Shown here one piece after another: positions 1 through 64,000 of a DNA stretch of 64,000 nucleotides. A program made the translations under genes and the position numbers. The notes under the pieces were generated by a model that was not told the origin of the DNA, made no database searches, and worked only from the letters and a program-made list of their open reading frames with translations. This DNA comes from Salipiger mucosus DSM 16094 (GTDB taxonomy: Bacteria; Pseudomonadota; Alphaproteobacteria; Rhodobacterales; Rhodobacteraceae), in NCBI RefSeq assembly GCF_000442255.1, contig NZ_KE557274.1, positions 128,467 to 192,466 on the forward strand. Reading direction: 5' to 3'. Within the stretch, counting starts at the first letter, position 1, and each line of letters opens with the position of its first letter.

Positions 1-396
1 GGAGGGCTTCTTGTCGAGATGGTCGGTCAGTTGAAGAATTCGCGCTGCCTCGCGCACCTTTTCTTCCCGCTCCGCGCGCGGGGCCCGTGACAGGCGCAGC
101 GAAAACCCCATGTTTTCCGCCACGCTCAGATGCGGGTAGAGCGCATAGGACTGGAAGACCATCGCGACGCCGCGCTGTGCGGGCTCGACGGCGGTCACGT
201 TGCGGCCGCCGATCTCGATCTTGCCGCCTGATGTCTCCTCAAGACCGGCAATCATGCGCAGAAGCGTGGACTTGCCGCAGCCCGAAGGTCCGACGAAAAC
301 ACCGAAGTCGCCCTTGGGAACCTCCAGCGAGACGTCCCGGATGACATCGTGGCCACCGAACGACTTTCTCACGTTGGTCAGCTTCACTCCGGACAT
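1..396 (-). CDS. Sugar ABC transporter ATP-binding protein, UgpC/MsmK type (partial)
   Basis: N-terminal 132 residues of an ABC ATPase; the C-terminal part lies beyond the window start. Read on the minus strand it opens MSGVKLTNVRKSFGG, has a perfect Walker A (GPSGCGKST, about residues 38-46), and the Q-loop region reads MVFQSYALYPHLSV, typical of MalK/UgpC-type carbohydrate importers. The start codon lies 3 nt after the stop of the arabinofuranosidase gene, so the two are cotranscribed and probably translationally coupled. By context it powers uptake of an arabinose-containing oligosaccharide or related sugar. The family is certain; the substrate is inferred from the neighbour. Confidence 0.93.
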   Translation of the reverse strand, partial: MSGVKLTNVRKSFGGHDVIRDVSLEVPKGDFGVFVGPSGCGKSTLLRMIAGLEETSGGKIEIGGRNVTAVEPAQRGVAMVFQSYALYPHLSVAENMGFSLRLSRAPRAEREEKVREAARILQLTDHLDKKPS

Positions 397-399
397 GGC

Positions 400-1905
400 T
401 CAGACCCTCAGCCGCACGACATGGTAGGACAACGGCGCAAGGCTGCCGCCCAGGGTTCCATCCTCCACGGCGACGCCATTTCCCTTGGCGGGCGCGATTG
501 CTTCGCTGCCGGGTCCGTTCGTGGCACGTAGGTTGTGGCCTGCCATCACCCGGTGATCGAGTAGCGTAGCGCCCTCGAAACCGGTCAGAGATACGCGCAG
601 ATCCGCGACTTCGGTCAGGTGCCGGTTCACGATGAAAAGCGTCACAGTGCCGCCGGCAGTGTCGTGGGTTGCAGCCACGTCGAGGTAGGGCACGTCGTCG
701 GCAACCGCACAGTCATAGGTCGGACTGTCGACAGAGACTCTCAGAGCCGTGCCGCGGCCGTAGAGGCTGGCCAACTGGTAGGGCCAATAGATCGACTGTC
801 GCCAGGCCGGTCCGCCGGGCTCGGCCCGGATCGGCGCAATCACGTTCACGAGCTGCGCGATGCAGGCGATCTTGACCCGGTCGGAGCGACGAATGAACTC
901 GTTGAGCAGGCAGGCGACGAAGAGCGCGTCCTCGAAGTTGTAGTCCTCTTCCAGCAGGTCGGGAGCCTCCGGCCAGTCCCAGGACTTCCAGCGCCGATGA
1001 TCCTCCTCGCGGATATGATACCAGACGTTCCACTCGTCGAAGCAGATGTGCACGTCGTTCGTCGCGCGCTTCTTGGCCTTCACGAAGTCGATCACGCCAG
1101 CGATGGACTGGATGTAGCGGCCCGTCTCCTCGACCTTGCCGAAGAAATTGAGCGTATCGTTGGACGAGTTGCCGAAATACTTGTGCAGCGAGATGTAGTC
1201 GACGTTCTCGTAGCATTCCTCGAGAACGCCGCGCTCCCAGTCGGGGTAGGTCGGCATTTCGTCGTTGGACGAGCCGCAAACCACCATCTCGGCGCCGGGA
1301 GTAAGCTGGCGCAGCGCCTTGGCGGTCTCGTCGGCGAGCCGGCCGTATTCCTTGGCTTCCTTGTGGCCGATCTGCCAGGGGCCGTCCATCTCGTTGCCAA
1401 GGCACCACATCTTCACGCCGTAGGGATTTTCCACGCCATGGCTGCGTCGGAGGTCTGACCAGTAAGTGCCCGAGGGATGGTTGACGTATTCCATGAAGTT
1501 TCGCGCGTCCGTGATCCCGCGAGACCCAAGGTTTACGGCAAGCATCATCTCGATGCCCTGCTCCTCGGCCCAGACCGCGAACTCGTTGATGCCGACCTGG
1601 TTCGTCTCCTTGCTTCGCCAGGCCAGGTCGAGCCTCACGGGGCGATCCTCCTTGGGACCAACACCGTCTTCCCAGTTGTAGGCCGAGACGAAATTGCCGC
1701 CCGGGTAGCGAATGGCGGGGATGTTCAGGTCCCGCACCATCTGCGCCACGTCACGACGAAAACCATGCGCATCGGCCTCCGGATGACCCGGCTCGTAGAT
1801 CCCCGAATAGATCGCACGTCCCATGTGTTCGATGAACGCGGCGTAGAGCCTGTCATCGATCTTCGCGATTTCGAACGCGCGATGTATGTCGGCATTCACC
1901 CGCAT
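400..1905 (-). CDS. abfA: Alpha-L-arabinofuranosidase, GH51
   Basis: 501 residues, the usual size of intracellular GH51 enzymes that release terminal L-arabinofuranose from arabinoxylan or arabinan oligosaccharides. The acid/base glutamate lies in CLGNEMDG (E172) and the nucleophile in CFDEWNVWY (E291), both GH51 hallmarks. No signal peptide is seen, so it acts in the cytoplasm on imported oligosaccharides. The start is supported by a GAGGAGGGG Shine-Dalgarno 5 nt upstream. It precedes the UgpC-type ATPase gene by 3 nt, indicating a sugar-uptake and degradation operon that continues left of the window. The upstream palindrome TTTGTCCTACAAA could be the operator. Confidence 0.93.
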   Translation of the reverse strand: MRVNADIHRAFEIAKIDDRLYAAFIEHMGRAIYSGIYEPGHPEADAHGFRRDVAQMVRDLNIPAIRYPGGNFVSAYNWEDGVGPKEDRPVRLDLAWRSKETNQVGINEFAVWAEEQGIEMMLAVNLGSRGITDARNFMEYVNHPSGTYWSDLRRSHGVENPYGVKMWCLGNEMDGPWQIGHKEAKEYGRLADETAKALRQLTPGAEMVVCGSSNDEMPTYPDWERGVLEECYENVDYISLHKYFGNSSNDTLNFFGKVEETGRYIQSIAGVIDFVKAKKRATNDVHICFDEWNVWYHIREEDHRRWKSWDWPEAPDLLEEDYNFEDALFVACLLNEFIRRSDRVKIACIAQLVNVIAPIRAEPGGPAWRQSIYWPYQLASLYGRGTALRVSVDSPTYDCAVADDVPYLDVAATHDTAGGTVTLFIVNRHLTEVADLRVSLTGFEGATLLDHRVMAGHNLRATNGPGSEAIAPAKGNGVAVEDGTLGGSLAPLSYHVVRLRV

Positions 1906-1924
1906 CTTGACCCCTCCTCACTTA

Positions 1925-1937
1925 TTTGTCCTACAAA
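1925..1937. promoter_or_regulatory. Palindrome TTTGTCCTACAAA, candidate operator of abfA operon
   Basis: TTTGT-N3-ACAAA, a perfect 5-bp inverted repeat 20 nt before the abfA start. GntR-type repressors, including AraR-like regulators, often bind TTTGT/ACAAA-type dyads. Function is inferred; no regulator gene is nearby. Confidence 0.4.
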
Positions 1938-2264
1938 CTGGTCGCAAAGAGGTGCGCCTGTCAACCGCCTCAATGACAACAGCCAAAGCGCCTTCCCTGA
2001 AGGGGTCAAAATTGCGATTTATCAGATACTTCTCCGGCGACCTGCATGTTGCTCGCAGCGCGATGATCACCAAGACGATGGCAGCAATCCCCAGGAAGCC
2101 ACGCTGCGAATTACACCCTCGAGCCTCTCCTCAAGGAGGTGCAGAGCGCCGATTGGCGTACCGATTCCCGCCTTGCGAGAACTCGTCGCCCCCTCGGGCT
2201 TATTCTGTCTCTGCAAAATTCAGAGGTTCGTGCTGACGGTTCCCGCCGGACCGGATCCGGTTAC
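1938..2264. other. Intergenic stretch without a supportable gene
   Basis: Between the abfA promoter region and the 61-residue ORF. Short open frames on both strands give no recognisable protein. A minus-strand stretch near 2030-2100 reads like one hydrophobic segment (GIAAIVLVIIAL) but is not continuous with a start or stop that makes sense. It may be decayed membrane-protein sequence, but I cannot support a call. Confidence 0.4.
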
Positions 2265-2450
2265 TCACTCTCTCCGGCCAAGCACTGGATCGGAGGCGCG
2301 TGGCATACCTGAAACGGGTCCGCATCCTTCCGTCGAGCGGTCCACCAGCGCCTCACGAGCAAGCTCCGTCAACCCGTACCGCTCCACGTAGTCGAGAAGT
2401 GCGGCCATGCACCGCTTCTCGTATTCGCGGTCCTCGACATCGTTCGCCAT
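2265..2450 (-). CDS. Small unknown protein (61 aa)
   Basis: Starts MANDVEDREYEKRCMAALL. A GGAGG Shine-Dalgarno with good spacing precedes this ATG; the longer upstream open frame has no such signal. Acidic and helical at the N terminus (about residues 5-36), with a Pro/Gly-rich tail. No family recognised. Upstream of it, on the opposite strand, is the secreted YCD-repeat protein gene, so the two are divergent. Confidence 0.55.
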   Translation of the reverse strand: MANDVEDREYEKRCMAALLDYVERYGLTELAREALVDRSTEGCGPVSGMPRASDPVLGRRE

Positions 2451-2646
2451 GGCCGCCTCCTTCCGTCGTCGTTGGATGCTCCCGAATGCCGAAAGGAACG
2501 AAGGCATCCGGGAGCCGTGCCATGCGCCAGGGATCGCGCTTCGATAGTGAAGCCGGGAATGCGATTCCGGGCAACAGAAAGTCATCGTTAACTTGAACCA
2601 GGTGGACGATTTCCGGATACTCGTGTCCGAAAGCGAGGTTGTTCCG

Positions 2647-2982
2647 ATGGTTCCCAGTCAGTCTTTTCGCCTTGTCGTCTTTGCCCTTCTTCTCGTGCCG
2701 AGCCTGGCTTTCGCGCAAGCTGTTCCGCGCTACGATGCCGAAGGCTACTGCGATCAGGTCGCCGATACCGTGGGCGGCTCTTACCAGATCCGAAACAGTT
2801 GCCTGCAACAGGAACAGAGCGCCTATAACGGCCTCAAGCGGACCTGGTCATCCATCTCCGGCCGGACCTCTGGCTATTGCGATGAGGTGGCACGCAGCAT
2901 CGGTGGCAGCTACGTGATCCTGGAAACCTGCATCCAGCAGGAACAAGGCGCCGCCTCGAGCAGTCCGGGCTTCAAGTACTGA
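2647..2982 (+). CDS. Secreted small protein with two YCDxVA...GGSY repeats
   Basis: 111 residues. The start at 2647 gives a clear Sec signal peptide (hydrophobic FRLVVFALLLVPSLAFAQ) with cleavage near Ala-Phe-Ala-Gln. The mature part holds two copies of a roughly 30-residue unit: YCDQVADTVGGSYQI...C..QEQ and YCDEVARSIGGSYVI...C..QEQ. Each has two cysteines, consistent with one disulphide per repeat in the periplasm. Function unknown. The 3' end overlaps the convergent gene at 2972-3325 by 11 bp. Confidence 0.75.
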   Translation: MVPSQSFRLVVFALLLVPSLAFAQAVPRYDAEGYCDQVADTVGGSYQIRNSCLQQEQSAYNGLKRTWSSISGRTSGYCDEVARSIGGSYVILETCIQQEQGAASSSPGFKY

Positions 2983-3325
2983 CGGATTCCGAGTTCGGCA
3001 CGTCGTCGATTGCGAAGCCGCGTCGGTCGGGGTCGTAGGTGAACCTCTGCCCGTCCTCTTCGACATGGAAGTAGTGCGTGCGCGAGAACCTGATGCCATC
3101 GGTGATCAGGACTTGCTCCCATGTTTCCCCGGCCGCGCTGTCACTGTCTTCCCTGGCGAGCGCTTCGCCTTCGCGGAGACGAGTGGCGACATCCGTTTCA
3201 GACGCGCACCCTTGCGGAAGCGCAGGCCGATGCTCATCCACCAAATGCCCTGCGACCAATGCGACCTGATCATCCGACAGCGGGCTGATGATCTGCAGTC
3301 TCATAGTGATTTTCTGATTTCTCAC
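2972..3325 (-). CDS. Unknown acidic protein (117 aa)
   Basis: GTG start chosen because AAGGAG lies 8 nt upstream; the next in-frame ATG (8th codon) has no comparable signal. No transmembrane segment or signal peptide. The C-terminal half (ETWEQVLITDGIRFSRTHYFHVEEDGQRFTYDPD, positions about 67-100) looks like a small beta-rich domain. Convergent with the secreted repeat protein. Function not recognised. Confidence 0.6.
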   Translation of the reverse strand: MRNQKITMRLQIISPLSDDQVALVAGHLVDEHRPALPQGCASETDVATRLREGEALAREDSDSAAGETWEQVLITDGIRFSRTHYFHVEEDGQRFTYDPDRRGFAIDDVPNSESVST

Positions 3326-3398
3326 GAGGTCGTCTCCTTCTCAGTCTCAGGCATCCGGGCCGTTCTTTTAGGACGTGCGGTCGCGGAACGCGAAAGCA

Positions 3399-3764
3399 TC
3401 AGTCCGCCTCACGATCTGCAATCTCCCGGGCGGCCACGAAAGCCAGGGGCAGGTGCAGCAGACCGGCCGCGGCGAACATCGCCGCCACGAGGTCGGATGC
3501 CAGACCGACCCCGAACAGCAATGAGGCCAACAGGAAGAATCCTCCGCGAACCAGGCTCATCCGCGGCGTCACATCGAAGGGATCGACGTCCGGTCGGATG
3601 CGTTGCCCGACAATACTACCGATCAGAACGGCGACGATGATAAACGTCGCGGCCGCGTTCCACCACTCTCCTGACATGGCGAGCGAGACTGTGTAAATCA
3701 CGGCGCCGGACGCCATCAGAACATCAATGGCGTTGACGAGTGCCCTTCCGAAGTAGCTATCCAT
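3399..3764 (-). CDS. Small integral membrane protein
   Basis: 121 residues from the ATG at 3764, which has AGAGGA at proper spacing; an upstream in-frame ATG at 3779 lacks this. About four hydrophobic segments: VLMASGAVIYTVSLAM, AAATFIIVAVLIGSIVG, FFLLASLLFGVGLA, AAMFAAAGLLHLPLAF. No family recognised. It follows another membrane-protein gene (3813-4433) at 48 bp and may be cotranscribed. Confidence 0.7.
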   Translation of the reverse strand: MDSYFGRALVNAIDVLMASGAVIYTVSLAMSGEWWNAAATFIIVAVLIGSIVGQRIRPDVDPFDVTPRMSLVRGGFFLLASLLFGVGLASDLVAAMFAAAGLLHLPLAFVAAREIADREAD

Positions 3765-3812
3765 GCGCTTTCCTCTCATCTTCCATGGCTCGAAGCAGTC
3801 TCGAGCGGAATT

Positions 3813-4433
3813 TCAGCCCGCGGCCGATGTCACCGACGCCTGCGCCGACGGGGTAAACTGCCTGCTCCCTGAATCGCTGGGACTGCGAGCCGAGCGCCTC
3901 CGGTCGAAGTCCTGCTGCGCTTCGGCCATGGCGTCTTGTTTCGTGTTCCAGGCGGAGAGCGTGTCGACCTTGACGCCGTTGACGATGACGGCAACCCTCC
4001 AATCATCGTCAACATTCTGAAAGACGTGGTAAGAAAGCCGCCCGTGGTTTGCGACCTTGCCGCGCATCCAATCCGGATGCGCGGACCATTCGAGCTCAAT
4101 GGGACGACGAGACCACTCGATCCACGCCGAGACCGCGAACGCCACCGCCGAGGCCGCCATCGGGAAAGCGGCTCCCTTGGACACATACGCGAGCAGGCCA
4201 GTTGCGATTGTGAAACAGACGACCCGCACGAGACAGCTGACAAGGTCAATTCGGGGATAGATCCCGCCGGTCTTGTGCAGCGACAAAGAACGCATGGCCG
4301 CCTGGCAGAGGGCGACCGCGGCCAATGCCGTCGCCACCAGGTTGTTCCCGCGCGCGTACTGCTCCAACACGAAAATCGTGCCGGCGATGTAGTATAAGAT
4401 GTCGCCAAGATGGCTTGCCGGGCGGGAATCCAT
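3813..4433 (-). CDS. Membrane protein with cytoplasmic C-terminal domain, unknown function
   Basis: 206 residues with AAAGGA Shine-Dalgarno 6 nt upstream of the ATG. Hydrophobic segments about residues 10-25, 31-47, 62-80 and 84-105, then a soluble domain (about 110-206) with SYHVFQNVDDDWRVAVIVNG and a Gln/Arg/Ser-rich tail. Probably first gene of a two-gene membrane operon with 3399-3764. Function unknown. Confidence 0.65.
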   Translation of the reverse strand: MDSRPASHLGDILYYIAGTIFVLEQYARGNNLVATALAAVALCQAAMRSLSLHKTGGIYPRIDLVSCLVRVVCFTIATGLLAYVSKGAAFPMAASAVAFAVSAWIEWSRRPIELEWSAHPDWMRGKVANHGRLSYHVFQNVDDDWRVAVIVNGVKVDTLSAWNTKQDAMAEAQQDFDRRRSARSPSDSGSRQFTPSAQASVTSAAG

Positions 4434-4504
4434 GTTTTTCCTTTCAGTTGTCGGTGCGCTTATCCATTTCGCGCGCAGTGCAGATGACAGACCGCCGCTC
4501 GCGC

Positions 4505-4900
4505 TCAGCGGACGAGTTCTCGAAGGCGCCCAACGATGTCAGGATCCTCGACTGCCCGGAAGCCAACCATAACCACGACATGGCAACGGCCCTCCGCATC
4601 GATGAGGATGTCCCCCATGCTCGTGGACCGCGCCTTGTCGACCTTTGCATCCACGTCGGAATGCGATGTCCAGTTGGCTTCGATGTTTTGTGAGACGGCA
4701 TAGGCGACTTCCAGATGGTCTTTCCGGATATCGGCCACGTGGTTGTAGTCGCCACGCTCGAGGCCATCCCGGATCACGTCCTCGGCAGCCGGGTCGGAAA
4801 ACCGCGCCCGGAACTCGATCCGATCCCGGTCCGCAGAAACAGCGAGGGTCCCATCTGGATTTTCAGGATATCCGGGAATGCGTTGAAGGACGTGGATCAC
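4505..4900 (-). CDS. Unknown protein (131 aa), coupled to zinc-finger/FtsK-gamma-like gene
   Basis: GTG start overlapping the TGA of the upstream gene (GTGA) with GGAG about 7 nt before, so translation is coupled. Sequence MIHVLQRIPGYPENPDGTL... has a central helical portion and an alternating beta-like C terminus (GDILIDAEGRCHVVVMVGFRA). No signal peptide, no family recognised. The coupling implies a shared role with the 379-residue protein. Confidence 0.65.
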   Translation of the reverse strand: MIHVLQRIPGYPENPDGTLAVSADRDRIEFRARFSDPAAEDVIRDGLERGDYNHVADIRKDHLEVAYAVSQNIEANWTSHSDVDAKVDKARSTSMGDILIDAEGRCHVVVMVGFRAVEDPDIVGRLRELVR

Positions 4901-6036
4901 GACTGTTCTCCTTCGCGGGGAGCTACCATCTGCCGGACGCCGGCCGCATTCTCCAGCGCGCTGTAGTCGAGGACGTCCCGCTTGCCGACGTGGTTGGCTT
5001 CGCTCACGACGCCTTCCTCGATGAGTTTCTCCATGATCGCGGCAGCGCGGGCATAAGAGATTCCCATCTTGCGCTGTACGAAGGAGGTTGCCGCACGGTC
5101 GTGCAGCGCCACGATCTCGGCAGCCGTTTCGATCTCGTGGCGCTTCACCTCGGGATCTCTCGGCGCCACGCCCTCTTTCTTGGCCGGAGCCTCGCCTGCG
5201 GGCGGTAGACCATGCGCCCAGTCCTGCGTGTAGTCACAGAACGGGCAGATCCATCCGCGCACGGTCGGCACCAGGGCCCCGAGGTCCCCAAGCATGTGCC
5301 GGTGATTGCCGTCGTTTCGATTTGCGCAGGTGTAGGGGTGGAACTGGCCGGCCGTCTGGCTTTCCGCCAAAGTGACAACTGCGTCCGGATGGAATGCCGA
5401 GACCGGCGCCTCCTCCTTCAGCACGAGGTGTTCGCCTGCCCGAACCCAGTCCTCGAGCATTCCGGTGAGCGCCGATAGCATGAGACGGTCTCGGGGCCCT
5501 TGGTTCAGCCGAGACCACGGCGCCATGCCTTCCTCGCCCTCGATCTCTGCGTCCCAGTCCCCGGCCGCGCGTTCGCTTGCCGCGTTGCCGACCACGCGCA
5601 TCGCCACCTCAAGCGGCGTGTTCGCGCCCTTCTTGAGAGCGGTGTTTTCGTCGAGCAGCGCCCGCACGGCGCGCAGGATGTTCTGTCCAGCGAGGCGATA
5701 ATCCTCGGTGGTCTGCGATTGTCCGGCCTCGAGCAGTACCCCGTCATGCAGATGGCCGCTCTGGATCAGCATGGCCCCCAGTTCCTCGATGCAGTCGTTC
5801 GCCGGCCCCAGGAATTCCTGCCAGCTTTCGCTCTCCTGCCGAGCCTCGTCACGTTCCACCTTGAGCGCGTCGATGGCGTCGCCTGCGACTTTTAGGACAG
5901 TCAGAGCGCCGCCTGTTGTCAGTCCGGGAGCCTCCTTGACGTGGGGCGCAACACTCGGCAGCTGCGCCCAGGCCTTTTCGAATGTCGCACCATAACTCCG
6001 GAAGCTCTCAGCTTTGTCGCCGCCAACGCTCGGCAT
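4897..6036 (-). CDS. Zinc-ribbon protein with C-terminal FtsK-gamma-like winged helix
   Basis: 379 residues in three visible parts. Residues 1-210 are largely helical with possible coiled coil around 55-75. Residues 232-276 (HPYTC...H.H...GWICPFCDYTQDWAH; C237, C264, C267 and histidines) form a likely zinc-binding domain of a type seen in phage and plasmid proteins. Residues about 305-356 (IVALHDRAATSFVQRKMGIS...EEGVVSEA..GKRDVL) closely resemble the gamma DNA-binding winged helix of FtsK/SpoIIIE translocases. No ATPase motor is present, so this would be a DNA-reading domain without a pump. Coupled by GTGA overlap to the downstream gene; a CTATTC element lies about 16 nt before the start. Confidence 0.75.
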   Translation of the reverse strand: MPSVGGDKAESFRSYGATFEKAWAQLPSVAPHVKEAPGLTTGGALTVLKVAGDAIDALKVERDEARQESESWQEFLGPANDCIEELGAMLIQSGHLHDGVLLEAGQSQTTEDYRLAGQNILRAVRALLDENTALKKGANTPLEVAMRVVGNAASERAAGDWDAEIEGEEGMAPWSRLNQGPRDRLMLSALTGMLEDWVRAGEHLVLKEEAPVSAFHPDAVVTLAESQTAGQFHPYTCANRNDGNHRHMLGDLGALVPTVRGWICPFCDYTQDWAHGLPPAGEAPAKKEGVAPRDPEVKRHEIETAAEIVALHDRAATSFVQRKMGISYARAAAIMEKLIEEGVVSEANHVGKRDVLDYSALENAAGVRQMVAPREGEQS

Positions 6037-6134
6037 GCCACCAATCCTTATCTATTCAACCTACCTTGGCGCATGACAGAACAAATCGCAACAGATCAGC
6101 ATGACACCTGAGAAGAAGAGAATCGTCATGCCGC

Positions 6135-6147
6135 CCTATTGAATAGG
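6135..6147. promoter_or_regulatory. Palindrome CCTATTGAATAGG
   Basis: Perfect 13-bp palindrome about 100 bp upstream of the 6036 gene. It contains two inverted copies of the CTATTC/GAATAG element that recurs upstream of many genes here; a further half-site lies at 6052-6057. Candidate operator. Confidence 0.45.
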
Positions 6148-6179
6148 TCCGGACCACCCCTGGCTTGGCTTGTGGCCCC

Positions 6180-6613
6180 AAAATCAGGATGCCCGGCGCA
6201 TGTGTCGATCCGGTCATCCTCTACCGCGGGGACAACGGCGCCTACCCGACCTCGGCGGCCCGAGATTTCCTCAAAATGTTCGGGCGCCCGGTGTTCGTAT
6301 TTTCGGACCCCCCGGGCCGGCCGGGTTGGTTATCGCGATGACCACGCCCCATCTCTCGGGCCTCTGCCTGCCGCCTCCTGATGAGATCGACCAGCTCCTC
6401 CGCGCCAGCCGCGGTGTGTCCGAGCGCTACCTGGCGCAGCTCCCCGGTGCCGAAGCCAAGCTCAATGCCACCAAGGATCCTGAATTTTCCGCGCACTGGG
6501 AAATCCTGAAAACTCACGGTCGGGCCCTGCCCCAGGAGGAGTTGGTTCGGAATGCCGGCATTTCTTGCAGTCCGACGACCCCCCGGGGACGATTGAGCAT
6601 TCTGATCTCTTGA
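6180..6613 (+). pseudogene. Frameshifted remnant of a Toprim-like (DUF7281-like) protein
   Basis: One frame near 6188-6312 reads PVILYRGDNGAYPTSAARD followed by FLKMFGRPVFVFSD. From about 6315 the reading continues in another frame as PAGLVIAMTTPHLSGLCLPP...LPGAEAKLNATKDPEF...ALPQEELVR. Joined, the junction gives FSDPDPAGLVIA, the acidic DxDPAG motif of Toprim-type domains (also seen in JetD-like and DUF7281 proteins). The break lies in a C/G-rich run at about 6309-6320. The N-terminal part is missing, so this is a decayed 3' fragment. The fold assignment rests on the motif only. Confidence 0.6.
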
Positions 6614-6664
6614 ATTCTCCGGTCCATCGCCGAAGCTTAGACACAAGCTCAAGCGAGGGACGAT

Positions 6665-7573
6665 ATGGAATTCACGGCTCTCAAGTACTTCCACGAGTCT
6701 GCGCGGACGGGGTCCATCCGGCGGGCGAGCGAAGTGCTCCATGTCACGCCGTCATCGGTCAGCCGGGCGGTTTCGGCACTCGAGCACGAGTTCGGCGCGC
6801 CGCTGTTCGAGCGAAGCCGAAAGGGCGTGCGGCTGACCGCCGCCGGCACGCTCCTCGCACGTCAAACCCAGCGCATGTTTCGTGATCTTGATCGCGTGCG
6901 AGACAGCATAGACGATCTGAGAGGTCTGCATCGTGGTCGCGTGACGCTCTACGGAGCAGAGGGTCTGGTGGCCGAGTTCCTGCCTAAAGTCATCAACGAC
7001 TTTCACGACAAACACCCCCAGATCGGTTTCGATCTCCATTTCGACTCCACCGACGCCATCGTGTCCGCGCTCGTGGATGACGTGGCCGACATCGGCATCA
7101 CCTTCAATGGGCCGCAGCGGTCGGATATCGTGACCGTCGCCGAGCATTCCGAGCCGCTGCACTGCCTGGTTCGACCGGGACACGCTCTGGAAAATGTCGC
7201 GCGAGACGGATGCATCACGGTCGGGGACTTGCTGGGCTACCCCCTGGCCCTGCCCGAAACCTCCTTCGGCATGCGGCGGATGATCGATACGGCCTTGTCG
7301 CAGGAATCGCTCCGCCCGGAGATGGTGGTGAACACCAACTCGCTGGAGCTGACCAAGCGGGTTGCAATGAACGGCGATGCCGTCGGATTCATGCCTGGAT
7401 TCATGGTGACTGACGATATTGCAGCGGGTCGGCTGCGCGCACTGAAGCTGGACTCGCCGGCCTTTCGCGACGCGCGTGTGACGCTATGCCTGCACAGGGA
7501 TCGCGAACTTTCATTTGCGGCCAAGGCCCTTACAGCTGTTCTGAAGGAGCATTTCGAGGCTCTAGGTCAGTGA
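6665..7573 (+). CDS. LysR-family transcriptional regulator
   Basis: 302 residues. The N-terminal HTH (residues about 1-60: FHESARTGSIRRASEVLHVTPSSVSRAVSALE) is the classical LysR wing helix, followed by a periplasmic-binding-like effector domain (about 90-300). Unusually for LysR it lies upstream of, and in the same direction as, the genes it presumably controls (150 bp before the solute-binding protein), not divergent. Likely effector: a pyrimidine-breakdown intermediate, inferred from the operon. Confidence 0.9.
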   Translation: MEFTALKYFHESARTGSIRRASEVLHVTPSSVSRAVSALEHEFGAPLFERSRKGVRLTAAGTLLARQTQRMFRDLDRVRDSIDDLRGLHRGRVTLYGAEGLVAEFLPKVINDFHDKHPQIGFDLHFDSTDAIVSALVDDVADIGITFNGPQRSDIVTVAEHSEPLHCLVRPGHALENVARDGCITVGDLLGYPLALPETSFGMRRMIDTALSQESLRPEMVVNTNSLELTKRVAMNGDAVGFMPGFMVTDDIAAGRLRALKLDSPAFRDARVTLCLHRDRELSFAAKALTAVLKEHFEALGQ

Positions 7574-7723
7574 TGAGGCACTGGGTGTTGCATATTGCGC
7601 AACAGGGGCTTGCCGAAGCAGCACTTTTCTAAACACTCTTTTCGCGTAGCGTTGTTCGCAGTCCGGCCCGTTACCCTGCCTACTGTTGCCGGAGCACAGA
7701 ACGATAACCAACAGGAGACCCCC

Positions 7724-8740
7724 ATGACGCAATCGTACATGGACCGGCGGAGCTTTCTCTATGCACTCGGCGGCAGCGCCGGCGCGCTCGGCCTCGGCAT
7801 GCCGCGCCGCGCCTTCGCGCAGCAGCAGACCGCCCGCATTTCCGAGGCCATTCACCTCGGCCTCTACATGCCCCTCTACACGGCCATCAACAAAGGCTTC
7901 TTCGAGGAGCAGGGACTGGGCAGCTCGCTGAAATCGGCCGGTGGCATCGCCCAGCCCGTGCCCGCCCTGCTGTCGGACTCCGCGGACTTCGCGGTCACCG
8001 GCACCGGCATGTCGATCAATGCAACCGCCGAAGGCGCGCAGATGGTGAACATCGCTAAGATCGCCGGGCAGATCTCCGTCTTCGTACTTGCCAAGCCGGG
8101 CACGACCTTCAACGGACCGGAGGACTTTGAGGGCAAGACGGTCGCCACGCTGAAATATCCGTCGAACACCTACACGACGCCCTACTACGCCATCAAGCAA
8201 GCGGGTCTCGATCCGGAAGCGGACGTGAACTATCTCCAGCTGCCCTTCGGTGCACAGCTCCAGGCAGTTGCGGACGGGCGCGCGGATTTCGCCACCGTCT
8301 TCGAATGGGACGCCTCCATCGGCACGACCCAATTCGATCTCGAGGTCGTCTACGCGCTGGGCGAGGCCCTCGGGCCGGCAGTCTTCTCCTCGACTTTCGT
8401 GACCAAGACGCTGACCGAAGAGAACCCCGACCTGGTGCAGGGCTACTGCAACGCCATCGCGGGCGCGGAAAAGCTGTTGCACGAGGACGAACAGGTCTTC
8501 GTCGACGTGGCCACCACCGAATTCCCGACGGTCGATCCCGCGGTCATCGAGGCGGCGCGGCCCCGGTTCTTCGGCAAGGTCCCCATTGTGCCCCGCAATC
8601 CCATCATCTCCGAGCAGGAATGGGACACGCTCATCGCACATGAGGACGGCGTCGGCACGTTGCGAGCGGATCTGCCGTACGAACAGATGGTTGACAACAG
8701 CTTCGCCGAGAAGGCGACGGAGGAGTTCGGCCTGTCATGA
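7724..8740 (+). CDS. Tat-exported ABC transporter substrate-binding protein, NMT1/THI5-like
   Basis: 338 residues from the ATG with AGGAG 5-6 nt upstream. A twin-arginine signal ([19 protein letters not shown], Arg 8-9) precedes a mature NMT1/SsuA/TauA-type domain ([23 protein letters not shown]...[11 protein letters not shown]). Such proteins bind small organic solutes such as pyrimidine precursors, nitrile, taurine or sulfonates. Its stop overlaps the start of rutB (ATGA), so the ligand is probably the substrate or precursor of the Rut steps encoded next. Confidence 0.88.
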
Positions 8741-9450
8741 ACGCCATGTACCAGTCGCGTCGGCATTCACTGCCGGCGCTTCCCGAAGCGGTTGAGTTCG
8801 ATCCTGAATCCACGGCATTGATCGTCGTCGACATGCAGAACGCCTATGCCTCCGAGGGCGGATACCTCGACATCGCGGGCTTCGACCTTACCGGCATCGA
8901 CAGCGTCATCGGCAACGTCGCCAAGCTGATGGATCTCTGCCGCGGCGCGGGGGTCCAGGTGATCTGTCTCCAGAATGGATGGGACCCGGAATACGTCGAG
9001 GCCGGCGGTCCCGCCTCGATCAACGTGGCGAAATCCAACGCTCTCCGCGTCATGCGGGAGCGCCCCGAACTGCAGGGCAAGCTCTTGGCGAAGGGTGGCT
9101 GGGACTATGCATTGGTCGATGGTGTGCAGCCGAAAGACGGAGACATCATCCTGCCAAAGCCCCGCTACTCGGGGTTCGTCAACACGGCACTCGATTCAAT
9201 GCTCCGCACGCGCGGAATCCGGTCGCTTCTGGTCTGCGGCGTGGCGACCAACGTCTGCGTCGAGACGACGATACGAGATGCCTTCGGTCTGGAATACCAC
9301 CCCATCCTGATGAGCGACTGCTGCCTCCAGGCAGGGCCCGCGTTCCTGCAGGAAGCGACCATCTTCAACACGCAAAAATTCTTCGGCTGGACCGCGACCC
9401 TGGACGCGCTGACCGAAACGCTGGCCGCCCCGCCGGCAGCGAACACCTAA
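8737..9450 (+). CDS. rutB: Ureidoacrylate amidohydrolase RutB (isochorismatase fold)
   Basis: 237 residues. Extended identity to Rut[37 protein letters not shown] and [12 protein letters not shown]. The cysteine-hydrolase triad is visible as D32, K141 and C174, with the same internal spacing (109 and 33) as I recall for the E. coli enzyme (D24, K133, C166). It hydrolyses ureidoacrylate or its peroxy form to aminoacrylate or a carbamate in the Rut pyrimidine pathway. Start overlaps the stop of the solute-binding gene; rutC follows after 11 nt. Confidence 0.92.
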
Positions 9451-9461
9451 GGAGACCCGTC

Positions 9462-9848
9462 ATGTTCACACCCATTTTTCCCGAAGGCGCCCCCAAGCCC
9501 ATCGCTCCCTTCGTCCCGGGCAGCAAGGTCGGCAATACGGTCTTCACGGCCGGAATTCTGGCGCTGGGTCAGAATGGCGAAAGCCTCTACGAGGGCGATA
9601 TGAAGGCCCAGACCCGCTACGTTATCGAGGAGGTCAAGCGCGTGGTCGAGGCCGCCGGCGGAACGCTCGCCGATGTCTGCTACAACCAGATCTTCATCAA
9701 GAACCGCGCCGACTATGCCGCCTTCAACGAGGTCTACGCCGAATACTTCGGTGAGAACCCGCCGGCGCGGTACTGCATCATCTCGGAACTGGTCCGCGAG
9801 GAGCTGCTGGTGGAGATCGCGGCGACCGCCTACCTCGGGGACGCCTGA
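9462..9848 (+). CDS. rutC: RutC, RidA/YjgF-family aminoacrylate deaminase
   Basis: 128 residues, the normal RidA length, with APKPIAPFVPGSKVGN at the N terminus and PARYCIISELVREELLVEIAA at the C terminus; the arginine that binds the substrate carboxylate is present. RutC-type RidA proteins deal with 3-aminoacrylate. AAGGAG precedes the start. The stop shares bases with the ATG of the permease (TGATG). Operon position directly after rutB supports RutC rather than general RidA. Confidence 0.9.
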   Translation: MFTPIFPEGAPKPIAPFVPGSKVGNTVFTAGILALGQNGESLYEGDMKAQTRYVIEEVKRVVEAAGGTLADVCYNQIFIKNRADYAAFNEVYAEYFGENPPARYCIISELVREELLVEIAATAYLGDA

Positions 9849-10678
9849 TGGCCATGGCGACAGATATCGGCGAGGCCAAGAAACAGACAGCGGCGCCACC
9901 TGCCCCGAAAAGGCGACCTCGCAATTCGACAGGTCGCCTGCGCATCATGGCCTACCAGGTGGCGGTGCTCATCGCGATTGTCGCGGTCTGGCAAATCGGA
10001 CTGTGGACCGGCACCCTCAAACCCTACGTCTACGGCACACCCTGGGGCGTCATGCAGGCATTTGCCGAGCAGATCGCCAACGGCACCCTGTTGCGGCACT
10101 TCTGGGTGACTGGCCAGGAAGTCATCATCGGGTTCGTGATCGGCTGTTCCCTGGGCAGTCTGTGCGGACTGATGCTGTGGCTTTCGCCGCTCTGGGCCAA
10201 GATCCTGCATCCTTACATGATCGCGCTGAACGGCGTTCCGAAGATTGCGCTGGCTCCGCTCATCATCGTCTGGTTCGGCCTCGGCATGGAGAGCAAGATT
10301 GCCATCGCCGCGATCATCACCTTCATCGTCGCCTTCCTGCAGGCCTACAAGGGCACGCAGGAGGTAGACCAGGACCTGATCAGGTTGATGAAGTCCCTCG
10401 GCGCCACGCAATGGCAGACGTTCCGGAAGATCGTGATGCCGGGAAGCGTCCCGTGGATCGTCTCGGCGCTCAGGCTGAACGTCGGCTTCGCCCTGATCGG
10501 CGCCGTGGTCGGCGAATACATTTCGGCCGAGGAAGGCCTTGGCTACATGGTCTACTACGCAGGCCAGCTCTACGACCTGGATTCCGTCTGGGTGGGCATT
10601 TTCAGCCTGATGTTCATGGCGCTCATCCTCGAAGCCGTCGTCGCACGGATCGAGAAAATGCTCGACATGGAGAAGTGA
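9848..10678 (+). CDS. ABC transporter permease, SsuC/TauC type
   Basis: 276 residues; Lys/Arg/Pro-rich cytoplasmic N terminus (1-33) then about six transmembrane helices. The EAA loop reads LGATQWQTFRKIVMPGSVP, as in BPD_transp_1 permeases of the nitrate/sulfonate/taurine/NMT1 group. Start overlaps the rutC stop. It pairs with the NMT1-type binding protein and the ATPase at 11479. Confidence 0.92.
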   Translation: MAMATDIGEAKKQTAAPPAPKRRPRNSTGRLRIMAYQVAVLIAIVAVWQIGLWTGTLKPYVYGTPWGVMQAFAEQIANGTLLRHFWVTGQEVIIGFVIGCSLGSLCGLMLWLSPLWAKILHPYMIALNGVPKIALAPLIIVWFGLGMESKIAIAAIITFIVAFLQAYKGTQEVDQDLIRLMKSLGATQWQTFRKIVMPGSVPWIVSALRLNVGFALIGAVVGEYISAEEGLGYMVYYAGQLYDLDSVWVGIFSLMFMALILEAVVARIEKMLDMEK

Positions 10679-10681
10679 GAG

Positions 10682-11482
10682 ATGCCGACAATTACCCTTC
10701 CTGACGGTGAAAGCCTTTACTACGAGGAACATGGCGAAGGCCGTCCGCTTGTCCTGGTGGCCGGGCTCGGCGGGGTCGGGTCATACTGGACCCCGCAGAT
10801 CGAACCTTTCTCGGACAAGTTCCGGGTGATCATCCACGATCACCGCGGCACGGGACAGAGCAGCCGTTCCAAGATCACCTATTCGGTCGAACAGATGGCC
10901 GATGACACGCTTGCTCTCATGGATGCGCTCGGGATCGGTGAGGCCGATTTCATGGGGCATTCGACGGGCGCCTCGGTCGCACAGGTGATCGCCACGAAAC
11001 AACCCGAACGGCTGGGCAAGATCATCCTTGCTTCGGGCTGGACCAAGGCGGACGGGTTCTTCCGTAGATGTTTCGAGGTGCGCAAGACGCTGCTTCTGGA
11101 GGCAGGGGTTGAGGCCTACCTGAAGGCCACACCGCTCTTCCTTAATCCCAGCTGGTGGGTCCGAGACAATATCGAGGCGCTGGAGCGCGGCGAAAGCGGC
11201 TTCTACAGCGGGCACCACGACCCAGATATCATGGCAAGCCGCATCGATGCGCTTCTGGCCTTCGATATGACGGCACATCTCGGCGAGATCACGCACGATG
11301 TGCTGGTCATGGGAGTTGCCAACGACCATCTGACCCCGGCCTACTTCTCGGAAGCCCTTGCAGAGGCGATCCCGAACGCGCGCCTATCGATCATGGCCGA
11401 CGGCGGGCATGCCGCGAGCCAGGTCCTCCCGGACGAGTTCAATGCCATCGCCATGGAATTCCTGACGGGAGAGACCGCATGA
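10682..11482 (+). CDS. rutD: RutD-like alpha/beta hydrolase (aminoacrylate hydrolysis)
   Basis: 266 residues, RutD length. Opens MPTITLPDGESLYYEEHGEG; oxyanion loop GLGGVGSYW; nucleophile elbow GHSTG (S94); late catalytic His in ADGGHAAS. These agree with RutD, which speeds conversion of aminoacrylate to malonic semialdehyde. Three nt after the permease stop; its own stop overlaps the start of the ABC ATPase (ATGA). A generic alpha/beta hydrolase is possible, but the RutB/RutC context argues for RutD. Confidence 0.85.
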   Translation: MPTITLPDGESLYYEEHGEGRPLVLVAGLGGVGSYWTPQIEPFSDKFRVIIHDHRGTGQSSRSKITYSVEQMADDTLALMDALGIGEADFMGHSTGASVAQVIATKQPERLGKIILASGWTKADGFFRRCFEVRKTLLLEAGVEAYLKATPLFLNPSWWVRDNIEALERGESGFYSGHHDPDIMASRIDALLAFDMTAHLGEITHDVLVMGVANDHLTPAYFSEALAEAIPNARLSIMADGGHAASQVLPDEFNAIAMEFLTGETA

Positions 11483-12294
11483 GTATTGGCCAGGAAACAG
11501 TTCTCGAGGCCAACGAGGCCCGGGTCGTCTACAACGAGGACAGCGACAACCCGGTCGAGGCCGTGCGCAGCATCTCCCTCGATCTTCGCAAGGGCGAGGT
11601 GCTTGCGCTGGTTGGCCCTTCCGGCTGTGGCAAGACCACCTTGTTCAACGCTATCGCCGGACTTATTCCGCTGCAGGGCGGCCGGGTATCGGTCGGCGGG
11701 ATCGAGGTCGAGAAAGCCAGTGGCCACGTCGGCTACATGCTGCAGAAAGACCTGCTCCTGCCCTGGCGAAGCGTCATCGACAACGTGACGCTGGGCCTCG
11801 AGGTCCGTGGCAAGCCGAAAGGCGAAGCCAAAAAGATCGCGCAGGAACTGATCGAGCGCTACGGGCTCGGCGGCTTCGAGCATTCGAAGCCGTCAGGGCT
11901 GTCCGGCGGGATGCGGCAGCGCGTGGCGTTGATGCGGACCCTGGCCTTCGAACCGGAGGTGATCCTTTTGGATGAGCCGTTCTCCGCGCTGGATTTTCAG
12001 ACCCGGATCCTTCTACAGAGCGACGTGAAACGGATCATCCGCGAAGAAGGCAAGAGCGTCATCCTGATCACCCACGACATCGGTGAAGCGATTTCCATGG
12101 CGAACCGGATCGTGGTGTTGACCAACCGCCCAGCCACGGTGAAAACCGTGCACGAGGTGCCATGGGGGGATGAGGTAACCGACCCGGTCGCCGTGCGGGA
12201 CCGGCCGGAATACCAGGAGATGTTCTCCACGATCTGGCAAGAGCTGGAACTCACCAACGGACAACAGGGCAAGACCATGAAAGGCGCAGCCTGA
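11479..12294 (+). CDS. ABC transporter ATP-binding protein, SsuB/TauB type
   Basis: 271 residues. Walker A GPSGCGKTT, signature LSGGMRQRVALMRTLA, Walker B VILLDEPFSALD, H-loop ILITHD. Last gene of the LysR/SBP/rutBCD/ABC operon and closed by a rho-independent terminator at 12335-12370. It energises the importer formed with the 9848 permease and 7724 binding protein. Confidence 0.93.
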   Translation: MSIGQETVLEANEARVVYNEDSDNPVEAVRSISLDLRKGEVLALVGPSGCGKTTLFNAIAGLIPLQGGRVSVGGIEVEKASGHVGYMLQKDLLLPWRSVIDNVTLGLEVRGKPKGEAKKIAQELIERYGLGGFEHSKPSGLSGGMRQRVALMRTLAFEPEVILLDEPFSALDFQTRILLQSDVKRIIREEGKSVILITHDIGEAISMANRIVVLTNRPATVKTVHEVPWGDEVTDPVAVRDRPEYQEMFSTIWQELELTNGQQGKTMKGAA

Positions 12295-12334
12295 TATCGT
12301 TGATCCTGGCCCAGTGACGAAGTCGGGCCAGCGA

Positions 12335-12370
12335 GAAGGGAGGGGCGTTCCCCTCCCTTCTTCATTTCGT
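12335..12370 (+). terminator. Rho-independent terminator of the rut/ABC operon
   Basis: GAAGGGAGGGG-cgtt-CCCCTCCCTTC, a perfect 11-bp stem followed by TTCATTTCGTT, 40 bp after the ABC ATPase stop. Confidence 0.85.
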
Positions 12371-12384
12371 TCCCTTACCCATGA

Positions 12385-12672
12385 TCAGGCTCTCCCGATG
12401 TCCGGCACATAGATATTCTTCAAAGGAATGAGTGACCGATACCGCGGAGACAGCTTGGGGTAGTTGGCGAGCAACATCTCCACGAAGCCTTCGCCATCCA
12501 CGAGCCTCAGCTTGGGCCGGTTCCGTTCAAGATCCGTCGCAGCGAGGCTGAACGCCCCGAGACAAACAAAGAGCCCATACTCGCCTTCGCCAAGGGTGCC
12601 CAGAAGCTGGTTCACATCCGGCCCGCCGATCTTGTCCAGCGACATCATGGTCCTGTCACCGGAACCGCTCGC
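12385..12672 (-). pseudogene. C-terminal remnant of an Mrr-like restriction endonuclease
   Basis: The last about 95 codons read GGPDVNQLLGTL..GEYGLFVCLGAFSLAA..LRLVDGEGFVEMLLANYPKLSPRYRSLIPLKNIYVPD, matching the C-terminal region of Mrr-type endonucleases (FVT-GxFS...LIDG-LV...Y-L---YR--IPLK-IYVPD). Upstream the frame has no family sequence, and a terminator of the neighbouring gene lies within it, so only the tail survives. The PD-(D/E)XK core is not visible. Confidence 0.6.
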
Positions 12673-12726
12673 GCTGACCCCGAGACCGGACAGCCGGATT
12701 GCCGAGGCGCTGGGCGCAGAGGGCCC

Positions 12727-12765
12727 AAAAATGTGAAAAGGCGGGCTCTCGATGAGAGACCCGCC
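12727..12765 (-). terminator. Rho-independent terminator after M48 peptidase gene
   Basis: Read on the minus strand: GGCGGG(T)CTCTC-atc-GAGAGCCCGCC followed by TTTTCACATTTTT. It lies 134 bp downstream of the M48 stop codon, inside the open frame of the Mrr remnant. Confidence 0.8.
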
Positions 12766-12898
12766 GCAGCAGCCGAGGCTGTTCTTGGAAGACGACCGGG
12801 CTGTAACAAGGCGACGAGGCCAAGCCAGGGAGCACCGATCATAACGCATAGGATAAATAGCGAACGGACCAGCTCTTTGCAACCGGTCCTTCCTGTTC

Positions 12899-13780
12899 TT
12901 ACTGACCGTCGGAAGTTTTCTTGCGGGCGAGCCCGCCGGTCGCTTCGATGGACTCCATGGTCGCAAGCACGGTGGCCAGTCTCTTCTCATCCGGCGGATG
13001 CGTGCCCCAGAAGCTCAGCGCACCGTTTCCGAGGCGCTTCTCTTCCGGTCGCGCGAAAAACCGTGCGCCCTTGACTGGATCGTAGCCGGCCGCCCGTGTG
13101 ATCGCCGTGCCGATGACGTCGCTCTCGAGTTCGTAGGTCTGCGAATAGGCCATCTTTCCAATGCCGGCTCCGGCATCCATGCTGTTCTGCAGCGCTCGCT
13201 GCTCGCCGCCTCTGTAGCGGTAGGGGTTCGCCGCATTGGCTTGCGCCTGGCCGTAGGCCGTCATTGCACCCATGATGAGCGCACCGGCCATCGCCTGTTG
13301 CTGCTGCTTGTGCTGGTGCTGACCGATGTGATGTCCCATCTCGTGTCCGAGCACGAAAGCCAGTTCGTCGGGGTTCCTCGCATCCTGGATCATGGCAGGC
13401 GTGAAAGCCACGACGGGCCGCCCGGCATCATCGTACGTCTGGTAGGCGTTCTTGCCGGGAAAGGACCTGTCGATCCGGATCAAGATATCGCAGTTGAAGT
13501 TCTCCTGCTCCGCGGTCTCCTGGCGGCAAAACCTTTCCGCTACCGGCTCGACACGGGACACCACACGTCGGAACTGTCGGGTCGACAAGGTGCCAGACAA
13601 TTTCCGACCAGATTTCGCTGTCGCCGGATTCTGCTCCTCGGCGAACATGGCCTGGGCCGCGCTGGCGTGGCCCTCCGAAGCCTCGGGCAGATCATAGGTC
13701 GTGCCGCAGGCCGCCAATAGCCCGAGGGCAAAGGCAGCAATCACCCCTGGCCCGGACTTCTTCAAAATTGACAAATTCAT
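12899..13780 (-). CDS. M48-family metalloprotease lipoprotein
   Basis: 293 residues from the ATG preceded by GGGAGGGA. A lipoprotein signal ends in LGLLAACG (lipobox, C25). The gluzincin motif HEMGH is at 146-150, and a third ligand is likely in ELESD (E217...D221), as in BepA/LoiP-type periplasmic proteases that police outer-membrane protein assembly. It has no C-terminal TPR array, so it is closer to the short LoiP-like form. Function is family-level; the target is unknown. Confidence 0.88.
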   Translation of the reverse strand: MNLSILKKSGPGVIAAFALGLLAACGTTYDLPEASEGHASAAQAMFAEEQNPATAKSGRKLSGTLSTRQFRRVVSRVEPVAERFCRQETAEQENFNCDILIRIDRSFPGKNAYQTYDDAGRPVVAFTPAMIQDARNPDELAFVLGHEMGHHIGQHQHKQQQQAMAGALIMGAMTAYGQAQANAANPYRYRGGEQRALQNSMDAGAGIGKMAYSQTYELESDVIGTAITRAAGYDPVKGARFFARPEEKRLGNGALSFWGTHPPDEKRLATVLATMESIEATGGLARKKTSDGQ

Positions 13781-13827
13781 GGTCCCTCCCTTTCGTACTT
13801 CACTTGCAACCAACACTATTTTTTGGC

Positions 13828-14190
13828 TCACCCTTTTGCCCGGGTGATTGCCTTTTTTGCTCCAGCCTGCGACGTTCCTTGAACAGGCGGCTCTGGAGCC
13901 GGACCCGTATGGTCCTCACCGACCTGGGCCCTCATCAGCCTAAGCATTTCAAGAGAAATGTCTTTCTGATCGAAGACCGCGACCCCGACCTTGGCGATGC
14001 CGACTTGAACCAAACCTGCGACAGTCACTGAAATTCCCCAAAGAACTCCCAGGACTCCGAGGGCGCCAGGGCTTTCAGTAGTCCCCAGCCCGAAGAAAAA
14101 AAGCAGAAGGCCACACCCGGCCGCGACGAAGCCCAACACCTGAACAAAAGCCAGGATTGCCCGCCCTTTAGAATTCGACTTCTTGTACAT
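13828..14190 (-). CDS. MYKK-family small membrane protein, copy 2
   Basis: 120 residues from ATG 14190, chosen because it starts MYKKSNSKGR like its neighbour (14298-14789, MYKKRNATGR). The two are tandem paralogues: a charged N terminus, two hydrophobic helices (AILAFVQVLGFVAAGCGLLLFFFGL; VLGVLWGISVTVAGLVQVGIAKVG), then VAVFDQKDISLEMLRLMR matching VVTYDQKSVSIEILKMLK in the neighbour. Function unknown; the SD is weak. This copy lacks the C-terminal extension of the other. Confidence 0.7.
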   Translation of the reverse strand: MYKKSNSKGRAILAFVQVLGFVAAGCGLLLFFFGLGTTESPGALGVLGVLWGISVTVAGLVQVGIAKVGVAVFDQKDISLEMLRLMRAQVGEDHTGPAPEPPVQGTSQAGAKKAITRAKG

Positions 14191-14297
14191 CCAATTTACG
14201 CACCGCCAATATCGACACGCCTGAGCGTGATCCAGGAAATCCTCAAACTCAAGCCTGATTTGTCCCTGATCGGCTATGAAGTCATTGTATTCCGGCG

Positions 14298-14789
14298 TCA
14301 CCCGGCCCGCCGAGCGATAGCCGTCTTTGCACGCCCAAGCGAGCTGAATTTCGTGCCCAGCGCATGCCACTGCCCGCCGTGATAGGACACTTCCACGCCC
14401 TTATAGATCTGGTTGCTCCGTTCCGCTGGAGGAAAGGTGGACCCCGCATCCCCCACGATGACCGGATCCTCCAGGGCATTTTCAGGATCGGAGGCATCTG
14501 TCGGGCCATCGTGCATTTTGAGCATTTTCAGGATCTCGATGGAGACACTTTTCTGATCGTAGGTCACGACACCGATCCTGCTCCCACAGACCAAAAGAAG
14601 GCCTCCAACCATTGAGGCCATGCCCAGGATGATCTCTTGCGAGTTTCCCGCGGAGACGGCCGTGCCTGCCACGCTAGAGTTCGTGAAGCCCGATAGAAGA
14701 GAGAGCACTCCCATCCCAGCCAAAACCCATCCCGAAGCCCCGATGGCTTCCAGAACAAATCGGCCTGTCGCATTCCGTTTCTTGTACAT
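14298..14789 (-). CDS. MYKK-family small membrane protein, copy 1
   Basis: 163 residues. Two membrane segments (residues about 10-30 and 52-72), then the family motif (V)TYDQK.S.EIL..LK. It carries an extra C-terminal domain (about 120-163: IYKGVEVSYHGGQWHALGTKF, then SSLGRAKTAIARR) not present in the neighbouring paralogue. Contains two copies of the TTTTCAGGAT 10-mer within 60 bp on the plus strand. Function unknown. Confidence 0.72.
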   Translation of the reverse strand: MYKKRNATGRFVLEAIGASGWVLAGMGVLSLLSGFTNSSVAGTAVSAGNSQEIILGMASMVGGLLLVCGSRIGVVTYDQKSVSIEILKMLKMHDGPTDASDPENALEDPVIVGDAGSTFPPAERSNQIYKGVEVSYHGGQWHALGTKFSSLGRAKTAIARRAG

Positions 14790-14974
14790 TTATTCAACTC
14801 GCACCTCAGTTCTGCCGCATCCTGAGTTATCTTCTCTGGACATGCAACCAGGAGACGACAGGACAATTTCGCAAACACGCCTTCCGATTATTGGGCCCTC
14901 ACAAGAACCGGTCTGACCAGCCACGCCACCAAGAATTAATCAGCAAGAAATTGCCACCGGGTACCACCCGGCGC

Positions 14975-15664
14975 ATGAAAACACTATCCTTACATGCCCG
15001 CGCCGGCCTGCGGCAAACCGTCAAGATCGGCATGCTTGCCGGAACCCTCGCGCTCGTTGGAGCCTGCACTACTCCCACGCAACCTGAAATCTCCCTCCCG
15101 CGAACGGCTCCAGAGACGATCCATCTGACGAAGTCACGCGCAATGTTCGCTCGGAATCCTGAACTCAGGAGCTGCTCCCGGTATCAGCAAGCCTACCAGA
15201 ACGCCGGATGGCCAATGGGTGACAACCTGGCCACGGTCAAGAAGATCGACCGCATGGTTCATGACCGTTTCGATTACCGAAGAGAGGACAAGGACGTCTG
15301 GGATGCCTACCCGGAGACATTGCTGTTTTCCCACGATCACGTCGATGGCGACTGTGACGATCTGGCAGCAACGGTGATCGCGATGTCACTTTGCGCAGGC
15401 GTTCCGCGGAGCAAGCTGGGACTCGTCATCACCTCATCGGACTGGGACAACCTGGACAGTATCTCCGACCACATCCTCGGTTTTTACCAGGACGACAACG
15501 GGAAGTTCTGGAGTATCGGCGACACCAAGCGCAGAACGACCCCGCTTCATCACAACATGGATCGTGTCAGCCACTGGCTGTGGCTCGATGACACCCGTGC
15601 TTGGCGCAAGAACGATCCCCGAGTCGGGACCAAGATACACGTCGGCGACCGGCCGGATTCCTGA
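14975..15664 (+). CDS. Transglutaminase-like cysteine peptidase lipoprotein
   Basis: 229 residues from ATG 14975. Lipoprotein signal with lipobox LVGAC (C31). The bacterial transglutaminase-like cysteine peptidase (BTLCP, LapG-like) core is visible: DGDCDDLA with catalytic C127, then H166 in SDHILGFY and D183 in SIGDTK as the other triad members. LapG proteases cleave large adhesins in the periplasm; no adhesin or LapD is nearby, so the target is unknown. The longer frame back to 14891 lacks a signal sequence at its start. Confidence 0.8.
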   Translation: MKTLSLHARAGLRQTVKIGMLAGTLALVGACTTPTQPEISLPRTAPETIHLTKSRAMFARNPELRSCSRYQQAYQNAGWPMGDNLATVKKIDRMVHDRFDYRREDKDVWDAYPETLLFSHDHVDGDCDDLAATVIAMSLCAGVPRSKLGLVITSSDWDNLDSISDHILGFYQDDNGKFWSIGDTKRRTTPLHHNMDRVSHWLWLDDTRAWRKNDPRVGTKIHVGDRPDS

Positions 15665-15788
15665 CGCCCTACGGCCTTTTGTTCGCGGGATCCGGCCGGA
15701 CACACTGGATCCCGCTATTCAGCCTTCGGTGGCCTCTCCCAGCCCTGCCAGGCTGCGCGCCCGGTTAGGAGTCTGCTCCAGCGCGGCC

Positions 15789-17243
15789 TCAAAAGGCGCG
15801 GGCGGCGGCGTCGGGTTCGCCCAATTCCAGCAGAAGATCGCCAAGGAGCTCGCGGGCGGGCAGTACATGGCCCGGAGTGACGGGCGCCTTCCCCACCGCG
15901 TCCTCGGTCTCTGCAGCGGTTGTCATCAACTCTCGCGCTCGAGCTTCGTCCCCCTCGGCAAGGGCGACCCAGGCCTCTATCGCGCCAGCCTGCGCGTCGC
16001 CAAGCGTGACCCAGTAGCCCATGCCGCGTTCGGTCATCATCTCCCTCAGCCCGGCCAATTCGTCGAGTGCCGTACGCGCGGCGTTCAGATCCCCGGAGCG
16101 GGCCGCTCCGATCCCCACGGCGAACCAGCGCATCCCGACGGCCTGGGGGTAGCGCTCCCATGTCAGTGCCGGGTTCATCGAAGTCGGCAGGCCGGCGGCA
16201 GCGGCCCAGTCGCCGGTCTCGAGCGGGAGGCGAGCCGGTGCCGCCGCCATGGCATAGGCCGAGCCGAAGCTGTCCTGCAGGTTCAGATGTGCGGCGAGGT
16301 CCTCCAGAAGACCCATTGCAGCCTCGACGTTGCCGGCCTGCAGGTGGGCATAGATCGAATAGTCGATGGCGTGGGGGTAGTGATCGACGATTGTCTCGCC
16401 CTCGTGTTGTTCTAGCACGGCGGCAGCACTGCGCGCGTTCCAGTCCGCCGATTCAGCCCAGAGCCCGAGGCGTGTGAAGATGTGCGACGGCATGTGCAGC
16501 GCGTGCGGCACCTTGGGTGCGATACTGTCGTAGGCGCGCGCAACCTCGAGCCCCATCTCGGCGAGGGCCGGGTGGTCGTAGGCGTGGATCGCGTAGTGGT
16601 AGCCGCCGGGGTGCCGGGGCGCCTCGGTCCTCAGGGCGTCCATCCGCTGACCCGCGTCCCGCAGCTCGGGCACGGCCTCGGCGCCGCGCGGGGCGACCGT
16701 CAACTGCGCCAGCGCGTCGAAGGCAGCAGCCTCGATGTCGTCGGGGTAGGCGTCGTATACGGCGCGCTGCTTCTCCGCCCAGGCGTCCAGCCGTACGGGG
16801 AAGGACAGATCTTCGCCGGAGTAGAAGGCCTTTACGGCCCCGACATAGGCCTGTTCCCGCTGCGTTCCGATCTGCATCCCCGAGAGCATGTCCACCGCGG
16901 CCTTGCCCGCCGCCATTTCGTCCGGGGTCGGGCCTCCAGGCCAGAGCGGGTGAAAGTTGGTCATGGCGATGCCCCATTGGGCCATCGCGCAATCCGGGTC
17001 AGCCTCGGTCGCAGCGCGGAAGGCACTGTCGGACTGGCGGTACATCATGTGGTGGAGCAGAAGGAGGCCGATTTGGAAGGCGGCCTGCGCCTGCTCGTTG
17101 CAGGATGTCTCGAAATTGACCTCACCGAGCGTTGCCGGATCGAGCTCCTCCAGCATCGCGTCGAGAGTATGAGCCCAGCCCGGTGCACCTGCCAGCGTCA
17201 GCACTCCAGCTGCGGCAGTCGTTTTGAGCAACGTGTTCAGCAT
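15789..17243 (-). CDS. Periplasmic TPR protein with C-terminal frameshift
   Basis: About 484 residues from ATG 17243 (signal peptide ...AAAGVLTLAGAPGWAH). Helical TPR-like repeats run from about residue 45 to the end (NEQAQAAFQIGLLLLHHMMYRQSDSAFRAA split over two helices). The frame stops at ...AARAF-TGA, but in the +1 frame the next codons give EAALEQTPNRARSLAGLGEATEG followed by a stop at 15719, the natural TPR ending. The extra base is in the AAAA run at 15791-15794. Either a real 1-nt insertion trimming about 24 residues or a homopolymer sequencing error. Divergent from the winged-helix/TPR regulator at 17333; the pair probably works together. Confidence 0.8.
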   Translation of the reverse strand: MLNTLLKTTAAAGVLTLAGAPGWAHTLDAMLEELDPATLGEVNFETSCNEQAQAAFQIGLLLLHHMMYRQSDSAFRAATEADPDCAMAQWGIAMTNFHPLWPGGPTPDEMAAGKAAVDMLSGMQIGTQREQAYVGAVKAFYSGEDLSFPVRLDAWAEKQRAVYDAYPDDIEAAAFDALAQLTVAPRGAEAVPELRDAGQRMDALRTEAPRHPGGYHYAIHAYDHPALAEMGLEVARAYDSIAPKVPHALHMPSHIFTRLGLWAESADWNARSAAAVLEQHEGETIVDHYPHAIDYSIYAHLQAGNVEAAMGLLEDLAAHLNLQDSFGSAYAMAAAPARLPLETGDWAAAAGLPTSMNPALTWERYPQAVGMRWFAVGIGAARSGDLNAARTALDELAGLREMMTERGMGYWVTLGDAQAGAIEAWVALAEGDEARARELMTTAAETEDAVGKAPVTPGHVLPARELLGDLLLELGEPDAAARAF

Positions 17244-17332
17244 TCCTGATCTCCCTGGTTCGCCGGGTCCCAAGATCGTGCGGCTTCGCCGGTGGACCGC
17301 GGTATGTTATGGTTTGAGCAAAGGCGGTGGCG

Positions 17333-18892
17333 ATGCGAATTCTCAAACGAAATGCCATGAAATCTTCTGAAATCCGGCTCGGGCCGATGATGGTTGACCG
17401 ACAGACAGGGCGCCTGCGGGACGCTGGAGGTCAGGAGGTCCAGCTGCGCCATATGTCCCGCGAGGTCCTGATCTTTCTGCTCCAGTACAAGGGCGAGGTC
17501 GTCAGCCGCCAGGCCTTGGTCGAGGCCGTGTGGAAGACGCGCTCAACTTCGGACGACACGATTGCCCAAACCATCGCCGACATCCGCCGGGCGCTGGGTG
17601 ACCGCAGCAAGCGGATCATCGAAACCGTCCCGCGCGTAGGCTATAGGCTGGCCGCCCCGCTCCGTAAGGACGCGCCTTCTGCGCGCATCGCCACCTCGTG
17701 GGAGGAAACGGTCGCCAAGGGGCCGGATCCGCAGCAGGATGTTGCGCCGGTCATTGCTGTCCTGCCGTTCGCGGACTTGGGTATCTGCGGCTACCCCTCC
17801 GCTGCACTCCGGACCTCATTGGCCGAGGCGATCATCACTGACCTGGCCCGCCATCCCGAGATGGTCGTGCTGACACGTGTGACACTAACGGATTTCGGGA
17901 CTCAGCTGCGGGCGGATTACCTGGTTACCGGTACGCTGTGCAGCGACGGCCACCGCGCCCGCGTCGGTCTGCGCCTTGTCGTCGCCGAGGCGGCGGAGTG
18001 CCTCTGGGTGGACGAAATGGATTTCGACCTGAGCGAATTCATGCAGGTGGTCCGGTCGATTGGGCGCCTGGTCGCCAACGTCGTCGGGGCGAAGATCATC
18101 GGCCGTGCCGAGGCTCGCATGGATCGCGGCGAGCTCAGCGCGATGCTGATCGAGAACGCGGCACGCAGCCGGATGCTGAGTTATCCCACACAAGAGGCCT
18201 TTCATCGCAATATTCACGAGCAGGACATTGCGCTTGACCGCTACCCCGACTCGCCCTGGGGTCATCTCGGCCAGGCGCTCGCCCTGCGGGTGGGGATCGA
18301 GTCCGGGTGGATGGGAGGCGACCTTCAGGCTGCAAGTTGCCGGGCCGACGAGCTTGCCGTCCGGGCGGTCACTCTGAACCAGGAGAACTACCTCGCCTAC
18401 TATGCGCTTGCCCGGACGCTGTCGGGTAGGAACGAGATGGACCGCGCGTTGTCCGCCCTTGAACACGCCGCCCGGTTGAACCCATCCTCCACGCTGGTCC
18501 TGTCCGGAATGGTCAGCCCTTTGCTCGGCTTAGGCCGGACCCGACGAGCGCTGGAGGTGTTAGCGGCTGCGGAGCGGATCAACCCGTTGGGTGTCGGTGA
18601 GCTGGCCTACCAGAAGGCGCGCACATATTGGCAGATGGGCGCGCCGGACAAGGCACTGGCGTCTCTTGCCGCTGCGCCCAAGGACACGACCGACCACCTC
18701 AAGCTCGCCGCCGTGGCCCATGCCGAGCTCGGAAACAGGGTGGCCGCGCGCGCAGCGCTGATGCGGGTCAAGGCAAAGAACCCGGATTGGAGTGTGGCCC
18801 GTGAACGCCGCGCTAAGCAGGCAACCGACATGGTCCCGGCACGACTTCATTCCTGGCTGGCGCGGTTGGCCGAAGCGGAGATGCCTGCCTGA
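17333..18892 (+). CDS. Winged-helix (OmpR-type DNA-binding) regulator with TPR-like C terminus
   Basis: 519 residues from the ATG with AAAGG 8 nt upstream. Residues about 10-110 form a trans_reg_C domain without a receiver (LRHMSREVLIFLLQYKGEVV; TIAQTIADIRRALGD; ETVPRVGYRL). A central alpha/beta region follows (VIAVLPFADLG...DYLVTGTLCSDGHRARVGLRLV), as in CadC/adenylate-cyclase-associated TPR regulators. The C-terminal half is TPR repeats. No membrane helix, so cytoplasmic. Its divergent neighbour is the periplasmic TPR protein, the likely target. Confidence 0.85.
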   Translation: MRILKRNAMKSSEIRLGPMMVDRQTGRLRDAGGQEVQLRHMSREVLIFLLQYKGEVVSRQALVEAVWKTRSTSDDTIAQTIADIRRALGDRSKRIIETVPRVGYRLAAPLRKDAPSARIATSWEETVAKGPDPQQDVAPVIAVLPFADLGICGYPSAALRTSLAEAIITDLARHPEMVVLTRVTLTDFGTQLRADYLVTGTLCSDGHRARVGLRLVVAEAAECLWVDEMDFDLSEFMQVVRSIGRLVANVVGAKIIGRAEARMDRGELSAMLIENAARSRMLSYPTQEAFHRNIHEQDIALDRYPDSPWGHLGQALALRVGIESGWMGGDLQAASCRADELAVRAVTLNQENYLAYYALARTLSGRNEMDRALSALEHAARLNPSSTLVLSGMVSPLLGLGRTRRALEVLAAAERINPLGVGELAYQKARTYWQMGAPDKALASLAAAPKDTTDHLKLAAVAHAELGNRVAARAALMRVKAKNPDWSVARERRAKQATDMVPARLHSWLARLAEAEMPA

Positions 18893-18947
18893 CGGCCCCC
18901 CGAAAGTCGGCACTGTGATCCTGGGCCGGCATTTCCCATCGTTCAAC

Positions 18948-19561
18948 TCAGTGAACGGTGAGCCTCGGCTCGTCTCGCAGAGTCTCCTGCATCTTGGGAA
19001 GCAGATCTTTCCACCCCTCGCTCCAAGTGATCTCATCAGGAGATTCCGCCTTGAAATCGGCGTTGTGCGGATACTCCAGCAGCATCGGCTTGTGGCCGGC
19101 TTCAAGCCCTGCCAGGGCATTCTTGTAGTTGTCCTCCACCCAGATCGACGCCGGGAACCGAGACAGCGTATCGAGTTTGCTGATGCCACGCGAAAGGCAG
19201 TGGATCTCCTCGAATACATCGTCGAACACGTCGAGCAGGTTCTGCTCGCGACGCGCGATGCAAACAGGATCCTCCGAACAGGAGGTCACCACGATCAGTT
19301 CATGCCCGTCATCGACAAACTGTCGGACCGCTTCTTGAGCGCCTTCGATTGGCTCGAGAAAGCCGAAGTCCGACGAGCGTTCGTTGAACTCCGCGATCAT
19401 GTCCTGGATCGCAGCATTCTCCATGCCCGTCCATGCCCCGAGATCCCAGTTGCACGGCCGCGGCCCGTTGGTCTCAACCCCCGTGTCTTCCTGAGGTAGT
19501 TGCGCAAGCCCAGCGCCCAGTTGAGCAGGACGTCGTCACAATCGAATAGAATTTTTGCCAT
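18948..19561 (-). pseudogene. HAD-like 5'-nucleotidase with single-base frameshift
   Basis: The N terminus MAKILFDCDDVLLNWALGLRNYLR holds the HAD nucleophile motif DxDxV. After about 24 codons the protein continues in another frame: EDTGVETNGPRPCNWDLGAWTG, then MENAAIQDMIAEFNERSSDFGFLEPIEGA...ELIVVTSCSEDP...SIWVEDN...GLEAGHKPMLL, which supplies the HAD motif II (TS) and the acidic motif (VED). One extra G in the GG at 19490-19491 would restore the frame. Resembles small phage/plasmid 5'(3')-deoxyribonucleotidase-like HAD proteins. The ATG overlaps the stop of the preceding gene (TGATG). Either truly broken or a base-calling error. Confidence 0.7.
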
Positions 19562-19908
19562 CAGGCATCTCCCTTCAAGATTTCCTGTATCTGTTTTGCT
19601 CGCGCCTGGTACGTGGATACGATCTCGTACACGGACCGGCTTCCGGACCGGCGCACGCTGTCGTAGAGGCGCTCGGCCTGACACCGCGTGAGGGCGTCAG
19701 GCGCCATGGCCGCAACGACGTCCTCTTTCAAAGCCTGTTGTCTCAGGTCACGCATCTCGTCGGGATCGTCCCGATGCCCGATGTAGGCCGCGAAGGACCG
19801 CTTGAGCCGCACGCCAAGGAACATCTCGAGCATGAGCTGGGTATTCCTTTCCCAGACGGGGTCTGCCCAGTCCGATACGTCTTCCACTTTGTCCTGACTT
19901 GGACACAT
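19561..19908 (-). CDS. Unknown protein (115 aa) upstream of HAD nucleotidase
   Basis: ATG 19908 is favoured because AGGTGA lies 8 nt upstream; in-frame GTG 19920 and ATG 19914 are alternatives. Mostly helical and charged (QLMLEMFLGVRLKRSFAAY; DALTRCQAERLYDSVRRSG). Its stop overlaps the HAD start, so translation is coupled. The divergent upstream region with AAAGAATAC and CTATTCTG elements is shared with the plus-strand gene at 19992. Function unknown. Confidence 0.6.
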   Translation of the reverse strand: MCPSQDKVEDVSDWADPVWERNTQLMLEMFLGVRLKRSFAAYIGHRDDPDEMRDLRQQALKEDVVAAMAPDALTRCQAERLYDSVRRSGSRSVYEIVSTYQARAKQIQEILKGDA

Positions 19909-19925
19909 GAACATCTTCACCTGAG

Positions 19926-19967
19926 TATTCTTTCGGCCTTTTTCGTATCTATACTTTATCTATTCTG
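19926..19967. promoter_or_regulatory. Divergent promoter region with TATTCTTT and CTATTCTG elements
   Basis: A/T-rich 60-bp stretch between the divergent genes at 19908 and 19992. TATTCTTT at 19926-19933 and CTATTCTG at 19960-19967 belong to the recurrent CTATTCTT/AAGAATAG element; TATACT at 19950 could be a -10 for the plus gene. Inference from composition and position. Confidence 0.4.
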
Positions 19968-19991
19968 TGTATGCAACCGGAGGGCCTTCCC

Positions 19992-20390
19992 ATGTCACGT
20001 ACTCCGGAACAGAGCGAAGAACAGATGGGCGCCACCCTTCCAGTGACCACGCCCTTCATCCATGTCACGATCTCCGACAATCTCGACTCGATCCGGGAGA
20101 TTGGCCTCACCGCGCGGCGCGGTGAGCGCACCAGTGCAGGCAACGACGAGGAAGGCGTCTATCTTTTCCCGGACCTGCAAACGGCCGAGGATGCCATCGT
20201 TAACTGGCTTGGTGACGCCTTACCGGATGACCAGGACATTGCCCTTCTCGAAGTCGACCTGGACGAAGCCATGTGCGCACATCTTGGCCGCAGCGACGCC
20301 GACTATGAGCTGATCTACCGCGGAACGATCCCGCCCGGCGCCATCAGGGTTCTTCGTGTTGAGCCTGCCTTGGAGCCGCCGTCTCCGTGA
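19992..20390 (+). CDS. Small protein with possible ADP-ribosyltransferase-like fold
   Basis: 132 residues from ATG 19992 with GGAGGG 7 nt upstream. FIHVTISDNLDSIREIGLTARRG...EGVYLFPDL..AEDAIVNWLGD...IALLEVDLDEA...YELIYRGTIPPGAIRVL follows the pattern of ART-fold domains (H-x-T, [I/L]-x-x-x-G-L, VYLF, final IPP-x-I-x-V). No clear catalytic Glu signature can be assigned, so this is a fold-level suggestion. First of three codirectional genes with a PD-(D/E)XK-like and a ParB-like protein. Confidence 0.55.
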   Translation: MSRTPEQSEEQMGATLPVTTPFIHVTISDNLDSIREIGLTARRGERTSAGNDEEGVYLFPDLQTAEDAIVNWLGDALPDDQDIALLEVDLDEAMCAHLGRSDADYELIYRGTIPPGAIRVLRVEPALEPPSP

Positions 20391-20487
20391 AACGGGTCGG
20401 GCCGGCGGTCAACTCGCCCGCTGAGGGACGCGTTGCCAATGCCATTGCAAGCTTGCACCATGGCGGCGGGATCATGTCGGAGGGAAG

Positions 20488-21084
20488 ATGGCGACGAAGG
20501 AAGACATCCTCGAACAGATCGTCGAGGAATACCTGATCCACCGCGGGTATTTCGTGCAGCACAATCTGAAATTCCTGCCGCGGCGCGATCATCCTGATTT
20601 TGTCTCGAACAAGGACTCCAACCACTCAGACATCGACGTGGTGGGCTACCACCCGACACTCGATGGGCCCGACAAGGTGATGGTCGTGAGCTGCAAGAGC
20701 TGGCAAAGCGGTTTCCATCCTGCGTCCGAGATCACGGCCATCGAACAGGACAAGACGTTGCGCGGTCGAAAGGCGTGGCAGGCCTTCCGGGAGCTGACCT
20801 CGCCCAAATGGTCGGAAGCGTTCATGCAGACGATCTTGGACGCGACAGGGACCGGAACGTTCACCTATGTCACGGCTGTCGCGAAGGTTCGTGGTGACCG
20901 GGCCGCCTGGGAAAGCTACCAACCGTTCATCGACGCGCTGGACGGGAACCCGATCCGGATCCTGACCTTCCGCGACATGGCGCTCGAGATCCAGGCCAAC
21001 CTGACGACAACGCTCGCGGCAACGGAGGTCGGTCGCATGCTGCAGATGTTCCAGGCGGCCGGCCTGAGTATCGCCGATGACTGA
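20488..21084 (+). CDS. PD-(D/E)XK-type nuclease-like protein
   Basis: 198 residues. HSDIDVVGYHPT....VMVVSCKSWQSGF matches the D-(x)n-[E/S/C]-x-K core of restriction-endonuclease-like folds: the aspartate in DIDVVG, then beta strand and Lys in SCKSW (the usual E/Q position is S/C). An N-terminal helix (EDILEQIVEEYLIHRGYFVQHN) precedes, as in Mrr/NERD-like nucleases. The last 8 bp overlap the start of the next gene. Role likely in defence or DNA processing, unproven. Confidence 0.65.
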   Translation: MATKEDILEQIVEEYLIHRGYFVQHNLKFLPRRDHPDFVSNKDSNHSDIDVVGYHPTLDGPDKVMVVSCKSWQSGFHPASEITAIEQDKTLRGRKAWQAFRELTSPKWSEAFMQTILDATGTGTFTYVTAVAKVRGDRAAWESYQPFIDALDGNPIRILTFRDMALEIQANLTTTLAATEVGRMLQMFQAAGLSIADD

Positions 21085-21484
21085 GATGCAGGCCGGTCTC
21101 CATATGCTTCGCATGAGACTGACCGATCTTTACGACATGCGCGACCTCGATGACGACGAAGAGATGCTCTTCCACGCAGTGAGCGACGACGCCCTGGAGT
21201 TCGATTTCGAGGTTCGCACGATGCCGGCAGGCCAGATCACCACGGTGAAGACGGCCCTGGGAGATCTGACGGTGGTCGAGGCCATGGAGGCACTTGCCGA
21301 GGACTGGCAGCACGAGCTCATCGCGTTCAAGCGCGAGAACTTCGACGAAGACCGCGTCGTCATCCTGGAAGACGACCGCATCATCGACGGGAACCATCAT
21401 CTGGTGGCAGCCCACCTGGAGGGCCGGGATCTGCGGTACATCCAACTCACCGATGCGCCGGAGCCGGCCCCGCCGAGGCCCTGA
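21077..21484 (+). CDS. ParB/sulfiredoxin-fold protein
   Basis: 135 residues. The C-terminal part RVVILEDDRIIDGNHHLVAAHLEGRDLRYIQL matches the ParB/Srx nucleotide-binding motif (DG-x-HR-x-x-AA), with His-His in place of His-Arg. The N terminus is acidic and unrelated to known ParB HTH domains. Overlaps the nuclease-like gene by 8 bp, so the two are coupled. Stops 4 bp before the convergent AbiEii stop. Possibly a CTP- or ATP-binding partner of the nuclease. Confidence 0.65.
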   Translation: MTEMQAGLHMLRMRLTDLYDMRDLDDDEEMLFHAVSDDALEFDFEVRTMPAGQITTVKTALGDLTVVEAMEALAEDWQHELIAFKRENFDEDRVVILEDDRIIDGNHHLVAAHLEGRDLRYIQLTDAPEPAPPRP

Positions 21485-21488
21485 TTTC

Positions 21489-22439
21489 TCACATGGCCAG
21501 TGCGTACTGGTTTTCGATCTCCCATCCTGTATCCGGATCCCAGCGCCCGGGGTTGGGGCCCTCGTCATTCATGTAGTCGACCACCGGAGCCAGGAACTCC
21601 CTGATTTCGAGCTGGCACTGTTCGAAGCTGGTGGCATCCAGCTTGTTCTTGTTGATGAACACCTGCCATTGCTTCCTGAAATTCTCGGCATTTTCAGGAT
21701 CCGTGTCGAGAGCAGGGATTTCATCCAGGGGCGGCATCGAGAACCCGAATTTGGCGCAGGACCGCTCGAGGGCGGTCGCGACGATGTCCGCGTCGAAGTC
21801 GGACAGGGTCCGGAACGTCTGGATATCGAAGAAATCCTTCAGTCTGCTGTTGGACCTCCCGTAGTAGACCATGGCGCGAAACTTCTCCGAGATCGACGTC
21901 TCGATAGGGTACATCTCCAGTTCGACGTCACCCTCCTCCTTCAGCTGACCGGGGAAATTCACGGTCTTCAGCTCGGGAGTGATGGCGTTCTCGTAGCCCA
22001 CATCGATGCGCACGCGAGCCTTCCCCTTGCCGACCCATGCATCGAAAGAGACCTTCGCACCCGAGATCATCTCGCCATCGGTCCGATCCTTGTCCGGATT
22101 GATATTTTCGATGTCGAACGTAACGCCATCATCATTTTCTCCAAGATCGACAGCAGAGATATCCCGCAGGGCGGATTTCAACTCCTCCAGGCTGAGTTCC
22201 TTGGCACCATGCAGATCGACGTCCTGCGTTGGCCGGGAAACGTTGCCGGTGATCGGGATCATCATCATCCCACCCTTCAAAGCGAAGAAATCGCTCCATT
22301 CGGACTGCGCCAGCCGGCGCAGGAAGCCCGTGTAAGCGTATTGCTCAATTACCGCCGGTATGAACCGACCATCTTTCTTGGCTGTGTTCTTGAGCTTGTC
22401 ATAGCGAGACATGCCCAGGTTACTGTTGACCTTACCCAT
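21489..22439 (-). CDS. AbiEii-type nucleotidyltransferase toxin
   Basis: 316 residues from ATG 22439 (AGGGGG upstream). The MNT-like nucleotidyltransferase signature is present: FFALKGGMMMIPITGNVSRPTQDVD (GG56-57, D73, D75), and the later family motif SEKFRAMVYYGRSNSRLKDFFDI. AbiEii toxins transfer nucleotides to targets such as tRNA and are held by AbiEi antitoxins. The matching AbiEi-like gene is two genes upstream (23757-24479), separated by a WGR/DNA ligase gene; all three run in one direction. Confidence 0.85.
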   Translation of the reverse strand: MGKVNSNLGMSRYDKLKNTAKKDGRFIPAVIEQYAYTGFLRRLAQSEWSDFFALKGGMMMIPITGNVSRPTQDVDLHGAKELSLEELKSALRDISAVDLGENDDGVTFDIENINPDKDRTDGEMISGAKVSFDAWVGKGKARVRIDVGYENAITPELKTVNFPGQLKEEGDVELEMYPIETSISEKFRAMVYYGRSNSRLKDFFDIQTFRTLSDFDADIVATALERSCAKFGFSMPPLDEIPALDTDPENAENFRKQWQVFINKNKLDATSFEQCQLEIREFLAPVVDYMNDEGPNPGRWDPDTGWEIENQYALAM

Positions 22440-22610
22440 GGGAACCCCCTGAATTTCCTCAGAAGGTGTCCGCGGGCATGCAAGACGCATGTCTGATGGA
22501 TTGGAAGACAGAAAGGCGTCCTAAGAATCAGGATCCTGTCACGGAACAATTTTCCCCAAACCCAATGCCCGGGATACACCGGGGCCCAGCATCGGGCCCC
22601 GGAAAAGAGA

Positions 22611-23708
22611 TCACATGGCCGGCGCGGCTGCCGCATCCGCCTCGCGCTTGAACTTCAGCGTCCCCAGCCGGCAGGCTTCGTCGTCGACGTCCGTCCTGGG
22701 CCCCTTGAAGACCGGCTGGTAAAGCGATCCGCCCTCGTAGGCGTAGAGGTACTCGACCTCGATCAGCTGACCGGCCTCCGGGAACTGCTCCACGCCCTGC
22801 GGAATGGTCACGTTGCCGACCTCGATCCAGTCGTCACCATCCAGCATCTCGAGGCGCACGGAGGACTTCTCGCCGTTGCGCGCCTTCACCCGGGCCGTAC
22901 AGCTCTCGATGTACTTCATCTTGAAAGCCACAGGCTGCCGGCCCTCCGCGTAGACGCTGTCTGCAGGGCGCAGGACGTAGCCCTCGGCACCCGCGTCCCG
23001 CATCCTGGGTTCCCGATCCCGGAAGAACTCGGCGGCCGGAACGGGAACATCGAATTTCACAGCCGTCAGGCCGAGTTGCTGCGCGGTGCTCTGCAGACCC
23101 GCAAGAACGTTGGACCGCACCCTGAAAGTCGAGACCCCTTTCTCCACCTGGGGATGCTCGACGACGTCGAAGACGACCAGGTGATCGCCCATGTCTTCGG
23201 CGTCGAGGACGAAGCCCTCCGGAAGATCCAGGAACAGGGCCTGCACGTCGTCCATCACGGGTTGACGAACACCGACCTCGAGGCCGTTGCGGTTCGCAAA
23301 GTGGATTCCGTCGGGACCGGCAATTACGCCGCGGCGTTCGCCATCGTGTTTCTGCTGCGCCAGCCACTCTCCGTCCAGACCGGAGGCTTCTTCGTGGGAG
23401 ATCGCCGTCAGCAGCATGGGCCGGAACGCCGTCTTGCGGCCGGCATTCTCACCGCCGGCAAATGCGGCTCCCGTCACGTCTTCGGTGTATCCCTTCCGGG
23501 TCTTGGAGGCCACGGTCTTGTCGTAGAGCTTGACGGCAGAATCGTAGCTGATCGCCTCCTTGGTCTTTTCGGCATTCTTCAGCGCCTTGCCGCGGCGCCC
23601 GTTTTGCGCGAAGACGCGCCACCCGTCACCGTCCTGAACGAGCTGGACCCGGTACTCCTTGTCCGAACTGCCTTCGGTGAGGAACAACGCGATGGATTTC
23701 TCTTCCAT
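22611..23708 (-). CDS. WGR domain / ATP-dependent DNA ligase fusion
   Basis: 365 residues. Residues about 1-75 are a WGR-like domain (SDKEYRVQLVQDGDGWRVF; NGRRGKAL; KTRKGY), with N-G-R instead of W-G-R. Residues 100-350 are a minimal nucleotidyltransferase/OB ligase: motif I QQKHDGERR with adenylated lysine K120, NRNG (140-142), motif III LVVFDVV (177-183), motif IV EGYVLR (242-247), motif V AFKMKY (261-266), then an OB-like tail. WGR domains bind nicked or broken ends in PARP-type proteins. AGGGAG precedes the ATG. Located between AbiEi and AbiEii genes. Confidence 0.85.
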   Translation of the reverse strand: MEEKSIALFLTEGSSDKEYRVQLVQDGDGWRVFAQNGRRGKALKNAEKTKEAISYDSAVKLYDKTVASKTRKGYTEDVTGAAFAGGENAGRKTAFRPMLLTAISHEEASGLDGEWLAQQKHDGERRGVIAGPDGIHFANRNGLEVGVRQPVMDDVQALFLDLPEGFVLDAEDMGDHLVVFDVVEHPQVEKGVSTFRVRSNVLAGLQSTAQQLGLTAVKFDVPVPAAEFFRDREPRMRDAGAEGYVLRPADSVYAEGRQPVAFKMKYIESCTARVKARNGEKSSVRLEMLDGDDWIEVGNVTIPQGVEQFPEAGQLIEVEYLYAYEGGSLYQPVFKGPRTDVDDEACRLGTLKFKREADAAAAPAM

Positions 23709-23756
23709 GAAACACTCCCTGTTGCCCCTACAGAATAGATTGGGGGCGCGCCCGCT

Positions 23757-24479
23757 TCAAGGACAAAACGCCGCCGGTTGCTCCTGATCGGTGAACCCAA
23801 AGTTTTTCTGGCGGCTCTTGATGATCAGATCGAATTGCTCGGCCTGCCCGAACTTCGCTGCCATGGAAATCAGCTTCGCAGGGCTGCTGCCTTCCTGCCC
23901 AAAATACATGGATACGGCTTCCGTCACGGATTCCTCATCAATCATCAGGGTTTGATCGTTTCCGCCATTCAAGGGGCTGTACCGCAGGAGATCCACGAGT
24001 GTTCGCTCCCTGTTCGTCATCCGAACGTCGACGCCCTTGAAGCTCGCCACCGTTTCTACGCCGATTTCCAGGGATTCCTCCTGGCGCCACCGGATAAACT
24101 GGACGGGTTCGTTCTCAAACCTGCTTGCGCCGCGGGCGTGAGGAACCCCCACCTGGACCTCGGGAACACCGATGTCGATGCTCATGTCATGCCACTGGGC
24201 CGCCGAATAGAGGCAGATCGCGGCTTCCGGTCCGCCCAGGACGCAAGCTTTCGCAAGCTCTTCCAGAATGTATTCACGCTCCTCGATCTCCGCAGGCACA
24301 GAGCTCTTTGCATGGATTTCGTCAACGAAGTAGTGACCCCGAACCATGGAGTGGATATGTCCGCCCTCTCGAAGACGCCGCATGACCCTGCGGCTGATCC
24401 CCATGTCTTCAAGTTCCCGAGCGCTGTATACTTGTCCATCGCTCATGAGTTCGATACCCCGGCGCATCTGAGGGCCCAT
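23757..24479 (-). CDS. AbiEi-like antitoxin (winged helix)
   Basis: 240 residues; AAGGAG precedes this ATG at 9 nt. The N terminus has an AbiEi-type winged helix (VYSARELEDMGISRRVMRRL; RGHYFVDE), followed by the AbiEi C-terminal domain (AICLYSAAQWHDMSI..GVPEVQVGVP...FKGVDVRMTNRERTLVDLL). It should bind its own promoter and neutralise the AbiEii nucleotidyltransferase at 21489-22439. The ligase gene starts 48 bp downstream, so a three-gene operon is likely. Confidence 0.82.
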   Translation of the reverse strand: MGPQMRRGIELMSDGQVYSARELEDMGISRRVMRRLREGGHIHSMVRGHYFVDEIHAKSSVPAEIEEREYILEELAKACVLGGPEAAICLYSAAQWHDMSIDIGVPEVQVGVPHARGASRFENEPVQFIRWRQEESLEIGVETVASFKGVDVRMTNRERTLVDLLRYSPLNGGNDQTLMIDEESVTEAVSMYFGQEGSSPAKLISMAAKFGQAEQFDLIIKSRQKNFGFTDQEQPAAFCP

Positions 24480-24711
24480 TCTACATTCTCCTTATCGGCC
24501 TGCATCAAAGATAATACGTGGACAGCAAGGAAGACAAGAATAATTCGGGCCCCGCGTCATCCGCGCAACCTGCCCTATCATTCCCCAGGAAAGAAAACGA
24601 CTACCTCTGAAAGCAGGTATTCAACTTTTCCAAAACATGCTCATTTTGACAAAAACACATTAGCCACTGGGGAGCAGCCCCGGCGCATAGCACATCAGGC
24701 GGAGGAGCGTC

Positions 24712-25047
24712 ATGTCGAAGAGAATGGAATTGAAGAAACGAATGAGGAACGAGCTTTCAAAGCTCGATGATCAGGTATCCAGCCATCAGTCTCGCCTTGA
24801 GAACTTGGCAGAACTTGGTGCGGATCACTGCGAATCCGGGCATCGTTCCAAAGCGGAAAAGCTCCTGGGCCAGGCAGAAGACACGCTGAAGAAGGCCCAT
24901 CACTGCACGCGGGTTGCGACCCCGGACACGGTCAAGATGTTCCGGCGCCATGCGATTGCGGTCGTGGCCAAGGTACGTGAAGCCGATCAGTTCATGGATG
25001 CCTTCGAAGAGGAGATCAGCCCACCTTCGACTGGCATGACCCCCTGA
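24712..25047 (+). CDS. Small helical protein (111 aa), unknown
   Basis: GGAGG 5 nt before the ATG. Strongly helical and basic at the N terminus (MSKRMELKKRMRNELSKLDD), probable coiled coil over residues 5-60, a CHC-type cysteine/histidine cluster (HHCTRVATPD). Function unknown. The upstream 230 bp has AAGAATAA near 24534. Confidence 0.6.
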   Translation: MSKRMELKKRMRNELSKLDDQVSSHQSRLENLAELGADHCESGHRSKAEKLLGQAEDTLKKAHHCTRVATPDTVKMFRRHAIAVVAKVREADQFMDAFEEEISPPSTGMTP

Positions 25048-25117
25048 ACAATTCGCTTATCTGTTCTTGTTGCCACACACTGAATCGGCTATTCTTTCTC
25101 ATCATCAGGAGAAAAGA

Positions 25118-25408
25118 ATGCCCAAGAAGCATGCCCAGTCGGCATCGCCCGTGGAAGGTCACGCCTCGGAAAGTATCTCTGACACGCGGATCTCGGAGCT
25201 CGAGGAAAGCATCGAGAACGCGCTTCAGGCTGCTTCAGAAACCCAGCCCAGCTGGAAGCATCGCTGTCATGCGATCCTGAACGCCCTCGGTTACAACTTC
25301 GGGGATCCCGATTGGGAGATGCCCGACGAGGCTCGGCAAAAGACCATGCTCATCGGCGCACTTCTCGGTGCGCTGAAAGATGTGCCTGCCCGACGATCCG
25401 TTCGGTGA
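25118..25408 (+). CDS. Unknown small protein (96 aa)
   Basis: ATG 25118 with AGGAGA 6 nt upstream; CTATTCTTT lies 20 nt before at 25089-25097. An acidic helix ISELEESIENALQAASE is followed by WKHRCHAILNALGYNFGDP. No family recognised. Overlaps the next gene by 29 bp. Confidence 0.55.
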   Translation: MPKKHAQSASPVEGHASESISDTRISELEESIENALQAASETQPSWKHRCHAILNALGYNFGDPDWEMPDEARQKTMLIGALLGALKDVPARRSVR

Positions 25409-25895
25409 CTTTTCCGAACACGGCGTGCTGGTCGGCTTCGGTAGAATGGTTCCGATGGCTGCCGAGATCCGAAAATCGTCGGAAGGCCGCTTTTCCGTCC
25501 AGGTGGACGGCGTCCACCTGACACAAGACTGGCACACACTCGCGCTGGCAATGGAGGCCGTAGAAGTGGTTCACCAGGGAAAGGCCAATGCGGCCCTTCA
25601 GGAGCGGGTGGACGAGCCTGGCGGTCTCCGTCGTCCCAAGCTGGTCTGGCGCGACAACGAAGCCCGGACCCCGATGGGCCTCTTTCGTGTTCACGGCGAA
25701 ACCGACGACGAACAAAACTTTGAATTCTTCTGGCGTGCGGAAACACAGGATGGCGTCCAATCCGACCACCTCCCCTACCGGAGCCGACAGGAAGCTCGTG
25801 CCGCCGCAAACAGGTACTTCTGTCGGACACTGGCCGGTTGCTTCGCGCTGGGCGAGGCGCCGCTGGATTTTTCTCCAGTCGGTGGATCTGGCTGA
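25380..25895 (+). CDS. Unknown protein (171 aa)
   Basis: Open frame with several possible starts (25380, 25447, 25456); the first overlaps the previous gene. The body has alternating beta-like segments (GRFSVQVDGVHLTQDW; PMGLFRVHGETDDEQNFEFF) and a Ala/Arg helix near the end. Coding-like composition, no family recognised. Confidence 0.5.
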   Translation: MCLPDDPFGDFSEHGVLVGFGRMVPMAAEIRKSSEGRFSVQVDGVHLTQDWHTLALAMEAVEVVHQGKANAALQERVDEPGGLRRPKLVWRDNEARTPMGLFRVHGETDDEQNFEFFWRAETQDGVQSDHLPYRSRQEARAAANRYFCRTLAGCFALGEAPLDFSPVGGSG

Positions 25896-25908
25896 CGCCA
25901 GACAGCGA

Positions 25909-26217
25909 TCAGGCCTTTGACTTCCGCAATGTCTCGACGACGGCGACTTCGCTTCCTGAGAATTCGAAGAGGAAGGCCCTCCCGTCTTCTTCCTCTCTTT
26001 GAAGATCCGAACTGACGTAAAAGGACTTCTTGTCCACCGTCATTCGCAGCATCGAGGCCGGGATGACCGACTTCTGCCCTAACCGCACGGCGCCATCCGT
26101 CGCGCTCATCAGGATCGGGCGCCGGACCATGAAATGGACACTCACAATGAGATTGTCCTTTTCCACCTCCGGCATGTCACAGATCTCTTTCAGGGTTTTG
26201 ATAGACTTCGTCCGCAT
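25909..26217 (-). CDS. Unknown protein (102 aa)
   Basis: ATG 26217 is preferred over TTG 26256 because GAGAGAG lies just upstream. Sequence MRTKSIKTLKEICDMPEVEK... then beta-like LIVSVHFMVRRPILMSATDG and a C-terminal FLFEFSGSEVAVVETLRK. Convergent with the preceding gene. Function unknown. Confidence 0.55.
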   Translation of the reverse strand: MRTKSIKTLKEICDMPEVEKDNLIVSVHFMVRRPILMSATDGAVRLGQKSVIPASMLRMTVDKKSFYVSSDLQREEEDGRAFLFEFSGSEVAVVETLRKSKA

Positions 26218-26301
26218 CTGCTCTCTCTCGTCTTTTCCCGATTGTACGCTTGGCAAGTCAAACCCGATTTTCGAGGCAGTAAGATGCCAAGGCCACGCCT
26301 C

Positions 26302-27486
26302 CTACGTCTTCACGGTGATCTCCCGCGACCGCTTGGCCAACGGCTCTGCAGCCCCCTCGTCGTTGATCAGGATGGTCTCGGTGATCTCCATCCCCCAATC
26401 ATCCATCCAGAGACCTGGCATGAAGTGGAAGGTCATTCCGGGCTCGAGAACGGTGGTGTCCTCGGGCCTCAGGCTGATCGTATGCTCCCCCCAGTCCGGC
26501 GGGTAGCTGAGGCCGACCGAGTAGCCACAGCGTGCCCCGCGTTCGATGCCAGCGCGCTCCAGGGGAACAGCCAGCGCGTTTGCGATGTCGCAGGCCCGGT
26601 TGCCGGGGCGGGCCCAGTCGATGCCGCTCTCCAGCCCCTCCAGAAGTGCTGCCTCTGCGCGCTTCATCTCGTCAGGGGGCGTCCCCAGGAACACTGTCCG
26701 GCAGAAGGGCACGTGGTAACGGCGGTAGCAGCCCGCCGTTTCAAGGAAGGTCGCCTCCCCGCTCTGGAAGGAACGACCGTCCCAGGTCAGATGCGGCGCG
26801 CTGGCGTCCGATCCTGAAGGCAGCATGGGCACGATGGCGGGATAGTCGCCCCAGTTCCCGTCCGCGCCGGCGATGGCATCCCGATAGATCTCCGAAACCA
26901 GGTCATTCTTGGCCATGCCGGGCTCGATGCGCTCGATGAACCCGTCGACGATCTTCTCGGAGATGCGCGCGGCCCGCCGCATGAAGTCGATCTCGACGCC
27001 TGATTTCACGCGACGCTGCCAGTTCACGATGTTGGTCGCGTCCTTGATCTCGGCATCCGGCAGCATTTTCAGGAGTTCTTCGTGCGCCTTGGCGGAGTAG
27101 TAGAAGTTCTCCTTCTCGACACCGACGACGCCGCCATCGAGGCCCAGCGCCCGGATGTGCTGGGCGAGGTCCTGCATCGGGTGGATCTGGGAACTCTGGA
27201 TGAAACGGTCCGGGTAGCCGACCACGTGATCGTCGGACATCCACACGGTCAGCAAAGCGCCGTTGGCGTCCATCTTGCGACCCCACCAGATTGGCTCCTC
27301 GTCGAAAGTGATCAGGACCCCCTGGTGAACGTAGAACGACCAGCCATCGTAGCCGGTCAGCCAATTCATGTTCGACGGGTTCGTGACGTACAGAAGATCG
27401 ATGCCAGCCTCGTGCATCGCGTACCGGACCAGTTCGAGCCGCCTGCGATACTCCGCTTCCGGGAACGCGGTGAGTTTGGTGCGCAT
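26302..27486 (-). CDS. doeA: M24-family peptidase, ectoine hydrolase (DoeA/EutD-like)
   Basis: 394 residues from ATG 27486 with AGGAGA upstream. Creatinase/prolidase N domain followed by an M24 pita-bread domain. The segments NWLTGYDGWSFYVHQGVL, GYPDRFIQSSQIHPMQDLA and SVGLSYPPDWGEHTISL are those I associate with DoeA, which opens the ectoine ring to N-acetyl-diaminobutyrate. Usual partners doeB, doeC, doeD and the uehABC importer are absent here, so it is an orphan copy or the others are elsewhere. The alternative is another M24 Xaa-Pro-type hydrolase. Confidence 0.75.
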   Translation of the reverse strand: MRTKLTAFPEAEYRRRLELVRYAMHEAGIDLLYVTNPSNMNWLTGYDGWSFYVHQGVLITFDEEPIWWGRKMDANGALLTVWMSDDHVVGYPDRFIQSSQIHPMQDLAQHIRALGLDGGVVGVEKENFYYSAKAHEELLKMLPDAEIKDATNIVNWQRRVKSGVEIDFMRRAARISEKIVDGFIERIEPGMAKNDLVSEIYRDAIAGADGNWGDYPAIVPMLPSGSDASAPHLTWDGRSFQSGEATFLETAGCYRRYHVPFCRTVFLGTPPDEMKRAEAALLEGLESGIDWARPGNRACDIANALAVPLERAGIERGARCGYSVGLSYPPDWGEHTISLRPEDTTVLEPGMTFHFMPGLWMDDWGMEITETILINDEGAAEPLAKRSREITVKT

Positions 27487-27564
27487 GTCGATCTCCTGCC
27501 TGATGTCTGTCGCTCGATTGTGCAGTGTCGCAGTTTCCACAGGATTTCGACAGGCGCCCGACGA

Positions 27565-28242
27565 TCAGAAGCGCGGACCGGGCGTCCCAAGGGTCTCGAG
27601 GGCCCCGAACAGGTCGGCGTCAATCTCCGCCGCGGGGAAGTTCCGAGCGACACTGTTCACGACATCCTCGATTTCGTCGAGGCCCACGTCCCTTTCTTCG
27701 TACCCGGTTACCAGGACATCATCCTCGTCGGTGGTTGGGAAGCGAAGCAAAATACCAACGGAAAAGGTGGCGGCCTCTTCGATGCAGTCGGCCGGTTCGA
27801 AATTGTCCTCCTCGCCAGGAACTGCCGCATAGAGCGGCGCCACCGCTTCAAGCTTGGAGTACGTGCAGACCGTGAGCCCTTCGAGATCGTCACCCAGTTT
27901 CGCCTTCAGGTCATCGACTTCCCAGCCGAAGAGAATGCACTCGTTGGCGATTTCTTTCGGCGTCCATCCAGTGGATGGATCATAGACCCCGCCGGTCTCG
28001 GTTTTCAGGATGTACGTCGGCCCGTTCAGGAGCCGGTTGTCGTACATTGGCGACCATGTCACCTCCGGATCGCGTCCTTGCATCTGCATAATCATCCTGA
28101 AAAGGAACTGCTCGCGCTGGCTCCAGACATCCGGGCGATCCGTGGTCTCCACCGTGAATGAGTGGTCCAGATGTGCCTTGATCGAAGCGAATTCGCCGTC
28201 CTGCGTGCGCGGCGCGAACCCTGATATCGTCAGATCAGCCAT
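27565..28242 (-). CDS. Unrecognised paralogue family, member A
   Basis: 225 residues; AGGAGAG upstream of ATG. N-terminal PRTQDGEFASIK, core NRLLNGPTYILKTETGGVYD followed by a conserved Cys in ANECILFGW, C-terminal region ending FPAAEID... and the tail GTPGPRF. These elements align with five neighbours (28267, 29038, 29751, 35044, 35748). No signal peptide, no transmembrane helix, strongly acidic. Last gene of a four-gene run. Function unknown. Confidence 0.75.
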   Translation of the reverse strand: MADLTISGFAPRTQDGEFASIKAHLDHSFTVETTDRPDVWSQREQFLFRMIMQMQGRDPEVTWSPMYDNRLLNGPTYILKTETGGVYDPSTGWTPKEIANECILFGWEVDDLKAKLGDDLEGLTVCTYSKLEAVAPLYAAVPGEEDNFEPADCIEEAATFSVGILLRFPTTDEDDVLVTGYEERDVGLDEIEDVVNSVARNFPAAEIDADLFGALETLGTPGPRF

Positions 28243-28266
28243 GAAAGAGCTCTCTCCTGAATTGTC

Positions 28267-29016
28267 TCATGGCCCCGGAGCGCCCGGAGCATCGTCCGGG
28301 TCCAATGACATGATATCCACCTGAGGTTCCGCGCCGGGGTAGCGGGAGTCGAACCGAAACAGCACGTTGGCGAGATCGGCCGGATTCCGGTCCTCGATCT
28401 CCTCGATAATCGTGTGGTTTTCCAGCGTGTACGGATAGGTGATCTTCACCGTCGCATGGAAGACGGTGTCGGGCCCAATCTCGTCGGCCGGCTCGGCTTC
28501 GTCGGGGCCGTCGGGTGTCGGGTCCATGTGGATCACGTCGATCTCCAGGGCCGAGTACTGGGTCGGCATGCAGTCCCCGGAGCGGAGGCACTCTACCGCA
28601 ACGTTCCGCACGTCCTCATCGGTGATCGCACGGTCCTTTTTCTTCTGGAGCGCACTCCGCATCTTTTGCCAGCCGGGGCCGTCCGGGTCTTCGAGATCCC
28701 ATGCGTTCAGAAGGCAGCCCGGGGTGATCTCTTTCACCGGCGCGAGCAACGAGATATCGAAGTACCCCCCTCCGTCCGCGTGCAACACATAGGTATCTCC
28801 ATTCAGCGTCGGGTCCGCGTGATGGGTCGTCCAGAGGACATCGTCCAGTTCGGCGAACTTGCCCAGCTTGTCCAGGAGGCGATACTCGCGATCCGACCAG
28901 AGGTCCGGGCTCTTCGACTGTTCGACCCTGAGTTGGCCCTGACCGTCGATGTCGATTTTCAGGAAGTTCCACTCGCTATCCCTGGGAACGCGGTGTTCTG
29001 TTTTCGATGAGCTCAT
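28267..29016 (-). CDS. Unrecognised paralogue family, member B
   Basis: 249 residues. PRDSEWNFLKID at the N terminus; core DPTLNGDTYVLHADGGGYFD and TPGCLLNAWDLED; C-terminal ALEIDVIHMD, FHATVKITYPY, FRFDSRYPGAE and the acidic tail ending GAPGP. Closest in the core to member C (LNGDT, N-x-WDLE). Very acidic cytosolic protein. GAGG lies close to the ATG. Function unknown. Confidence 0.75.
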   Translation of the reverse strand: MSSSKTEHRVPRDSEWNFLKIDIDGQGQLRVEQSKSPDLWSDREYRLLDKLGKFAELDDVLWTTHHADPTLNGDTYVLHADGGGYFDISLLAPVKEITPGCLLNAWDLEDPDGPGWQKMRSALQKKKDRAITDEDVRNVAVECLRSGDCMPTQYSALEIDVIHMDPTPDGPDEAEPADEIGPDTVFHATVKITYPYTLENHTIIEEIEDRNPADLANVLFRFDSRYPGAEPQVDIMSLDPDDAPGAPGP

Positions 29017-29037
29017 TTCCTCAACCTCTCGTCTCTC

Positions 29038-29751
29038 TTATTTTGGTGCCGGCAGGCCGGGATCCGTCGAGACCTCGTCCTGGAGCAGCGCGCCCGGGTA
29101 GTCGCGCTCGATGAACTCACGGACATGTTCGAAGTCGAGCAACTCGACGCCCCTGTAGCTTTCGACCTTCCACACAGAAGCACCCCGGCCCTGAAAGCCC
29201 ATCTCTTCGACGCTGACGACAGCATCGAAATGGCTTCCGCCTTCGCGGAGCGCGAACTCGGCCGTCAGCCGGGTGTGAAGAACTTCGTGGCAGCCCTGGA
29301 TCGCTTCCGCAGCCATCTGGACAATTTCAGGACCCGAGACCTCTTCTCGCGTTCGACGCATGAGCTCGGGCCTCATGCGCGCGAGCCCGGGCAGCATACC
29401 GCCACGGCCTTCCATGCTTAGCGCCTCGAGATCCCATTTGTTGAACAAGCATCCGGCGTTGAGCTCGTCGGTGAAGGCGACCCGGTTCGCATCAAAGAAC
29501 CGATCACCATTTTTCAGAATGAAGGTGTCTCCGTTGAGGCGCGGGTCATGCCTGTATCGTCCCCAATGCACATCCAGGTCGGCATGAAAGATCCGGGCCA
29601 ACCTCTGAACGGCGTGCTTTTCCCTAGTGGAATGGATATCCGGGAAATTCGACACGGGAAAATCGAGAGCATCTTCCACAGCTTTCAGGCTGATTTCCAC
29701 AAACTCACCGTCCTCGTTGCGAGGAACGTAGCACAGGGATTTGAGGTGCAT
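29038..29751 (-). CDS. Unrecognised paralogue family, member C
   Basis: 237 residues from ATG 29751, which overlaps the stop of member D (TGATG), so the two are translationally coupled; the longer frame to 29919 runs back through member D and is discounted. N-terminal PRNEDGEFVEIS; core DPRLNGDTFILKNGDRFFD and NAGCLFNKWDLEAL; C-terminal FIERDYPGALLQ and tail DPGLPAPK. Shares NF/PD-x-x-S-x-RE with members A and B (PDxWSxRE). Function unknown. Confidence 0.77.
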   Translation of the reverse strand: MHLKSLCYVPRNEDGEFVEISLKAVEDALDFPVSNFPDIHSTREKHAVQRLARIFHADLDVHWGRYRHDPRLNGDTFILKNGDRFFDANRVAFTDELNAGCLFNKWDLEALSMEGRGGMLPGLARMRPELMRRTREEVSGPEIVQMAAEAIQGCHEVLHTRLTAEFALREGGSHFDAVVSVEEMGFQGRGASVWKVESYRGVELLDFEHVREFIERDYPGALLQDEVSTDPGLPAPK

Positions 29752-30437
29752 CACGGACGGACCTCCGGCGCTTCTTCGGGCTCCAATTCCGGTGTCACCA
29801 GCGCCAGAACACTGCCAGGGTAAGACTGTTTGACCGAGGTCGCGTACATGCTGAAGTAGTCGGCATCGAGGCCTTCGTGTGCTTCGATGACATCGGACGC
29901 CCCGACCTGCTCGGGACATCCCGACATGTAGTCCACGCGGACGATGATGTTGAATTTGCTGACCTCTTCCTCGGAAGCGGCCGGAACCAGTTCTCCTTCG
30001 ACATCGGGGTCATCGGTCATCTGAAAGACCTCGATCCTGATATTCGAGAACGGCGTCACTTCCACATCCAGATCGCTGAACCGATCACCGAAAACAGCCT
30101 CGGCCTCGAGCCGGGTCATGACGCAGGTCTCGTCGACCGTCGGCACGAAGCAATCGGAAGCCGGATCGTAAAAGCGGCCTTCCTGGTCTTCCAGGACGAA
30201 GGTCTCTCCGTTGAGCCGCTTGTCCTTGTAATGCCGCCCGAACGTCAGGTCCTCGGACCCGATCAGTTTCTGAACGTCGGAGAAGTCGTGCAGAACCGGC
30301 TCGCGGGGTCCGACCTTCGTCGTCAGGATCGTGTTCTCGTCCTTGCCCGTCTTCACCCGGTAGTACATGCCCTCTCCGTCAAACACGACGTAGCTCAGGT
30401 CACGAGACCCGGTGGGCCGTTTGGCGGGATTCAGCAT
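29751..30437 (-). CDS. Unrecognised paralogue family, member D
   Basis: 228 residues from ATG 30437; GGAGGG with 7-nt spacing selects this start over TTG 30452. Core DKRLNGETFVLEDQEGRFYD and DETCVMTRLEAE; C-terminal SNIRIEVFQMT, FNIIVRVDYM and SVKQSYPGSVLAL; tail PELEPEEAPEVRP. First gene of the inner run; its upstream region ends at the trxB remnant, so its original promoter may have been displaced. Function unknown. Confidence 0.75.
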   Translation of the reverse strand: MLNPAKRPTGSRDLSYVVFDGEGMYYRVKTGKDENTILTTKVGPREPVLHDFSDVQKLIGSEDLTFGRHYKDKRLNGETFVLEDQEGRFYDPASDCFVPTVDETCVMTRLEAEAVFGDRFSDLDVEVTPFSNIRIEVFQMTDDPDVEGELVPAASEEEVSKFNIIVRVDYMSGCPEQVGASDVIEAHEGLDADYFSMYATSVKQSYPGSVLALVTPELEPEEAPEVRP

Positions 30438-30488
30438 GTTGTTGCCCTCCAAGATTGTCTGAATGAGATCTGGTTCCAGCGACGCATG

Positions 30489-30650
<162 letters not shown>

Positions 30651-30724
30651 TTACCGAGACTGAAATCCATCCGTGCACAAGGTACTCTTGCAGGCATGAG
30701 CACCTTTCTCGCCGAAACGTCATT

Positions 30725-30759
30725 CTTGGTCCGGTCCCTTTACGCAGGACCGGACCAAG
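30725..30759 (-). terminator. Hairpin after response regulator gene
   Basis: CTTGGTCCGGTCC-N9-GGACCGGACCAAG, perfect 13-bp stem directly after the response-regulator stop (30761). No clear U-run, so intrinsic termination strength is uncertain; it may stabilise the 3' end. Confidence 0.6.
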
Positions 30760-30760
30760 G

Positions 30761-31489
30761 TCATGGACCGTTCCGAGCCCCCCGGGACGGGGGCGTGGAT
30801 GCAGAACCTGTCCGCGCGGGAGCACTGAATGTGTAACCGACCCCATAGACCGACTTGAATGGCGCCTCCAAGTGGGCCTGCTCGAGAATTTTTCGTCGCA
30901 ACCGGCTGACCACCGCGTCGAGGTGTCGGTTATCGAAGTGGGTCTGCCGGTTTGATACCAACCGCGCCAGGTCTTCTCGCGCCAGTGCCTGGCCCGCGCT
31001 TTCGACCAGGGCGCTAACAAAGGCATTTTCGGTGCCCGTCAGGCTGACCTGCAAACCTTCGGGCGAAGTCAAAACCCAGCCAACGGGATCGTGCAGCCAG
31101 GCGTCCGGGCCGGGAGCGTCTTCGCGGTGCATCCGGCGCAGGAGGCTCTGAACGGCCGCCGCGATCTCGCGCAGGCTGCTGTGCTTGACCAGGTAGATGT
31201 CAGCCCCGCTCTCGAACCCGCGGACACGGCTTTCGGTATCGCCATGCGCTGTTAGCATGATGATACCCGAGTTAATTGTTTCGCGCGCGGCGAGAGCGAT
31301 GTCGAACCCGTCCCCATCGGGAAGGGAGATGTCGAGGATCAGTACCTGAGGTGGCGGCTCGTGTTTCAGGAGTGCCTCGAGGTCCGCGCGCGAACCAACG
31401 CCAAGCGCCTCGAAGCCCTGCATCGAGAGGTAATCCACGAGGTCACCGCGCAGAACCTCTTCGTCCTCGACAACTACGATACGGTTCAT
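30761..31489 (-). CDS. OmpR/PhoB-type response regulator
   Basis: 242 residues. Receiver with acidic pocket VVEDEE, phospho-acceptor Asp in VLILDISLPDGDG, Thr in MLTAHG and Lys in YLVKHSS. The C-terminal winged helix (about 135-225) ends SVYGVGYTFSAP. Its start overlaps the stop of the histidine kinase gene (ATGA), so the two form a complete two-component pair. It lies in the block that separates the two paralogue runs. Confidence 0.9.
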   Translation of the reverse strand: MNRIVVVEDEEVLRGDLVDYLSMQGFEALGVGSRADLEALLKHEPPPQVLILDISLPDGDGFDIALAARETINSGIIMLTAHGDTESRVRGFESGADIYLVKHSSLREIAAAVQSLLRRMHREDAPGPDAWLHDPVGWVLTSPEGLQVSLTGTENAFVSALVESAGQALAREDLARLVSNRQTHFDNRHLDAVVSRLRRKILEQAHLEAPFKSVYGVGYTFSAPARTGSASTPPSRGARNGP

Positions 31490-33021
31490 GTGCCTGCCTT
31501 CTGAATTTGCGGCGTTCGGGCTACCGACTGGGTCTCCCTATCAGCGACTGGCAGGCGAACGCTGGCAATCGTTCCGCCGCCCGGACGCGATGCTATGGTC
31601 AATGTTCCGCAGTGATACTCGACGAGCTGAAAACAGGTATGAAGGCCGAGTCCGTTGCCCCGCGTCCCGCGGACGTTCGAAGCTCGGAAAAAGCGCCGGC
31701 CAATGTTGTCGAGCTCACGCGGCGGGATCCCGACCCCCCGGTCAGAGACTCGGATATTGAGCAAGTTGGACCGCGTAAAGACCGCGATCTCGACCTGCGT
31801 CTCGCCGGACGAGTATTTCAAAGCATTGTCGACGAGGTTGACCAGGACGGTGCTCAACATCTCAGCATCGGCGCGATAGTCAGGAACATCCTCGACCATG
31901 GTGAAGTGCAGCCGGTGACCTTTGCCAACTCGGTCGAAATGTTTCTGCACCTCGGTCGACATTGCCGGCATGTCGAGGTCCTCGAGCTCCACGAGCCCCT
32001 CGGTCAGGCGCTCTGTCGCCAGGAAGCGGTCAATCAAAAGGGTCATCCGGCTAACCGAGTCTCCGATGCTGTCCAGTCGCCGACTGACGGCCTCGGGCGG
32101 ATCGGTCAGCACCTCTCCCAAGATCTCGCTGGCGTAGCGGATCGCGGCCAGCGGCGTGCGAAATTCGTGGCTGACCATGCGGGTCAGCTGGCGCTGGTCC
32201 TCGCGCGCTACCTTCTCGGCCTCCAACGATGTCGACAGCTCGCGTTCCAGCCGGCGCCGCTCAGAGATCTCCTCGGCAAGGGCGGTATTTCGGCTGCGCA
32301 AGTCCATGAAAAGCCGCATGCAGACCATGATGAGCAGGCATATGAAGAAGCCATTCATGAAAAACAGCCCCATCAGGAAATACCAGCCATTGACGTCGGA
32401 GAGGATCGGCCCGTTCGAAACGGTGGCCGGCCTGATGTAGACGACGGCACTCTGCACGACGCTCGTCGTGATGTAGAACCCTAGCATCCCGATGGTCATC
32501 CAGCGAACGAAGCGGGGCTGGTTCCGTTCGCCCAGTAGGGTGCGGATCATCATGCCCATGACGACCGTGGTGAAGAGGGTCGAGAGGTGGATGCGCAGGC
32601 CCAGGTCTGCAGGAGCCCAAGTCAGCGCGGCGCTGAATGCCAGCCCGAAGACCGCTAGGCAGGCCAACCCAAAGCGCACGCAACCGGGCCTGCCCAGAAA
32701 GCGCGCCATGCCTTCGGCCAGAAGGACGAGGCCAAACTTCACCGTCATGTTGTCGAAGACAATGTGGAAGGGCATCGGTGTAGTTCCGCGTTCGAGAAGC
32801 AACAGCACGCCTAGCGCGATGGCCGTGAACCCAGCCGCGATCACCTTCAACTCGTAAAGCTGGCGCCACGACAGCCAGATCAGCAGCCATGCGATGGCCT
32901 GCAGCGTGGTCGTGCTGAATTGCACGAGAAGAAGTGTCTCGAGATCGAGCATGGCTTCTGATGACGCAAGGGCATGCATGGGCGCAAGTGTCTTGGGGCT
33001 TCGTGGTGTGGTTTTTGCCAA
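31486..33021 (-). CDS. Membrane sensor histidine kinase
   Basis: Up to 511 residues; the start is uncertain (TTG 33021, ATG 32979 or ATG 32952, the last just before the first helix). About seven hydrophobic segments in residues 25-245 form a membrane sensor. HisKA with H-box MVSHEFRTPLAAI, then HATPase_c with N-box LVNLVDNALKYS, G1 VSDRGVGIP and G2 GNGLGLH. Overlaps the response regulator by 4 bp. Signal unknown. Divergent from the patatin gene across 221 bp. Confidence 0.9.
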   Translation of the reverse strand: MAKTTPRSPKTLAPMHALASSEAMLDLETLLLVQFSTTTLQAIAWLLIWLSWRQLYELKVIAAGFTAIALGVLLLLERGTTPMPFHIVFDNMTVKFGLVLLAEGMARFLGRPGCVRFGLACLAVFGLAFSAALTWAPADLGLRIHLSTLFTTVVMGMMIRTLLGERNQPRFVRWMTIGMLGFYITTSVVQSAVVYIRPATVSNGPILSDVNGWYFLMGLFFMNGFFICLLIMVCMRLFMDLRSRNTALAEEISERRRLERELSTSLEAEKVAREDQRQLTRMVSHEFRTPLAAIRYASEILGEVLTDPPEAVSRRLDSIGDSVSRMTLLIDRFLATERLTEGLVELEDLDMPAMSTEVQKHFDRVGKGHRLHFTMVEDVPDYRADAEMLSTVLVNLVDNALKYSSGETQVEIAVFTRSNLLNIRVSDRGVGIPPRELDNIGRRFFRASNVRGTRGNGLGLHTCFQLVEYHCGTLTIASRPGGGTIASVRLPVADRETQSVARTPQIQKAGT

Positions 33022-33242
33022 GGACCTGAGATGGAGAGAAGATTTGGTCAGAATTGATCAGAATTGGTGGGTGGAGCGGTGCCTGACCCGGCGTGTACCC
33101 AAGGCGTGTGACGCGCGGATACGCCCCAGTGTCAGCCGGCTGGACAGGCCGGTCCGGGCCCGTGTTCCACAAGCGCTTTGCTCCGCGTCTGGGATCGCGG
33201 CATGGCGCGTAGTCAGGGATAACCCGAACGGGGAGAACAGGC

Positions 33243-35000
33243 ATGGACGCACAGGACGCTATGACGCGCGAGGCCGCCGTGCCGGCCTTGCTGGAGCAGC
33301 TCGCGGCCGAGGACCGGTCGCGTGTTGCGGCCCGGCTGCGGATCAGGGACCTTGCCCGCGGCGAGGTGCTGACCGAGGCGGGCACACCGGCCCAGTCGCT
33401 CTTTTTCACGCGTCACGGGCAATTCCGGGCGGGTGAGACTTTCTACGGACCAGGCCGAATGATCGACGCCGAGGCCTTCTTCTCGCGCGGCATTCATCCG
33501 GATACAGTGATCGCCACGCGTACCGCACAGGTGTTCGAGCTTGACCGACCGAGCCACGACGCGCTCCTGGCGGAGGTGCCGGGCCTCGCGCCGGCATTGT
33601 TGGAAGGATTTGCAGGTCAGGTCCGCACGGCCGGGGCGCCGCAGGCGCGCAGACCCTCTGTCCTGGTCGTGCCGCTTTGCGCCTTGGGCCAGCGGGTGGC
33701 ATTCCTGTCGGCGTTGCGCAATCGCATGGCCTCGACGGAAACGCGGCTCTTAGAGGTTCCGCAGGACGACGCTACCGACATTCCGTCCTTCCTCGGTGCG
33801 CGCGCGGCGGAGGGCAGACAGGTTGCCTTCCTAGCCGACGATCCCGGCTACCGCCGGCTGCAGTCGTGGATGGATCATGCCGACGAGGTGATCATCGTGA
33901 CCGAGGGGCGGGCAGCTGAGCTGCGCGATGAAGCGGTCCTGCGCCAGCTGCTCGCGGCCTTCCCGTCTGAGCAGCGCCGTCTCGTGCGGCTTCATCCGGA
34001 ACGACAGGGCGTCGTGAGCGGCACCGCCGAATGGCTGGCAAAGATCCCCGCCGCGATGCATCACCATGTCTGCCTGAAGGACAACGACGACGTCGACGCG
34101 CTGCTGCGCTTCATCACCGGCCGCGCCGTGGGCCTCGTCGGCGGTGGCGGTGGCGGACTGGGCGCGGCCTACAGCGGGATTTGCCGCGCGCTTGGCGAAG
34201 AGGGGATCAGTTTCGACTACTTGCTGGGAACGAGCGTGGGCTCGTCGATGCTGGCCGGACTGGCCTACCTCGGAGACCACAGAACGCTCAGCGAGGGTAC
34301 AGAGTATATTTTCGTGCGCCAGAGAAGCTTCAAGAAATTCACCCTGCCGCGCCATTCCCTTCTCGACCACAAGACGTTCGACCGGGCCATGCAAGACACC
34401 TACGGCGCCGCCACGCGGATCGAGGATTGCTGGAAGCCCTACGCGGCCATCGCGACCAACGTTTCTGCCCGCCGGACCGAAGTCATCCGGACGGGGCCGC
34501 TGTGGCAGGCGGTGCGAGCCTCGACGGCCGTTCCATGTGTCCTTCCGCCCTTCGTTACCGACGACGGCATGATGCTGATCGACGGCAGCATCATGAACGA
34601 CGCGCCGGTCGACGTGATGCGACAGATCAAGGCGGGGCCCAACGTGGTGGTTCATTTCGGACGACCGGGCGTGCGACGCATGAAAATCGACTACGACGAA
34701 CTACCTGGGCGTGCTGGCGTGCTCCGGTCTTTCCTCCCCGTGCGACGGCGGCGTCGCTCGGCGCCCGGTATCCTCAGCATGCTCTACCGCACCATGATGG
34801 TGCACCAGACCTACGACATTCGACCCGAACCCGGTGACCTGGTCCTGAATCCTCCTTCTTTCCCGGGCGCCTCCATGGTCAACTTCGACAATCACAAAAA
34901 GGTCACCGCCGAAGCCTACGACTGGACGTTGAAGGAACTGGCGACCAGACACGCCACGGGGCAAGACAGCGCCCTCCTGCGGGCGGGCAGGGCGGCCTGA
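33243..35000 (+). CDS. Patatin-like phospholipase with N-terminal cNMP-binding-like domain
   Basis: 585 residues. Residues about 10-125 resemble a cyclic-nucleotide-binding fold (LARGEVLTEAGTPAQSLFF, GQFRAGETFYGPGRMID). A middle alpha/beta region (139-290) precedes the patatin domain: glycine-rich oxyanion loop GGGGGGLGAAYSG, nucleophile GTSVGSS and the dyad aspartate in LIDGSIMND. This is the NTE/RssA-type arrangement: a cytosolic or membrane-facing lipid hydrolase possibly gated by a nucleotide. A class III cyclase and an HD phosphodiesterase exist on the same replicon. Divergent from the histidine kinase. Confidence 0.87.
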   Translation: MDAQDAMTREAAVPALLEQLAAEDRSRVAARLRIRDLARGEVLTEAGTPAQSLFFTRHGQFRAGETFYGPGRMIDAEAFFSRGIHPDTVIATRTAQVFELDRPSHDALLAEVPGLAPALLEGFAGQVRTAGAPQARRPSVLVVPLCALGQRVAFLSALRNRMASTETRLLEVPQDDATDIPSFLGARAAEGRQVAFLADDPGYRRLQSWMDHADEVIIVTEGRAAELRDEAVLRQLLAAFPSEQRRLVRLHPERQGVVSGTAEWLAKIPAAMHHHVCLKDNDDVDALLRFITGRAVGLVGGGGGGLGAAYSGICRALGEEGISFDYLLGTSVGSSMLAGLAYLGDHRTLSEGTEYIFVRQRSFKKFTLPRHSLLDHKTFDRAMQDTYGAATRIEDCWKPYAAIATNVSARRTEVIRTGPLWQAVRASTAVPCVLPPFVTDDGMMLIDGSIMNDAPVDVMRQIKAGPNVVVHFGRPGVRRMKIDYDELPGRAGVLRSFLPVRRRRRSAPGILSMLYRTMMVHQTYDIRPEPGDLVLNPPSFPGASMVNFDNHKKVTAEAYDWTLKELATRHATGQDSALLRAGRAA

Positions 35001-35043
35001 TCTATTTCGTCACGGCACGCGAGGCTCACCTTACTCCGGCACT

Positions 35044-35718
35044 TCAAGGACCGGGTACCGGGCTTGGTTCGGGCTCGACTTTCTCCATCCCAGGATAGAT
35101 CTCCGCGATCTGCCCGATGTAGTCGGGGTACTTTGCGACCGGGCAGTTGCCGCGCTCCGTAAGGACCTGGGTTTCGATGTCAAAATCAGGATATTCGACG
35201 AATACGGCCGCACCGAAGACCGTAGCCTGGTGGCGCTCACAGAGGTGGCCCAGGTCGTTTTCGTCGACCCAGAAGAAGCTTTTCTCGAACCGCAGGCTGG
35301 AAAAGTGGCTCACATCGACCTCGTCCGGGCTTCCTTCGGCGGCCTCATCCACGAGATGAAGGCCCTTCGATTGCCGCACCGCCTCCTCGGCAGCTTCCCG
35401 GCTCTCGAACAGACAGTCAGTGTCCAGGTCGAGCTGAACGTCGTCCGTCCTCGGGTTGTAGACATGCCCATCACCGCACATCGCGATGAAAGTCGGCCCG
35501 TTCTCGCGTGGGTCGCCATGGTAGTCTCCGAAGAAGAAACCGCCAGGACTGGGAACGTACTTCCTTGCCTGGTCCCGGGTCAGAACCTGCGGGGTGTCCG
35601 GGCTAGGCTCCGCGGCTTTCTCCTCCCCGGGTAGGCCGATCTGAACGTATTCGCCGTGCCGGTTTCTTGGAGCGAGCAGCTCGCTTTTCTTGGCCGTGTC
35701 GACGGGTGCAATATCCAT
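35044..35718 (-). CDS. Unrecognised paralogue family, member E
   Basis: 224 residues; TTTCAGGAAGAGG upstream. N-terminal PRNRHGEYVQIG; core DPRENGPTFIAMCGDGHVYN and DTDCLFESREAAE; C-terminal AAVFVEYPDFD, IAEIYPGMEKV and tail EPEPSPVPGP. Has L-to-E in the LNG motif (ENG) but otherwise follows the family. Second gene of the outer run, 30 bp after member F. Function unknown. Confidence 0.72.
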   Translation of the reverse strand: MDIAPVDTAKKSELLAPRNRHGEYVQIGLPGEEKAAEPSPDTPQVLTRDQARKYVPSPGGFFFGDYHGDPRENGPTFIAMCGDGHVYNPRTDDVQLDLDTDCLFESREAAEEAVRQSKGLHLVDEAAEGSPDEVDVSHFSSLRFEKSFFWVDENDLGHLCERHQATVFGAAVFVEYPDFDIETQVLTERGNCPVAKYPDYIGQIAEIYPGMEKVEPEPSPVPGP

Positions 35719-35747
35719 TGTGGAAACCTCTTCCTGAAATTTTCTGG

Positions 35748-36434
35748 TCAGCCAAATCCTGGCACAATCGCGCGTTCCGGTTCCGGCTCACGGAAGGCCG
35801 GCTCCATTCCGGGAAAGTACTCGGCGGTCTCGCGCAGGACCATGGTGACATGGTCGACCTCGAATTCTTCGTTGACCTCGACCTCGTCGTACTCGTTGTC
35901 AGTTTCGTGGTAGCGCACCTGCACCCTCAGATCGGCAGTCACGGCCTCGGAAATGAGCGTGGTCACATAGGCGTCCCCGTTCTCGTCCCGCGCCTGCAGC
36001 TCGACTTCACCGACAAGGCTGGAAAACGCATGAACAGACACGCCGCCGGTTTCCCGAAGTGATCGGAAGTCCTCGTCCTGAGCCTCCAGTTCCCTGGCTT
36101 CCTCGGCCGAAAACAGGCAGCTGACCGGCACCTCTCCATAGGTTCCGAACGCCTGCGTTGCCTTGTCATAAATCCGCCCGTGGCTGTCGCAGGCAATGTA
36201 GGTTGTCCCGTTCAGGCGCGGGTCCTCGTGGTGCACTGTCCTCCGGGTCTCCGCCTCCGGAAGAGACCCCAGGTCTTCGTCAGAAATCAGAACAGGGACG
36301 TCGGACAGGAGGCGAACCTTCTCGCCGCCTACACCAGTCCCGAAAGTGACGTATTTCCCGGTGATCCTGTCGGTGGCCAAGTAGGACAGGGTGTCTGTCT
36401 CGCGGTCGATCTCTGGAAGCGGTGCTGCCCGCAT
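35748..36434 (-). CDS. Unrecognised paralogue family, member F
   Basis: 228 residues from ATG 36434 with AGGAGA upstream. N-terminal DRITGKYVTFG; core HHEDPRLNGTTYIACDSHGR with following YD, then VSCLFSAEEARELE; C-terminal LRVQVRYHETD, TAEYFPGMEPAF and tail EPEPERAIVPGFG. Closest to member E (CLFxxxEAxE, PGME). Starts 47 bp after the ATP-grasp gene in the same direction. Function unknown. Confidence 0.73.
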   Translation of the reverse strand: MRAAPLPEIDRETDTLSYLATDRITGKYVTFGTGVGGEKVRLLSDVPVLISDEDLGSLPEAETRRTVHHEDPRLNGTTYIACDSHGRIYDKATQAFGTYGEVPVSCLFSAEEARELEAQDEDFRSLRETGGVSVHAFSSLVGEVELQARDENGDAYVTTLISEAVTADLRVQVRYHETDNEYDEVEVNEEFEVDHVTMVLRETAEYFPGMEPAFREPEPERAIVPGFG

Positions 36435-36481
36435 GTCTGGTCTCCTGTGATTTCGCTGGATGTGCCCGGTTCGCCGCAAGC

Positions 36482-37324
36482 TCAAAGGGACGGGAGTCCG
36501 AACATGGTTGGCAACGCATCGAACAGTGCTGCGGCGTCCATCCCTTCGTAGAAGCCGGCTGTCGTCAGGCCGTTGAGCTCCACGAGCTTCACGCCGTCCT
36601 CGGTTTCGACCATGTCGATCACCAGGTTGTTCTCGTAATACTCTAGGTTCTGGATCACCTCTTCGACCTTCTCCGTCATGCCGGCCGGCATCCGCTGCGC
36701 GCTGGGCTCCATGTCACCCCAGCTATAGGGCGCCCAGGTTGCGATCTTTCCGGCGACCACCCAGAACCGCCACTCGATGTTGGAAATCGTCTTTTTCGGG
36801 AAGATCACCGTGATTTCCCCGGGCTCGATGCTCTCCAGCTTCTCGTAGCTGTCGATGTTGTAGTCGTAGGCCTCCCAGGTTGTCGGGAACCCGGCGAAGG
36901 GTTTCCAGGGGCTGTTCGGCCGGATGAAGACGCCGTCATCGCCATAGAAGGATTTCAGGCAGCGAACAGCGTCATCGGTCCGCAGGTGCTGCCAGGGGAA
37001 CAGGATCCCGAAGGGGTTGAGCAGGAGATCGTTCGGCAACTGGGCCGCGTAGTTGCTCCAGGAGAGCTTGAACCTCGAAGCGACCACCCCGCTCTGGATC
37101 GTCGGGATATTCAGGTTCGGCGCCTGCTGCGCCAACCGGATCGCGGTGAAGCACATGACCGGCTCGCCCGTGCCCAGCGCACTCTTGAACAGCGTCCGTT
37201 CAATGTCCCGGATCGAGTCCGAGAAATGCATGGTGTCCAGCCGGTGCGCCGTCCAGCCACGCTGCGCGCACAGATCCTCCACGGGTTGCCCGCGGACGAT
37301 CTCGTCCTGGTATACGATGTGCAT
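36482..37324 (-). CDS. ATP-grasp domain protein (DUF4343-like)
   Basis: 280 residues from ATG 37324. An N-terminal preATP-grasp-like region (1-110), then GVFIRPNSPWKPFAGFPTTW, EWRFWVVAGKIATWAPYSW and VIDMVETEDGVKLVELNGL, the nucleotide and Mg2+-binding strands (D and E/N ligands) of an ATP-grasp fold like DUF4343 proteins of phages and plasmids. ATP-grasp enzymes join a carboxylate to an amine or thiol via acyl phosphate; no substrate is known here. Cotranscribed with paralogue members F and E. A palindrome TTGGATAG-N3-CTATCCAA lies 20 nt upstream. Confidence 0.78.
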   Translation of the reverse strand: MHIVYQDEIVRGQPVEDLCAQRGWTAHRLDTMHFSDSIRDIERTLFKSALGTGEPVMCFTAIRLAQQAPNLNIPTIQSGVVASRFKLSWSNYAAQLPNDLLLNPFGILFPWQHLRTDDAVRCLKSFYGDDGVFIRPNSPWKPFAGFPTTWEAYDYNIDSYEKLESIEPGEITVIFPKKTISNIEWRFWVVAGKIATWAPYSWGDMEPSAQRMPAGMTEKVEEVIQNLEYYENNLVIDMVETEDGVKLVELNGLTTAGFYEGMDAAALFDALPTMFGLPSL

Positions 37325-37344
37325 GGTGTCTGCTTTCTTCTGTG

Positions 37345-37363
37345 TTGGATAGCATCTATCCAA
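37345..37363. promoter_or_regulatory. Perfect dyad TTGGATAG-cat-CTATCCAA
   Basis: 8-bp arms, 3-bp centre, 20 nt before the ATP-grasp start. The same GGATAG/CTATCC half-sites recur at 38421-38439 before the small acidic gene of the same unit. Candidate operator. Confidence 0.5.
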
Positions 37364-37420
37364 ATAATCCTTGAAATGGAAGGCCCTCTTGCCCGTCATT
37401 TCAAGGATTTCCGATGCCAG

Positions 37421-37996
37421 TCACGGCACCGGACGTCCCGGCCTGCAGTTGGTGAGCCACTTGTCCGACTTGCGTTCAAGGGTGTCTCGGAACCGCTCGA
37501 TAGAAAGCGACGGATCTTCCGTTTTTGCGGCCACCAGAAGATCGTGTACGCACATATCGAGGGCCGCGGCAACTTTCCCGGACTTGTCCTTCAGTCCGTC
37601 GGCCCCCAGAGTTCTGAATTCGCGGCTCAGGTCGGACACCACTTCCGCAACGCCGGCGACGCCAGCCTCGACCAGATCCCAACCCCCAGGCTGGATGGAA
37701 ACCAACTCCAGATAGGACCGGATACGGTTCTGCACACCCAGCCGAACGTCTTCGTCCGGAAAGCTCTTCCAGACGAGATCGGCCAGGCAAATCATGACGT
37801 CGGCGGCCTCCCCTACCACGCCATCCTCGTCCGGTTGCTTGGAAATGTAGCCGGAAGCGATGTTGACCTCGTCGGCCAGTTCTCCGAGTTCCGACAGCGT
37901 GGCAAGCACGACCTGTCTCTGCGTCCGGTCAGCAACGGCGCTGGAGACCGGATCGGTGATGGCAAAGAGGGTGCTCGGAGGTTGAATAAATACCAT
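37421..37996 (-). CDS. MazG-like nucleoside triphosphate pyrophosphohydrolase
   Basis: 191 residues from ATG 37996 (AAGGAC upstream). MazG metal-binding helices: ELGELADE (E36, E39, E43) and GEAADVMICLADL (E63, D66), the EX2E/EX2D pattern that binds Mg2+ to hydrolyse NTPs. A C-terminal helical extension (about 85-191) is not typical of the minimal fold. Phage and plasmid MazG proteins trim (d)NTP or ppGpp pools. Same direction as the ATP-grasp gene 97 bp downstream. Confidence 0.75.
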   Translation of the reverse strand: MVFIQPPSTLFAITDPVSSAVADRTQRQVVLATLSELGELADEVNIASGYISKQPDEDGVVGEAADVMICLADLVWKSFPDEDVRLGVQNRIRSYLELVSIQPGGWDLVEAGVAGVAEVVSDLSREFRTLGADGLKDKSGKVAAALDMCVHDLLVAAKTEDPSLSIERFRDTLERKSDKWLTNCRPGRPVP

Positions 37997-38082
37997 TCTG
38001 GGTCCTTGGCTGAATTGGAAAGAAAAAGGCGCCCAGCGCATATGCGAGGGCGCCCTCTTGAAGAGTTGTCCGGTCCGCCCGC

Positions 38083-38349
38083 TCACATGGCCATGGCCGG
38101 CGCCTGCTCCATGTCGCGAACCTGCTCTTCGACGGCCTCGATCATGGATCGCGGCGTGTCGTCGGACATCTTGAGGCCGTCATGATGTACGAGGTCGGCC
38201 ACCATCTCCACGGCCTCGTGGAACTGATCGGTCGTCTGGGTGGCCCCGTCGGACGTGACCTCGAAGGTCTCGGCATGTTGGATTTCGTCGATTGCGACCT
38301 TCTCATTGCGGAAGTTGGTGATCAGGCCGCGGGCAGAAACAGTTGTCAT
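38083..38349 (-). CDS. Small acidic protein (88 aa), unknown
   Basis: From ATG 38349; ends with the repeated-methionine tail APAMAM, which resembles the ending of the WGR-ligase (AAAPAM). Body: MTTVSARGLITNFRNEKVAIDEIQHAETFE, read in two parts of about 15 residues, then a long acidic helix. No family recognised. The dyad CTATCC-N7-GGATAG lies 72 bp upstream. Confidence 0.55.
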   Translation of the reverse strand: MTTVSARGLITNFRNEKVAIDEIQHAETFEVTSDGATQTTDQFHEAVEMVADLVHHDGLKMSDDTPRSMIEAVEEQVRDMEQAPAMAM

Positions 38350-38420
38350 CGCTGGATTTCCGTCACTTTTCGTTTTGCGAATTTGGCCGACATATCCTTC
38401 TGAACTGTCGACCGCTCCCT

Positions 38421-38439
38421 CTATCCAACTATAGGATAG
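38421..38439. promoter_or_regulatory. Dyad CTATCC-N7-GGATAG
   Basis: Inverted half-sites 6 bp long upstream of the small acidic gene at 38349; the same half-sites form the dyad at 37345-37363. Candidate operator or promoter element. Confidence 0.4.
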
Positions 38440-38481
38440 AAAAGGACTGTTCAAGACATTTCTTGACCAATCCTTGCTCGA

Positions 38482-38616
38482 TCAAATGAGCAACGGAACG
38501 CAAGCGACACGGGTCATCCTGACTGCATCTCCATGCTGGGCTTCCGCTTCAACGAGACTTTCGGGCGCTTCGGTCGTGTCTGTGGGACCGGTGTTTTCTG
38601 GAGGTCCGCAGTGCGG
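38482..38616 (-). pseudogene. Detached 3' end of the RecD2-like helicase gene
   Basis: Minus-strand frame PHCGPPENTGPTDTTEAPES, then LVEAEAQHGDAVRMTRVACV and PLLI-stop. Placed after the helicase codons up to ...AGLEP at 40152, with one copy of the CGG repeat kept, it continues in frame, giving an ancestral protein of about 770 residues. Separated from the main gene by the IS1182-family insertion. Confidence 0.7.
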
Positions 38617-40151
38617 ATATTTTGTTGAAAAACTCGCGCTTGATCGAGGGGCATCTTGCTGATTCAATTCCGCCAACGGGCGGGAGGAATGGCGATGATG
38701 GGATCCAAGCAGGAGGCGCAGCCAGCGCTGTTCTACGAGTTCTCGCTGGAAGATCACGTCCCCCGGGATCATCTGCTTCGATCCATTGATCGGTTCGTCG
38801 ATCTCAGCAGCATCCGCGCCTACCTTGCCGATTTCTACAGTCACACAGGGCGCCCCTCCGTCGATCCCGAATTGCTGATCCGCATGCTCCTGGTCGGATA
38901 CTGCTTTGGTATCCGGTCCGAGCGGCGGCTCTGCGAGGAGGTCCATCTGAACCTGGCGTATCGCTGGTTTTGCCGCTTGGACCTCAGCGATCGGGTTCCG
39001 GACCATTCCACCTTCTCGAAGAACCGCCATGGTCGTTTCCGCGAGAGCGAACTGCTCCGCCACCTGTTTGAGACGACCGTCGCGCGGTGCATCGAAGAGG
39101 GCCTGGTCAGCGGACAGCGCATGGCCATCGACGCGAGCCTGATCGAAGCCGATGCCAACAAGCAGAACTCGACTCCGAAGGAGGAGTGGGATCCGGCGCA
39201 GGTCGATCCTGCTGATGCCCCGCGGGCCGTTCGCGAGTATCTTGAGACTCTGGACGAGGCAGCGTTCGGTGCTGCCAGCGAGGTGCAGCCGAAGTTCACG
39301 TCGCATTCCGACCCGGCCAGCCAGTGGACGGCCGCACGTAAGGGTCCGGCTTTCTTCAGCTATTCTGACAACTACCTGATCGACACCGACCATGGCGTAA
39401 TCGTAGATGTCGAAGCCACCAGGTCCATTCGGCAGGCCGAGGTCGGTGCGACCAAGACCATGCTGGAGCGTGTGAAGACCAAGTTCGCCCTCCATCCCGA
39501 ACGCCTGATCGCGGACACGGCCTATGGCAGCGGGCCGATGCTGGGCTGGTTGGTCGAGCGCAAGATTGCCCCGCATATCCCCGTTTTCGACAAATCCGGA
39601 CGATCCGATGGGACTTGGACACGCGTCGACTTTGAATGGGATGCGGAGAACGACCAATACATCTGCCCCGAGGGGCATGAGCTGAAGCAGTTCCGCCGGA
39701 ACTATTCCGATCCGAACCGCGGGCCAACCGGCAAGGGCACAGCCCGCTATCGGGCGCTGAAAGAGGTCTGTCAGGCATGCCCATCAAAAGCGAAGTGCTG
39801 CCCGAATGCGGATGCCCGCAAGATCACTCGCGAAGAACATGAAGATGCCCGGGAGGTCGCTCGCGAGATCGCCAAAACCGAGCAGTATGTGATCTCGATG
39901 AAGCTGAGGAAGAAGGTCGAGATGCTCTTTGCCCACCTCAAACGGATCCTTGGCCTGAACAGGCTGCGATTACGTGGTCCACGCGGCGCAAATGACGAAT
40001 TCCTTCTTGCCGCAACCGCCCAAAACCTCCGCAAACTGGCCAAGATCCTTCCTGCACCGCAGCAACCGCGAAAAGCCTGACAGGAAAGGCGCACGCCCCG
40101 TGTTCTGCAATCGATATTCTGCGCTTGCGAACGGGTGTTTTTCCACAGAAT
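38617..40151 (+). mobile_element. IS1182-family insertion sequence
   Basis: About 1.5 kb. Ends carry an imperfect inverted repeat: left ATTTTGTTGAAAAAC (38619-38633), right, complemented, ATTCTGTGGAAAAAC (40137-40151), 13 of 15 matching. A 3-bp CGG flanks both sides (38614-38616 and 40152-40154) and could be the target duplication; this is short, so the exact ends are uncertain by a few bases. One intact transposase gene. Inserted in the 3' end of the helicase gene. Confidence 0.85.
38695..40080 (+). CDS. IS1182-family transposase
   Basis: 461 residues from ATG 38695 (GGAGG 7 nt upstream). IS1182 features: N-terminal LFYEFSLEDHVPRDHLLRSI and GRPSVDPELLIRMLLVGYCF; DDE core with D in MAIDASLIEAD, D in LIADTAYGSG, and a late E near KVEMLFAHLKRILGLNRLRL; a zinc-like cluster CQACPSKAKCCP. 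Apparently intact, so the element may still move. Confidence 0.93.
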   Translation: MMGSKQEAQPALFYEFSLEDHVPRDHLLRSIDRFVDLSSIRAYLADFYSHTGRPSVDPELLIRMLLVGYCFGIRSERRLCEEVHLNLAYRWFCRLDLSDRVPDHSTFSKNRHGRFRESELLRHLFETTVARCIEEGLVSGQRMAIDASLIEADANKQNSTPKEEWDPAQVDPADAPRAVREYLETLDEAAFGAASEVQPKFTSHSDPASQWTAARKGPAFFSYSDNYLIDTDHGVIVDVEATRSIRQAEVGATKTMLERVKTKFALHPERLIADTAYGSGPMLGWLVERKIAPHIPVFDKSGRSDGTWTRVDFEWDAENDQYICPEGHELKQFRRNYSDPNRGPTGKGTARYRALKEVCQACPSKAKCCPNADARKITREEHEDAREVAREIAKTEQYVISMKLRKKVEMLFAHLKRILGLNRLRLRGPRGANDEFLLAATAQNLRKLAKILPAPQQPRKA

Positions 40152-42332
40152 CGGCTCCAGACCGGCGTCTGCACGGAGTCCGGCCATCAGACCGGCCCGA
40201 CGCAGGCTTGCCCGCGTTTTTGCGATGGCCGTCTTCAGTGCGCCTTTCTGGCCGATAAAATGGCATTCTTCCTTCGGGCGCGTTTCACCGGTGTAGACCA
40301 GGCAGCGCTCGAGCATGAACTCGTGCGCCTTGGTCGTCAGGATCAGGGTCACCGGCGCCTCCGAGCCCTGCACCTTGTGGATGGTCGAAGCCCAGGCATG
40401 GCCAAGTTGTCGAAATTCCCCGTCCTTGTACTCGATGCTTTCGGTCCGTTCCGGATACTGGACCCAGAGCCGGTTCGAGGACTTAACACCCGGGGCGACC
40501 GCCACGATTGTCCCGATCTCGCCGTTGAAGACTTCCTTGTCGTAGCAGTTCTTGTACTGCATGACGCGATCTCCGACACTCCACTCGGTCTTATTGGCAA
40601 CCAGGGTGTGGTCCGGATCCTCCGGGTCGGCCGGGTTGAGATGATCCTTGATGACCTCGTTCAGTCGGTTGGATCCGTTCTCACCCTTCCTCTGCGGAGA
40701 CAAAACCATGATGTCGTTGGGATCTGCGATGCCGCGCTCTGCGAGCATGTCGTAAAGCGCGATGATCTTTTCATGGATAGCTTCGGTGGTGTCCGCATCC
40801 CAGAAGAATGTGTCGCGGTCGTTGAATTCCGGCATCTCGCCTTTGAGGATCGCGTGGGCGGCGGTGATGATGCCGCTCTGCTCGGCTTGGCGATGGACCA
40901 CTTCCAGGCGTGACAGGGGAACGACCTCGCTGCGAATGAGATCGGCGAGAACCTGCCCCTGGCCCACGCTCGGCAGCTGATTGTCGTCCCCCACGATAAT
41001 CACGCGAGCCCGGTCAGCTACCGCGTCCAGAAGGCTTCGGCAGATATGGGTATCCACCATGGAATATTCGTCCGCGATGATGGTGGTTGCCTCCAGTGGA
41101 TTGGACTGGCAGTGCACGAAGCCGCCCTCAATCGGATCGTACGCGAGCAGCCGGTGGATGGTCATTCCTTCGCTGTTGGTCGCTTCCCCGAGCCGCTTCG
41201 CAGCCCGGCCGGTAGGAGCCGTCAGATCGACAGTTTCGCCCTTGTCCATGCCCAGCGCCTTCAGGATCACGGCCTGGGTCGTGGACTTGCCGGTGCCTGG
41301 TCCGCCCGTGATGATCGACACCCCATTCTCAAGGCTCTTGAGCGCGGCGTCGCGTTGCGATTGGTCCAGGGTGATCCCGAGGTCTTCTTCCGCTTTCTTG
41401 ATGCGGGCAAGGTATTCCTCGCGATCCGTGTCATGGGCCCGGGACGCCTTCATCAGGCGCTGAATGTTTTTCCGGATGGCCTGCTCATCCTGGTACAGTG
41501 TGCGGTGTGAAATCCGGTCGGTTTCAGTGTCCAGAACGAGGGGTCCCCCCTCCCCCAGGGCTGCATCGATGGCCTTTTCGACCCGTTCACCGTCGGTGAA
41601 ACCCAAAGAGCGCGCCCGGGCCACGATATACGCCCGTTTGACCTGCGTGTGCCCCGCATTCGCGAGTTCGGCAGACATCACGTAATCGAGCATTGCCAGA
41701 TAGCGCTCGTCCGCCTCCATGTCGGCGCCCAGCGACTGGGCAATGGCATCCATCATCTTGAAGCCCACACCGCTGACGTGGCGCGCGATGGCCCAAGGGT
41801 CCCTTTCCAGCTGCTTGGTCAGGCTGGCGCCATACTCGTCGAAGATCTTCTTGATGACTGAATGCGGGACGCCCTCGACGCCGAACATCTCGAGGATGTC
41901 GTTCGGGATCGTCAGGCTCCCCCAGGCGGACGCCAGGTCGTCGGCGACCGTTTTCCTGATACCGGCGGAGACGATGGCCTCGACGTCCGTGAGCACCTCG
42001 TGAAGGGTATCCGGATAGGCGTCGATGACTTTCTGTGCGGACTTGGGGCCGAAATCATCCACCGGCTCGGTCATGACCCACCCCCGGGCCCCACGCGCCG
42101 TGATGGGGACGTCCGGACTGACACGAATGGCGTCGACCTGCGGGCGCCCTTCGTATTCCGACATCTCGCCGCTGAAAGTCACCTTCATCTCCTCACGCAG
42201 AGGTGTCGGGGCGGATCCTTTCACCGAGATCCGTCCGTTCTCCTGGGATCGAACAGCAAGGATGTAGAATGAGGTTCCACCATCGCTCTTCTGGAAGATG
42301 ATCTTTTCAATGATCCCGCGATAGTGTTCCAT
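39771..42332 (-). CDS. RecD2-like DNA helicase, 3' end replaced by IS sequence
   Basis: The genuine part is 40152-42332 (727 codons); the frame then reads 127 codons of antisense IS DNA before stopping at 39771. N-terminal OB/helix-hairpin region (about 1-230), then SF1B helicase: Walker A GGPGTGKST (343-351), Walker B IIADEYSMVD, motif III GDDNQLPSVGQGQ, motif V STIHKVQGSEA and motif VI near VYTGETRP. RecD2 proteins are 5'-3' helicases. The conserved helicase motifs are all before the insertion, so activity may survive. Two CTATTCTTT repeats lie upstream at 42372-42399. Confidence 0.88.
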   Translation of the reverse strand: MEHYRGIIEKIIFQKSDGGTSFYILAVRSQENGRISVKGSAPTPLREEMKVTFSGEMSEYEGRPQVDAIRVSPDVPITARGARGWVMTEPVDDFGPKSAQKVIDAYPDTLHEVLTDVEAIVSAGIRKTVADDLASAWGSLTIPNDILEMFGVEGVPHSVIKKIFDEYGASLTKQLERDPWAIARHVSGVGFKMMDAIAQSLGADMEADERYLAMLDYVMSAELANAGHTQVKRAYIVARARSLGFTDGERVEKAIDAALGEGGPLVLDTETDRISHRTLYQDEQAIRKNIQRLMKASRAHDTDREEYLARIKKAEEDLGITLDQSQRDAALKSLENGVSIITGGPGTGKSTTQAVILKALGMDKGETVDLTAPTGRAAKRLGEATNSEGMTIHRLLAYDPIEGGFVHCQSNPLEATTIIADEYSMVDTHICRSLLDAVADRARVIIVGDDNQLPSVGQGQVLADLIRSEVVPLSRLEVVHRQAEQSGIITAAHAILKGEMPEFNDRDTFFWDADTTEAIHEKIIALYDMLAERGIADPNDIMVLSPQRKGENGSNRLNEVIKDHLNPADPEDPDHTLVANKTEWSVGDRVMQYKNCYDKEVFNGEIGTIVAVAPGVKSSNRLWVQYPERTESIEYKDGEFRQLGHAWASTIHKVQGSEAPVTLILTTKAHEFMLERCLVYTGETRPKEECHFIGQKGALKTAIAKTRASLRRAGLMAGLRADAGLEPILWKNTRSQAQNIDCRTRGVRLSCQAFRGCCGAGRILASLRRFWAVAARRNSSFAPRGPRNRSLFRPRIRLRWAKSISTFFLSFIEITYCSVLAISRATSRASSCSSRVILRASAFGQHFAFDGHA

Positions 42333-42371
42333 GGTGCCTCCTGCGCCTTCGCCTGCAGAGAAGGCTACACG

Positions 42372-42399
42372 CTATTCTTTATGTTGACAACTATTCTTT
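42372..42399. promoter_or_regulatory. Two direct CTATTCTTT repeats, 19-bp period
   Basis: CTATTCTTT at 42372-42380 and 42391-42399, with TTGACA between them on the plus strand and TTGTCA on the minus strand. They lie 40-67 bp before the helicase start, on the same DNA face about two turns apart. Candidate promoter or operator of the helicase gene. Confidence 0.5.
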
Positions 42400-42422
42400 T
42401 CGCCCTGCGGCGCCATGCTGAA

Positions 42423-45101
42423 TTATAGAATAAAGTCATCTTGCGCAAGGTCCGAAACCTGCAAGTCACTCAGGAAGACAACGTCGACATTCTCGGCGGC
42501 CTCCCCGGCGAACGCTTCTGGTGACAAGGATACCACGACGTGGTCGTTCGACTGCCGTAGAATAACGTCGCCAGCTTCCCAGGCGCCGACACCAGATCCG
42601 GCCAACAGGTCTGCGATGTCCAGGACGTCCTCTCCCGGCGTGAAGTCGGTCACGAAATCGATCTCGCCCGATGTGTCCGCGAAAACGAACCGGTCTTCCC
42701 CTCCACCGCCTGCCATGGTGTCGCTTCCTGCGCCGCCATCCAGGACGTTGTCGAAGGCGTTCCCCCAGAGCGAGTTGTCATCGGAACTTCCCTGCAGATC
42801 GGACTTCCCTGCCATGTTCATCAGGCGGCCCGTCTCAACATTCTCCGACACCAGGTGACTTCCACAGCCGACGAAATAGATCGCGTCGTTGCCTTCACCT
42901 GTCCTCTCGACGACGACATCGCGCTCGTTGTCGACGACATAGACATCATCACCGGCACCACCGGCCATCCTGTCGGCCCATGTGCCGCCATCCAACCGGT
43001 CGTTGCCGGCCCCACCACTGATCGTGTCGTGACCTCCGCCGCTGGAAATCATGTCATCGTCCGCGCCGCCCGAGATCTCGTCGTGTCCGGTGCGTCCCCA
43101 GAGCCTGTCGTTGCCAGCATTCCCGAGAAGCGTGTCGTTGCCCTGGTTTCCAAGCACGCGGTCATTGCCGTCCTGCCCACGGATGAGATCGTCTCCGACC
43201 CACCCAAAGAGCAGATCGTCGCCATCGTCACCGTTGATCGTGTCGTTTCCGTCTCCGCCAAGGATCGTGTCGGCGCCCCTGCCACCAACGGCCGCGTCAT
43301 GTCCATCCTGACCGACGATGCGGTCGTCCCCCGAGCCGCCTTGCAGGTAATCGTCACCACCGCCACCGACCAGGTAGTCATCGCCGGCGCCGCCCAGAAC
43401 CCGGTCATCTCCGAAGTCGGCGAAGATCGTGTTGGCCGCCTCGTTCCCGAAAAGAGCATCGTCGCCCTGCCCCGCGATGATGTGCTCGATGCCACCCTCG
43501 ATGCTCAGGGTGCCACCGGAAATCCTGGAATCGTAACCGTCCCGAAGGCTGATGACATTCGGATGCGGACTGGCGGCCGCATTGATGATGTCGTCCGAAC
43601 CCACGGTATCGGACAGACGTCCCCTGGAAGCGTCCTCGGCCAACATTTTCCGGAAGTCGGCGGTGTAGAAGTACTGGTCACTTGTACTGGTCTCGTCCCC
43701 CATGAAGGTGAGACTCACGGACTCCGCGGGCACGTTGACCTCGTCCCCGGTCTCCATGTCGACAGCTTTCACCGTCCAGGTGCCGGCGGAACTCTCCGAC
43801 CAGAACGCATTGGTGTAGTAGTCGAACTGATCGACGCCGGAGCTGCTCTGGCCGGACAGGAAAACCGACTCCGTGCCATCCGGAGACACCAGCTTGTAAG
43901 CGACGTCCGCGTTGCCGACCTGAAGCCCTTCCGGAGACCCGGCACTTGCCCAGTCGATGGTGATCCGGACGTGCTGGATGTCGATTTCCTTTGCCACGTC
44001 GGTCTCAACCTGGTTTCCGTAGCCGCCAGCTGATGCTCCGGTGACCTCAACCTGGTTCCCGGAGACACCCTGCTCGAGCCAGTTCCGGGCCAAGGCTGTC
44101 GCCGCGCCGGCATCCACGCCCCCGAACCCGTAGGAGTTGCTGAAGGTCATCCCGCCGCCGTTCCAGGTGCCACCACCGTTGGTTTCCCAACCTTCCCGGT
44201 CGCTGTGCAGATATCGAGACGACAGGGCGAGGATCTCCTGGACGTCGCGCCACCCGAGATCCGGATTGGCCTCGAGCATCAGAGCCGCGACCCCCGAGGT
44301 CACCGGAGCCGCCGCGGATGTGCCTCCACCGGCCACCACGCGCCCGTCGTGCTGGATGACCACATTTGTCCCCGGCGCGCTGACAAGAATGCCGGCGCCC
44401 TGCGAGCTGCTTGGCGCCATCGCGCCACCCTGCATGTAGTTGCCGACGGCGATGGTGCCTTCATCGACCTTCATGCTGTGCGTCGGCATGGTACTGCCGT
44501 CGGGATCGTAGTTGTTCCCGGCCGCGAACACGATGACCGTCCCGAGACCATCGCGCCCTTCCATCAGTGCCTGGTCGATGATGTTTTCATAGTTCTCCGC
44601 ATAAAAACGGGACTCGTAGGACCCGCCGTAGGCGCCGTCGAACCCCCATGAGTTGTTAAATACATCCGAGTTCAGGGCCCCTTCGCGAAAGGCTTGCTCG
44701 ATGCCGTCACTGTCCCCGAACCTGACCTTCTGCCCGGCCCAGTCGGACCCGAAGGCAACACCGAGGCCGCCCTCTCCATTCCGGGCGCCGGCCGCAACGA
44801 GGGCCGTCATCGTTCCGTGATGCAGACCGGGCCCGCCGGGAAAGATCTCGTTGTCTCCCTCGTGATGATCATAGGAGAGTTCGGGCCGGTAGTTGGGCGA
44901 AAGCTCGGGGTCGGAGTGATCGAAACCGCTATCGAGCAGGCTGATCAGGACCCCGTCGCCCGAGTAGTGTTCCCAGGCGGCCGTGATGTTGATGCCGGTC
45001 GCATGCGACAGGTGCCAGGCATTGTCGAAGTAGGGCTCGTCTTCCCAGAATGTCTCGGTCGCGGTGGCGTCAGGGGTCGCTGAAGTCGTCGATGCAGGCA
45101 C
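42423..45101 (-). CDS. Secreted S8 protease with P domain and RTX repeats, copy 1
   Basis: About 892 residues from GTG 45101, chosen because it aligns with the N terminus of the tandem paralogue. Subtilisin triad: D57 in LLDSG, H95 in HHGTM, S262 in GGGTSAAAP. Then a proprotein-convertase P domain (about 375-490, ...VRITIDWASAG...NAFWSESSAGTWTV...) and many RTX nonapeptides GGxGxDxLxG (about 570-770) with a C-terminal adhesion-type end (GGAGSDTMAGGGGEDRFVF). No N-terminal signal, consistent with type I secretion by a C-terminal signal. Downstream of its paralogue; a large hairpin lies between. Confidence 0.88.
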   Translation of the reverse strand: MPASTTSATPDATATETFWEDEPYFDNAWHLSHATGINITAAWEHYSGDGVLISLLDSGFDHSDPELSPNYRPELSYDHHEGDNEIFPGGPGLHHGTMTALVAAGARNGEGGLGVAFGSDWAGQKVRFGDSDGIEQAFREGALNSDVFNNSWGFDGAYGGSYESRFYAENYENIIDQALMEGRDGLGTVIVFAAGNNYDPDGSTMPTHSMKVDEGTIAVGNYMQGGAMAPSSSQGAGILVSAPGTNVVIQHDGRVVAGGGTSAAAPVTSGVAALMLEANPDLGWRDVQEILALSSRYLHSDREGWETNGGGTWNGGGMTFSNSYGFGGVDAGAATALARNWLEQGVSGNQVEVTGASAGGYGNQVETDVAKEIDIQHVRITIDWASAGSPEGLQVGNADVAYKLVSPDGTESVFLSGQSSSGVDQFDYYTNAFWSESSAGTWTVKAVDMETGDEVNVPAESVSLTFMGDETSTSDQYFYTADFRKMLAEDASRGRLSDTVGSDDIINAAASPHPNVISLRDGYDSRISGGTLSIEGGIEHIIAGQGDDALFGNEAANTIFADFGDDRVLGGAGDDYLVGGGGDDYLQGGSGDDRIVGQDGHDAAVGGRGADTILGGDGNDTINGDDGDDLLFGWVGDDLIRGQDGNDRVLGNQGNDTLLGNAGNDRLWGRTGHDEISGGADDDMISSGGGHDTISGGAGNDRLDGGTWADRMAGGAGDDVYVVDNERDVVVERTGEGNDAIYFVGCGSHLVSENVETGRLMNMAGKSDLQGSSDDNSLWGNAFDNVLDGGAGSDTMAGGGGEDRFVFADTSGEIDFVTDFTPGEDVLDIADLLAGSGVGAWEAGDVILRQSNDHVVVSLSPEAFAGEAAENVDVVFLSDLQVSDLAQDDFIL

Positions 45102-45169
45102 GTCTGAACACTTTCTATGGTGGTTCAGATACCCTACCGGGCAAAGGTGCAATCATGGTTTACGCGGCA

Positions 45170-45209
45170 CCACACCCTTGGGGAGACATCTGCCTCCCCA
45201 AGGGTGTGG
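45170..45209 (-). terminator. 16-bp perfect hairpin between the two RTX protease genes
   Basis: CCACACCCTTGGGGAG-N8-CTCCCCAAGGGTGTGG. 23 bp after the stop of the upstream protease and about 70 bp before the next start. No U-run follows, so it may be a partial terminator or an mRNA-stability element setting different levels of the two proteases. Confidence 0.6.
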
Positions 45210-45232
45210 TCACGTCAGAGCACGAAGTCGCT

Positions 45233-47887
45233 CTACTGGATGCCGGAGAGCGAGATCCCGGTCAGGATCGCGACGTTCACGTCACCGGAGACATCTCCTT
45301 CATAGGCGTCAGCGGACATCCATACTTCGACGTTACCGTCGGCCTCGGTCAGCCAGATGTCGGAGGACTCCCATGGATCGGTCGCCGTATCTGCGAGGAT
45401 CGCGTCCAGGTCGATGTCGTCGATCCCGGTCTCGAAATCGACGATGTAGTCGGTCTCTCCCGATGCATCCGTGAATTCGAAGGTATCCGCACCCCCGCCG
45501 CCGCGGAGCGTGTCGCTGCCGACACCGCCGCTCAGGACGTTGTCGTAATCATTCCCCCAGATCGAGTTGTCTCCCAGCCCGCCATGGAGTTCGGCGTTGC
45601 CTGCGGAGTCGAACAGGCGGCCGGTCTCGACATGGTCGCCGACATCGAAGGATCCTGACCCCAGGATATACATCGCATCGTTGCCCTCTCCGGCTTGTTC
45701 GATGACCTGGTCCCCCTCATCGTCGACCACGTAGACGTCATTCCCGGTGCCACCCGACATCGAGTCCTGGCCGGTCCCGCCGTCCAGCCTGTCATTCCCC
45801 TCCTGCCCGAGCAGAGTGTCATTTCCCGTTCCGCCATCGAGGGAGTCGTTGCCCAGCGCGCCTTGGAGATGGTCCGCTCCGGAATCTCCCCAGATGCGGT
45901 CATGTCCGTCCCACCCGGAAATCCCGTCATTGCCGCGGCCGCCGAAAATCCGGTCGCCCCCGTTCCCACCATTGATCGAGTCGATGCCCTGCCATCCGAA
46001 AATCAGGTCGTCACCGCTACCACCATTGAGTTGGTCGAAACCATCACCGCCAAGAATGGTGTCATTGCCGGAATCTCCATGAACATAGTCATTTCCGTAT
46101 CCGGCGACGATCCGGTCATTCCCGGAGCCGCCGTAGATGTTGTCATCGCCGCGAGCAGCGACGATGTAGTCTCCTCCACCGTTCCCGTTGATCGTGTCGT
46201 CGCCGAAATCCGCAAAGATGGTGTTCGCCTGCCCGTTTCCGTCGAGACCGTCATTGCCGGCCCCCGCGATGATATGCTCGATGCCGCCTTCAACGGTGAG
46301 CTCGCCACCGGAGATCGTGCTGGCGGCCCCGTTCCGGATGTCGATCTGGTTGTTGTCCGACGAGGCGGAGGTGTTCACGATGTCCTTCAGGCCGGAGGCA
46401 TCATTCAGAGTTCCTCTCGAGGCATCCTCGGCGACCATTGCGGCGAAATCCTCGGTGAAGAAGTACTGGTCATTCTGCGATGTCTCGTCTCCGAGGAAGG
46501 TCATCTCGATGTTGCTGACCTCGACATCCAAGGGGTCCCCGGTGTCCTGGTGCACGACGTCCACGGTCCAAGTTCCTGCGGAGCCTTCCGACCAGAAGGC
46601 ATTGCTGCCGAACTCGAAGACCATGGAATCCGAGCCATAGCTGCGGCCCTCGACAATGACCGACTCTGTCCCGTTCGGTGACGTCAGTTTCAGAACGACG
46701 TCCTCCCAGGAGGTGCTTTCCCAGCTCATCTCGATGAGCGTGTGCTGGATATCGATGTCGTCCGACACATCGACCGTGAACTGTGATCCGGTCTGGGCGC
46801 CCCCGGGAGCGAAGGAGCCACTGGCGGACCGCTGCGATGCCGTCGTCCCGACGTCGAGCCAGTTGCGTGCCAGGCTTGTCGCAGCCGTGGCATCGATGGC
46901 ACCGAACCCGTAGTCGTTGCTGAAGGTCATCCCCCCGCCGTTCCAGTTTCCGGCACCATTGGTCTCCCAGCTGTCGTGATCGCTGTCTATGTAGCGGGCC
47001 GACAACGCGATGATGTCCTGCACATCCCGCCAACCGAGATCCTCGTTGGCCTCCAGCATAAGGGCGGAAACCCCGGAGACGACCGGCGCAGAAATGGAGG
47101 TCCCCGTGCCGTACTTTGTCTGGTCGCCGTCCTGCACCGGCAGACCGGTCCCAGGAGCACTGACAAGCAGGTTCGCACCGCGCCCGCTGGAGGCGTTGAT
47201 CTCGTCGGTGGCATCGTAGTTCCCGACGACAATCGTCCCGGGGTCGACTTTCAGGCTGTGGGTTGGCGCATTTGCTCCGTCCGGCGAACCGTCATTCCCG
47301 GCGGAGATCACGATCACTGTCCCGAGCCCGTCTCGGCCCTGCTGCGTCGCGTCATCGACAACGTCACCGTACCGGGTTTCGTAGTAAGGTGATTGGTAGC
47401 TGCCACCATAGGCATCCAGGAAGCTCCAGGAGTTGTTGAAGACATCGGCGTTCATGGCGCCTTCCGCGAAGGCCTCTTCCAGACCTTCGTTGGCGGCGAA
47501 GTCCACCCGCTGACCGGACCACTCGGCATTGTAGGAGATCCCGATGCCACCGATTTCGTTGTCGCCGCCGACTGCCACCTGGCTCACCATGGTGCCATGC
47601 CAGAACTCCCCGCTTCCCGGGTAGATGTCACCATCATCCTCCGCATGATCGAAGGACAGGTCAGCCCGGTAGTTTCCGCTCAGCTCGGGTGCGTCATACT
47701 TGAAACCGTTGTCCATGAAGCTGATCAGGACACCTTCCCCGGAGTAGTGCTCCCAGGCCCCTTCGATGTTGACCCCCGGAGCGTCATAAAGGTGCCAGGA
47801 CGCGCCGTGGTTCGGCTCGTCTTCCGCGAACGCCGGCGCATCCGGCCGGGCGGTGTCGTTTCCATGTGTGTCGAACGTGGTGTTCAT
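45233..47887 (-). CDS. Secreted S8 protease with P domain and RTX repeats, copy 2
   Basis: 884 residues; GGAGG 8 nt before the ATG. Subtilisin triad D59 (FMDNG), H97 (WHGTM), S264 (GTGTSISAP). P domain about residues 370-485 (IDIQHTLIEMSWEST...NAFWSEGSAGTWTVDVV) and RTX repeats about 560-760. Overall architecture identical to copy 1, so a tandem duplication that has diverged widely. It lacks a Sec signal, consistent with type I export; no ABC/MFP export genes lie in the window. First gene of the pair, divergent from the gene at 48052. Confidence 0.9.
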   Translation of the reverse strand: MNTTFDTHGNDTARPDAPAFAEDEPNHGASWHLYDAPGVNIEGAWEHYSGEGVLISFMDNGFKYDAPELSGNYRADLSFDHAEDDGDIYPGSGEFWHGTMVSQVAVGGDNEIGGIGISYNAEWSGQRVDFAANEGLEEAFAEGAMNADVFNNSWSFLDAYGGSYQSPYYETRYGDVVDDATQQGRDGLGTVIVISAGNDGSPDGANAPTHSLKVDPGTIVVGNYDATDEINASSGRGANLLVSAPGTGLPVQDGDQTKYGTGTSISAPVVSGVSALMLEANEDLGWRDVQDIIALSARYIDSDHDSWETNGAGNWNGGGMTFSNDYGFGAIDATAATSLARNWLDVGTTASQRSASGSFAPGGAQTGSQFTVDVSDDIDIQHTLIEMSWESTSWEDVVLKLTSPNGTESVIVEGRSYGSDSMVFEFGSNAFWSEGSAGTWTVDVVHQDTGDPLDVEVSNIEMTFLGDETSQNDQYFFTEDFAAMVAEDASRGTLNDASGLKDIVNTSASSDNNQIDIRNGAASTISGGELTVEGGIEHIIAGAGNDGLDGNGQANTIFADFGDDTINGNGGGDYIVAARGDDNIYGGSGNDRIVAGYGNDYVHGDSGNDTILGGDGFDQLNGGSGDDLIFGWQGIDSINGGNGGDRIFGGRGNDGISGWDGHDRIWGDSGADHLQGALGNDSLDGGTGNDTLLGQEGNDRLDGGTGQDSMSGGTGNDVYVVDDEGDQVIEQAGEGNDAMYILGSGSFDVGDHVETGRLFDSAGNAELHGGLGDNSIWGNDYDNVLSGGVGSDTLRGGGGADTFEFTDASGETDYIVDFETGIDDIDLDAILADTATDPWESSDIWLTEADGNVEVWMSADAYEGDVSGDVNVAILTGISLSGIQ

Positions 47888-47899
47888 GGCAGGATCCTC

Positions 47900-47977
47900 C
47901 TATTCTTAACCAAGTGCACGTGGAGGTAAAGATTTCCGAAAGAAAGAAGCCGCCACAAACGCACATGTTAAGAATAG
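47900..47977. promoter_or_regulatory. Divergent control region with inverted CTATTCTTAA/TTAAGAATAG
   Basis: CTATTCTTAA at 47900-47909 and its exact inverse TTAAGAATAG at 47968-47977 face each other across the divergent 47887/48052 intergenic region; a further AAGAATAG is at 48002-48009, near TTGACA at 47993. Likely paired operators or promoters. Confidence 0.5.
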
Positions 47978-48051
47978 GTTTCAACTAATTCATTGACACG
48001 CAAGAATAGAAGGAATATCAGCCACCTACACACGAAAAGAAGGACGCCGCT

Positions 48052-48399
48052 TTGCCAGGCATCGAAGACTTCAACCCGACCGACCGTCAGTACCTTGACC
48101 TGGATGAGGTGATCGACGGCGGGACCGCGAACGACATAGCCGCCAAGCTTCACAGCATCGAGGCGGATATCCGGAAGAAACGTGACATCGAGGGCGAGAT
48201 CACCTTCGAGATGACACCGAATTCACTCTGCGCCATGTGGACGCCCGAGCACGACCCCGAGCCCGAGGTCCCCGAAGAAACGTACGAGCAAAAGGTCCAA
48301 CGCCGCCGCCAGGCCGTCTATGCCAAGCAAGTACAGCAACTCCGTAAGGCGGCTGCGGCCCTGGATATTCCGCCAGCGCCTGGCGCCACCGTTACCTGA
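48052..48399 (+). CDS. Unknown acidic protein (115 aa), TTG start
   Basis: No in-frame ATG exists before mid-gene; TTG 48052 has AAGGA 8-9 nt upstream. Acidic N-terminal part (RQYLDLDEVIDGGTANDIAA), a helix EADIRKKRDIEGEI, and a coiled-coil-like Gln/Arg C terminus. No family recognised. Shares an upstream region with the RTX protease. Confidence 0.55.
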   Translation: MPGIEDFNPTDRQYLDLDEVIDGGTANDIAAKLHSIEADIRKKRDIEGEITFEMTPNSLCAMWTPEHDPEPEVPEETYEQKVQRRRQAVYAKQVQQLRKAAAALDIPPAPGATVT

Positions 48400-48442
48400 C
48401 GAGGACGAAGCGAAGCGCCGCACGCGGCAGCCCCTGCTACCT

Positions 48443-48481
48443 ACCTGCCTTGCAGGTGCCGATTGGTCCTGCAAGGCAGGT
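48443..48481 (+). terminator. 14-bp hairpin after the 48052 gene
   Basis: ACCTGCCTTGCAGG-N11-CCTGCAAGGCAGGT, perfect arms, 45 bp after the stop. No U-run; could be a terminator or a structured leader of the next gene. Confidence 0.5.
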
Positions 48482-48530
48482 GAAATGCACGGACAAGACT
48501 ATCTGTCCCGCGTGCCACACGGAGACTGGA

Positions 48531-48773
48531 ATGCGGCAGGATTGGTTTGAACATCGCGACGAACTGGAACCAGACATGGTTTTTCGTCACCGGGATGGCA
48601 GTCTCGTGATGCTCGACCGACCTGTTCCTGGTGACGGGACCCAATGGTACGTCGCAGAGTTCTGGAACGGCTCATGGGCCTGGATGGACACCATCGTTGA
48701 GCCCGGAGACCTGCTTGAACCTGCAGAGGATCCGAAGGAACCAACGCCTGCGTCACCAATGGCACCACGCTGA
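48531..48773 (+). CDS. Small unknown protein (80 aa)
   Basis: ATG 48531 with GGAGA 6 nt upstream. Sequence MRQDWFEHRDELEPDMVFRH..., then DGTQWYVAEFWNGSWAWMD, a compact aromatic-rich beta-like domain, and a Pro/Glu tail. Convergent with kdsB. Function unknown. Confidence 0.6.
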   Translation: MRQDWFEHRDELEPDMVFRHRDGSLVMLDRPVPGDGTQWYVAEFWNGSWAWMDTIVEPGDLLEPAEDPKEPTPASPMAPR

Positions 48774-48799
48774 TCCTCCGGATGGATGACGTCGGGAAT

Positions 48800-49591
48800 T
48801 CACTCGACGCCGCGATCCGCAAGGACCGTTTCTATGATCCCGGTGTCGGTCGGATTGTTCAGCTCCCAGAACGCTTCTTCCGACTCGATCTGGACGCACC
48901 GGATCGATTGTCCGCCCTCCAGGAAACGCAGTTGCTCGAGCCCTTCATGGGCTTCCAGGGTGCCTTGGATCGTTGACGCGTAGCGAGTCAGAGCCGCACG
49001 CCGATACCCGTAAAGGCCGACATGGTGAAACACCGGCACCTCCGCTGAAGGGTCAGGTTCGCCGGCCGTGTACGGGATGACTTCCTTGGAAAAGTACAGG
49101 GCGTCCCCGTCATGGTCGAATACCACGGTCGTGCCGCCGACACGTCCTTCGGCGCGGTCGGCTTTCAGCTTCCCGAGCGCCTCGAGGCTGCAACGGAGAG
49201 CCGGTGTGGCGACATCGACGTACTCGTCCGAGAATGCATCAATGAGCGCGTGGCAGAATGCCGGCGGCGTCAGCGGAGCATCTCCCTGGAAGTTCACGAA
49301 CAGATCGTATTCAGGGAAATGTTTCGCGACGTAGGCACAGCGCTCGGTGCCATTTTCACAGTCCGTCGGCGTCATCATCGCATTCGCACCAATGCGCCGG
49401 CACTCCTCCAGGATCCTGTCGTCATCCGTGGCAACGACGACCCGGTCCACGCCCTGAACAGCCATCGCCGCACGCCACGTCCGTTCGATCAGGCTCTTCG
49501 CGACGCCCGTCGCGCCCCGGATCGGAGATAGGGGTTTTCCCGGGAAGCGGCTCGATGCATAGCGCGCAGGGATCACGATCATCGTCTTCAT
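48800..49591 (-). CDS. kdsB: 3-deoxy-manno-octulosonate cytidylyltransferase
   Basis: 263 residues, the KdsB length. N-terminal IPARYASSRFPGKPL nucleotide-binding loop, VVVATDDDRI, NGTERCAYV, VNFQGDAPL and HHVGLYGYRRAAL, all KdsB hallmarks. It activates Kdo as CMP-Kdo for lipopolysaccharide or capsule. No other Kdo or capsule gene is in the window, so this is an isolated extra copy or the only one for a plasmid-encoded glycan. SD GGAGAG precedes the ATG. Two GAGTTCGAA repeats overlap the start. Confidence 0.93.
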   Translation of the reverse strand: MKTMIVIPARYASSRFPGKPLSPIRGATGVAKSLIERTWRAAMAVQGVDRVVVATDDDRILEECRRIGANAMMTPTDCENGTERCAYVAKHFPEYDLFVNFQGDAPLTPPAFCHALIDAFSDEYVDVATPALRCSLEALGKLKADRAEGRVGGTTVVFDHDGDALYFSKEVIPYTAGEPDPSAEVPVFHHVGLYGYRRAALTRYASTIQGTLEAHEGLEQLRFLEGGQSIRCVQIESEEAFWELNNPTDTGIIETVLADRGVE

Positions 49592-49619
49592 TCGAACTCT
49601 CCATTCTAAGTTCGAACTC
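49591..49619. repeat. TTCGAACTC direct repeat overlapping kdsB start
   Basis: TTCGAACTC at 49591-49599 and again at 49611-49619, 20 bp apart, each containing a TTCGAA palindrome. Position over the ribosome-binding site and start suggests operator sites for kdsB. Confidence 0.45.
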
Positions 49620-49683
49620 GATACCGGACAGAATTTCAGACACGGTTAATTGCCGGCAACGCGGTCCTTGGCAACGAGCTGGG

Positions 49684-50421
49684 TCACTGCGCGTCCGGCC
49701 GGCTCACGGCGATCCGCCACAGCACCATTCGACTGTCTTCTTCGTACCTTGGAAAGGCGAGCATCCCCATGACGTGGGCGACCATGGGGAATTCGCTGAC
49801 ATCATCCCCTCGCGCGACCTGAAGAGTGAACGGGACCCTGAACTCGAACCATTTGCGAGCCTTCGGTCCGACAAGTCCTTCGCGAACCTTCTCGATAACT
49901 TCGCCGGCATGAGCGGAGACAAAGACGGACCCGAGATCATGATCGTCCAGACCAAGCTTTCGGATCGCGCCGTCAATATCGTCGAGAGCATCACCCGCGG
50001 CTTCTTCCAGATAGAAGTGCCCCTCCGAGCGCTCCAGGATTCGGTCGCCCAGATCCTGAAAATGATCGTCTACATTCGGGCGCCAGAAGGTGAAGATCTC
50101 CTCTACGGTGACCGCGCTCCAGGACCTCGCCTCCTGCAGTGGGACCCTTCGCAGATCGTACTCGCTGAGGACCGTGTCGCCATCCGCATCCATTGACTTG
50201 AAGAACGGGAGCTTGGTGCGGGCCCACTTGGCATGCGAGAGGTCCGATGGAAGGTCGGCACGGTCACCATCCAGGTACAGCTCACGCTTGTACCCTCCAT
50301 CGCGCCGTGGGTCCGATGTGCGCGAAGCTCCTCCCCCGGGCTCGTATTGCAAGAGCTGAGCGCCTAGAGAATTGGGCCCTGCCAACATGCAAAGCACGAC
50401 CACGACCGGAAAAATCTTCAT
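49684..50421 (-). CDS. Secreted EF-hand-containing protein
   Basis: 245 residues. Signal peptide MKIFPVVVVLCMLAGPNSLGA with cleavage after LGA. One canonical-like EF-hand loop: DADGDTVLSEYD (residues about 77-88), a calcium-binding motif. The rest is helical, acidic, with a C-terminal domain that could bind a partner (FEFRVPFTLQVARGDDVSEF). Function unknown; location after kdsB and before an HD phosphodiesterase. Confidence 0.75.
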   Translation of the reverse strand: MKIFPVVVVLCMLAGPNSLGAQLLQYEPGGGASRTSDPRRDGGYKRELYLDGDRADLPSDLSHAKWARTKLPFFKSMDADGDTVLSEYDLRRVPLQEARSWSAVTVEEIFTFWRPNVDDHFQDLGDRILERSEGHFYLEEAAGDALDDIDGAIRKLGLDDHDLGSVFVSAHAGEVIEKVREGLVGPKARKWFEFRVPFTLQVARGDDVSEFPMVAHVMGMLAFPRYEEDSRMVLWRIAVSRPDAQ

Positions 50422-50461
50422 CGCCCCCCATTCCTTCGATCATTCCATCGCCAGGTACGCA

Positions 50462-51529
50462 TCATCGCACCATCCGCAAGCAGGGATCCCCTGGCCCACG
50501 GGCGAACCACGCGCCAGATCTTCCGCGCACTATCTCCAGCCCCCGGTGATCAACGAAGTGGCTTCTGCCGGAATGCCGGGCCTCCTCTCTCCAGTTCGGG
50601 CACTCTCGACCGGCAACGGAAAGCGCGATGTCCCTAGGAGGAAGCTCGGCCTTTCCGACGTCGGTTCCGCTGTCTGCGCGGATCGCGATCCCACGCAAGG
50701 TATCAAGGTATTCCGCCCCCGGGGCGGTGGCAAAATTTCCGCAGGACACTCCCGCGATAAAGGAAGACGCCGTTTGTGCCTCGGTCGCTCCGGCGGCCTG
50801 TGGGCACTGCTCCCTCAGAAGCCTCCTCGAGAGCTCCCTCGTCGTCTCGAAGTCGACGCCCATCGAGAAGAACAGGTCGGCGTCGGAGAGGACCGCCGCG
50901 CCCGCAATTCCTTCCGGATCACGGGCAAAACACGGTGGAAGGACCGAGGGCAACCGAACATCGTTTTCGGCAACGGAGGCTTCGAGTTCGATGACATCCA
51001 TGAGCCGCATGATCGGTTGGCGTAAGCGCGCAAGGCTGGAGACGATGACCCTCCGAACAAAATGGCATTCCTCGATGCACATGCCATGCGCCAGCATCAT
51101 CTCGGCTGTCATGTCGGCCGAGCGCTTCTCTATGTCGAACTCCCCGAAATCGGCGGCACCTGCCCCGGGATGGTCCAGATCGTGCCCCAACCCGGCAATG
51201 GTAAGCAGGATGCTGGCGCGGTCAGGGTCCCTGAAGCGGCTCATGCGTCGGCTGAACAACGCTGCGATCATCGCCACGTGAAAGGCATGGGCCGGCGAAT
51301 GGAACTCGTTGCCTGTCATCGTTTCGGATACCCGCTGGGTCAGGCACTCAATGAGTGCCTTCTCCCTTGAAGCGAGAGATGGGAACCCGACGGACACAAG
51401 GACGTCCACCGCCTCCAAGACAGGGACATCATGTACCGAGTGGAAGCTTCTCTTCAGAGCCTCACGCTGAGCCCCACTCGCTGGGCGACTTCCGAAAACC
51501 TTCTCGATGTCCTCTCCGAGACCTGACAC
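50462..51529 (-). CDS. HD-type cyclic-nucleotide phosphodiesterase-like protein
   Basis: 355 residues from GTG 51529, which has AGGTGG 5 nt upstream (the open frame extends to a TTG at 51559). HSPAHAFHVAMIAALFSRR and LLTIAGLGHDLDHPGAGA form the H...HD metal site of class I PDE-like HD enzymes (PDEase_I: HNxxHA...HDxxHxG). Metal-binding aspartate in LSDADLFFS. Probably cleaves a cyclic nucleotide. Seventy bp after an unusual response regulator in the same operon. An inverted repeat overlaps the start region. Confidence 0.75.
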   Translation of the reverse strand: MSGLGEDIEKVFGSRPASGAQREALKRSFHSVHDVPVLEAVDVLVSVGFPSLASREKALIECLTQRVSETMTGNEFHSPAHAFHVAMIAALFSRRMSRFRDPDRASILLTIAGLGHDLDHPGAGAADFGEFDIEKRSADMTAEMMLAHGMCIEECHFVRRVIVSSLARLRQPIMRLMDVIELEASVAENDVRLPSVLPPCFARDPEGIAGAAVLSDADLFFSMGVDFETTRELSRRLLREQCPQAAGATEAQTASSFIAGVSCGNFATAPGAEYLDTLRGIAIRADSGTDVGKAELPPRDIALSVAGRECPNWREEARHSGRSHFVDHRGLEIVRGRSGAWFARGPGDPCLRMVR

Positions 51530-51570
51530 AATTCCCACCTGATGCGTGACTGCCCGCAAGGTGGGAATTG
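51529..51570. promoter_or_regulatory. Inverted repeat CAATTCCCACCT-N18-AGGTGGGAATTG
   Basis: Perfect 12-bp arms around the start of the phosphodiesterase gene. On the mRNA the second arm contains the AGGTGG Shine-Dalgarno, so folding would hide the ribosome-binding site. Could be a translational switch or an operator. Confidence 0.55.
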
Positions 51571-51598
51571 CTTGTTAATACCAAGGAAATCGGGCCGA

Positions 51599-52321
51599 TC
51601 ACCCGATCAGCAACATTCGGTATCCTCTTCCCCTGACCGTCTCGATGTTGACGGAGCGGGAGAATGGATTTCGTCGAAGTTTGGATCGCAGGGAGGCAAC
51701 GACCTGGTCTGCCGACCGGTCCTCGTACTCGGGCTTCCGACCATACAAACTTTCATAAAGAAATTCCCTCGACACGATCTTCCCAGCATTTTCGAGGAGG
51801 GCCTCCAGAAGTCCGGCTTCTTTCGGGGTCAAGCGCACACGCCCGCCTGCCCCCCTGACGGAAAGGTTCCTGTCTCCATCCATGAAAAGCACGTCCGATG
51901 ACCGAAACGAGGAAAACGGACTCAACTCACCGAGGAGCTCGGCCACCTTTTCGATCATCTGGCGCGGATTGAACGGCTTCACGAAGTAGTTCGCGACCCC
52001 TGACCGACGCAGCCTCTCCTCGTCGAATTCGCTATCAGCGTTGAGAAGCGCCAGAAGCTGAGTCCCGCCTGCCGCCACGCCGATGTCGTCGAGAACATCT
52101 TCGACGGTCCCATCCGGAAGGACCTGGGCGCTTATGATTAAGGGAGGGATCCCGTCAGAAGACACCTTCTCTTGCAATGCTGCAATGGTCGGACATGCGT
52201 TTGCGGTCCACCCCCCGAACGAGCGCAAGGACGCGACAATCGACGCCGAAAGTCCCGGATGATCCTCGAGAACGAGGATAAATGCCGGCGTTTGTTCGTC
52301 GCCAGGCTTCCCCTGTTCCAT
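51599..52321 (-). CDS. OmpR-type response regulator lacking the phospho-acceptor aspartate
   Basis: 240 residues; AGGAGGT 5 nt before the ATG. Receiver-like domain (12-130) keeps the acidic pocket (ED19-20) and the Lys in YFVKPFNP, but the phospho-acceptor position is alanine (A65 in LIISAQVLPDG). C-terminal winged helix (about 145-235: LTPKEAGLLEALLENAGKIVSREFL split over two helices, ETVRGRGYRML). Atypical receivers usually act without phosphorylation. Upstream of the phosphodiesterase gene in the same operon; no cognate kinase nearby. Confidence 0.85.
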   Translation of the reverse strand: MEQGKPGDEQTPAFILVLEDHPGLSASIVASLRSFGGWTANACPTIAALQEKVSSDGIPPLIISAQVLPDGTVEDVLDDIGVAAGGTQLLALLNADSEFDEERLRRSGVANYFVKPFNPRQMIEKVAELLGELSPFSSFRSSDVLFMDGDRNLSVRGAGGRVRLTPKEAGLLEALLENAGKIVSREFLYESLYGRKPEYEDRSADQVVASLRSKLRRNPFSRSVNIETVRGRGYRMLLIG

Positions 52322-52487
52322 TCCGTACCTCCTGACCGCTCACCTCGCCGACTCAATGCAGCACCCTGGGACATGTTTCCTCCCCGGAACGTCCGCCTGT
52401 CATACAGGACCGAACGGGTCAACGCTTACGAAAACCCCAGATACATCTTTTCGCCATAGGTTGCACCTGCACAAAAGGGGTGTCACC

Positions 52488-52664
52488 ATGACCACGAAAA
52501 TACCTGCGAACCAGATATCGACGGTTGCCGTACCTGGAACCGATGGGAAGCAACTGGCCCAGGGTGAATTGAAAGAAAGCTGGAACGAAGACGTCGACGG
52601 GGTCAAGAAGACCTTCGGCTCAGTCGACGTGGGCAGAAAGACAGTGACCGGAGAGATGCTCTAG
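52488..52664 (+). CDS. Small unknown protein (58 aa)
   Basis: ATG 52488 with AGGGGTG upstream. Sequence MTTKIPANQISTVAVPGTDG, then KQLAQGELKESWNEDVDGVK, small and Lys/Glu-rich, no signal peptide. Divergent from the response regulator. Ends at a 9-bp hairpin. Confidence 0.5.
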   Translation: MTTKIPANQISTVAVPGTDGKQLAQGELKESWNEDVDGVKKTFGSVDVGRKTVTGEML

Positions 52665-52685
52665 GCAAGGATGAAGATCCTTGCC
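52664..52685 (+). terminator. GGCAAGGAT-gaag-ATCCTTGCC hairpin
   Basis: Perfect 9-bp stem with a 4-nt loop starting at the stop of the 58-residue gene. No U-run; weak terminator or 3' stabiliser. Confidence 0.5.
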
Positions 52686-52721
52686 ACTATTCAGTGAGAT
52701 TCACACGGTGCAAAAATCAGC

Positions 52722-52750
52722 TTGACCTATCGTAATTAATTCTTTATAAA
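52722..52750 (+). promoter_or_regulatory. Sigma-70 promoter of mucR
   Basis: TTGACC (52722-52727), 17-bp spacer, TATAAA (52745-52750), 32 bp before the mucR start. The clearest housekeeping promoter in the window; the spacer contains A/T-rich CGTAATTAATTC that MucR-type proteins could bind for self-control. Confidence 0.8.
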
Positions 52751-52782
52751 CCTCCCTGCACAAGGGGCAAAAAGAGGTTTCC

Positions 52783-53361
52783 ATGAAGGATTTCCAGGCG
52801 AACGATATGCATGCCGAGGTCGCAGCCACGACCATCAACGATGCACTGAACGAACAGATCTGCGGCCTCGTGGCCGCGAAAGCCGCTGCGCATGAACGTG
52901 CCGGCTCGCCCATGTCGGCTCGCGCCATTGCCAAGATGGCGCTGGATTTTCATGCCGTCATGGGCATGACCGAATTGCCGGAGTCCGATCCGGAACCGGC
53001 AGAGCAAGAAGATCAGACGGATCCCGCCGAACAGGTCATCGACGAAATGCCGGCCGCCGAGGCAACCGCGTGGAAAGGCGAGAGGGCCCCCGGCAACCCG
53101 GCCGTCCCCATCGAGAAAAGCGTGCAGCCGGATGGCATCATCTGCCTCGAGAATGGCCGCAAGTTTTCCATGATGCGCCGCCATCTTAACGAGGTGCATG
53201 GCATGACGCCCGACGAATACCGCATGAAGTGGGGCCTGCCGTCCGACTATCCGATGACCGCGCCGAACTACGCTGCGCGGAAATCGAAGGCCGCGAAAAA
53301 GACCGGTCTCGGTCGGCACAAGCGGAAGCAGGCGGCCCAGCAGCAACTCGTCACGGCCTGA
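52783..53361 (+). CDS. mucR: MucR/Ros-family transcriptional regulator
   Basis: 192 residues; typical MucR proteins are about 140, the excess being an acidic linker (70-115). N-terminal MucR region (AKMALDFHAVM), then the Ros zinc-finger domain: QPDGIICLENGRKFSMMRRHLNEVH, MTPDEYRMKWGLPSDYPM, APNYA..RS.AAK..GLG. The single-Cys ICLENG variant with HLNEVH ligands is the alphaproteobacterial form. MucR is an H-NS-like silencer that controls exopolysaccharide, motility and plasmid genes. Has its own promoter and terminator, so it stands as a single transcription unit. Confidence 0.92.
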   Translation: MKDFQANDMHAEVAATTINDALNEQICGLVAAKAAAHERAGSPMSARAIAKMALDFHAVMGMTELPESDPEPAEQEDQTDPAEQVIDEMPAAEATAWKGERAPGNPAVPIEKSVQPDGIICLENGRKFSMMRRHLNEVHGMTPDEYRMKWGLPSDYPMTAPNYAARKSKAAKKTGLGRHKRKQAAQQQLVTA

Positions 53362-53389
53362 ACACGAGTCAGCAGCAGCCAACTATCTT

Positions 53390-53420
53390 AAAGGCCCCGG
53401 GAGACCGGGGCCTTTTCGTT
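53390..53420 (+). terminator. Rho-independent terminator of mucR
   Basis: AAAGGCCCCGG-gaga-CCGGGGCCTTTT, followed by CG TTTC; 30 bp after the mucR stop. Also lies beyond the convergent SSB gene end. Confidence 0.88.
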
Positions 53421-53498
53421 TCAGATACTGGGCGCATTCGGCCAAAGAAAGAGGCCGGCACCGCCGACCTCTTACCCTCTTGAAACTGGTCCCCACCG

Positions 53499-53936
53499 TC
53501 AGAACGGAATTTCATCGTCGGTGGTGGTTTTGGTTCCACCGCTATCCCCACCAGCGCCGTCGACCGCTCCGACAAGCTCGTATTCCTCATCCGTGATTTC
53601 GTGATCGGGCCAGACGTCCGCGAACATGAGACCAACGCTGCCTTGATCTTCGTTCACGACGATCTGCGCAGATTGACCGCCGGAGAGGTACCCAAGCTCC
53701 CCATGCACCTTCATCCAAACGTTCTTTTCGCCTTTCCTTTCGATCATCGGCAGCGCATTCTGCTTGAAGCAGATCACTCGGTGTTCGACGAAAACCCAGA
53801 CCTTCTTGCCGTCACGTTTGACAGGCCGACCAGTCTGCATGCGCATGACGGCGTACTTTGCACCGGCGCGCGATGTCTTGATCTGCGGTGCCTCGACGAG
53901 TTGCCCGACCAAGCGGACGTCGTTAATGTAGGACAA
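53499..53936 (-). CDS. ssb: Single-stranded DNA-binding protein (SSB-like)
   Basis: 145 residues. TTG 53936 is the likely start (GGAGGT 4 nt upstream; begins MSYINDVRLVGQLVEAPQIK like SSB); a TTG at 53957 is less likely. OB-fold features: RLVGQLVEAP, VWVFVEHRVICFKQ, NVWMKVHGELGY. C-terminal acidic tip DDEIPF, the partner-binding tail of SSB. Plasmid/phage type, divergent from housekeeping SSB. GAATAG lies upstream at 53982. Confidence 0.82.
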   Translation of the reverse strand: MSYINDVRLVGQLVEAPQIKTSRAGAKYAVMRMQTGRPVKRDGKKVWVFVEHRVICFKQNALPMIERKGEKNVWMKVHGELGYLSGGQSAQIVVNEDQGSVGLMFADVWPDHEITDEEYELVGAVDGAGGDSGGTKTTTDDEIPF

Positions 53937-54025
53937 TCTTACCTCCGTAAATTTCAAGAAATACTTTGGGGCTTACATGAATAGAAGTCAACAACAGATC
54001 CAGTTCTTCCAGATATCCTGTCGCA

Positions 54026-55474
54026 ATGATCACCGGACAACAAACAAACCTCTGTCTTGACCTTCGGGACCGGTTCAACACCCAGCTGCGTTCCGTTCAT
54101 GCAAGCATGCGGGGAGCTTCCTCGAAGTCCATTGGAACCGACGCCCTGGACGGTTTTGAAACCACCCTTGCAGGCCACGTCACCCGTCTTCGTGACCTGA
54201 AAGCATTGTGGCTCTCGCGTCCCCACAGGGGAGAACGCCCCGAAATCCGCGTCATCATAACGGCAAACCTCGACAGTCGTGGTGGCCTGAACATCCGCTG
54301 GGACCCATCTGCCGACAACAAGCGCGACAGCCGCGCACTGAAGGACCTGTCTCGATCCGAATTCGGCGGCGCTTGGAACGTGGTAAGCATTCCCGGTGTC
54401 GCTGCTGATGGCGAGGCCACCCTCGCGCCTCTGGCCCGCGCCGCCTTCATGGTTCCCGATATGCTCGCATCCGCAATGACTTCCGAGGCTGCCACTCATG
54501 TCGCAACCAGCATGGATCTCACCATTGGGAACGAAATCGAGATCCACGACACCGAGACCATAGAGCGCACCGAAATAGAAAAGGGACTCTCGGCCCTTCA
54601 GGACATGCCATGGATATCGGTCGCGGAGGCTCTCCAGGCAGATCTCCGTGGAACGACGCCCGAGGAACTCCGGAAAGCCTGCCTGAGGCTGCAACGGGCC
54701 GCCGAACTGGATTACCATGAAGCCGCCAGAGCACTCTCCCTGGTGCGACGAGCTCGCCTCTACAACGATGCATGGTGGCGCACGGCTGCGAAATTCGAGT
54801 TACCGCAACCCAGAAGCCTTCGCCGGAGGGCCAAGCCTGGCAGAAAGCTTGTGCGCGTCAGTGGCTCGAAGGCCCGTCATTCCTCAATCGCGCCCCGCGG
54901 AACCGAGGGGAAGCGTATCGTCGCCCGAGGGCACATGAAGAGCAGTATCCGGGACAGAATGCTGTCCAAGCAGGAAGACTGGGCCTTCACCGCGGGGGAT
55001 TTCGCGGATTTTGCCAGAGCCAGCGACCGCAAGCGTATCATGACCGCCCTCGAGGCCCTTCGCAGGGAAGGCGTCATTCGATCTGTTGCCAAGGGCATCT
55101 ACTGCCGGGCCGATGGCCAGGTGTCCGACCATTCGGCGCTTAATGCCCTCATGCGCGACCGAGGTGAATTCTGCGCTCCAGGCATGGAATCCGCTCTTGC
55201 AGGTCTGACCACCGGCCAACCGGCTCATGACTTCTTCATGAGCGGACGCCTGAGAGCATTTCGTGTCTCTGGCCGCATCATTCGCTTGCATCGTGAACCC
55301 GTCCGGGGGCTTTGCGAGGCGGCCAGCCGAGCCAGGTCGCCCAGCGCGGTTGTTGCCATTGTCCTGCACCTGACCGGAGCACACGCACTCCCCGGGGAAC
55401 GGTTCCGGCAGATTTGCGAAAACTTCCCGGAAGAGCACAGGCTATCCGTTGGGATTTCAGGATACATGATCTGA
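54026..55474 (+). CDS. Two-part protein with C-terminal DUF6088/AbiEi-like winged helix
   Basis: 482 residues. N-terminal domain (1-215) unrecognised: charged, with VRIIITANLDSRGGLNIRWD-like beta strands (near 70-92) and helices. A basic linker (258-305, RRRAKPGRKLVRVSG). The C-terminal 175 residues (DRMLSKQEDWAFTAGDFADF, MTALEALRREGVIRSVAKGI, YCRADG) form a winged helix as in DUF6088/AbiEi-type antitoxins. No AbiEii partner adjacent; the only one is 32 kb away. Could be a stand-alone DNA-binding regulator. No clear Shine-Dalgarno. Confidence 0.6.
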   Translation: MITGQQTNLCLDLRDRFNTQLRSVHASMRGASSKSIGTDALDGFETTLAGHVTRLRDLKALWLSRPHRGERPEIRVIITANLDSRGGLNIRWDPSADNKRDSRALKDLSRSEFGGAWNVVSIPGVAADGEATLAPLARAAFMVPDMLASAMTSEAATHVATSMDLTIGNEIEIHDTETIERTEIEKGLSALQDMPWISVAEALQADLRGTTPEELRKACLRLQRAAELDYHEAARALSLVRRARLYNDAWWRTAAKFELPQPRSLRRRAKPGRKLVRVSGSKARHSSIAPRGTEGKRIVARGHMKSSIRDRMLSKQEDWAFTAGDFADFARASDRKRIMTALEALRREGVIRSVAKGIYCRADGQVSDHSALNALMRDRGEFCAPGMESALAGLTTGQPAHDFFMSGRLRAFRVSGRIIRLHREPVRGLCEAASRARSPSAVVAIVLHLTGAHALPGERFRQICENFPEEHRLSVGISGYMI

Positions 55475-55515
55475 CTATCCTTGCATTGCGAGCCAATGCC
55501 AGCTAATACTTGTTC

Positions 55516-56433
55516 ATGACAAAGCCTAGCCTTCTTCCCGCCGGGATCGACAAGATCACCCGCGCTTTCATCCCGCTCGTCACCTTCATGATCCTCATCG
55601 CGTTCGCCTCCGCACTCAGTGCCGAGACGCGGATCGCCTCCTGGAACATCAAGCGTCTTCGCGACGACAACAAGGATTTCGCGGCCGTCGTCGAGGTGCT
55701 CAGCTACTTCGACGTGGTCGGGATCCAGGAGGCGATGGAAGAAGACGGGGTTACCCGCCTCGTCGATGAACTCGAAGACTACACCGGGACGGACTGGGGC
55801 GTCATGGCCTCCCATGCCATTGGTCGCGGGAGCTACAAGGAACACTACGTCTACGTCTGGAGAAAGAACCGGGTCGAGTTTGTGGACAGTGCGCTCGTCT
55901 ACCTCGATGCGCAGGACGTCTTTGCCCGGGAGCCCCTGAGCGCACGGTTCCGCGAACTCGAGACCGGCACCACGTTCATGTTGGCCAACATCCACGTGCT
56001 CTACGGCGACAGCAAATCGGACCGCACCCCCGAGATCCGCGCCCTGAGCGACTACTGGGAATGGCTGGGCGACACCTTCCCGAACGAGCAGTTCTTTCTC
56101 ATGGGTGATTTCAACATGGAGCCGGATGACGACTCCTTCCTCCCGCTCACCCGGTACGCGCGTCCGGTTATCACGAACGGTGCGACCACCCTGTCCACAA
56201 ACGAGGGCCAGTACGCCAATCTCTACGACAACATCTGGATCCCGCGCCGTCTCTCGGCCGAGGTCAGCTCAGGCATTTTCCGCTTCCCCCAGGAGATGGA
56301 GTACACAAACGAATACGCCCGCGGCGAGATCTCGGACCACGCCCCGGTCTACATGATCCTGTCGGACATGAACGAGGAGTCCGGTCTCTATGCGCCGGCC
56401 ACCGCCAGCCCGGATGCCGCTCCGGTACAATGA
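55516..56433 (+). CDS. Secreted endonuclease/exonuclease/phosphatase (DNase I-like)
   Basis: 305 residues from ATG 55516. A hydrophobic N-terminal segment (residues about 20-37, FIPLVTFMILIAFASALSA) is a signal peptide or anchor. DNase I-fold motifs: IASWNIKRL, VGIQEAM, ANIHVLYG, FLMGDFNMEP and final SDHAPVYM (the catalytic His in SDH). Acts on DNA or phosphoesters in the periplasm or outside. Rho-independent terminator follows. Confidence 0.85.
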   Translation: MTKPSLLPAGIDKITRAFIPLVTFMILIAFASALSAETRIASWNIKRLRDDNKDFAAVVEVLSYFDVVGIQEAMEEDGVTRLVDELEDYTGTDWGVMASHAIGRGSYKEHYVYVWRKNRVEFVDSALVYLDAQDVFAREPLSARFRELETGTTFMLANIHVLYGDSKSDRTPEIRALSDYWEWLGDTFPNEQFFLMGDFNMEPDDDSFLPLTRYARPVITNGATTLSTNEGQYANLYDNIWIPRRLSAEVSSGIFRFPQEMEYTNEYARGEISDHAPVYMILSDMNEESGLYAPATASPDAAPVQ

Positions 56434-56461
56434 TCCTGCTTTCAGAACGAGGATCCTGATC

Positions 56462-56490
56462 GAGGCGCTGCGTGGCGCCTCTTTTATTTT
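56462..56490 (+). terminator. Rho-independent terminator after DNase I-like gene
   Basis: GAGGCGC-tgcgtg-GCGCCTC followed by TTTTATTTT, 28 bp after the stop. Confidence 0.88.
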
Positions 56491-56578
56491 AAGAAGCTTA
56501 ACATCCACTTAACCAGCTCGCTCATTATTCGAGACGCGGGGTCTTCCCCGAATTTCAACAAGTTGACGGACATTCTCG

Positions 56579-57274
56579 ATGAACCCAAGAAAAATTGCCC
56601 TCTCCTCCCTGGCCGCATTCGCACTCGCCGGGATCACGCCTGCCGTTGCCGGCCCGGCTCAAGGCACGGAACTTACATCTCAGGCCGATCACCCCTTCTA
56701 TCTCATGCCCAAGGTCGGCACGCTCGGCTATGGCGCCGATGTCGGCTACCGCGCGTCCGAACAGATCGGAGTTCGCGGCATGTGGCGCGAATTCAACCAT
56801 GGCTTCGACTTTGAAGCCGAAGGCGAGGACATCGACGGCGACATCGACCTCGGAAGCTATGGCGCGGTCCTTGACTACTATCCGACGGGACAGAACTTCC
56901 GGATCTCCGGCGGCCTTCTGGACATGAGCAACTCCGTGGGCCTCGACACCACGGTCGAGGAAACCGTCCAGGTCAGCGGGATGTCCGTCGAGCGCAGCGC
57001 TGATGTGGACGGCGAGATCGAATACAAGGGTGTGGCGCCCATCCTGTCGGTGGGGTGGCACGCCAATCTCACGGAACGCGTCACCTATGACCTGTCGCTC
57101 GGCGCCGTGTTCGGAGGAAAGCCGGACGTCAGCCTCCGCTCCACGGGTGGGACCGGTGCAGGCAACCCCGACATCGAACGCGAGATCGACGATATCGAAG
57201 ATGAAATCGAAAATCACCTGGATGCCGTCAGCGTCTATCCGGTGATCGAATTCGGTGTCGCCTACCACTTCTGA
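56579..57274 (+). CDS. Outer-membrane beta-barrel protein
   Basis: 231 residues. Signal peptide MNPRKIALSSLAAFALAGIT...AGPA. The mature part has alternating amphipathic strands (YLMPKVGTLGYGADVGYRAS; GVRGMWREFNHGFDF; YGAVLDYYPTGQNF; VYPVIEFGVAYHF) with a C-terminal Phe, the BAM insertion signature. Inserted acidic coiled section about 195-215 (DIEREIDDIEDEIE). A small porin-like or OmpA-barrel-like protein; function unknown. Followed by a hairpin. Confidence 0.82.
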   Translation: MNPRKIALSSLAAFALAGITPAVAGPAQGTELTSQADHPFYLMPKVGTLGYGADVGYRASEQIGVRGMWREFNHGFDFEAEGEDIDGDIDLGSYGAVLDYYPTGQNFRISGGLLDMSNSVGLDTTVEETVQVSGMSVERSADVDGEIEYKGVAPILSVGWHANLTERVTYDLSLGAVFGGKPDVSLRSTGGTGAGNPDIEREIDDIEDEIENHLDAVSVYPVIEFGVAYHF

Positions 57275-57279
57275 TCCAT

Positions 57280-57311
57280 CGATGCCCGGCGCTCCGGTGT
57301 GTCGGGCATCG
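57280..57311 (+). terminator. CGATGCCCG-N14-CGGGCATCG hairpin
   Basis: Perfect 9-bp arms 5 bp after the barrel-protein stop. No U-run; possible weak terminator. Confidence 0.5.
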
Positions 57312-57510
57312 AAACAACCTGCGGTTGACTTGCGGCATCAGGACCGCCATCTGTTGAGACAAAGTCAAATTGACTAATTCTTTGCTCTCGTCGGCGAAAC
57401 CATTTGCTCATCTCATGCGTTTTTCTTTGTTTTCCTTTTCATAGGTGCTTGACGTGCATCTCTATTCCTTTAAAGGGGGCTTACAACCTGAGGGGAAATC
57501 AAGGGATACT

Positions 57511-58686
57511 ATGAAAGACCAGCACTTCGATATGGAACAATCCACAGCAGTGGGCATGCCGACCGGAAGCAACCTTCCGAGCTTCACGAATGCAACTGAC
57601 ACACTGAACGTGGCGTTCTCCGCAGAATTCCACGTGGATGCGACCGACTCTGCACTGGCTGCCACCGATGTGCACGAAGAAGTTCGCCGTTCATTCGCCG
57701 GCTTTCTCGACGACCGTGCTGTTGAACAGGACAGCATGATCACCGGCGACGAGGCTCTGATCGAACTCGCGCAAGAAGACACCAAAGCAGACTTCCTGGT
57801 CACGGAATCCGTACTGGGCTACGACGGCGCACTCGATGACGACAACGATGATGAAGAGCGCTATCTCGCCATTTCGAGCGCCCCTGCGCCGCTTGATGAT
57901 GCGATGTCCATGGCGCTCGAGGCCACGGACAAGATGAGCTCCGATGCCATCAGCACTTCCGCGCCGACCGAAATGACCGTTCAGATCAGGCTGTCGGATT
58001 CCGAAAACAGCATCTCGCCGCTGGATCTCGTTCTCAATCTCAACGAGCACACGTGGCTGTCGCGTTTTGGACGGGCTCAGGCCGTGCTGCCCGGGGAAGG
58101 ATCCTGGGTCAAGATGACCCTCGCGGAAATCGTCATCCAGGAGTACTTCCGCCGCCCGACCCGGCTCACGCAACATGACGATCTGGCCCTCTGGGAAGAG
58201 CATCTCACGGAGATTGTCGAATACCTGATCGAAGAAGGGTTTGACGGAAGCTGCGCAACATCGGTCCACAGCGGCCGCAAGGGCGTCGATTTCTATCACA
58301 TCGGCGGGGAGTCCTACGAAGACGACTTCATGCCGATCCACGCGACCATGGCTGAGATGGCGTATGCCGTCGACCAGGCTGTCCAACCGACCGGTCCGGA
58401 AGGTCGCGAATACCAGAAGCGGGCTCGCCGCAGCAACCTGCGCGCATTCGCGTCCCGGATCCTGAAGCTGCAGGATGTCGTGGACACGCTGGAGTTCCGC
58501 GATGACGACAGCGCACGGTTCGTCTCCAAGAAAATCCTCACGGACGGGCAGGAAATCGGCAGTGTCCAGAAGATGGGTGTCGAAATGGTGAAGGTCGGAA
58601 GCATCGCCGCGCCTGTCGAAACCGGAGATACTGCCTCCTATCGGCCTATCGCGGCCTTGCTTTCCGAGCGGCTGGCGAACACCTGA
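57511..58686 (+). CDS. Acidic unknown protein (391 aa)
   Basis: Start at ATG 57511 (AAGGGA upstream); the longer frame to 57445 is less likely. Acidic, no signal peptide or membrane segment. N-terminal half disordered and Asp/Glu/Ser/Thr-rich; C-terminal half (about 240-391) helical with HDDLALWEEHLTEIVEYLIE and a Arg-rich patch KRARRSNLRAFASR. 24 bp before the DUF4349 gene, likely the same operon. Upstream TTGACT near 57367 could be a -35. Function unknown. Confidence 0.65.
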   Translation: MKDQHFDMEQSTAVGMPTGSNLPSFTNATDTLNVAFSAEFHVDATDSALAATDVHEEVRRSFAGFLDDRAVEQDSMITGDEALIELAQEDTKADFLVTESVLGYDGALDDDNDDEERYLAISSAPAPLDDAMSMALEATDKMSSDAISTSAPTEMTVQIRLSDSENSISPLDLVLNLNEHTWLSRFGRAQAVLPGEGSWVKMTLAEIVIQEYFRRPTRLTQHDDLALWEEHLTEIVEYLIEEGFDGSCATSVHSGRKGVDFYHIGGESYEDDFMPIHATMAEMAYAVDQAVQPTGPEGREYQKRARRSNLRAFASRILKLQDVVDTLEFRDDDSARFVSKKILTDGQEIGSVQKMGVEMVKVGSIAAPVETGDTASYRPIAALLSERLANT

Positions 58687-58710
58687 CTTGGGAAACCAAG
58701 GATAGACCAC

Positions 58711-59670
58711 ATGCCAACCCCCCGAATCTTTTACATCCCGGTAGGCATCATTGCCGTTGCCGGGGTGATGCTGATGACCGCCCCGATCTTCGTGCCGGAA
58801 CCCAGCTCCCAACGCCAGTCCTCTATGGTGCCCGGCAGGACCACCATGCAGGAATTGGCGGCCGTTCCGGCTTCTGCCGACCGGGCCGCTGCCCCGGGGA
58901 ACTCCTTCGCACCGGCGGCTGCCCGCATGAAGCAGTCTCCGTCTTCCGCTCCGTCCCGGCAAGAAACGGCCGCAATGGACCGGAAACTACGCGAGACCCA
59001 TCGGTTCTCCTTCAAGGCCCAGCGCAACGAGATCGCCGCCCATTACCAACGCACGACGGAAGCATGCGCCGTGACCTGGTGCACGATGCTGAACGGATCG
59101 ATCTCGACACAGGGCGCAAGCCACCATGCGAACATCGCCGTTCGCATTGAGCCGAACATGTTGGACCGGTTCATGGCTGCCGTGCGAGACGGAAACGGAT
59201 CCCTCGAGCTTCTGGAGCACAATCGCTCCGCGCAGGACATGACCGCGGAATTCCAGGACCTGTCGGCACGTCGGGAAAGCCAGAAAGCACTGAGGGACCG
59301 CCTCCTTGCTCTCACCAAGCGCCCCCTTCCGAACGACATTTCGGACCTTCTGGAAATCGAACGCGAGCTGGCCAGGGTTCAGGGCCGGATCGAGAGCATG
59401 GACGCCCGACTGCGCACGATCAACACGGTCACGGACCGCACGACGGTGCACGTCTCCTTCCGAAGCGATGCGCTCGAACGGCCGGTGTCCCACCCGCCCT
59501 ACATCCAGAATGCCTTGAAGGAAGTCAGTTCGATCATGAGCCGGAACACGGCTCACCTGGTCAAGGTGACGGCATCCCTCGTTCCCTATCTTCTGCCGCT
59601 GTCTCTATTTGGCGCGATTGGACTGTGGATTCACCGCCGGCGTCGCCGGAGATCGGCAAAAAACGCGTAA
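58711..59670 (+). CDS. DUF4349 membrane-anchored protein
   Basis: 319 residues. N-terminal anchor (about 6-26, YIPVGIIAVAGVMLMTA), a Ser/Pro/Ala-rich linker, then the DUF4349 domain (about 120-260: AVTWCTMLNGSISTQG, ADIxVR-like ANIAVRIEPNMLDRF, paired coiled-coil helices ...LRDRLLALTKRPLPNDISDL), a C-terminal helix (280-310) and a polybasic tail RRRRRRSAKNA. Bacterial DUF4349 proteins are cell-envelope proteins of unknown function. Confidence 0.82.
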   Translation: MPTPRIFYIPVGIIAVAGVMLMTAPIFVPEPSSQRQSSMVPGRTTMQELAAVPASADRAAAPGNSFAPAAARMKQSPSSAPSRQETAAMDRKLRETHRFSFKAQRNEIAAHYQRTTEACAVTWCTMLNGSISTQGASHHANIAVRIEPNMLDRFMAAVRDGNGSLELLEHNRSAQDMTAEFQDLSARRESQKALRDRLLALTKRPLPNDISDLLEIERELARVQGRIESMDARLRTINTVTDRTTVHVSFRSDALERPVSHPPYIQNALKEVSSIMSRNTAHLVKVTASLVPYLLPLSLFGAIGLWIHRRRRRRSAKNA

Positions 59671-59677
59671 GCCGGTT

Positions 59678-60268
59678 TCAGAACAGCGTCATCTGCGCGG
59701 GAGGTATGTGGCCACGGCCAAGGACCTGGTCGACAACCTCCTGCGCGGTGGCGTTTCGGTAGTCGGGGTGGCCCAGGTTGACGATGTCGACCGCATCTCC
59801 GAGCGTGTCCTTGGCCAACTGCAGCGCTAGGCTGGTCCCGCCCTTGAGCTTCCCGCCCTCGGTGTAGCAGATGATCGCCTTGACTGGATCGTCCGGAGGG
59901 TGACCGACGTCATCTCCGGGGTAGCCGAGGACCTGTAGCACGTTGCGTGCCAGGAGCCGCTGCGAGTTCTCGGAAAACTTGTCCCAGTTTCGCCGATAGC
60001 GAGACGCGATGGAAAAGTACTCCGCCGGGATGTTGAAATGCGGAGACCTGTTCCCGCGCGCGCCTTCCTTGTGAAGAAAGATCCGCTTCTGTCCGCCGGC
60101 GAGATCACACCCCTTCTCGAAGGCCTCGTCTGCTCTCTCGGCGCCGCCGGATTGCAGGACCCAGTCCGCCTCGGCCATCAGGCGACCGATCTCGATCATC
60201 GTCTCGCAGACATCCAATGGCGTCTCCCTGGACCCGATCCCCGCATAGTAGTTGGTCAAGCTCTCCAT
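59678..60268 (-). CDS. DprA/Smf-like Rossmann-fold protein (phage/plasmid type)
   Basis: 196 residues. N terminus YYAGIGSRETP and LQSGGAERADEAFEKGC match the SMF/DprA Rossmann nucleotide site, and the C-terminal VDIVNLGHPD also fits. The DNA-processing C-terminal domain of true DprA is absent. Such short proteins are common in phages. The start overlaps the end of the DUF882-like gene by 13 bp (60256-60268), so translation is coupled. Confidence 0.75.
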   Translation of the reverse strand: MESLTNYYAGIGSRETPLDVCETMIEIGRLMAEADWVLQSGGAERADEAFEKGCDLAGGQKRIFLHKEGARGNRSPHFNIPAEYFSIASRYRRNWDKFSENSQRLLARNVLQVLGYPGDDVGHPPDDPVKAIICYTEGGKLKGGTSLALQLAKDTLGDAVDIVNLGHPDYRNATAQEVVDQVLGRGHIPPAQMTLF

Positions 60269-60816
60269 GATACGATCTCCCCCGTGTCAATGTGGACCAT
60301 GTTGTCACCTTCCAGGAACCCCACCCCGCCGCGGCCAAGGTCCGATGCCGCCTCGAAAACGCGGCTCATGCCCAGCGCCGGGATCGTGAAATCCAGGGCC
60401 CGTCCGAACCCATGTAGCCGTTCCCGTGCAACCGAATATCCGGTTCCGGGCGCCTGAGCGCGTTTGCGCATCGTCTCTTTCGAAACGGTCGCGTCGAACA
60501 CCGTGACTGTGCCGTCGTAGGCGAGATGTTTCAGGATCGCATGGAGAAAGTCGAGGAGCGCGGGATCCACCGCCGTCACGCTCTGCTGTTCCGGGTCGCG
60601 AAGAAACATGGACACCTTGTCGAGCGCGTCGGGAACATACCAATTCCCGCGCCAGTAGGTGAGCTCGATCCGCTCACCCGTGGCGACCCGGCGCAGGCGT
60701 AGGGTCCGATTGGTTGCCGGGTCGTTGATGCCGCCATGGAGCGGCTGGATGCCGAGCAGAGTATTGGCCGCCATCAGCCCCGCGGCATTGATCATCAGCT
60801 TTCGTCTGCTCAGCAT
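60256..60816 (-). CDS. Tat-exported DUF882 (YcbK-like) peptidase paralogue 2
   Basis: 186 residues from ATG 60816. Tat-like N terminus MLSRRKLMINAAGLMAAN. C-terminal M15-type core reduced but visible: LHGFGRALDFTIP (zinc His and Asp) and NMVHIDTG (second zinc His). It aligns with the paralogue immediately upstream (60824-61366), from which it diverges strongly in the middle. Likely a murein-modifying periplasmic enzyme; activity uncertain. Confidence 0.75.
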   Translation of the reverse strand: MLSRRKLMINAAGLMAANTLLGIQPLHGGINDPATNRTLRLRRVATGERIELTYWRGNWYVPDALDKVSMFLRDPEQQSVTAVDPALLDFLHAILKHLAYDGTVTVFDATVSKETMRKRAQAPGTGYSVARERLHGFGRALDFTIPALGMSRVFEAASDLGRGGVGFLEGDNMVHIDTGEIVSWRA

Positions 60817-60823
60817 CGCGCGT

Positions 60824-61366
60824 TCACCACTGGCGAACGCGGCCGTTGTCCACGTGTACGAAGTTGCTGCCCGGGTAGTACCCCACGCCGCCTTCGCGCA
60901 GCGCGAGCGCCTTGCTGCGGAGCGTGGACAGCGCCACGCCAGGGATGCGGATGTCGGCGGCGCGGCCCTGGACGTGCTTGGAATACTTGGCAACACCACT
61001 GGACCGGCGCCGAAGCATCTCGTTGGTATCCGGAGAGCGGTAGCCCGAAATCAGGGAAATCCCCTCCGATCCGCCGAGCTCGGCCTGCAGGGCATAGAGG
61101 ATGTCGTAGACCTCGGGATCAATCCGCTTCTTCTGTTGGTCACGCCAGTCACGCATGAAATGGTCCAGCAGCGCAATGCCGTCGGGGTCGTATCCGCCAT
61201 TGCGCCAGTAGGGGACCCGCACGCGCTCGTGCTGCCCGTCGATTGGGTGGGTGTTCCACATCTCGATGACGCGAACTGAATTGACGCCGAATGCCATCGA
61301 CGCGTTCGGGAGAGCTGCCGCCAAGGAGCCGACGGCGAGACTTCCGAGAAAGGCTCTTCTATCCAT
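60824..61366 (-). CDS. Tat-exported DUF882 (YcbK/MepK-like) peptidase
   Basis: 180 residues from ATG 61366. Twin-arginine signal MDRRAFLGSLAVGSLAAAL. The M15-like zinc core is complete: SGYRSPDTNEML, KHVQGRAADIRI (H-x(6)-D) and NFVHVDNG. MepK-type DUF882 enzymes cleave peptidoglycan crosslinks. Seven bp before the paralogue in the same direction. The upstream TTG at 61375 is a less likely start. Confidence 0.85.
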   Translation of the reverse strand: MDRRAFLGSLAVGSLAAALPNASMAFGVNSVRVIEMWNTHPIDGQHERVRVPYWRNGGYDPDGIALLDHFMRDWRDQQKKRIDPEVYDILYALQAELGGSEGISLISGYRSPDTNEMLRRRSSGVAKYSKHVQGRAADIRIPGVALSTLRSKALALREGGVGYYPGSNFVHVDNGRVRQW

Positions 61367-61455
61367 TGGATTCAATCCCTCTGATTTTCAACAGGGGGAC
61401 TTATCGGAGATCATGGTTTCCCTGACGTTTAAGTGCCGGCGGATCTGTTCCGTCA

Positions 61456-62208
61456 CTATTCGCGGGTCAGGTTGTCCTCGATCCGGTAGCGCGGCGGCTT
61501 GTTCTTTTCTGCCATCTCGTTCACCGTTGCGAGGCTGATCGCGAGCGAGACGGCAACGAGTGCCGAGACCACGACGACACCGAGCGAGGCCGCCAGAACG
61601 AAGACCTTGCGTTTTTGCGCGGTCATCCTCGTCTGGTTCCTGAATTCGATCCCGCCACGTTCGGCACGTTCGGACAACATCTCGAAGGCCCGAACCGGGG
61701 TGTCGATGTTTTTCAGCTGCACGTGTCCGAGATCCGCGATGGGAAGCCCGGAGACCGACTTGTCGACGATGGACAGAAAGATCTCCGACATGCAGATCGC
61801 ACCGGGATCGGTGTATCCTTCCAGGCGCGCGGCAAGGTTCACACCCGATCCCAGGACATCGGATCCACGCGTATAGATCTCGCCCATGTGCAGGCCGACC
61901 CTGAACATGAGCCGCTTGTCCGGAGAGAGTTTCTCGTTCTCCTTCGTCAGCTTCTGCTGGATTTTCAGGGAACAGGTCAGGGCTTCGGTAGCGCTCTCGA
62001 ACACCGCGATGACGCTGTCGCCGGCCGTGTTGGCGATCCGGCCCCGGTGCTCGGCAATCGTCTTGTCGATGTAGCGCCGCGACCTTTCGAGGAGGGCCAG
62101 GGTGCGGTCCTCGTCGTTGGCCATGAGACGGCTGTATCCGGCCACATCTGCCGCAAAGATGATGGAGAGCTTCCGGGACTCCTTCCGGACCGCCTTTGGC
62201 CGTTTCAT
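61456..62208 (-). CDS. Class III adenylate/guanylate cyclase with C-terminal membrane anchor
   Basis: 250 residues. Catalytic domain (about 10-180): metal aspartates in FAADVAGYSRLM and NTAGDSVIAVF, dimer-interface GLHMGEI, GSGVNLAARLEG (transition-state Asn/Arg). Then a single membrane helix (about 205-228, VFVLAASLGVVVVSALVAVSLAI in two parts) and a short tail. The reversed order (catalytic then membrane helix) is unusual; most class III membrane cyclases put the helices first. Divergent from the PilT/DotB-like ATPase. Confidence 0.85.
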   Translation of the reverse strand: MKRPKAVRKESRKLSIIFAADVAGYSRLMANDEDRTLALLERSRRYIDKTIAEHRGRIANTAGDSVIAVFESATEALTCSLKIQQKLTKENEKLSPDKRLMFRVGLHMGEIYTRGSDVLGSGVNLAARLEGYTDPGAICMSEIFLSIVDKSVSGLPIADLGHVQLKNIDTPVRAFEMLSERAERGGIEFRNQTRMTAQKRKVFVLAASLGVVVVSALVAVSLAISLATVNEMAEKNKPPRYRIEDNLTRE

Positions 62209-62275
62209 TCAAGTTCTCTTCATTGCCGTTCGATACATAGCTGTCGAAACTGGCTTAAGAAGATACCAAACGGCG

Positions 62276-63205
62276 ATGGCCAACCTGTCACAAGTCAACT
62301 TCATGGATCTGTATCTTCGGGTGGACGAGGCCGCACCGACCCTGATGCGTCCGTTTGCCCAGGACAAGAAGCTTCCCCCCATCGTGCCTGTGCCCGACAA
62401 GTTCGAGGAATGGGTCTCCAGCTTGCGCAGGAAGATTGCCGCCCAGACCCAGAACGACTTCTCGATGATTTTCGACGGGATCCGCTACCGGGTGTCCTGC
62501 GAGACCACGGCGCTGGGCGAACGCTGGGCCAGCCTCCGCAAGATCCCGGGGGCGGTGCCACGCATGTCCGACCTGCGGATTCCGCACCACGTCCAGAAGA
62601 AACTGAAGTTCTATGCGAAGAACTCCGGACTGATCGTGCTCACGGGGCCGACCGGCTCGGGCAAGAGTACGACAGCCACGGCCTTGCTCGGCCACTACCT
62701 TCAATCAAACGGGGATGTCTGCGTCTCAATCGAGGACCCGGTGGAATATGATCTCCAGTCCCAGAATTGGGGCAAGCACGGCCGTTGCTACCAATTCGAG
62801 GTCTACCAACAGCATGAGTGGGCCGAGTATCTGAAAATGGCGCTGCGCTGGCACCCCAGGTACATCTATCTCGGCGAGCTCCGGACCCCCGAGGCCACGG
62901 CACAGGCGCTTCGGGCCGCCACGTCCGGGCACCTGGTGATCACCACGCTGCACGCCGGCACTCTTCAGGATGCCCTCCACGCCATGCGCCAGCTTGCGGC
63001 GCCGATTGCCGGAGACCGGGCGGACCACCTGATCGCCGACAGTTTCCTGGCGGCCGTGAACCAGGAGCTGACACCCTTCGGCCCAAAGATGCAGATGCTC
63101 TATGCCGAGGGGAAGGGACTGGGTGATCCCGTGCGAGCGAACCTGCGCCGGGGCAAGATCGAGCAGATGGAAACCTGGATCGACCGACAGAACCGGCTTC
63201 ACTGA
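62276..63205 (+). CDS. PilT/DotB-like secretion ATPase
   Basis: 309 residues from ATG 62276. Walker A TGPTGSGKST (123-132), Asp box VSIEDPVEY, the Walker B variant YLGELRTPE, His box HLVITTLHAGT. This is the PilT/DotB (GspE) AAA+ group that drives pilus retraction or type IVB secretion. No pilin, DotA or other Dot/Tra genes lie in the window, so it is orphan here or part of a larger conjugation set elsewhere. Stops 2 bp before the convergent HNH gene. Confidence 0.88.
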   Translation: MANLSQVNFMDLYLRVDEAAPTLMRPFAQDKKLPPIVPVPDKFEEWVSSLRRKIAAQTQNDFSMIFDGIRYRVSCETTALGERWASLRKIPGAVPRMSDLRIPHHVQKKLKFYAKNSGLIVLTGPTGSGKSTTATALLGHYLQSNGDVCVSIEDPVEYDLQSQNWGKHGRCYQFEVYQQHEWAEYLKMALRWHPRYIYLGELRTPEATAQALRAATSGHLVITTLHAGTLQDALHAMRQLAAPIAGDRADHLIADSFLAAVNQELTPFGPKMQMLYAEGKGLGDPVRANLRRGKIEQMETWIDRQNRLH

Positions 63206-63207
63206 CC

Positions 63208-64000
63208 TCAGGACGTCATGCCCACCGACAGCGTCTCGTCGAGGTCCCGCATGAGAGAGTCATACAAGGCATCGACATCCTGCGCCTCGTACAGCGCGCC
63301 CTGCGGGTCGTAGAATTCGGTGCCGGCGATTTTCGTCATCGGAACCGTATTGCGAGCGCTGTCCTCGTACTCCGGAACCGTCTTCGACAGGTAAGCATGG
63401 TCGCTGAGGTACTGAAGATCCATGATCCAGTGGTCAATCTCGTTCAGCGACTCCCGCTCAGCCCGCTCGGCCCGGAGTTGCTCTTCCAGCTCCGGGCGCT
63501 CCATGCCGGTTACCTGTGCCATCCGCGCTCGCAGGAAGTCCCGGACCTCGTCACCATCCTTGCCGTTCCTGTTCGCCAAATCGACCGCGAGGTCCTCGTG
63601 GAACATCATGTGGCAGTCATTGCAGAGCACCAGGATCTCCTTGAGCTTCTGGACGCCGACACGGCGATCTTCATCGAGAATGCGCCACTCCCAGACCTCG
63701 TGACATTCAACGCTGTCCGACTTCTTCTCCTCGCCCTTGAAGTACTCCGAGATGAGCTTCCCGCCGCGGTTGCCGCAGACCATGCAACGATGCCCGTTCA
63801 TCAGGTTGAGGTCCTGGCGCATCGTGCTCCAGTATTCTTCCTTGAACACGTTCCGGACGTTCTGCCCCCAGGCAGCATCGGCAATGTCCAGGAAGCTGAA
63901 CCGCCGCTTGTGCATCCTGGCCGCCGTCGGAAGCGATCCCTGCCATTTCCTGGCGATCTCCATGTCCTTGTGGGGATCGAAGTAGATCTGGCTCCCTTTC
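63208..64000 (-). CDS. HNH endonuclease-like protein (partial, continues past window)
   Basis: At least 264 residues. The coding sequence continues upstream of ATG 63963 (frame reads KGSQIYFDPHKDMEIARKW), so the true start is beyond the window. HNH core: CMVCGNRGGK, VECHEVWEWRI (His), VQKLKEILVLCNDCHMMFH, i.e. two CxxC and His ligands of a zinc-containing HNH. N-terminal FLDIADAAWG and long C-terminal helical region. Phage/plasmid-type nuclease, possibly for packaging or defence. Confidence 0.8.
   Translation of the reverse strand, partial: KGSQIYFDPHKDMEIARKWQGSLPTAARMHKRRFSFLDIADAAWGQNVRNVFKEEYWSTMRQDLNLMNGHRCMVCGNRGGKLISEYFKGEEKKSDSVECHEVWEWRILDEDRRVGVQKLKEILVLCNDCHMMFHEDLAVDLANRNGKDGDEVRDFLRARMAQVTGMERPELEEQLRAERAERESLNEIDHWIMDLQYLSDHAYLSKTVPEYEDSARNTVPMTKIAGTEFYDPQGALYEAQDVDALYDSLMRDLDETLSVGMTS

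Follow-up and report, generated by a model that had tools for sequence, protein, structure and literature searches.

Six diverged paralogues beside an R2K-clade ATP-grasp gene in Salipiger mucosus: a possible polyimmunity-like array

The stretch of DNA analysed here (the window, 64,000 nucleotides of Salipiger mucosus DSM 16094) contains six minus-strand genes, g1 to g6, next to a gene coding for an R2K-clade ATP-grasp protein. The features of this region, with positions counted from the first letter of the window, are:

26302..27486, minus strand: DoeA-like M24 protein (DoeA is ectoine hydrolase), 78 bp downstream of g1
27565..28242, minus strand: g1, family member, 225 aa
28267..29016, minus strand: g2, family member, 249 aa
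29038..29751, minus strand: g3, family member, 237 aa from ATG (238 aa if the GTG at 29754 is used)
29125-29421, plus strand: overlapping ORF chosen instead of g3 by a simple gene caller
29751..30437, minus strand: g4, family member, 228 aa
30438..35043: intervening block, 4.6 kb between g5 and g4
30496-30630, in the block: putative trxB-like 3' fragment (name read from the peptide)
30761-31489, minus strand, in the block: response regulator (Pfam)
31486-33021, minus strand, in the block: histidine kinase (Pfam)
33243-35000, plus strand, in the block: patatin/cNMP-binding protein (Pfam)
35044..35718, minus strand: g5, family member, 224 aa
35748..36434, minus strand: g6, family member, 228 aa from ATG (if begun at the TTG at 36485, it would run into the R2K gene)
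36482-37399, minus strand: R2K-clade ATP-grasp protein, first gene upstream of the six (it may start later, at the ATG at 37324)
37421..38086, minus strand: MazG-like protein, upstream of the R2K gene (PHROG 1247, E 1.6e-15; Pfam silent at 0.01)

All six reading frames located by a preliminary description of this DNA are open (224-249 aa). A codon-bias gene caller chose five of them, with scores comparable to those of other genes, and g3 was lost to the overlapping frame. The gaps are 47 bp between the R2K gene and g6, 29 bp (g6-g5), -1 bp (g4-g3, the g4 stop and the g3 start sharing one base in TGATG), 21 bp (g3-g2) and 24 bp (g2-g1), and the g5-g4 interval measures 4606 bp. The genes had been described as two separate runs, but they are probably one array, in the order R2K ATP-grasp gene, g6, g5, g4, g3, g2, g1, divided by the 4.6-kb block. 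A scan for promoters and terminators gave no excess over shuffled sequences. Within the block, the putative trxB-like fragment matches a congener at 84% identity and a different contig of the host genome at 89%, and no toxin role is shown for the patatin/cNMP-binding protein or the two-component pair.

The M24 protein at the other end scored 554.1 bits with TIGR02993 (below the cut-off of 613), is 62.6% identical to the product of a plasmid gene having other neighbours, and has a second copy-like stretch of its gene on contig C1 (73% in DNA). It is probably a bystander; as a partner peptidase of the six it was set aside, being DoeA-like and found elsewhere beside unrelated genes. The neighbourhood also has a RecD2 gene and several conflict-type genes (AbiEi, AbiEii and a WGR-domain ligase, the last matching PADLOC candidate models). 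In a search for repABC, RP-C was unmatched, the control having matched in one genome only and below the cut-off.

The six genes are one family, as alignment by eye had indicated, with homology far above chance. Within the six-sequence set, pairwise BLASTP gave E-values from 4.5e-20 (g2/g3) to 3.0e-4 (g2/g5). In leave-one-out runs, a profile of five members was compared with 7,962 sequences (the six plus the ORFs of at least 50 aa in the 702-kb contig) and recovered the remaining member at E 9e-26 (g1), 4.1e-30 (g2), 1.5e-24 (g3), 4.2e-24 (g4), 3.2e-19 (g5) and 7.7e-19 (g6), the best non-member across all six runs being at E 0.75. Identity between members is about 19-30% and the branches of their tree measure 1.1-2.1 changes per column. 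Eight columns are invariant in all six (the first M, P, N, G, T, C, P, P), six of them internal, the remaining two being the initial Met and a C-terminal Pro; no charged residue and no His is conserved throughout.

The motifs proposed earlier stood in part. Both NG-x-T-[FY]-[IV] and C-[LVI]-[FLM] are present in all the members, whereas the longer D-[PKR]-R-x-NG-x-T-[FY]-[IV] is found in four and the N-terminal motif in two. A [YF]-P-[GA] occurs close to the C terminus of every member, and the [GR]-x-[FY]-[DN] step after the core motif (G or R allowed in the test) in five. The acidic character holds for five proteins (pI 4.09-4.45), g3 being higher (pI 5.23), and net charges range from -13 (g3) to -28. 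Tails rich in Pro and Gly do exist, but they were rejected as a family signature since unrelated genes carry them too (a comparison of 20 genes, to which the block at 30.5-35.0 kb contributed none and in which the plus-strand ORF 29125-29421 was counted instead of g3).

AlphaFold models of g1 and g6 (mean pLDDT 74.7 and 69.9) share their secondary-structure order, which agrees with one predicted fold (two of the six were modelled, from the same six-row alignment). The proteins are small and mostly acidic, and all conserve a Cys and the NGxT turn; they are predicted to be alpha+beta, with C-terminal strands followed by a helix. No known family had been recognised from the letters, and the libraries agree: Pfam (best E 0.18, far under the cut-off), PHROG (E 0.12-0.3 only), NCBIfam and PADLOC (no match) gave nothing convincing, with sequence matches no better than E 0.12. 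Fold searches of the g1 model in the PDB and BFVD, and of the g6 model in the PDB, returned nothing at E 0.001 (Foldseek against the PDB, best E 0.26 for g1 and 0.19 for g6). In the BFVD, the g1 model partly matched two phage proteins, one of 102 aa from Pseudomonas phage PMBT3 (E 0.03) and one of 95 aa (E 0.087); sequence support was absent among five short PMBT3 ORFs, which were selected for their length within the first 50 kb of the record and perhaps do not include the matched protein.

In the host genome the family is confined to these six genes at one locus. No further carrier came out of profile searches in four overlapping sets (394, 390, 385 and 398 genomes), in which at most seven candidates per genome were scored, and the family was absent from four other species of the genus. 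As a control, a five-row profile recovered g6 at 5.5e-18 in its own genome, a more lenient setting than the large runs because all 16 candidates were scored there. Four family-pattern scans of viral contigs (28, 0, 62 and 41 pattern matches), one of genome contigs (42 matches) and one R2K scan of viral contigs (one match) gave no relatives. A second scan of genome contigs gave 22 stretches, among which four Amycolatopsis proteins scored E 0.016-0.021 with the family profile and a protein from a planctomycete scored 0.08; we judged them chance matches, motif-based picking biasing their scores. Several of the 22 stretches have a repeated '(S/T)DPRxNGRTY' turn, which we take as convergence. With tblastn, g6 and g3 found nothing in plasmids, and in phages g6 found nothing and g2 a best E of 0.8 over 27% of the query; this method would miss relatives that differ as much as the six do among themselves, so that the absence of relatives rests mainly on the profile searches. 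The preliminary description had envisaged syntenic co-occurrence on plasmids elsewhere; this was looked for and none was found.

The length of the branches, together with the absence from four congeners, suggests that the family expanded elsewhere and that the array arrived ready-made. The previous argument, which deduced selection for diversity from copies repeatedly made and kept on a single replicon, is unsupported, and selection tests are unreliable at the divergence of the six. Their GC3 values fall between the 13th and 64th percentiles of the contig, an ordinary range, so their composition bears no sign of import. An array split by a block and retained in no other searched genome might also be a decaying relic with no present function. 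However, the frames are open in all six, five of them were chosen by the codon-bias caller, and six internal positions are invariant; we regard a relic as very unlikely.

The product of the gene upstream of g6 matches Pfam R2K_3 (PF14243) at E 1.1e-13 (52.2 bits against a cut-off of 26.3), and an NCBIfam search gave no match. The features described for R2K proteins are ExR, ExN and two RAGNYA-domain lysines (PMC4431377), and EWR and ELN, discernible by eye in this ORF, are ExR- and ExN-like. R2K proteins are predicted as peptide ligases, and the target proteins of bacterial R2K.2 and R2K.3 are said in that account to 'remain elusive' (PMC4431377); the eukaryotic member CDC123 is described as an ATPase and chaperone promoting eIF2 assembly (PMC12860950, PMC8844851). 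Given the common strand and the 47-bp distance, the six could be dedicated clients or substrates of this protein, through ligation of amino acids or peptides onto them or ATP-driven chaperoning. Fifteen other R2K neighbourhoods in large phages and plasmids, from all 9 plasmid records and 6 of the 33 for phages, were examined over 10-15 kb per side. They resemble ours in the R2K gene, but nothing in them is convincing as a family member (the top score was 7.8 bits, E 0.053) and arrays of paralogues are lacking; of the ten paralogue pairs present, the closest lies some 3 kb away from R2K. Moreover, R2K was found in three of 325 genomes of the host family (E 1e-8), our own included and the other two distant, and paired with the array in one genome only. 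We consider the client reading unlikely on balance.

A narrower version, in which six paralogous subunits would be ligated or assembled into a hetero-oligomer by analogy with CDC123 and eIF2, is improbable. If true, a prokaryotic R2K enzyme would have its set of targets encoded in genetic linkage with it, a case that we did not find described in the R2K literature consulted. Alternatively, the six could be subunits of one hetero-oligomer diverged by subfunctionalisation, as in ring complexes. Six open, long-branched copies in tandem would suit this, as would the part of CDC123 in assembling a multi-subunit complex. Exosome-core chains were the top PDB match of one model and recurred for both, although within noise (E at least 0.25, TM-score at most 0.20), and we hold this possibility to be quite improbable.

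The R2K relatives belong to large phages (154-735 kb, among the 30 of 33 records listed) and plasmids (0.29-1.32 Mb). Along with the MazG-like and RecD2 genes nearby and the mostly acidic proteins, this would be expected if the six were anti-restriction or counter-defence proteins (DNA mimics or decoys) from a phage- or plasmid-derived segment. Yet the pI and charge of g3 fit poorly, and the PADLOC, PHROG, phage tblastn and fold searches above point to no such protein, making this origin distinctly unlikely.

The explanation we tentatively prefer, as possible rather than probable, is an array of non-enzymatic binding proteins acting like a homogeneous polyimmunity locus. The six anciently diverged paralogues would form a single tandem array, likely co-transcribed with the R2K ATP-grasp gene; we infer that it was gained as a unit and then cut by the inserted block. 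Its products, presumably non-enzymatic, may bind other proteins, with a different target per member, and by analogy the locus would stock antidote-like proteins that counter toxins or effectors coming in from outside. Points in favour of this reading, besides the arrangement of the genes, are the negative net charges of the proteins, the conflict-type genes in the neighbourhood and the absence of the family from the four congeners. Were this so, the immunity repertoire would gain a family missing from the searched libraries. Under either this or the client reading, the six make a compact test set, with one predicted fold and six diverged copies. The R2K gene at the array head is left unexplained by the polyimmunity reading.

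Among known systems, tandem esaG-type immunity genes of type VII systems (PMC9484751) are comparable by description, as strings of non-identical antidote genes, although the Pfam and NCBIfam matches of the six do not point there. Homogeneous polyimmunity loci (tandem SUKH, Imm11 and similar) are described as tandem, distantly related paralogues of one type, in the same orientation and with short gaps, mostly one per organism and varying between strains (PMC3482391); toxin genes should not interrupt them. Our locus differs from them in that the six match no immunity family in Pfam, NCBIfam or PADLOC, the 4.6-kb block interrupts it, an R2K gene heads it and a toxin partner was not found (the T6SS protein Hcp has no match in the genome, the E. 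coli control being positive). It resembles them in being a single locus of tandem genes on the same strand, with gaps of -1 to 29 bp within runs and members that are only distantly related.

The open reading frames of six minus-strand paralogous genes (g1 to g6, with g6 upstream-most and g1 downstream-most) lie where the preliminary description had placed them, and its proposal that their products make up one homologous family was confirmed by two kinds of comparison. Pairwise BLASTP within the six-sequence set gave E values of 4.5e-20 to 3.0e-4, and leave-one-out profiles, run against 7,962 sequences (the six members plus the open frames of the contig), recovered every member at 8e-19 to 4e-30, the best outsider appearing at 0.75. 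The motif strings proposed at that stage held in part, the N-terminal one being found in two of the six proteins and the core one in four; NGxT[FY][IV], C[LVI][FLM] and [YF]P[GA] are present in all six. Eight alignment columns are invariant: the starting Met, single columns of P, N, G, T and C, and two further P columns, one within [YF]P[GA] and one close to the C terminus. Since the six-member alignment contains no invariant His, Lys, Arg, Asp or Glu, we infer from the sequences that the proteins act by binding and not as enzymes. Subunits of a hetero-oligomer and anti-restriction proteins are other possible identities of the six.

AlphaFold was run on the six-row alignment for g1 (mean pLDDT 74.7, pTM 0.67) and g6 (mean pLDDT 69.9, pTM 0.62, residues 1-51 being of low confidence). 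Both models show the same order of elements at aligned positions: a strand, then the NGxT turn with another strand, a helix following the Cys, a set of three longer strands, and a helix that precedes [YF]P[GA]. The expected single fold is thus predicted as far as element order goes, for two of the six members and from the same six rows. No PDB match to either model reached E 0.001, and the best viral structure match to g1 was partial (E 0.03). The family is real and is unrecognised in the libraries searched.

The genes and gaps of the region are, in the order of the minus strand:

Window 42423-47887: pair of adjoining subtilases (P domain, RTX repeats)
Window 38618-40153: IS copy at the 3' end of a RecD2-like helicase gene, upstream of the MazG-like gene
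Upstream of the R2K gene: MazG-like gene
Window 36482-37399 (-): R2K-clade ATP-grasp gene, PF14243 match, head of the array, 47 bp from g6
g6 to g5 (-): gap of 29 bp
g5 to g4 (-): gap of 4,606 bp, the sole large one (block, window 30438-35043, with a response regulator, a histidine kinase and a patatin/cNMP-binding protein)
Window 33243-35000 (opposite strand, inside the block): patatin-like phospholipase with N-terminal cyclic-nucleotide-binding domain
Window 30496-30630 (-), block edge next to g4: thioredoxin reductase-like 3' end, by reading of the peptide
g4 to g3, g3 to g2, g2 to g1 (-): gaps of -1, 21 and 24 bp
Directly after g1: M24 gene, close to ectoine hydrolase DoeA, probably a bystander
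Window 21489-24479, farther from the array: AbiEii and AbiEi genes
Window 22611-23708, between AbiEii and AbiEi: WGR-domain ligase gene, matching PADLOC candidate models

The genes had been described as two separate runs; with one large gap only, occupied by the block, they are probably a single split tandem array. The block was probably inserted into a once continuous array. The fragment at 30496-30630 matches a congener locus at 84% identity and a different contig of its own genome at 89%, and reads like the displaced end of a thioredoxin reductase gene. In the tree g1 pairs with g2 and g5 with g6, which is consistent with tandem growth, but no fork is well supported and the g5/g6 join carries a warning of a possible long-branch artefact.

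Exactly six members were found in their own genome at E up to 1. Profile searches of 394 genomes of the family, 390 of the order, 385 of the class and 398 of the phylum (overlapping sets, at most seven candidates scored per genome) found no other carrier, the four other Salipiger species of the order set included. In a control run on the own genome, with scoring of all 16 candidates, a profile built from five members picked up the sixth at 5.5e-18. Viral and genome collections scanned by pattern, and plasmids and phages searched by tblastn, gave no relative, both approaches being less sensitive than the profiles; the apparent restriction to one genome holds for these profile, pattern and tblastn searches. 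Because of the deep divergence (end branches of 1.1-2.1 changes per column) and the absence from the four congeners, expansion in another lineage is suggested. The six bear no foreign signature in GC3 (0.69-0.79, contig mean 0.772 over 419 genes). The array is possibly a relic.

The Pro-rich tails (at least two Pro in the last eight residues), previously taken as a family feature, extend to neighbouring non-member genes and to a second stretch of the contig; they are not a defining mark of the family. They occur in 9/20 genes called between 19.5 and 38.4 kb of the window, those of the block omitted, versus 56/559 outside both stretches (p 1e-4), in 5/14 without the six (p 0.011) and in 10/26 at contig positions 13.6-33.4 kb (p 2e-4), p values that are optimistic, both stretches having been picked after looking. 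Both (window 19500-38400; contig 13600-33400) are rich in unknown genes, have in common Pro-rich, often acidic tails and might belong to a single acquired element. Within or close to the second, outside the window, SMODS nucleotidyltransferase, DUF5131, HD plus AAA_33 protein, Fic and RES matches lie at contig 7804-8769 and 25297-31544. Also outside the window, contig 517371-520844 holds four tandem paralogues, putatively type IV pilin-type by reading.

The contig has three more identical copies of the IS, and two partial copies are on other contigs. Relatives of the WGR-domain ligase are on 18 plasmid records. Those of the R2K protein occur in 33 phage records, including AUZ95380.1, the example named in PMC7824862, and the 30 listed span 154-735 kb; further relatives lie in nine plasmids of 0.29-1.32 Mb. 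The main rival reading, a possible one, takes the six as clients of the R2K protein. It is favoured by the place of the R2K gene at the head of their array, by the chaperone role ascribed to CDC123, and by the description of the targets of bacterial R2K proteins as elusive (PMC4431377). However, 15 other R2K neighbourhoods have neither an array nor a convincing family member.

A function for the family is inferred by analogy only, the closest parallel being the homogeneous polyimmunity locus, a tandem store of diverged antidote-like immunity proteins. No known immunity family includes any of the six, no toxin partner was identified, and the point that such loci are free of interrupting toxin genes may or may not apply, a two-component pair and the patatin/cNMP-binding gene lying between g5 and g4. 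For these reasons we say that the array may work like a homogeneous polyimmunity locus, and do not call it one; its layout agrees with most of the points published for these loci (PMC3482391).
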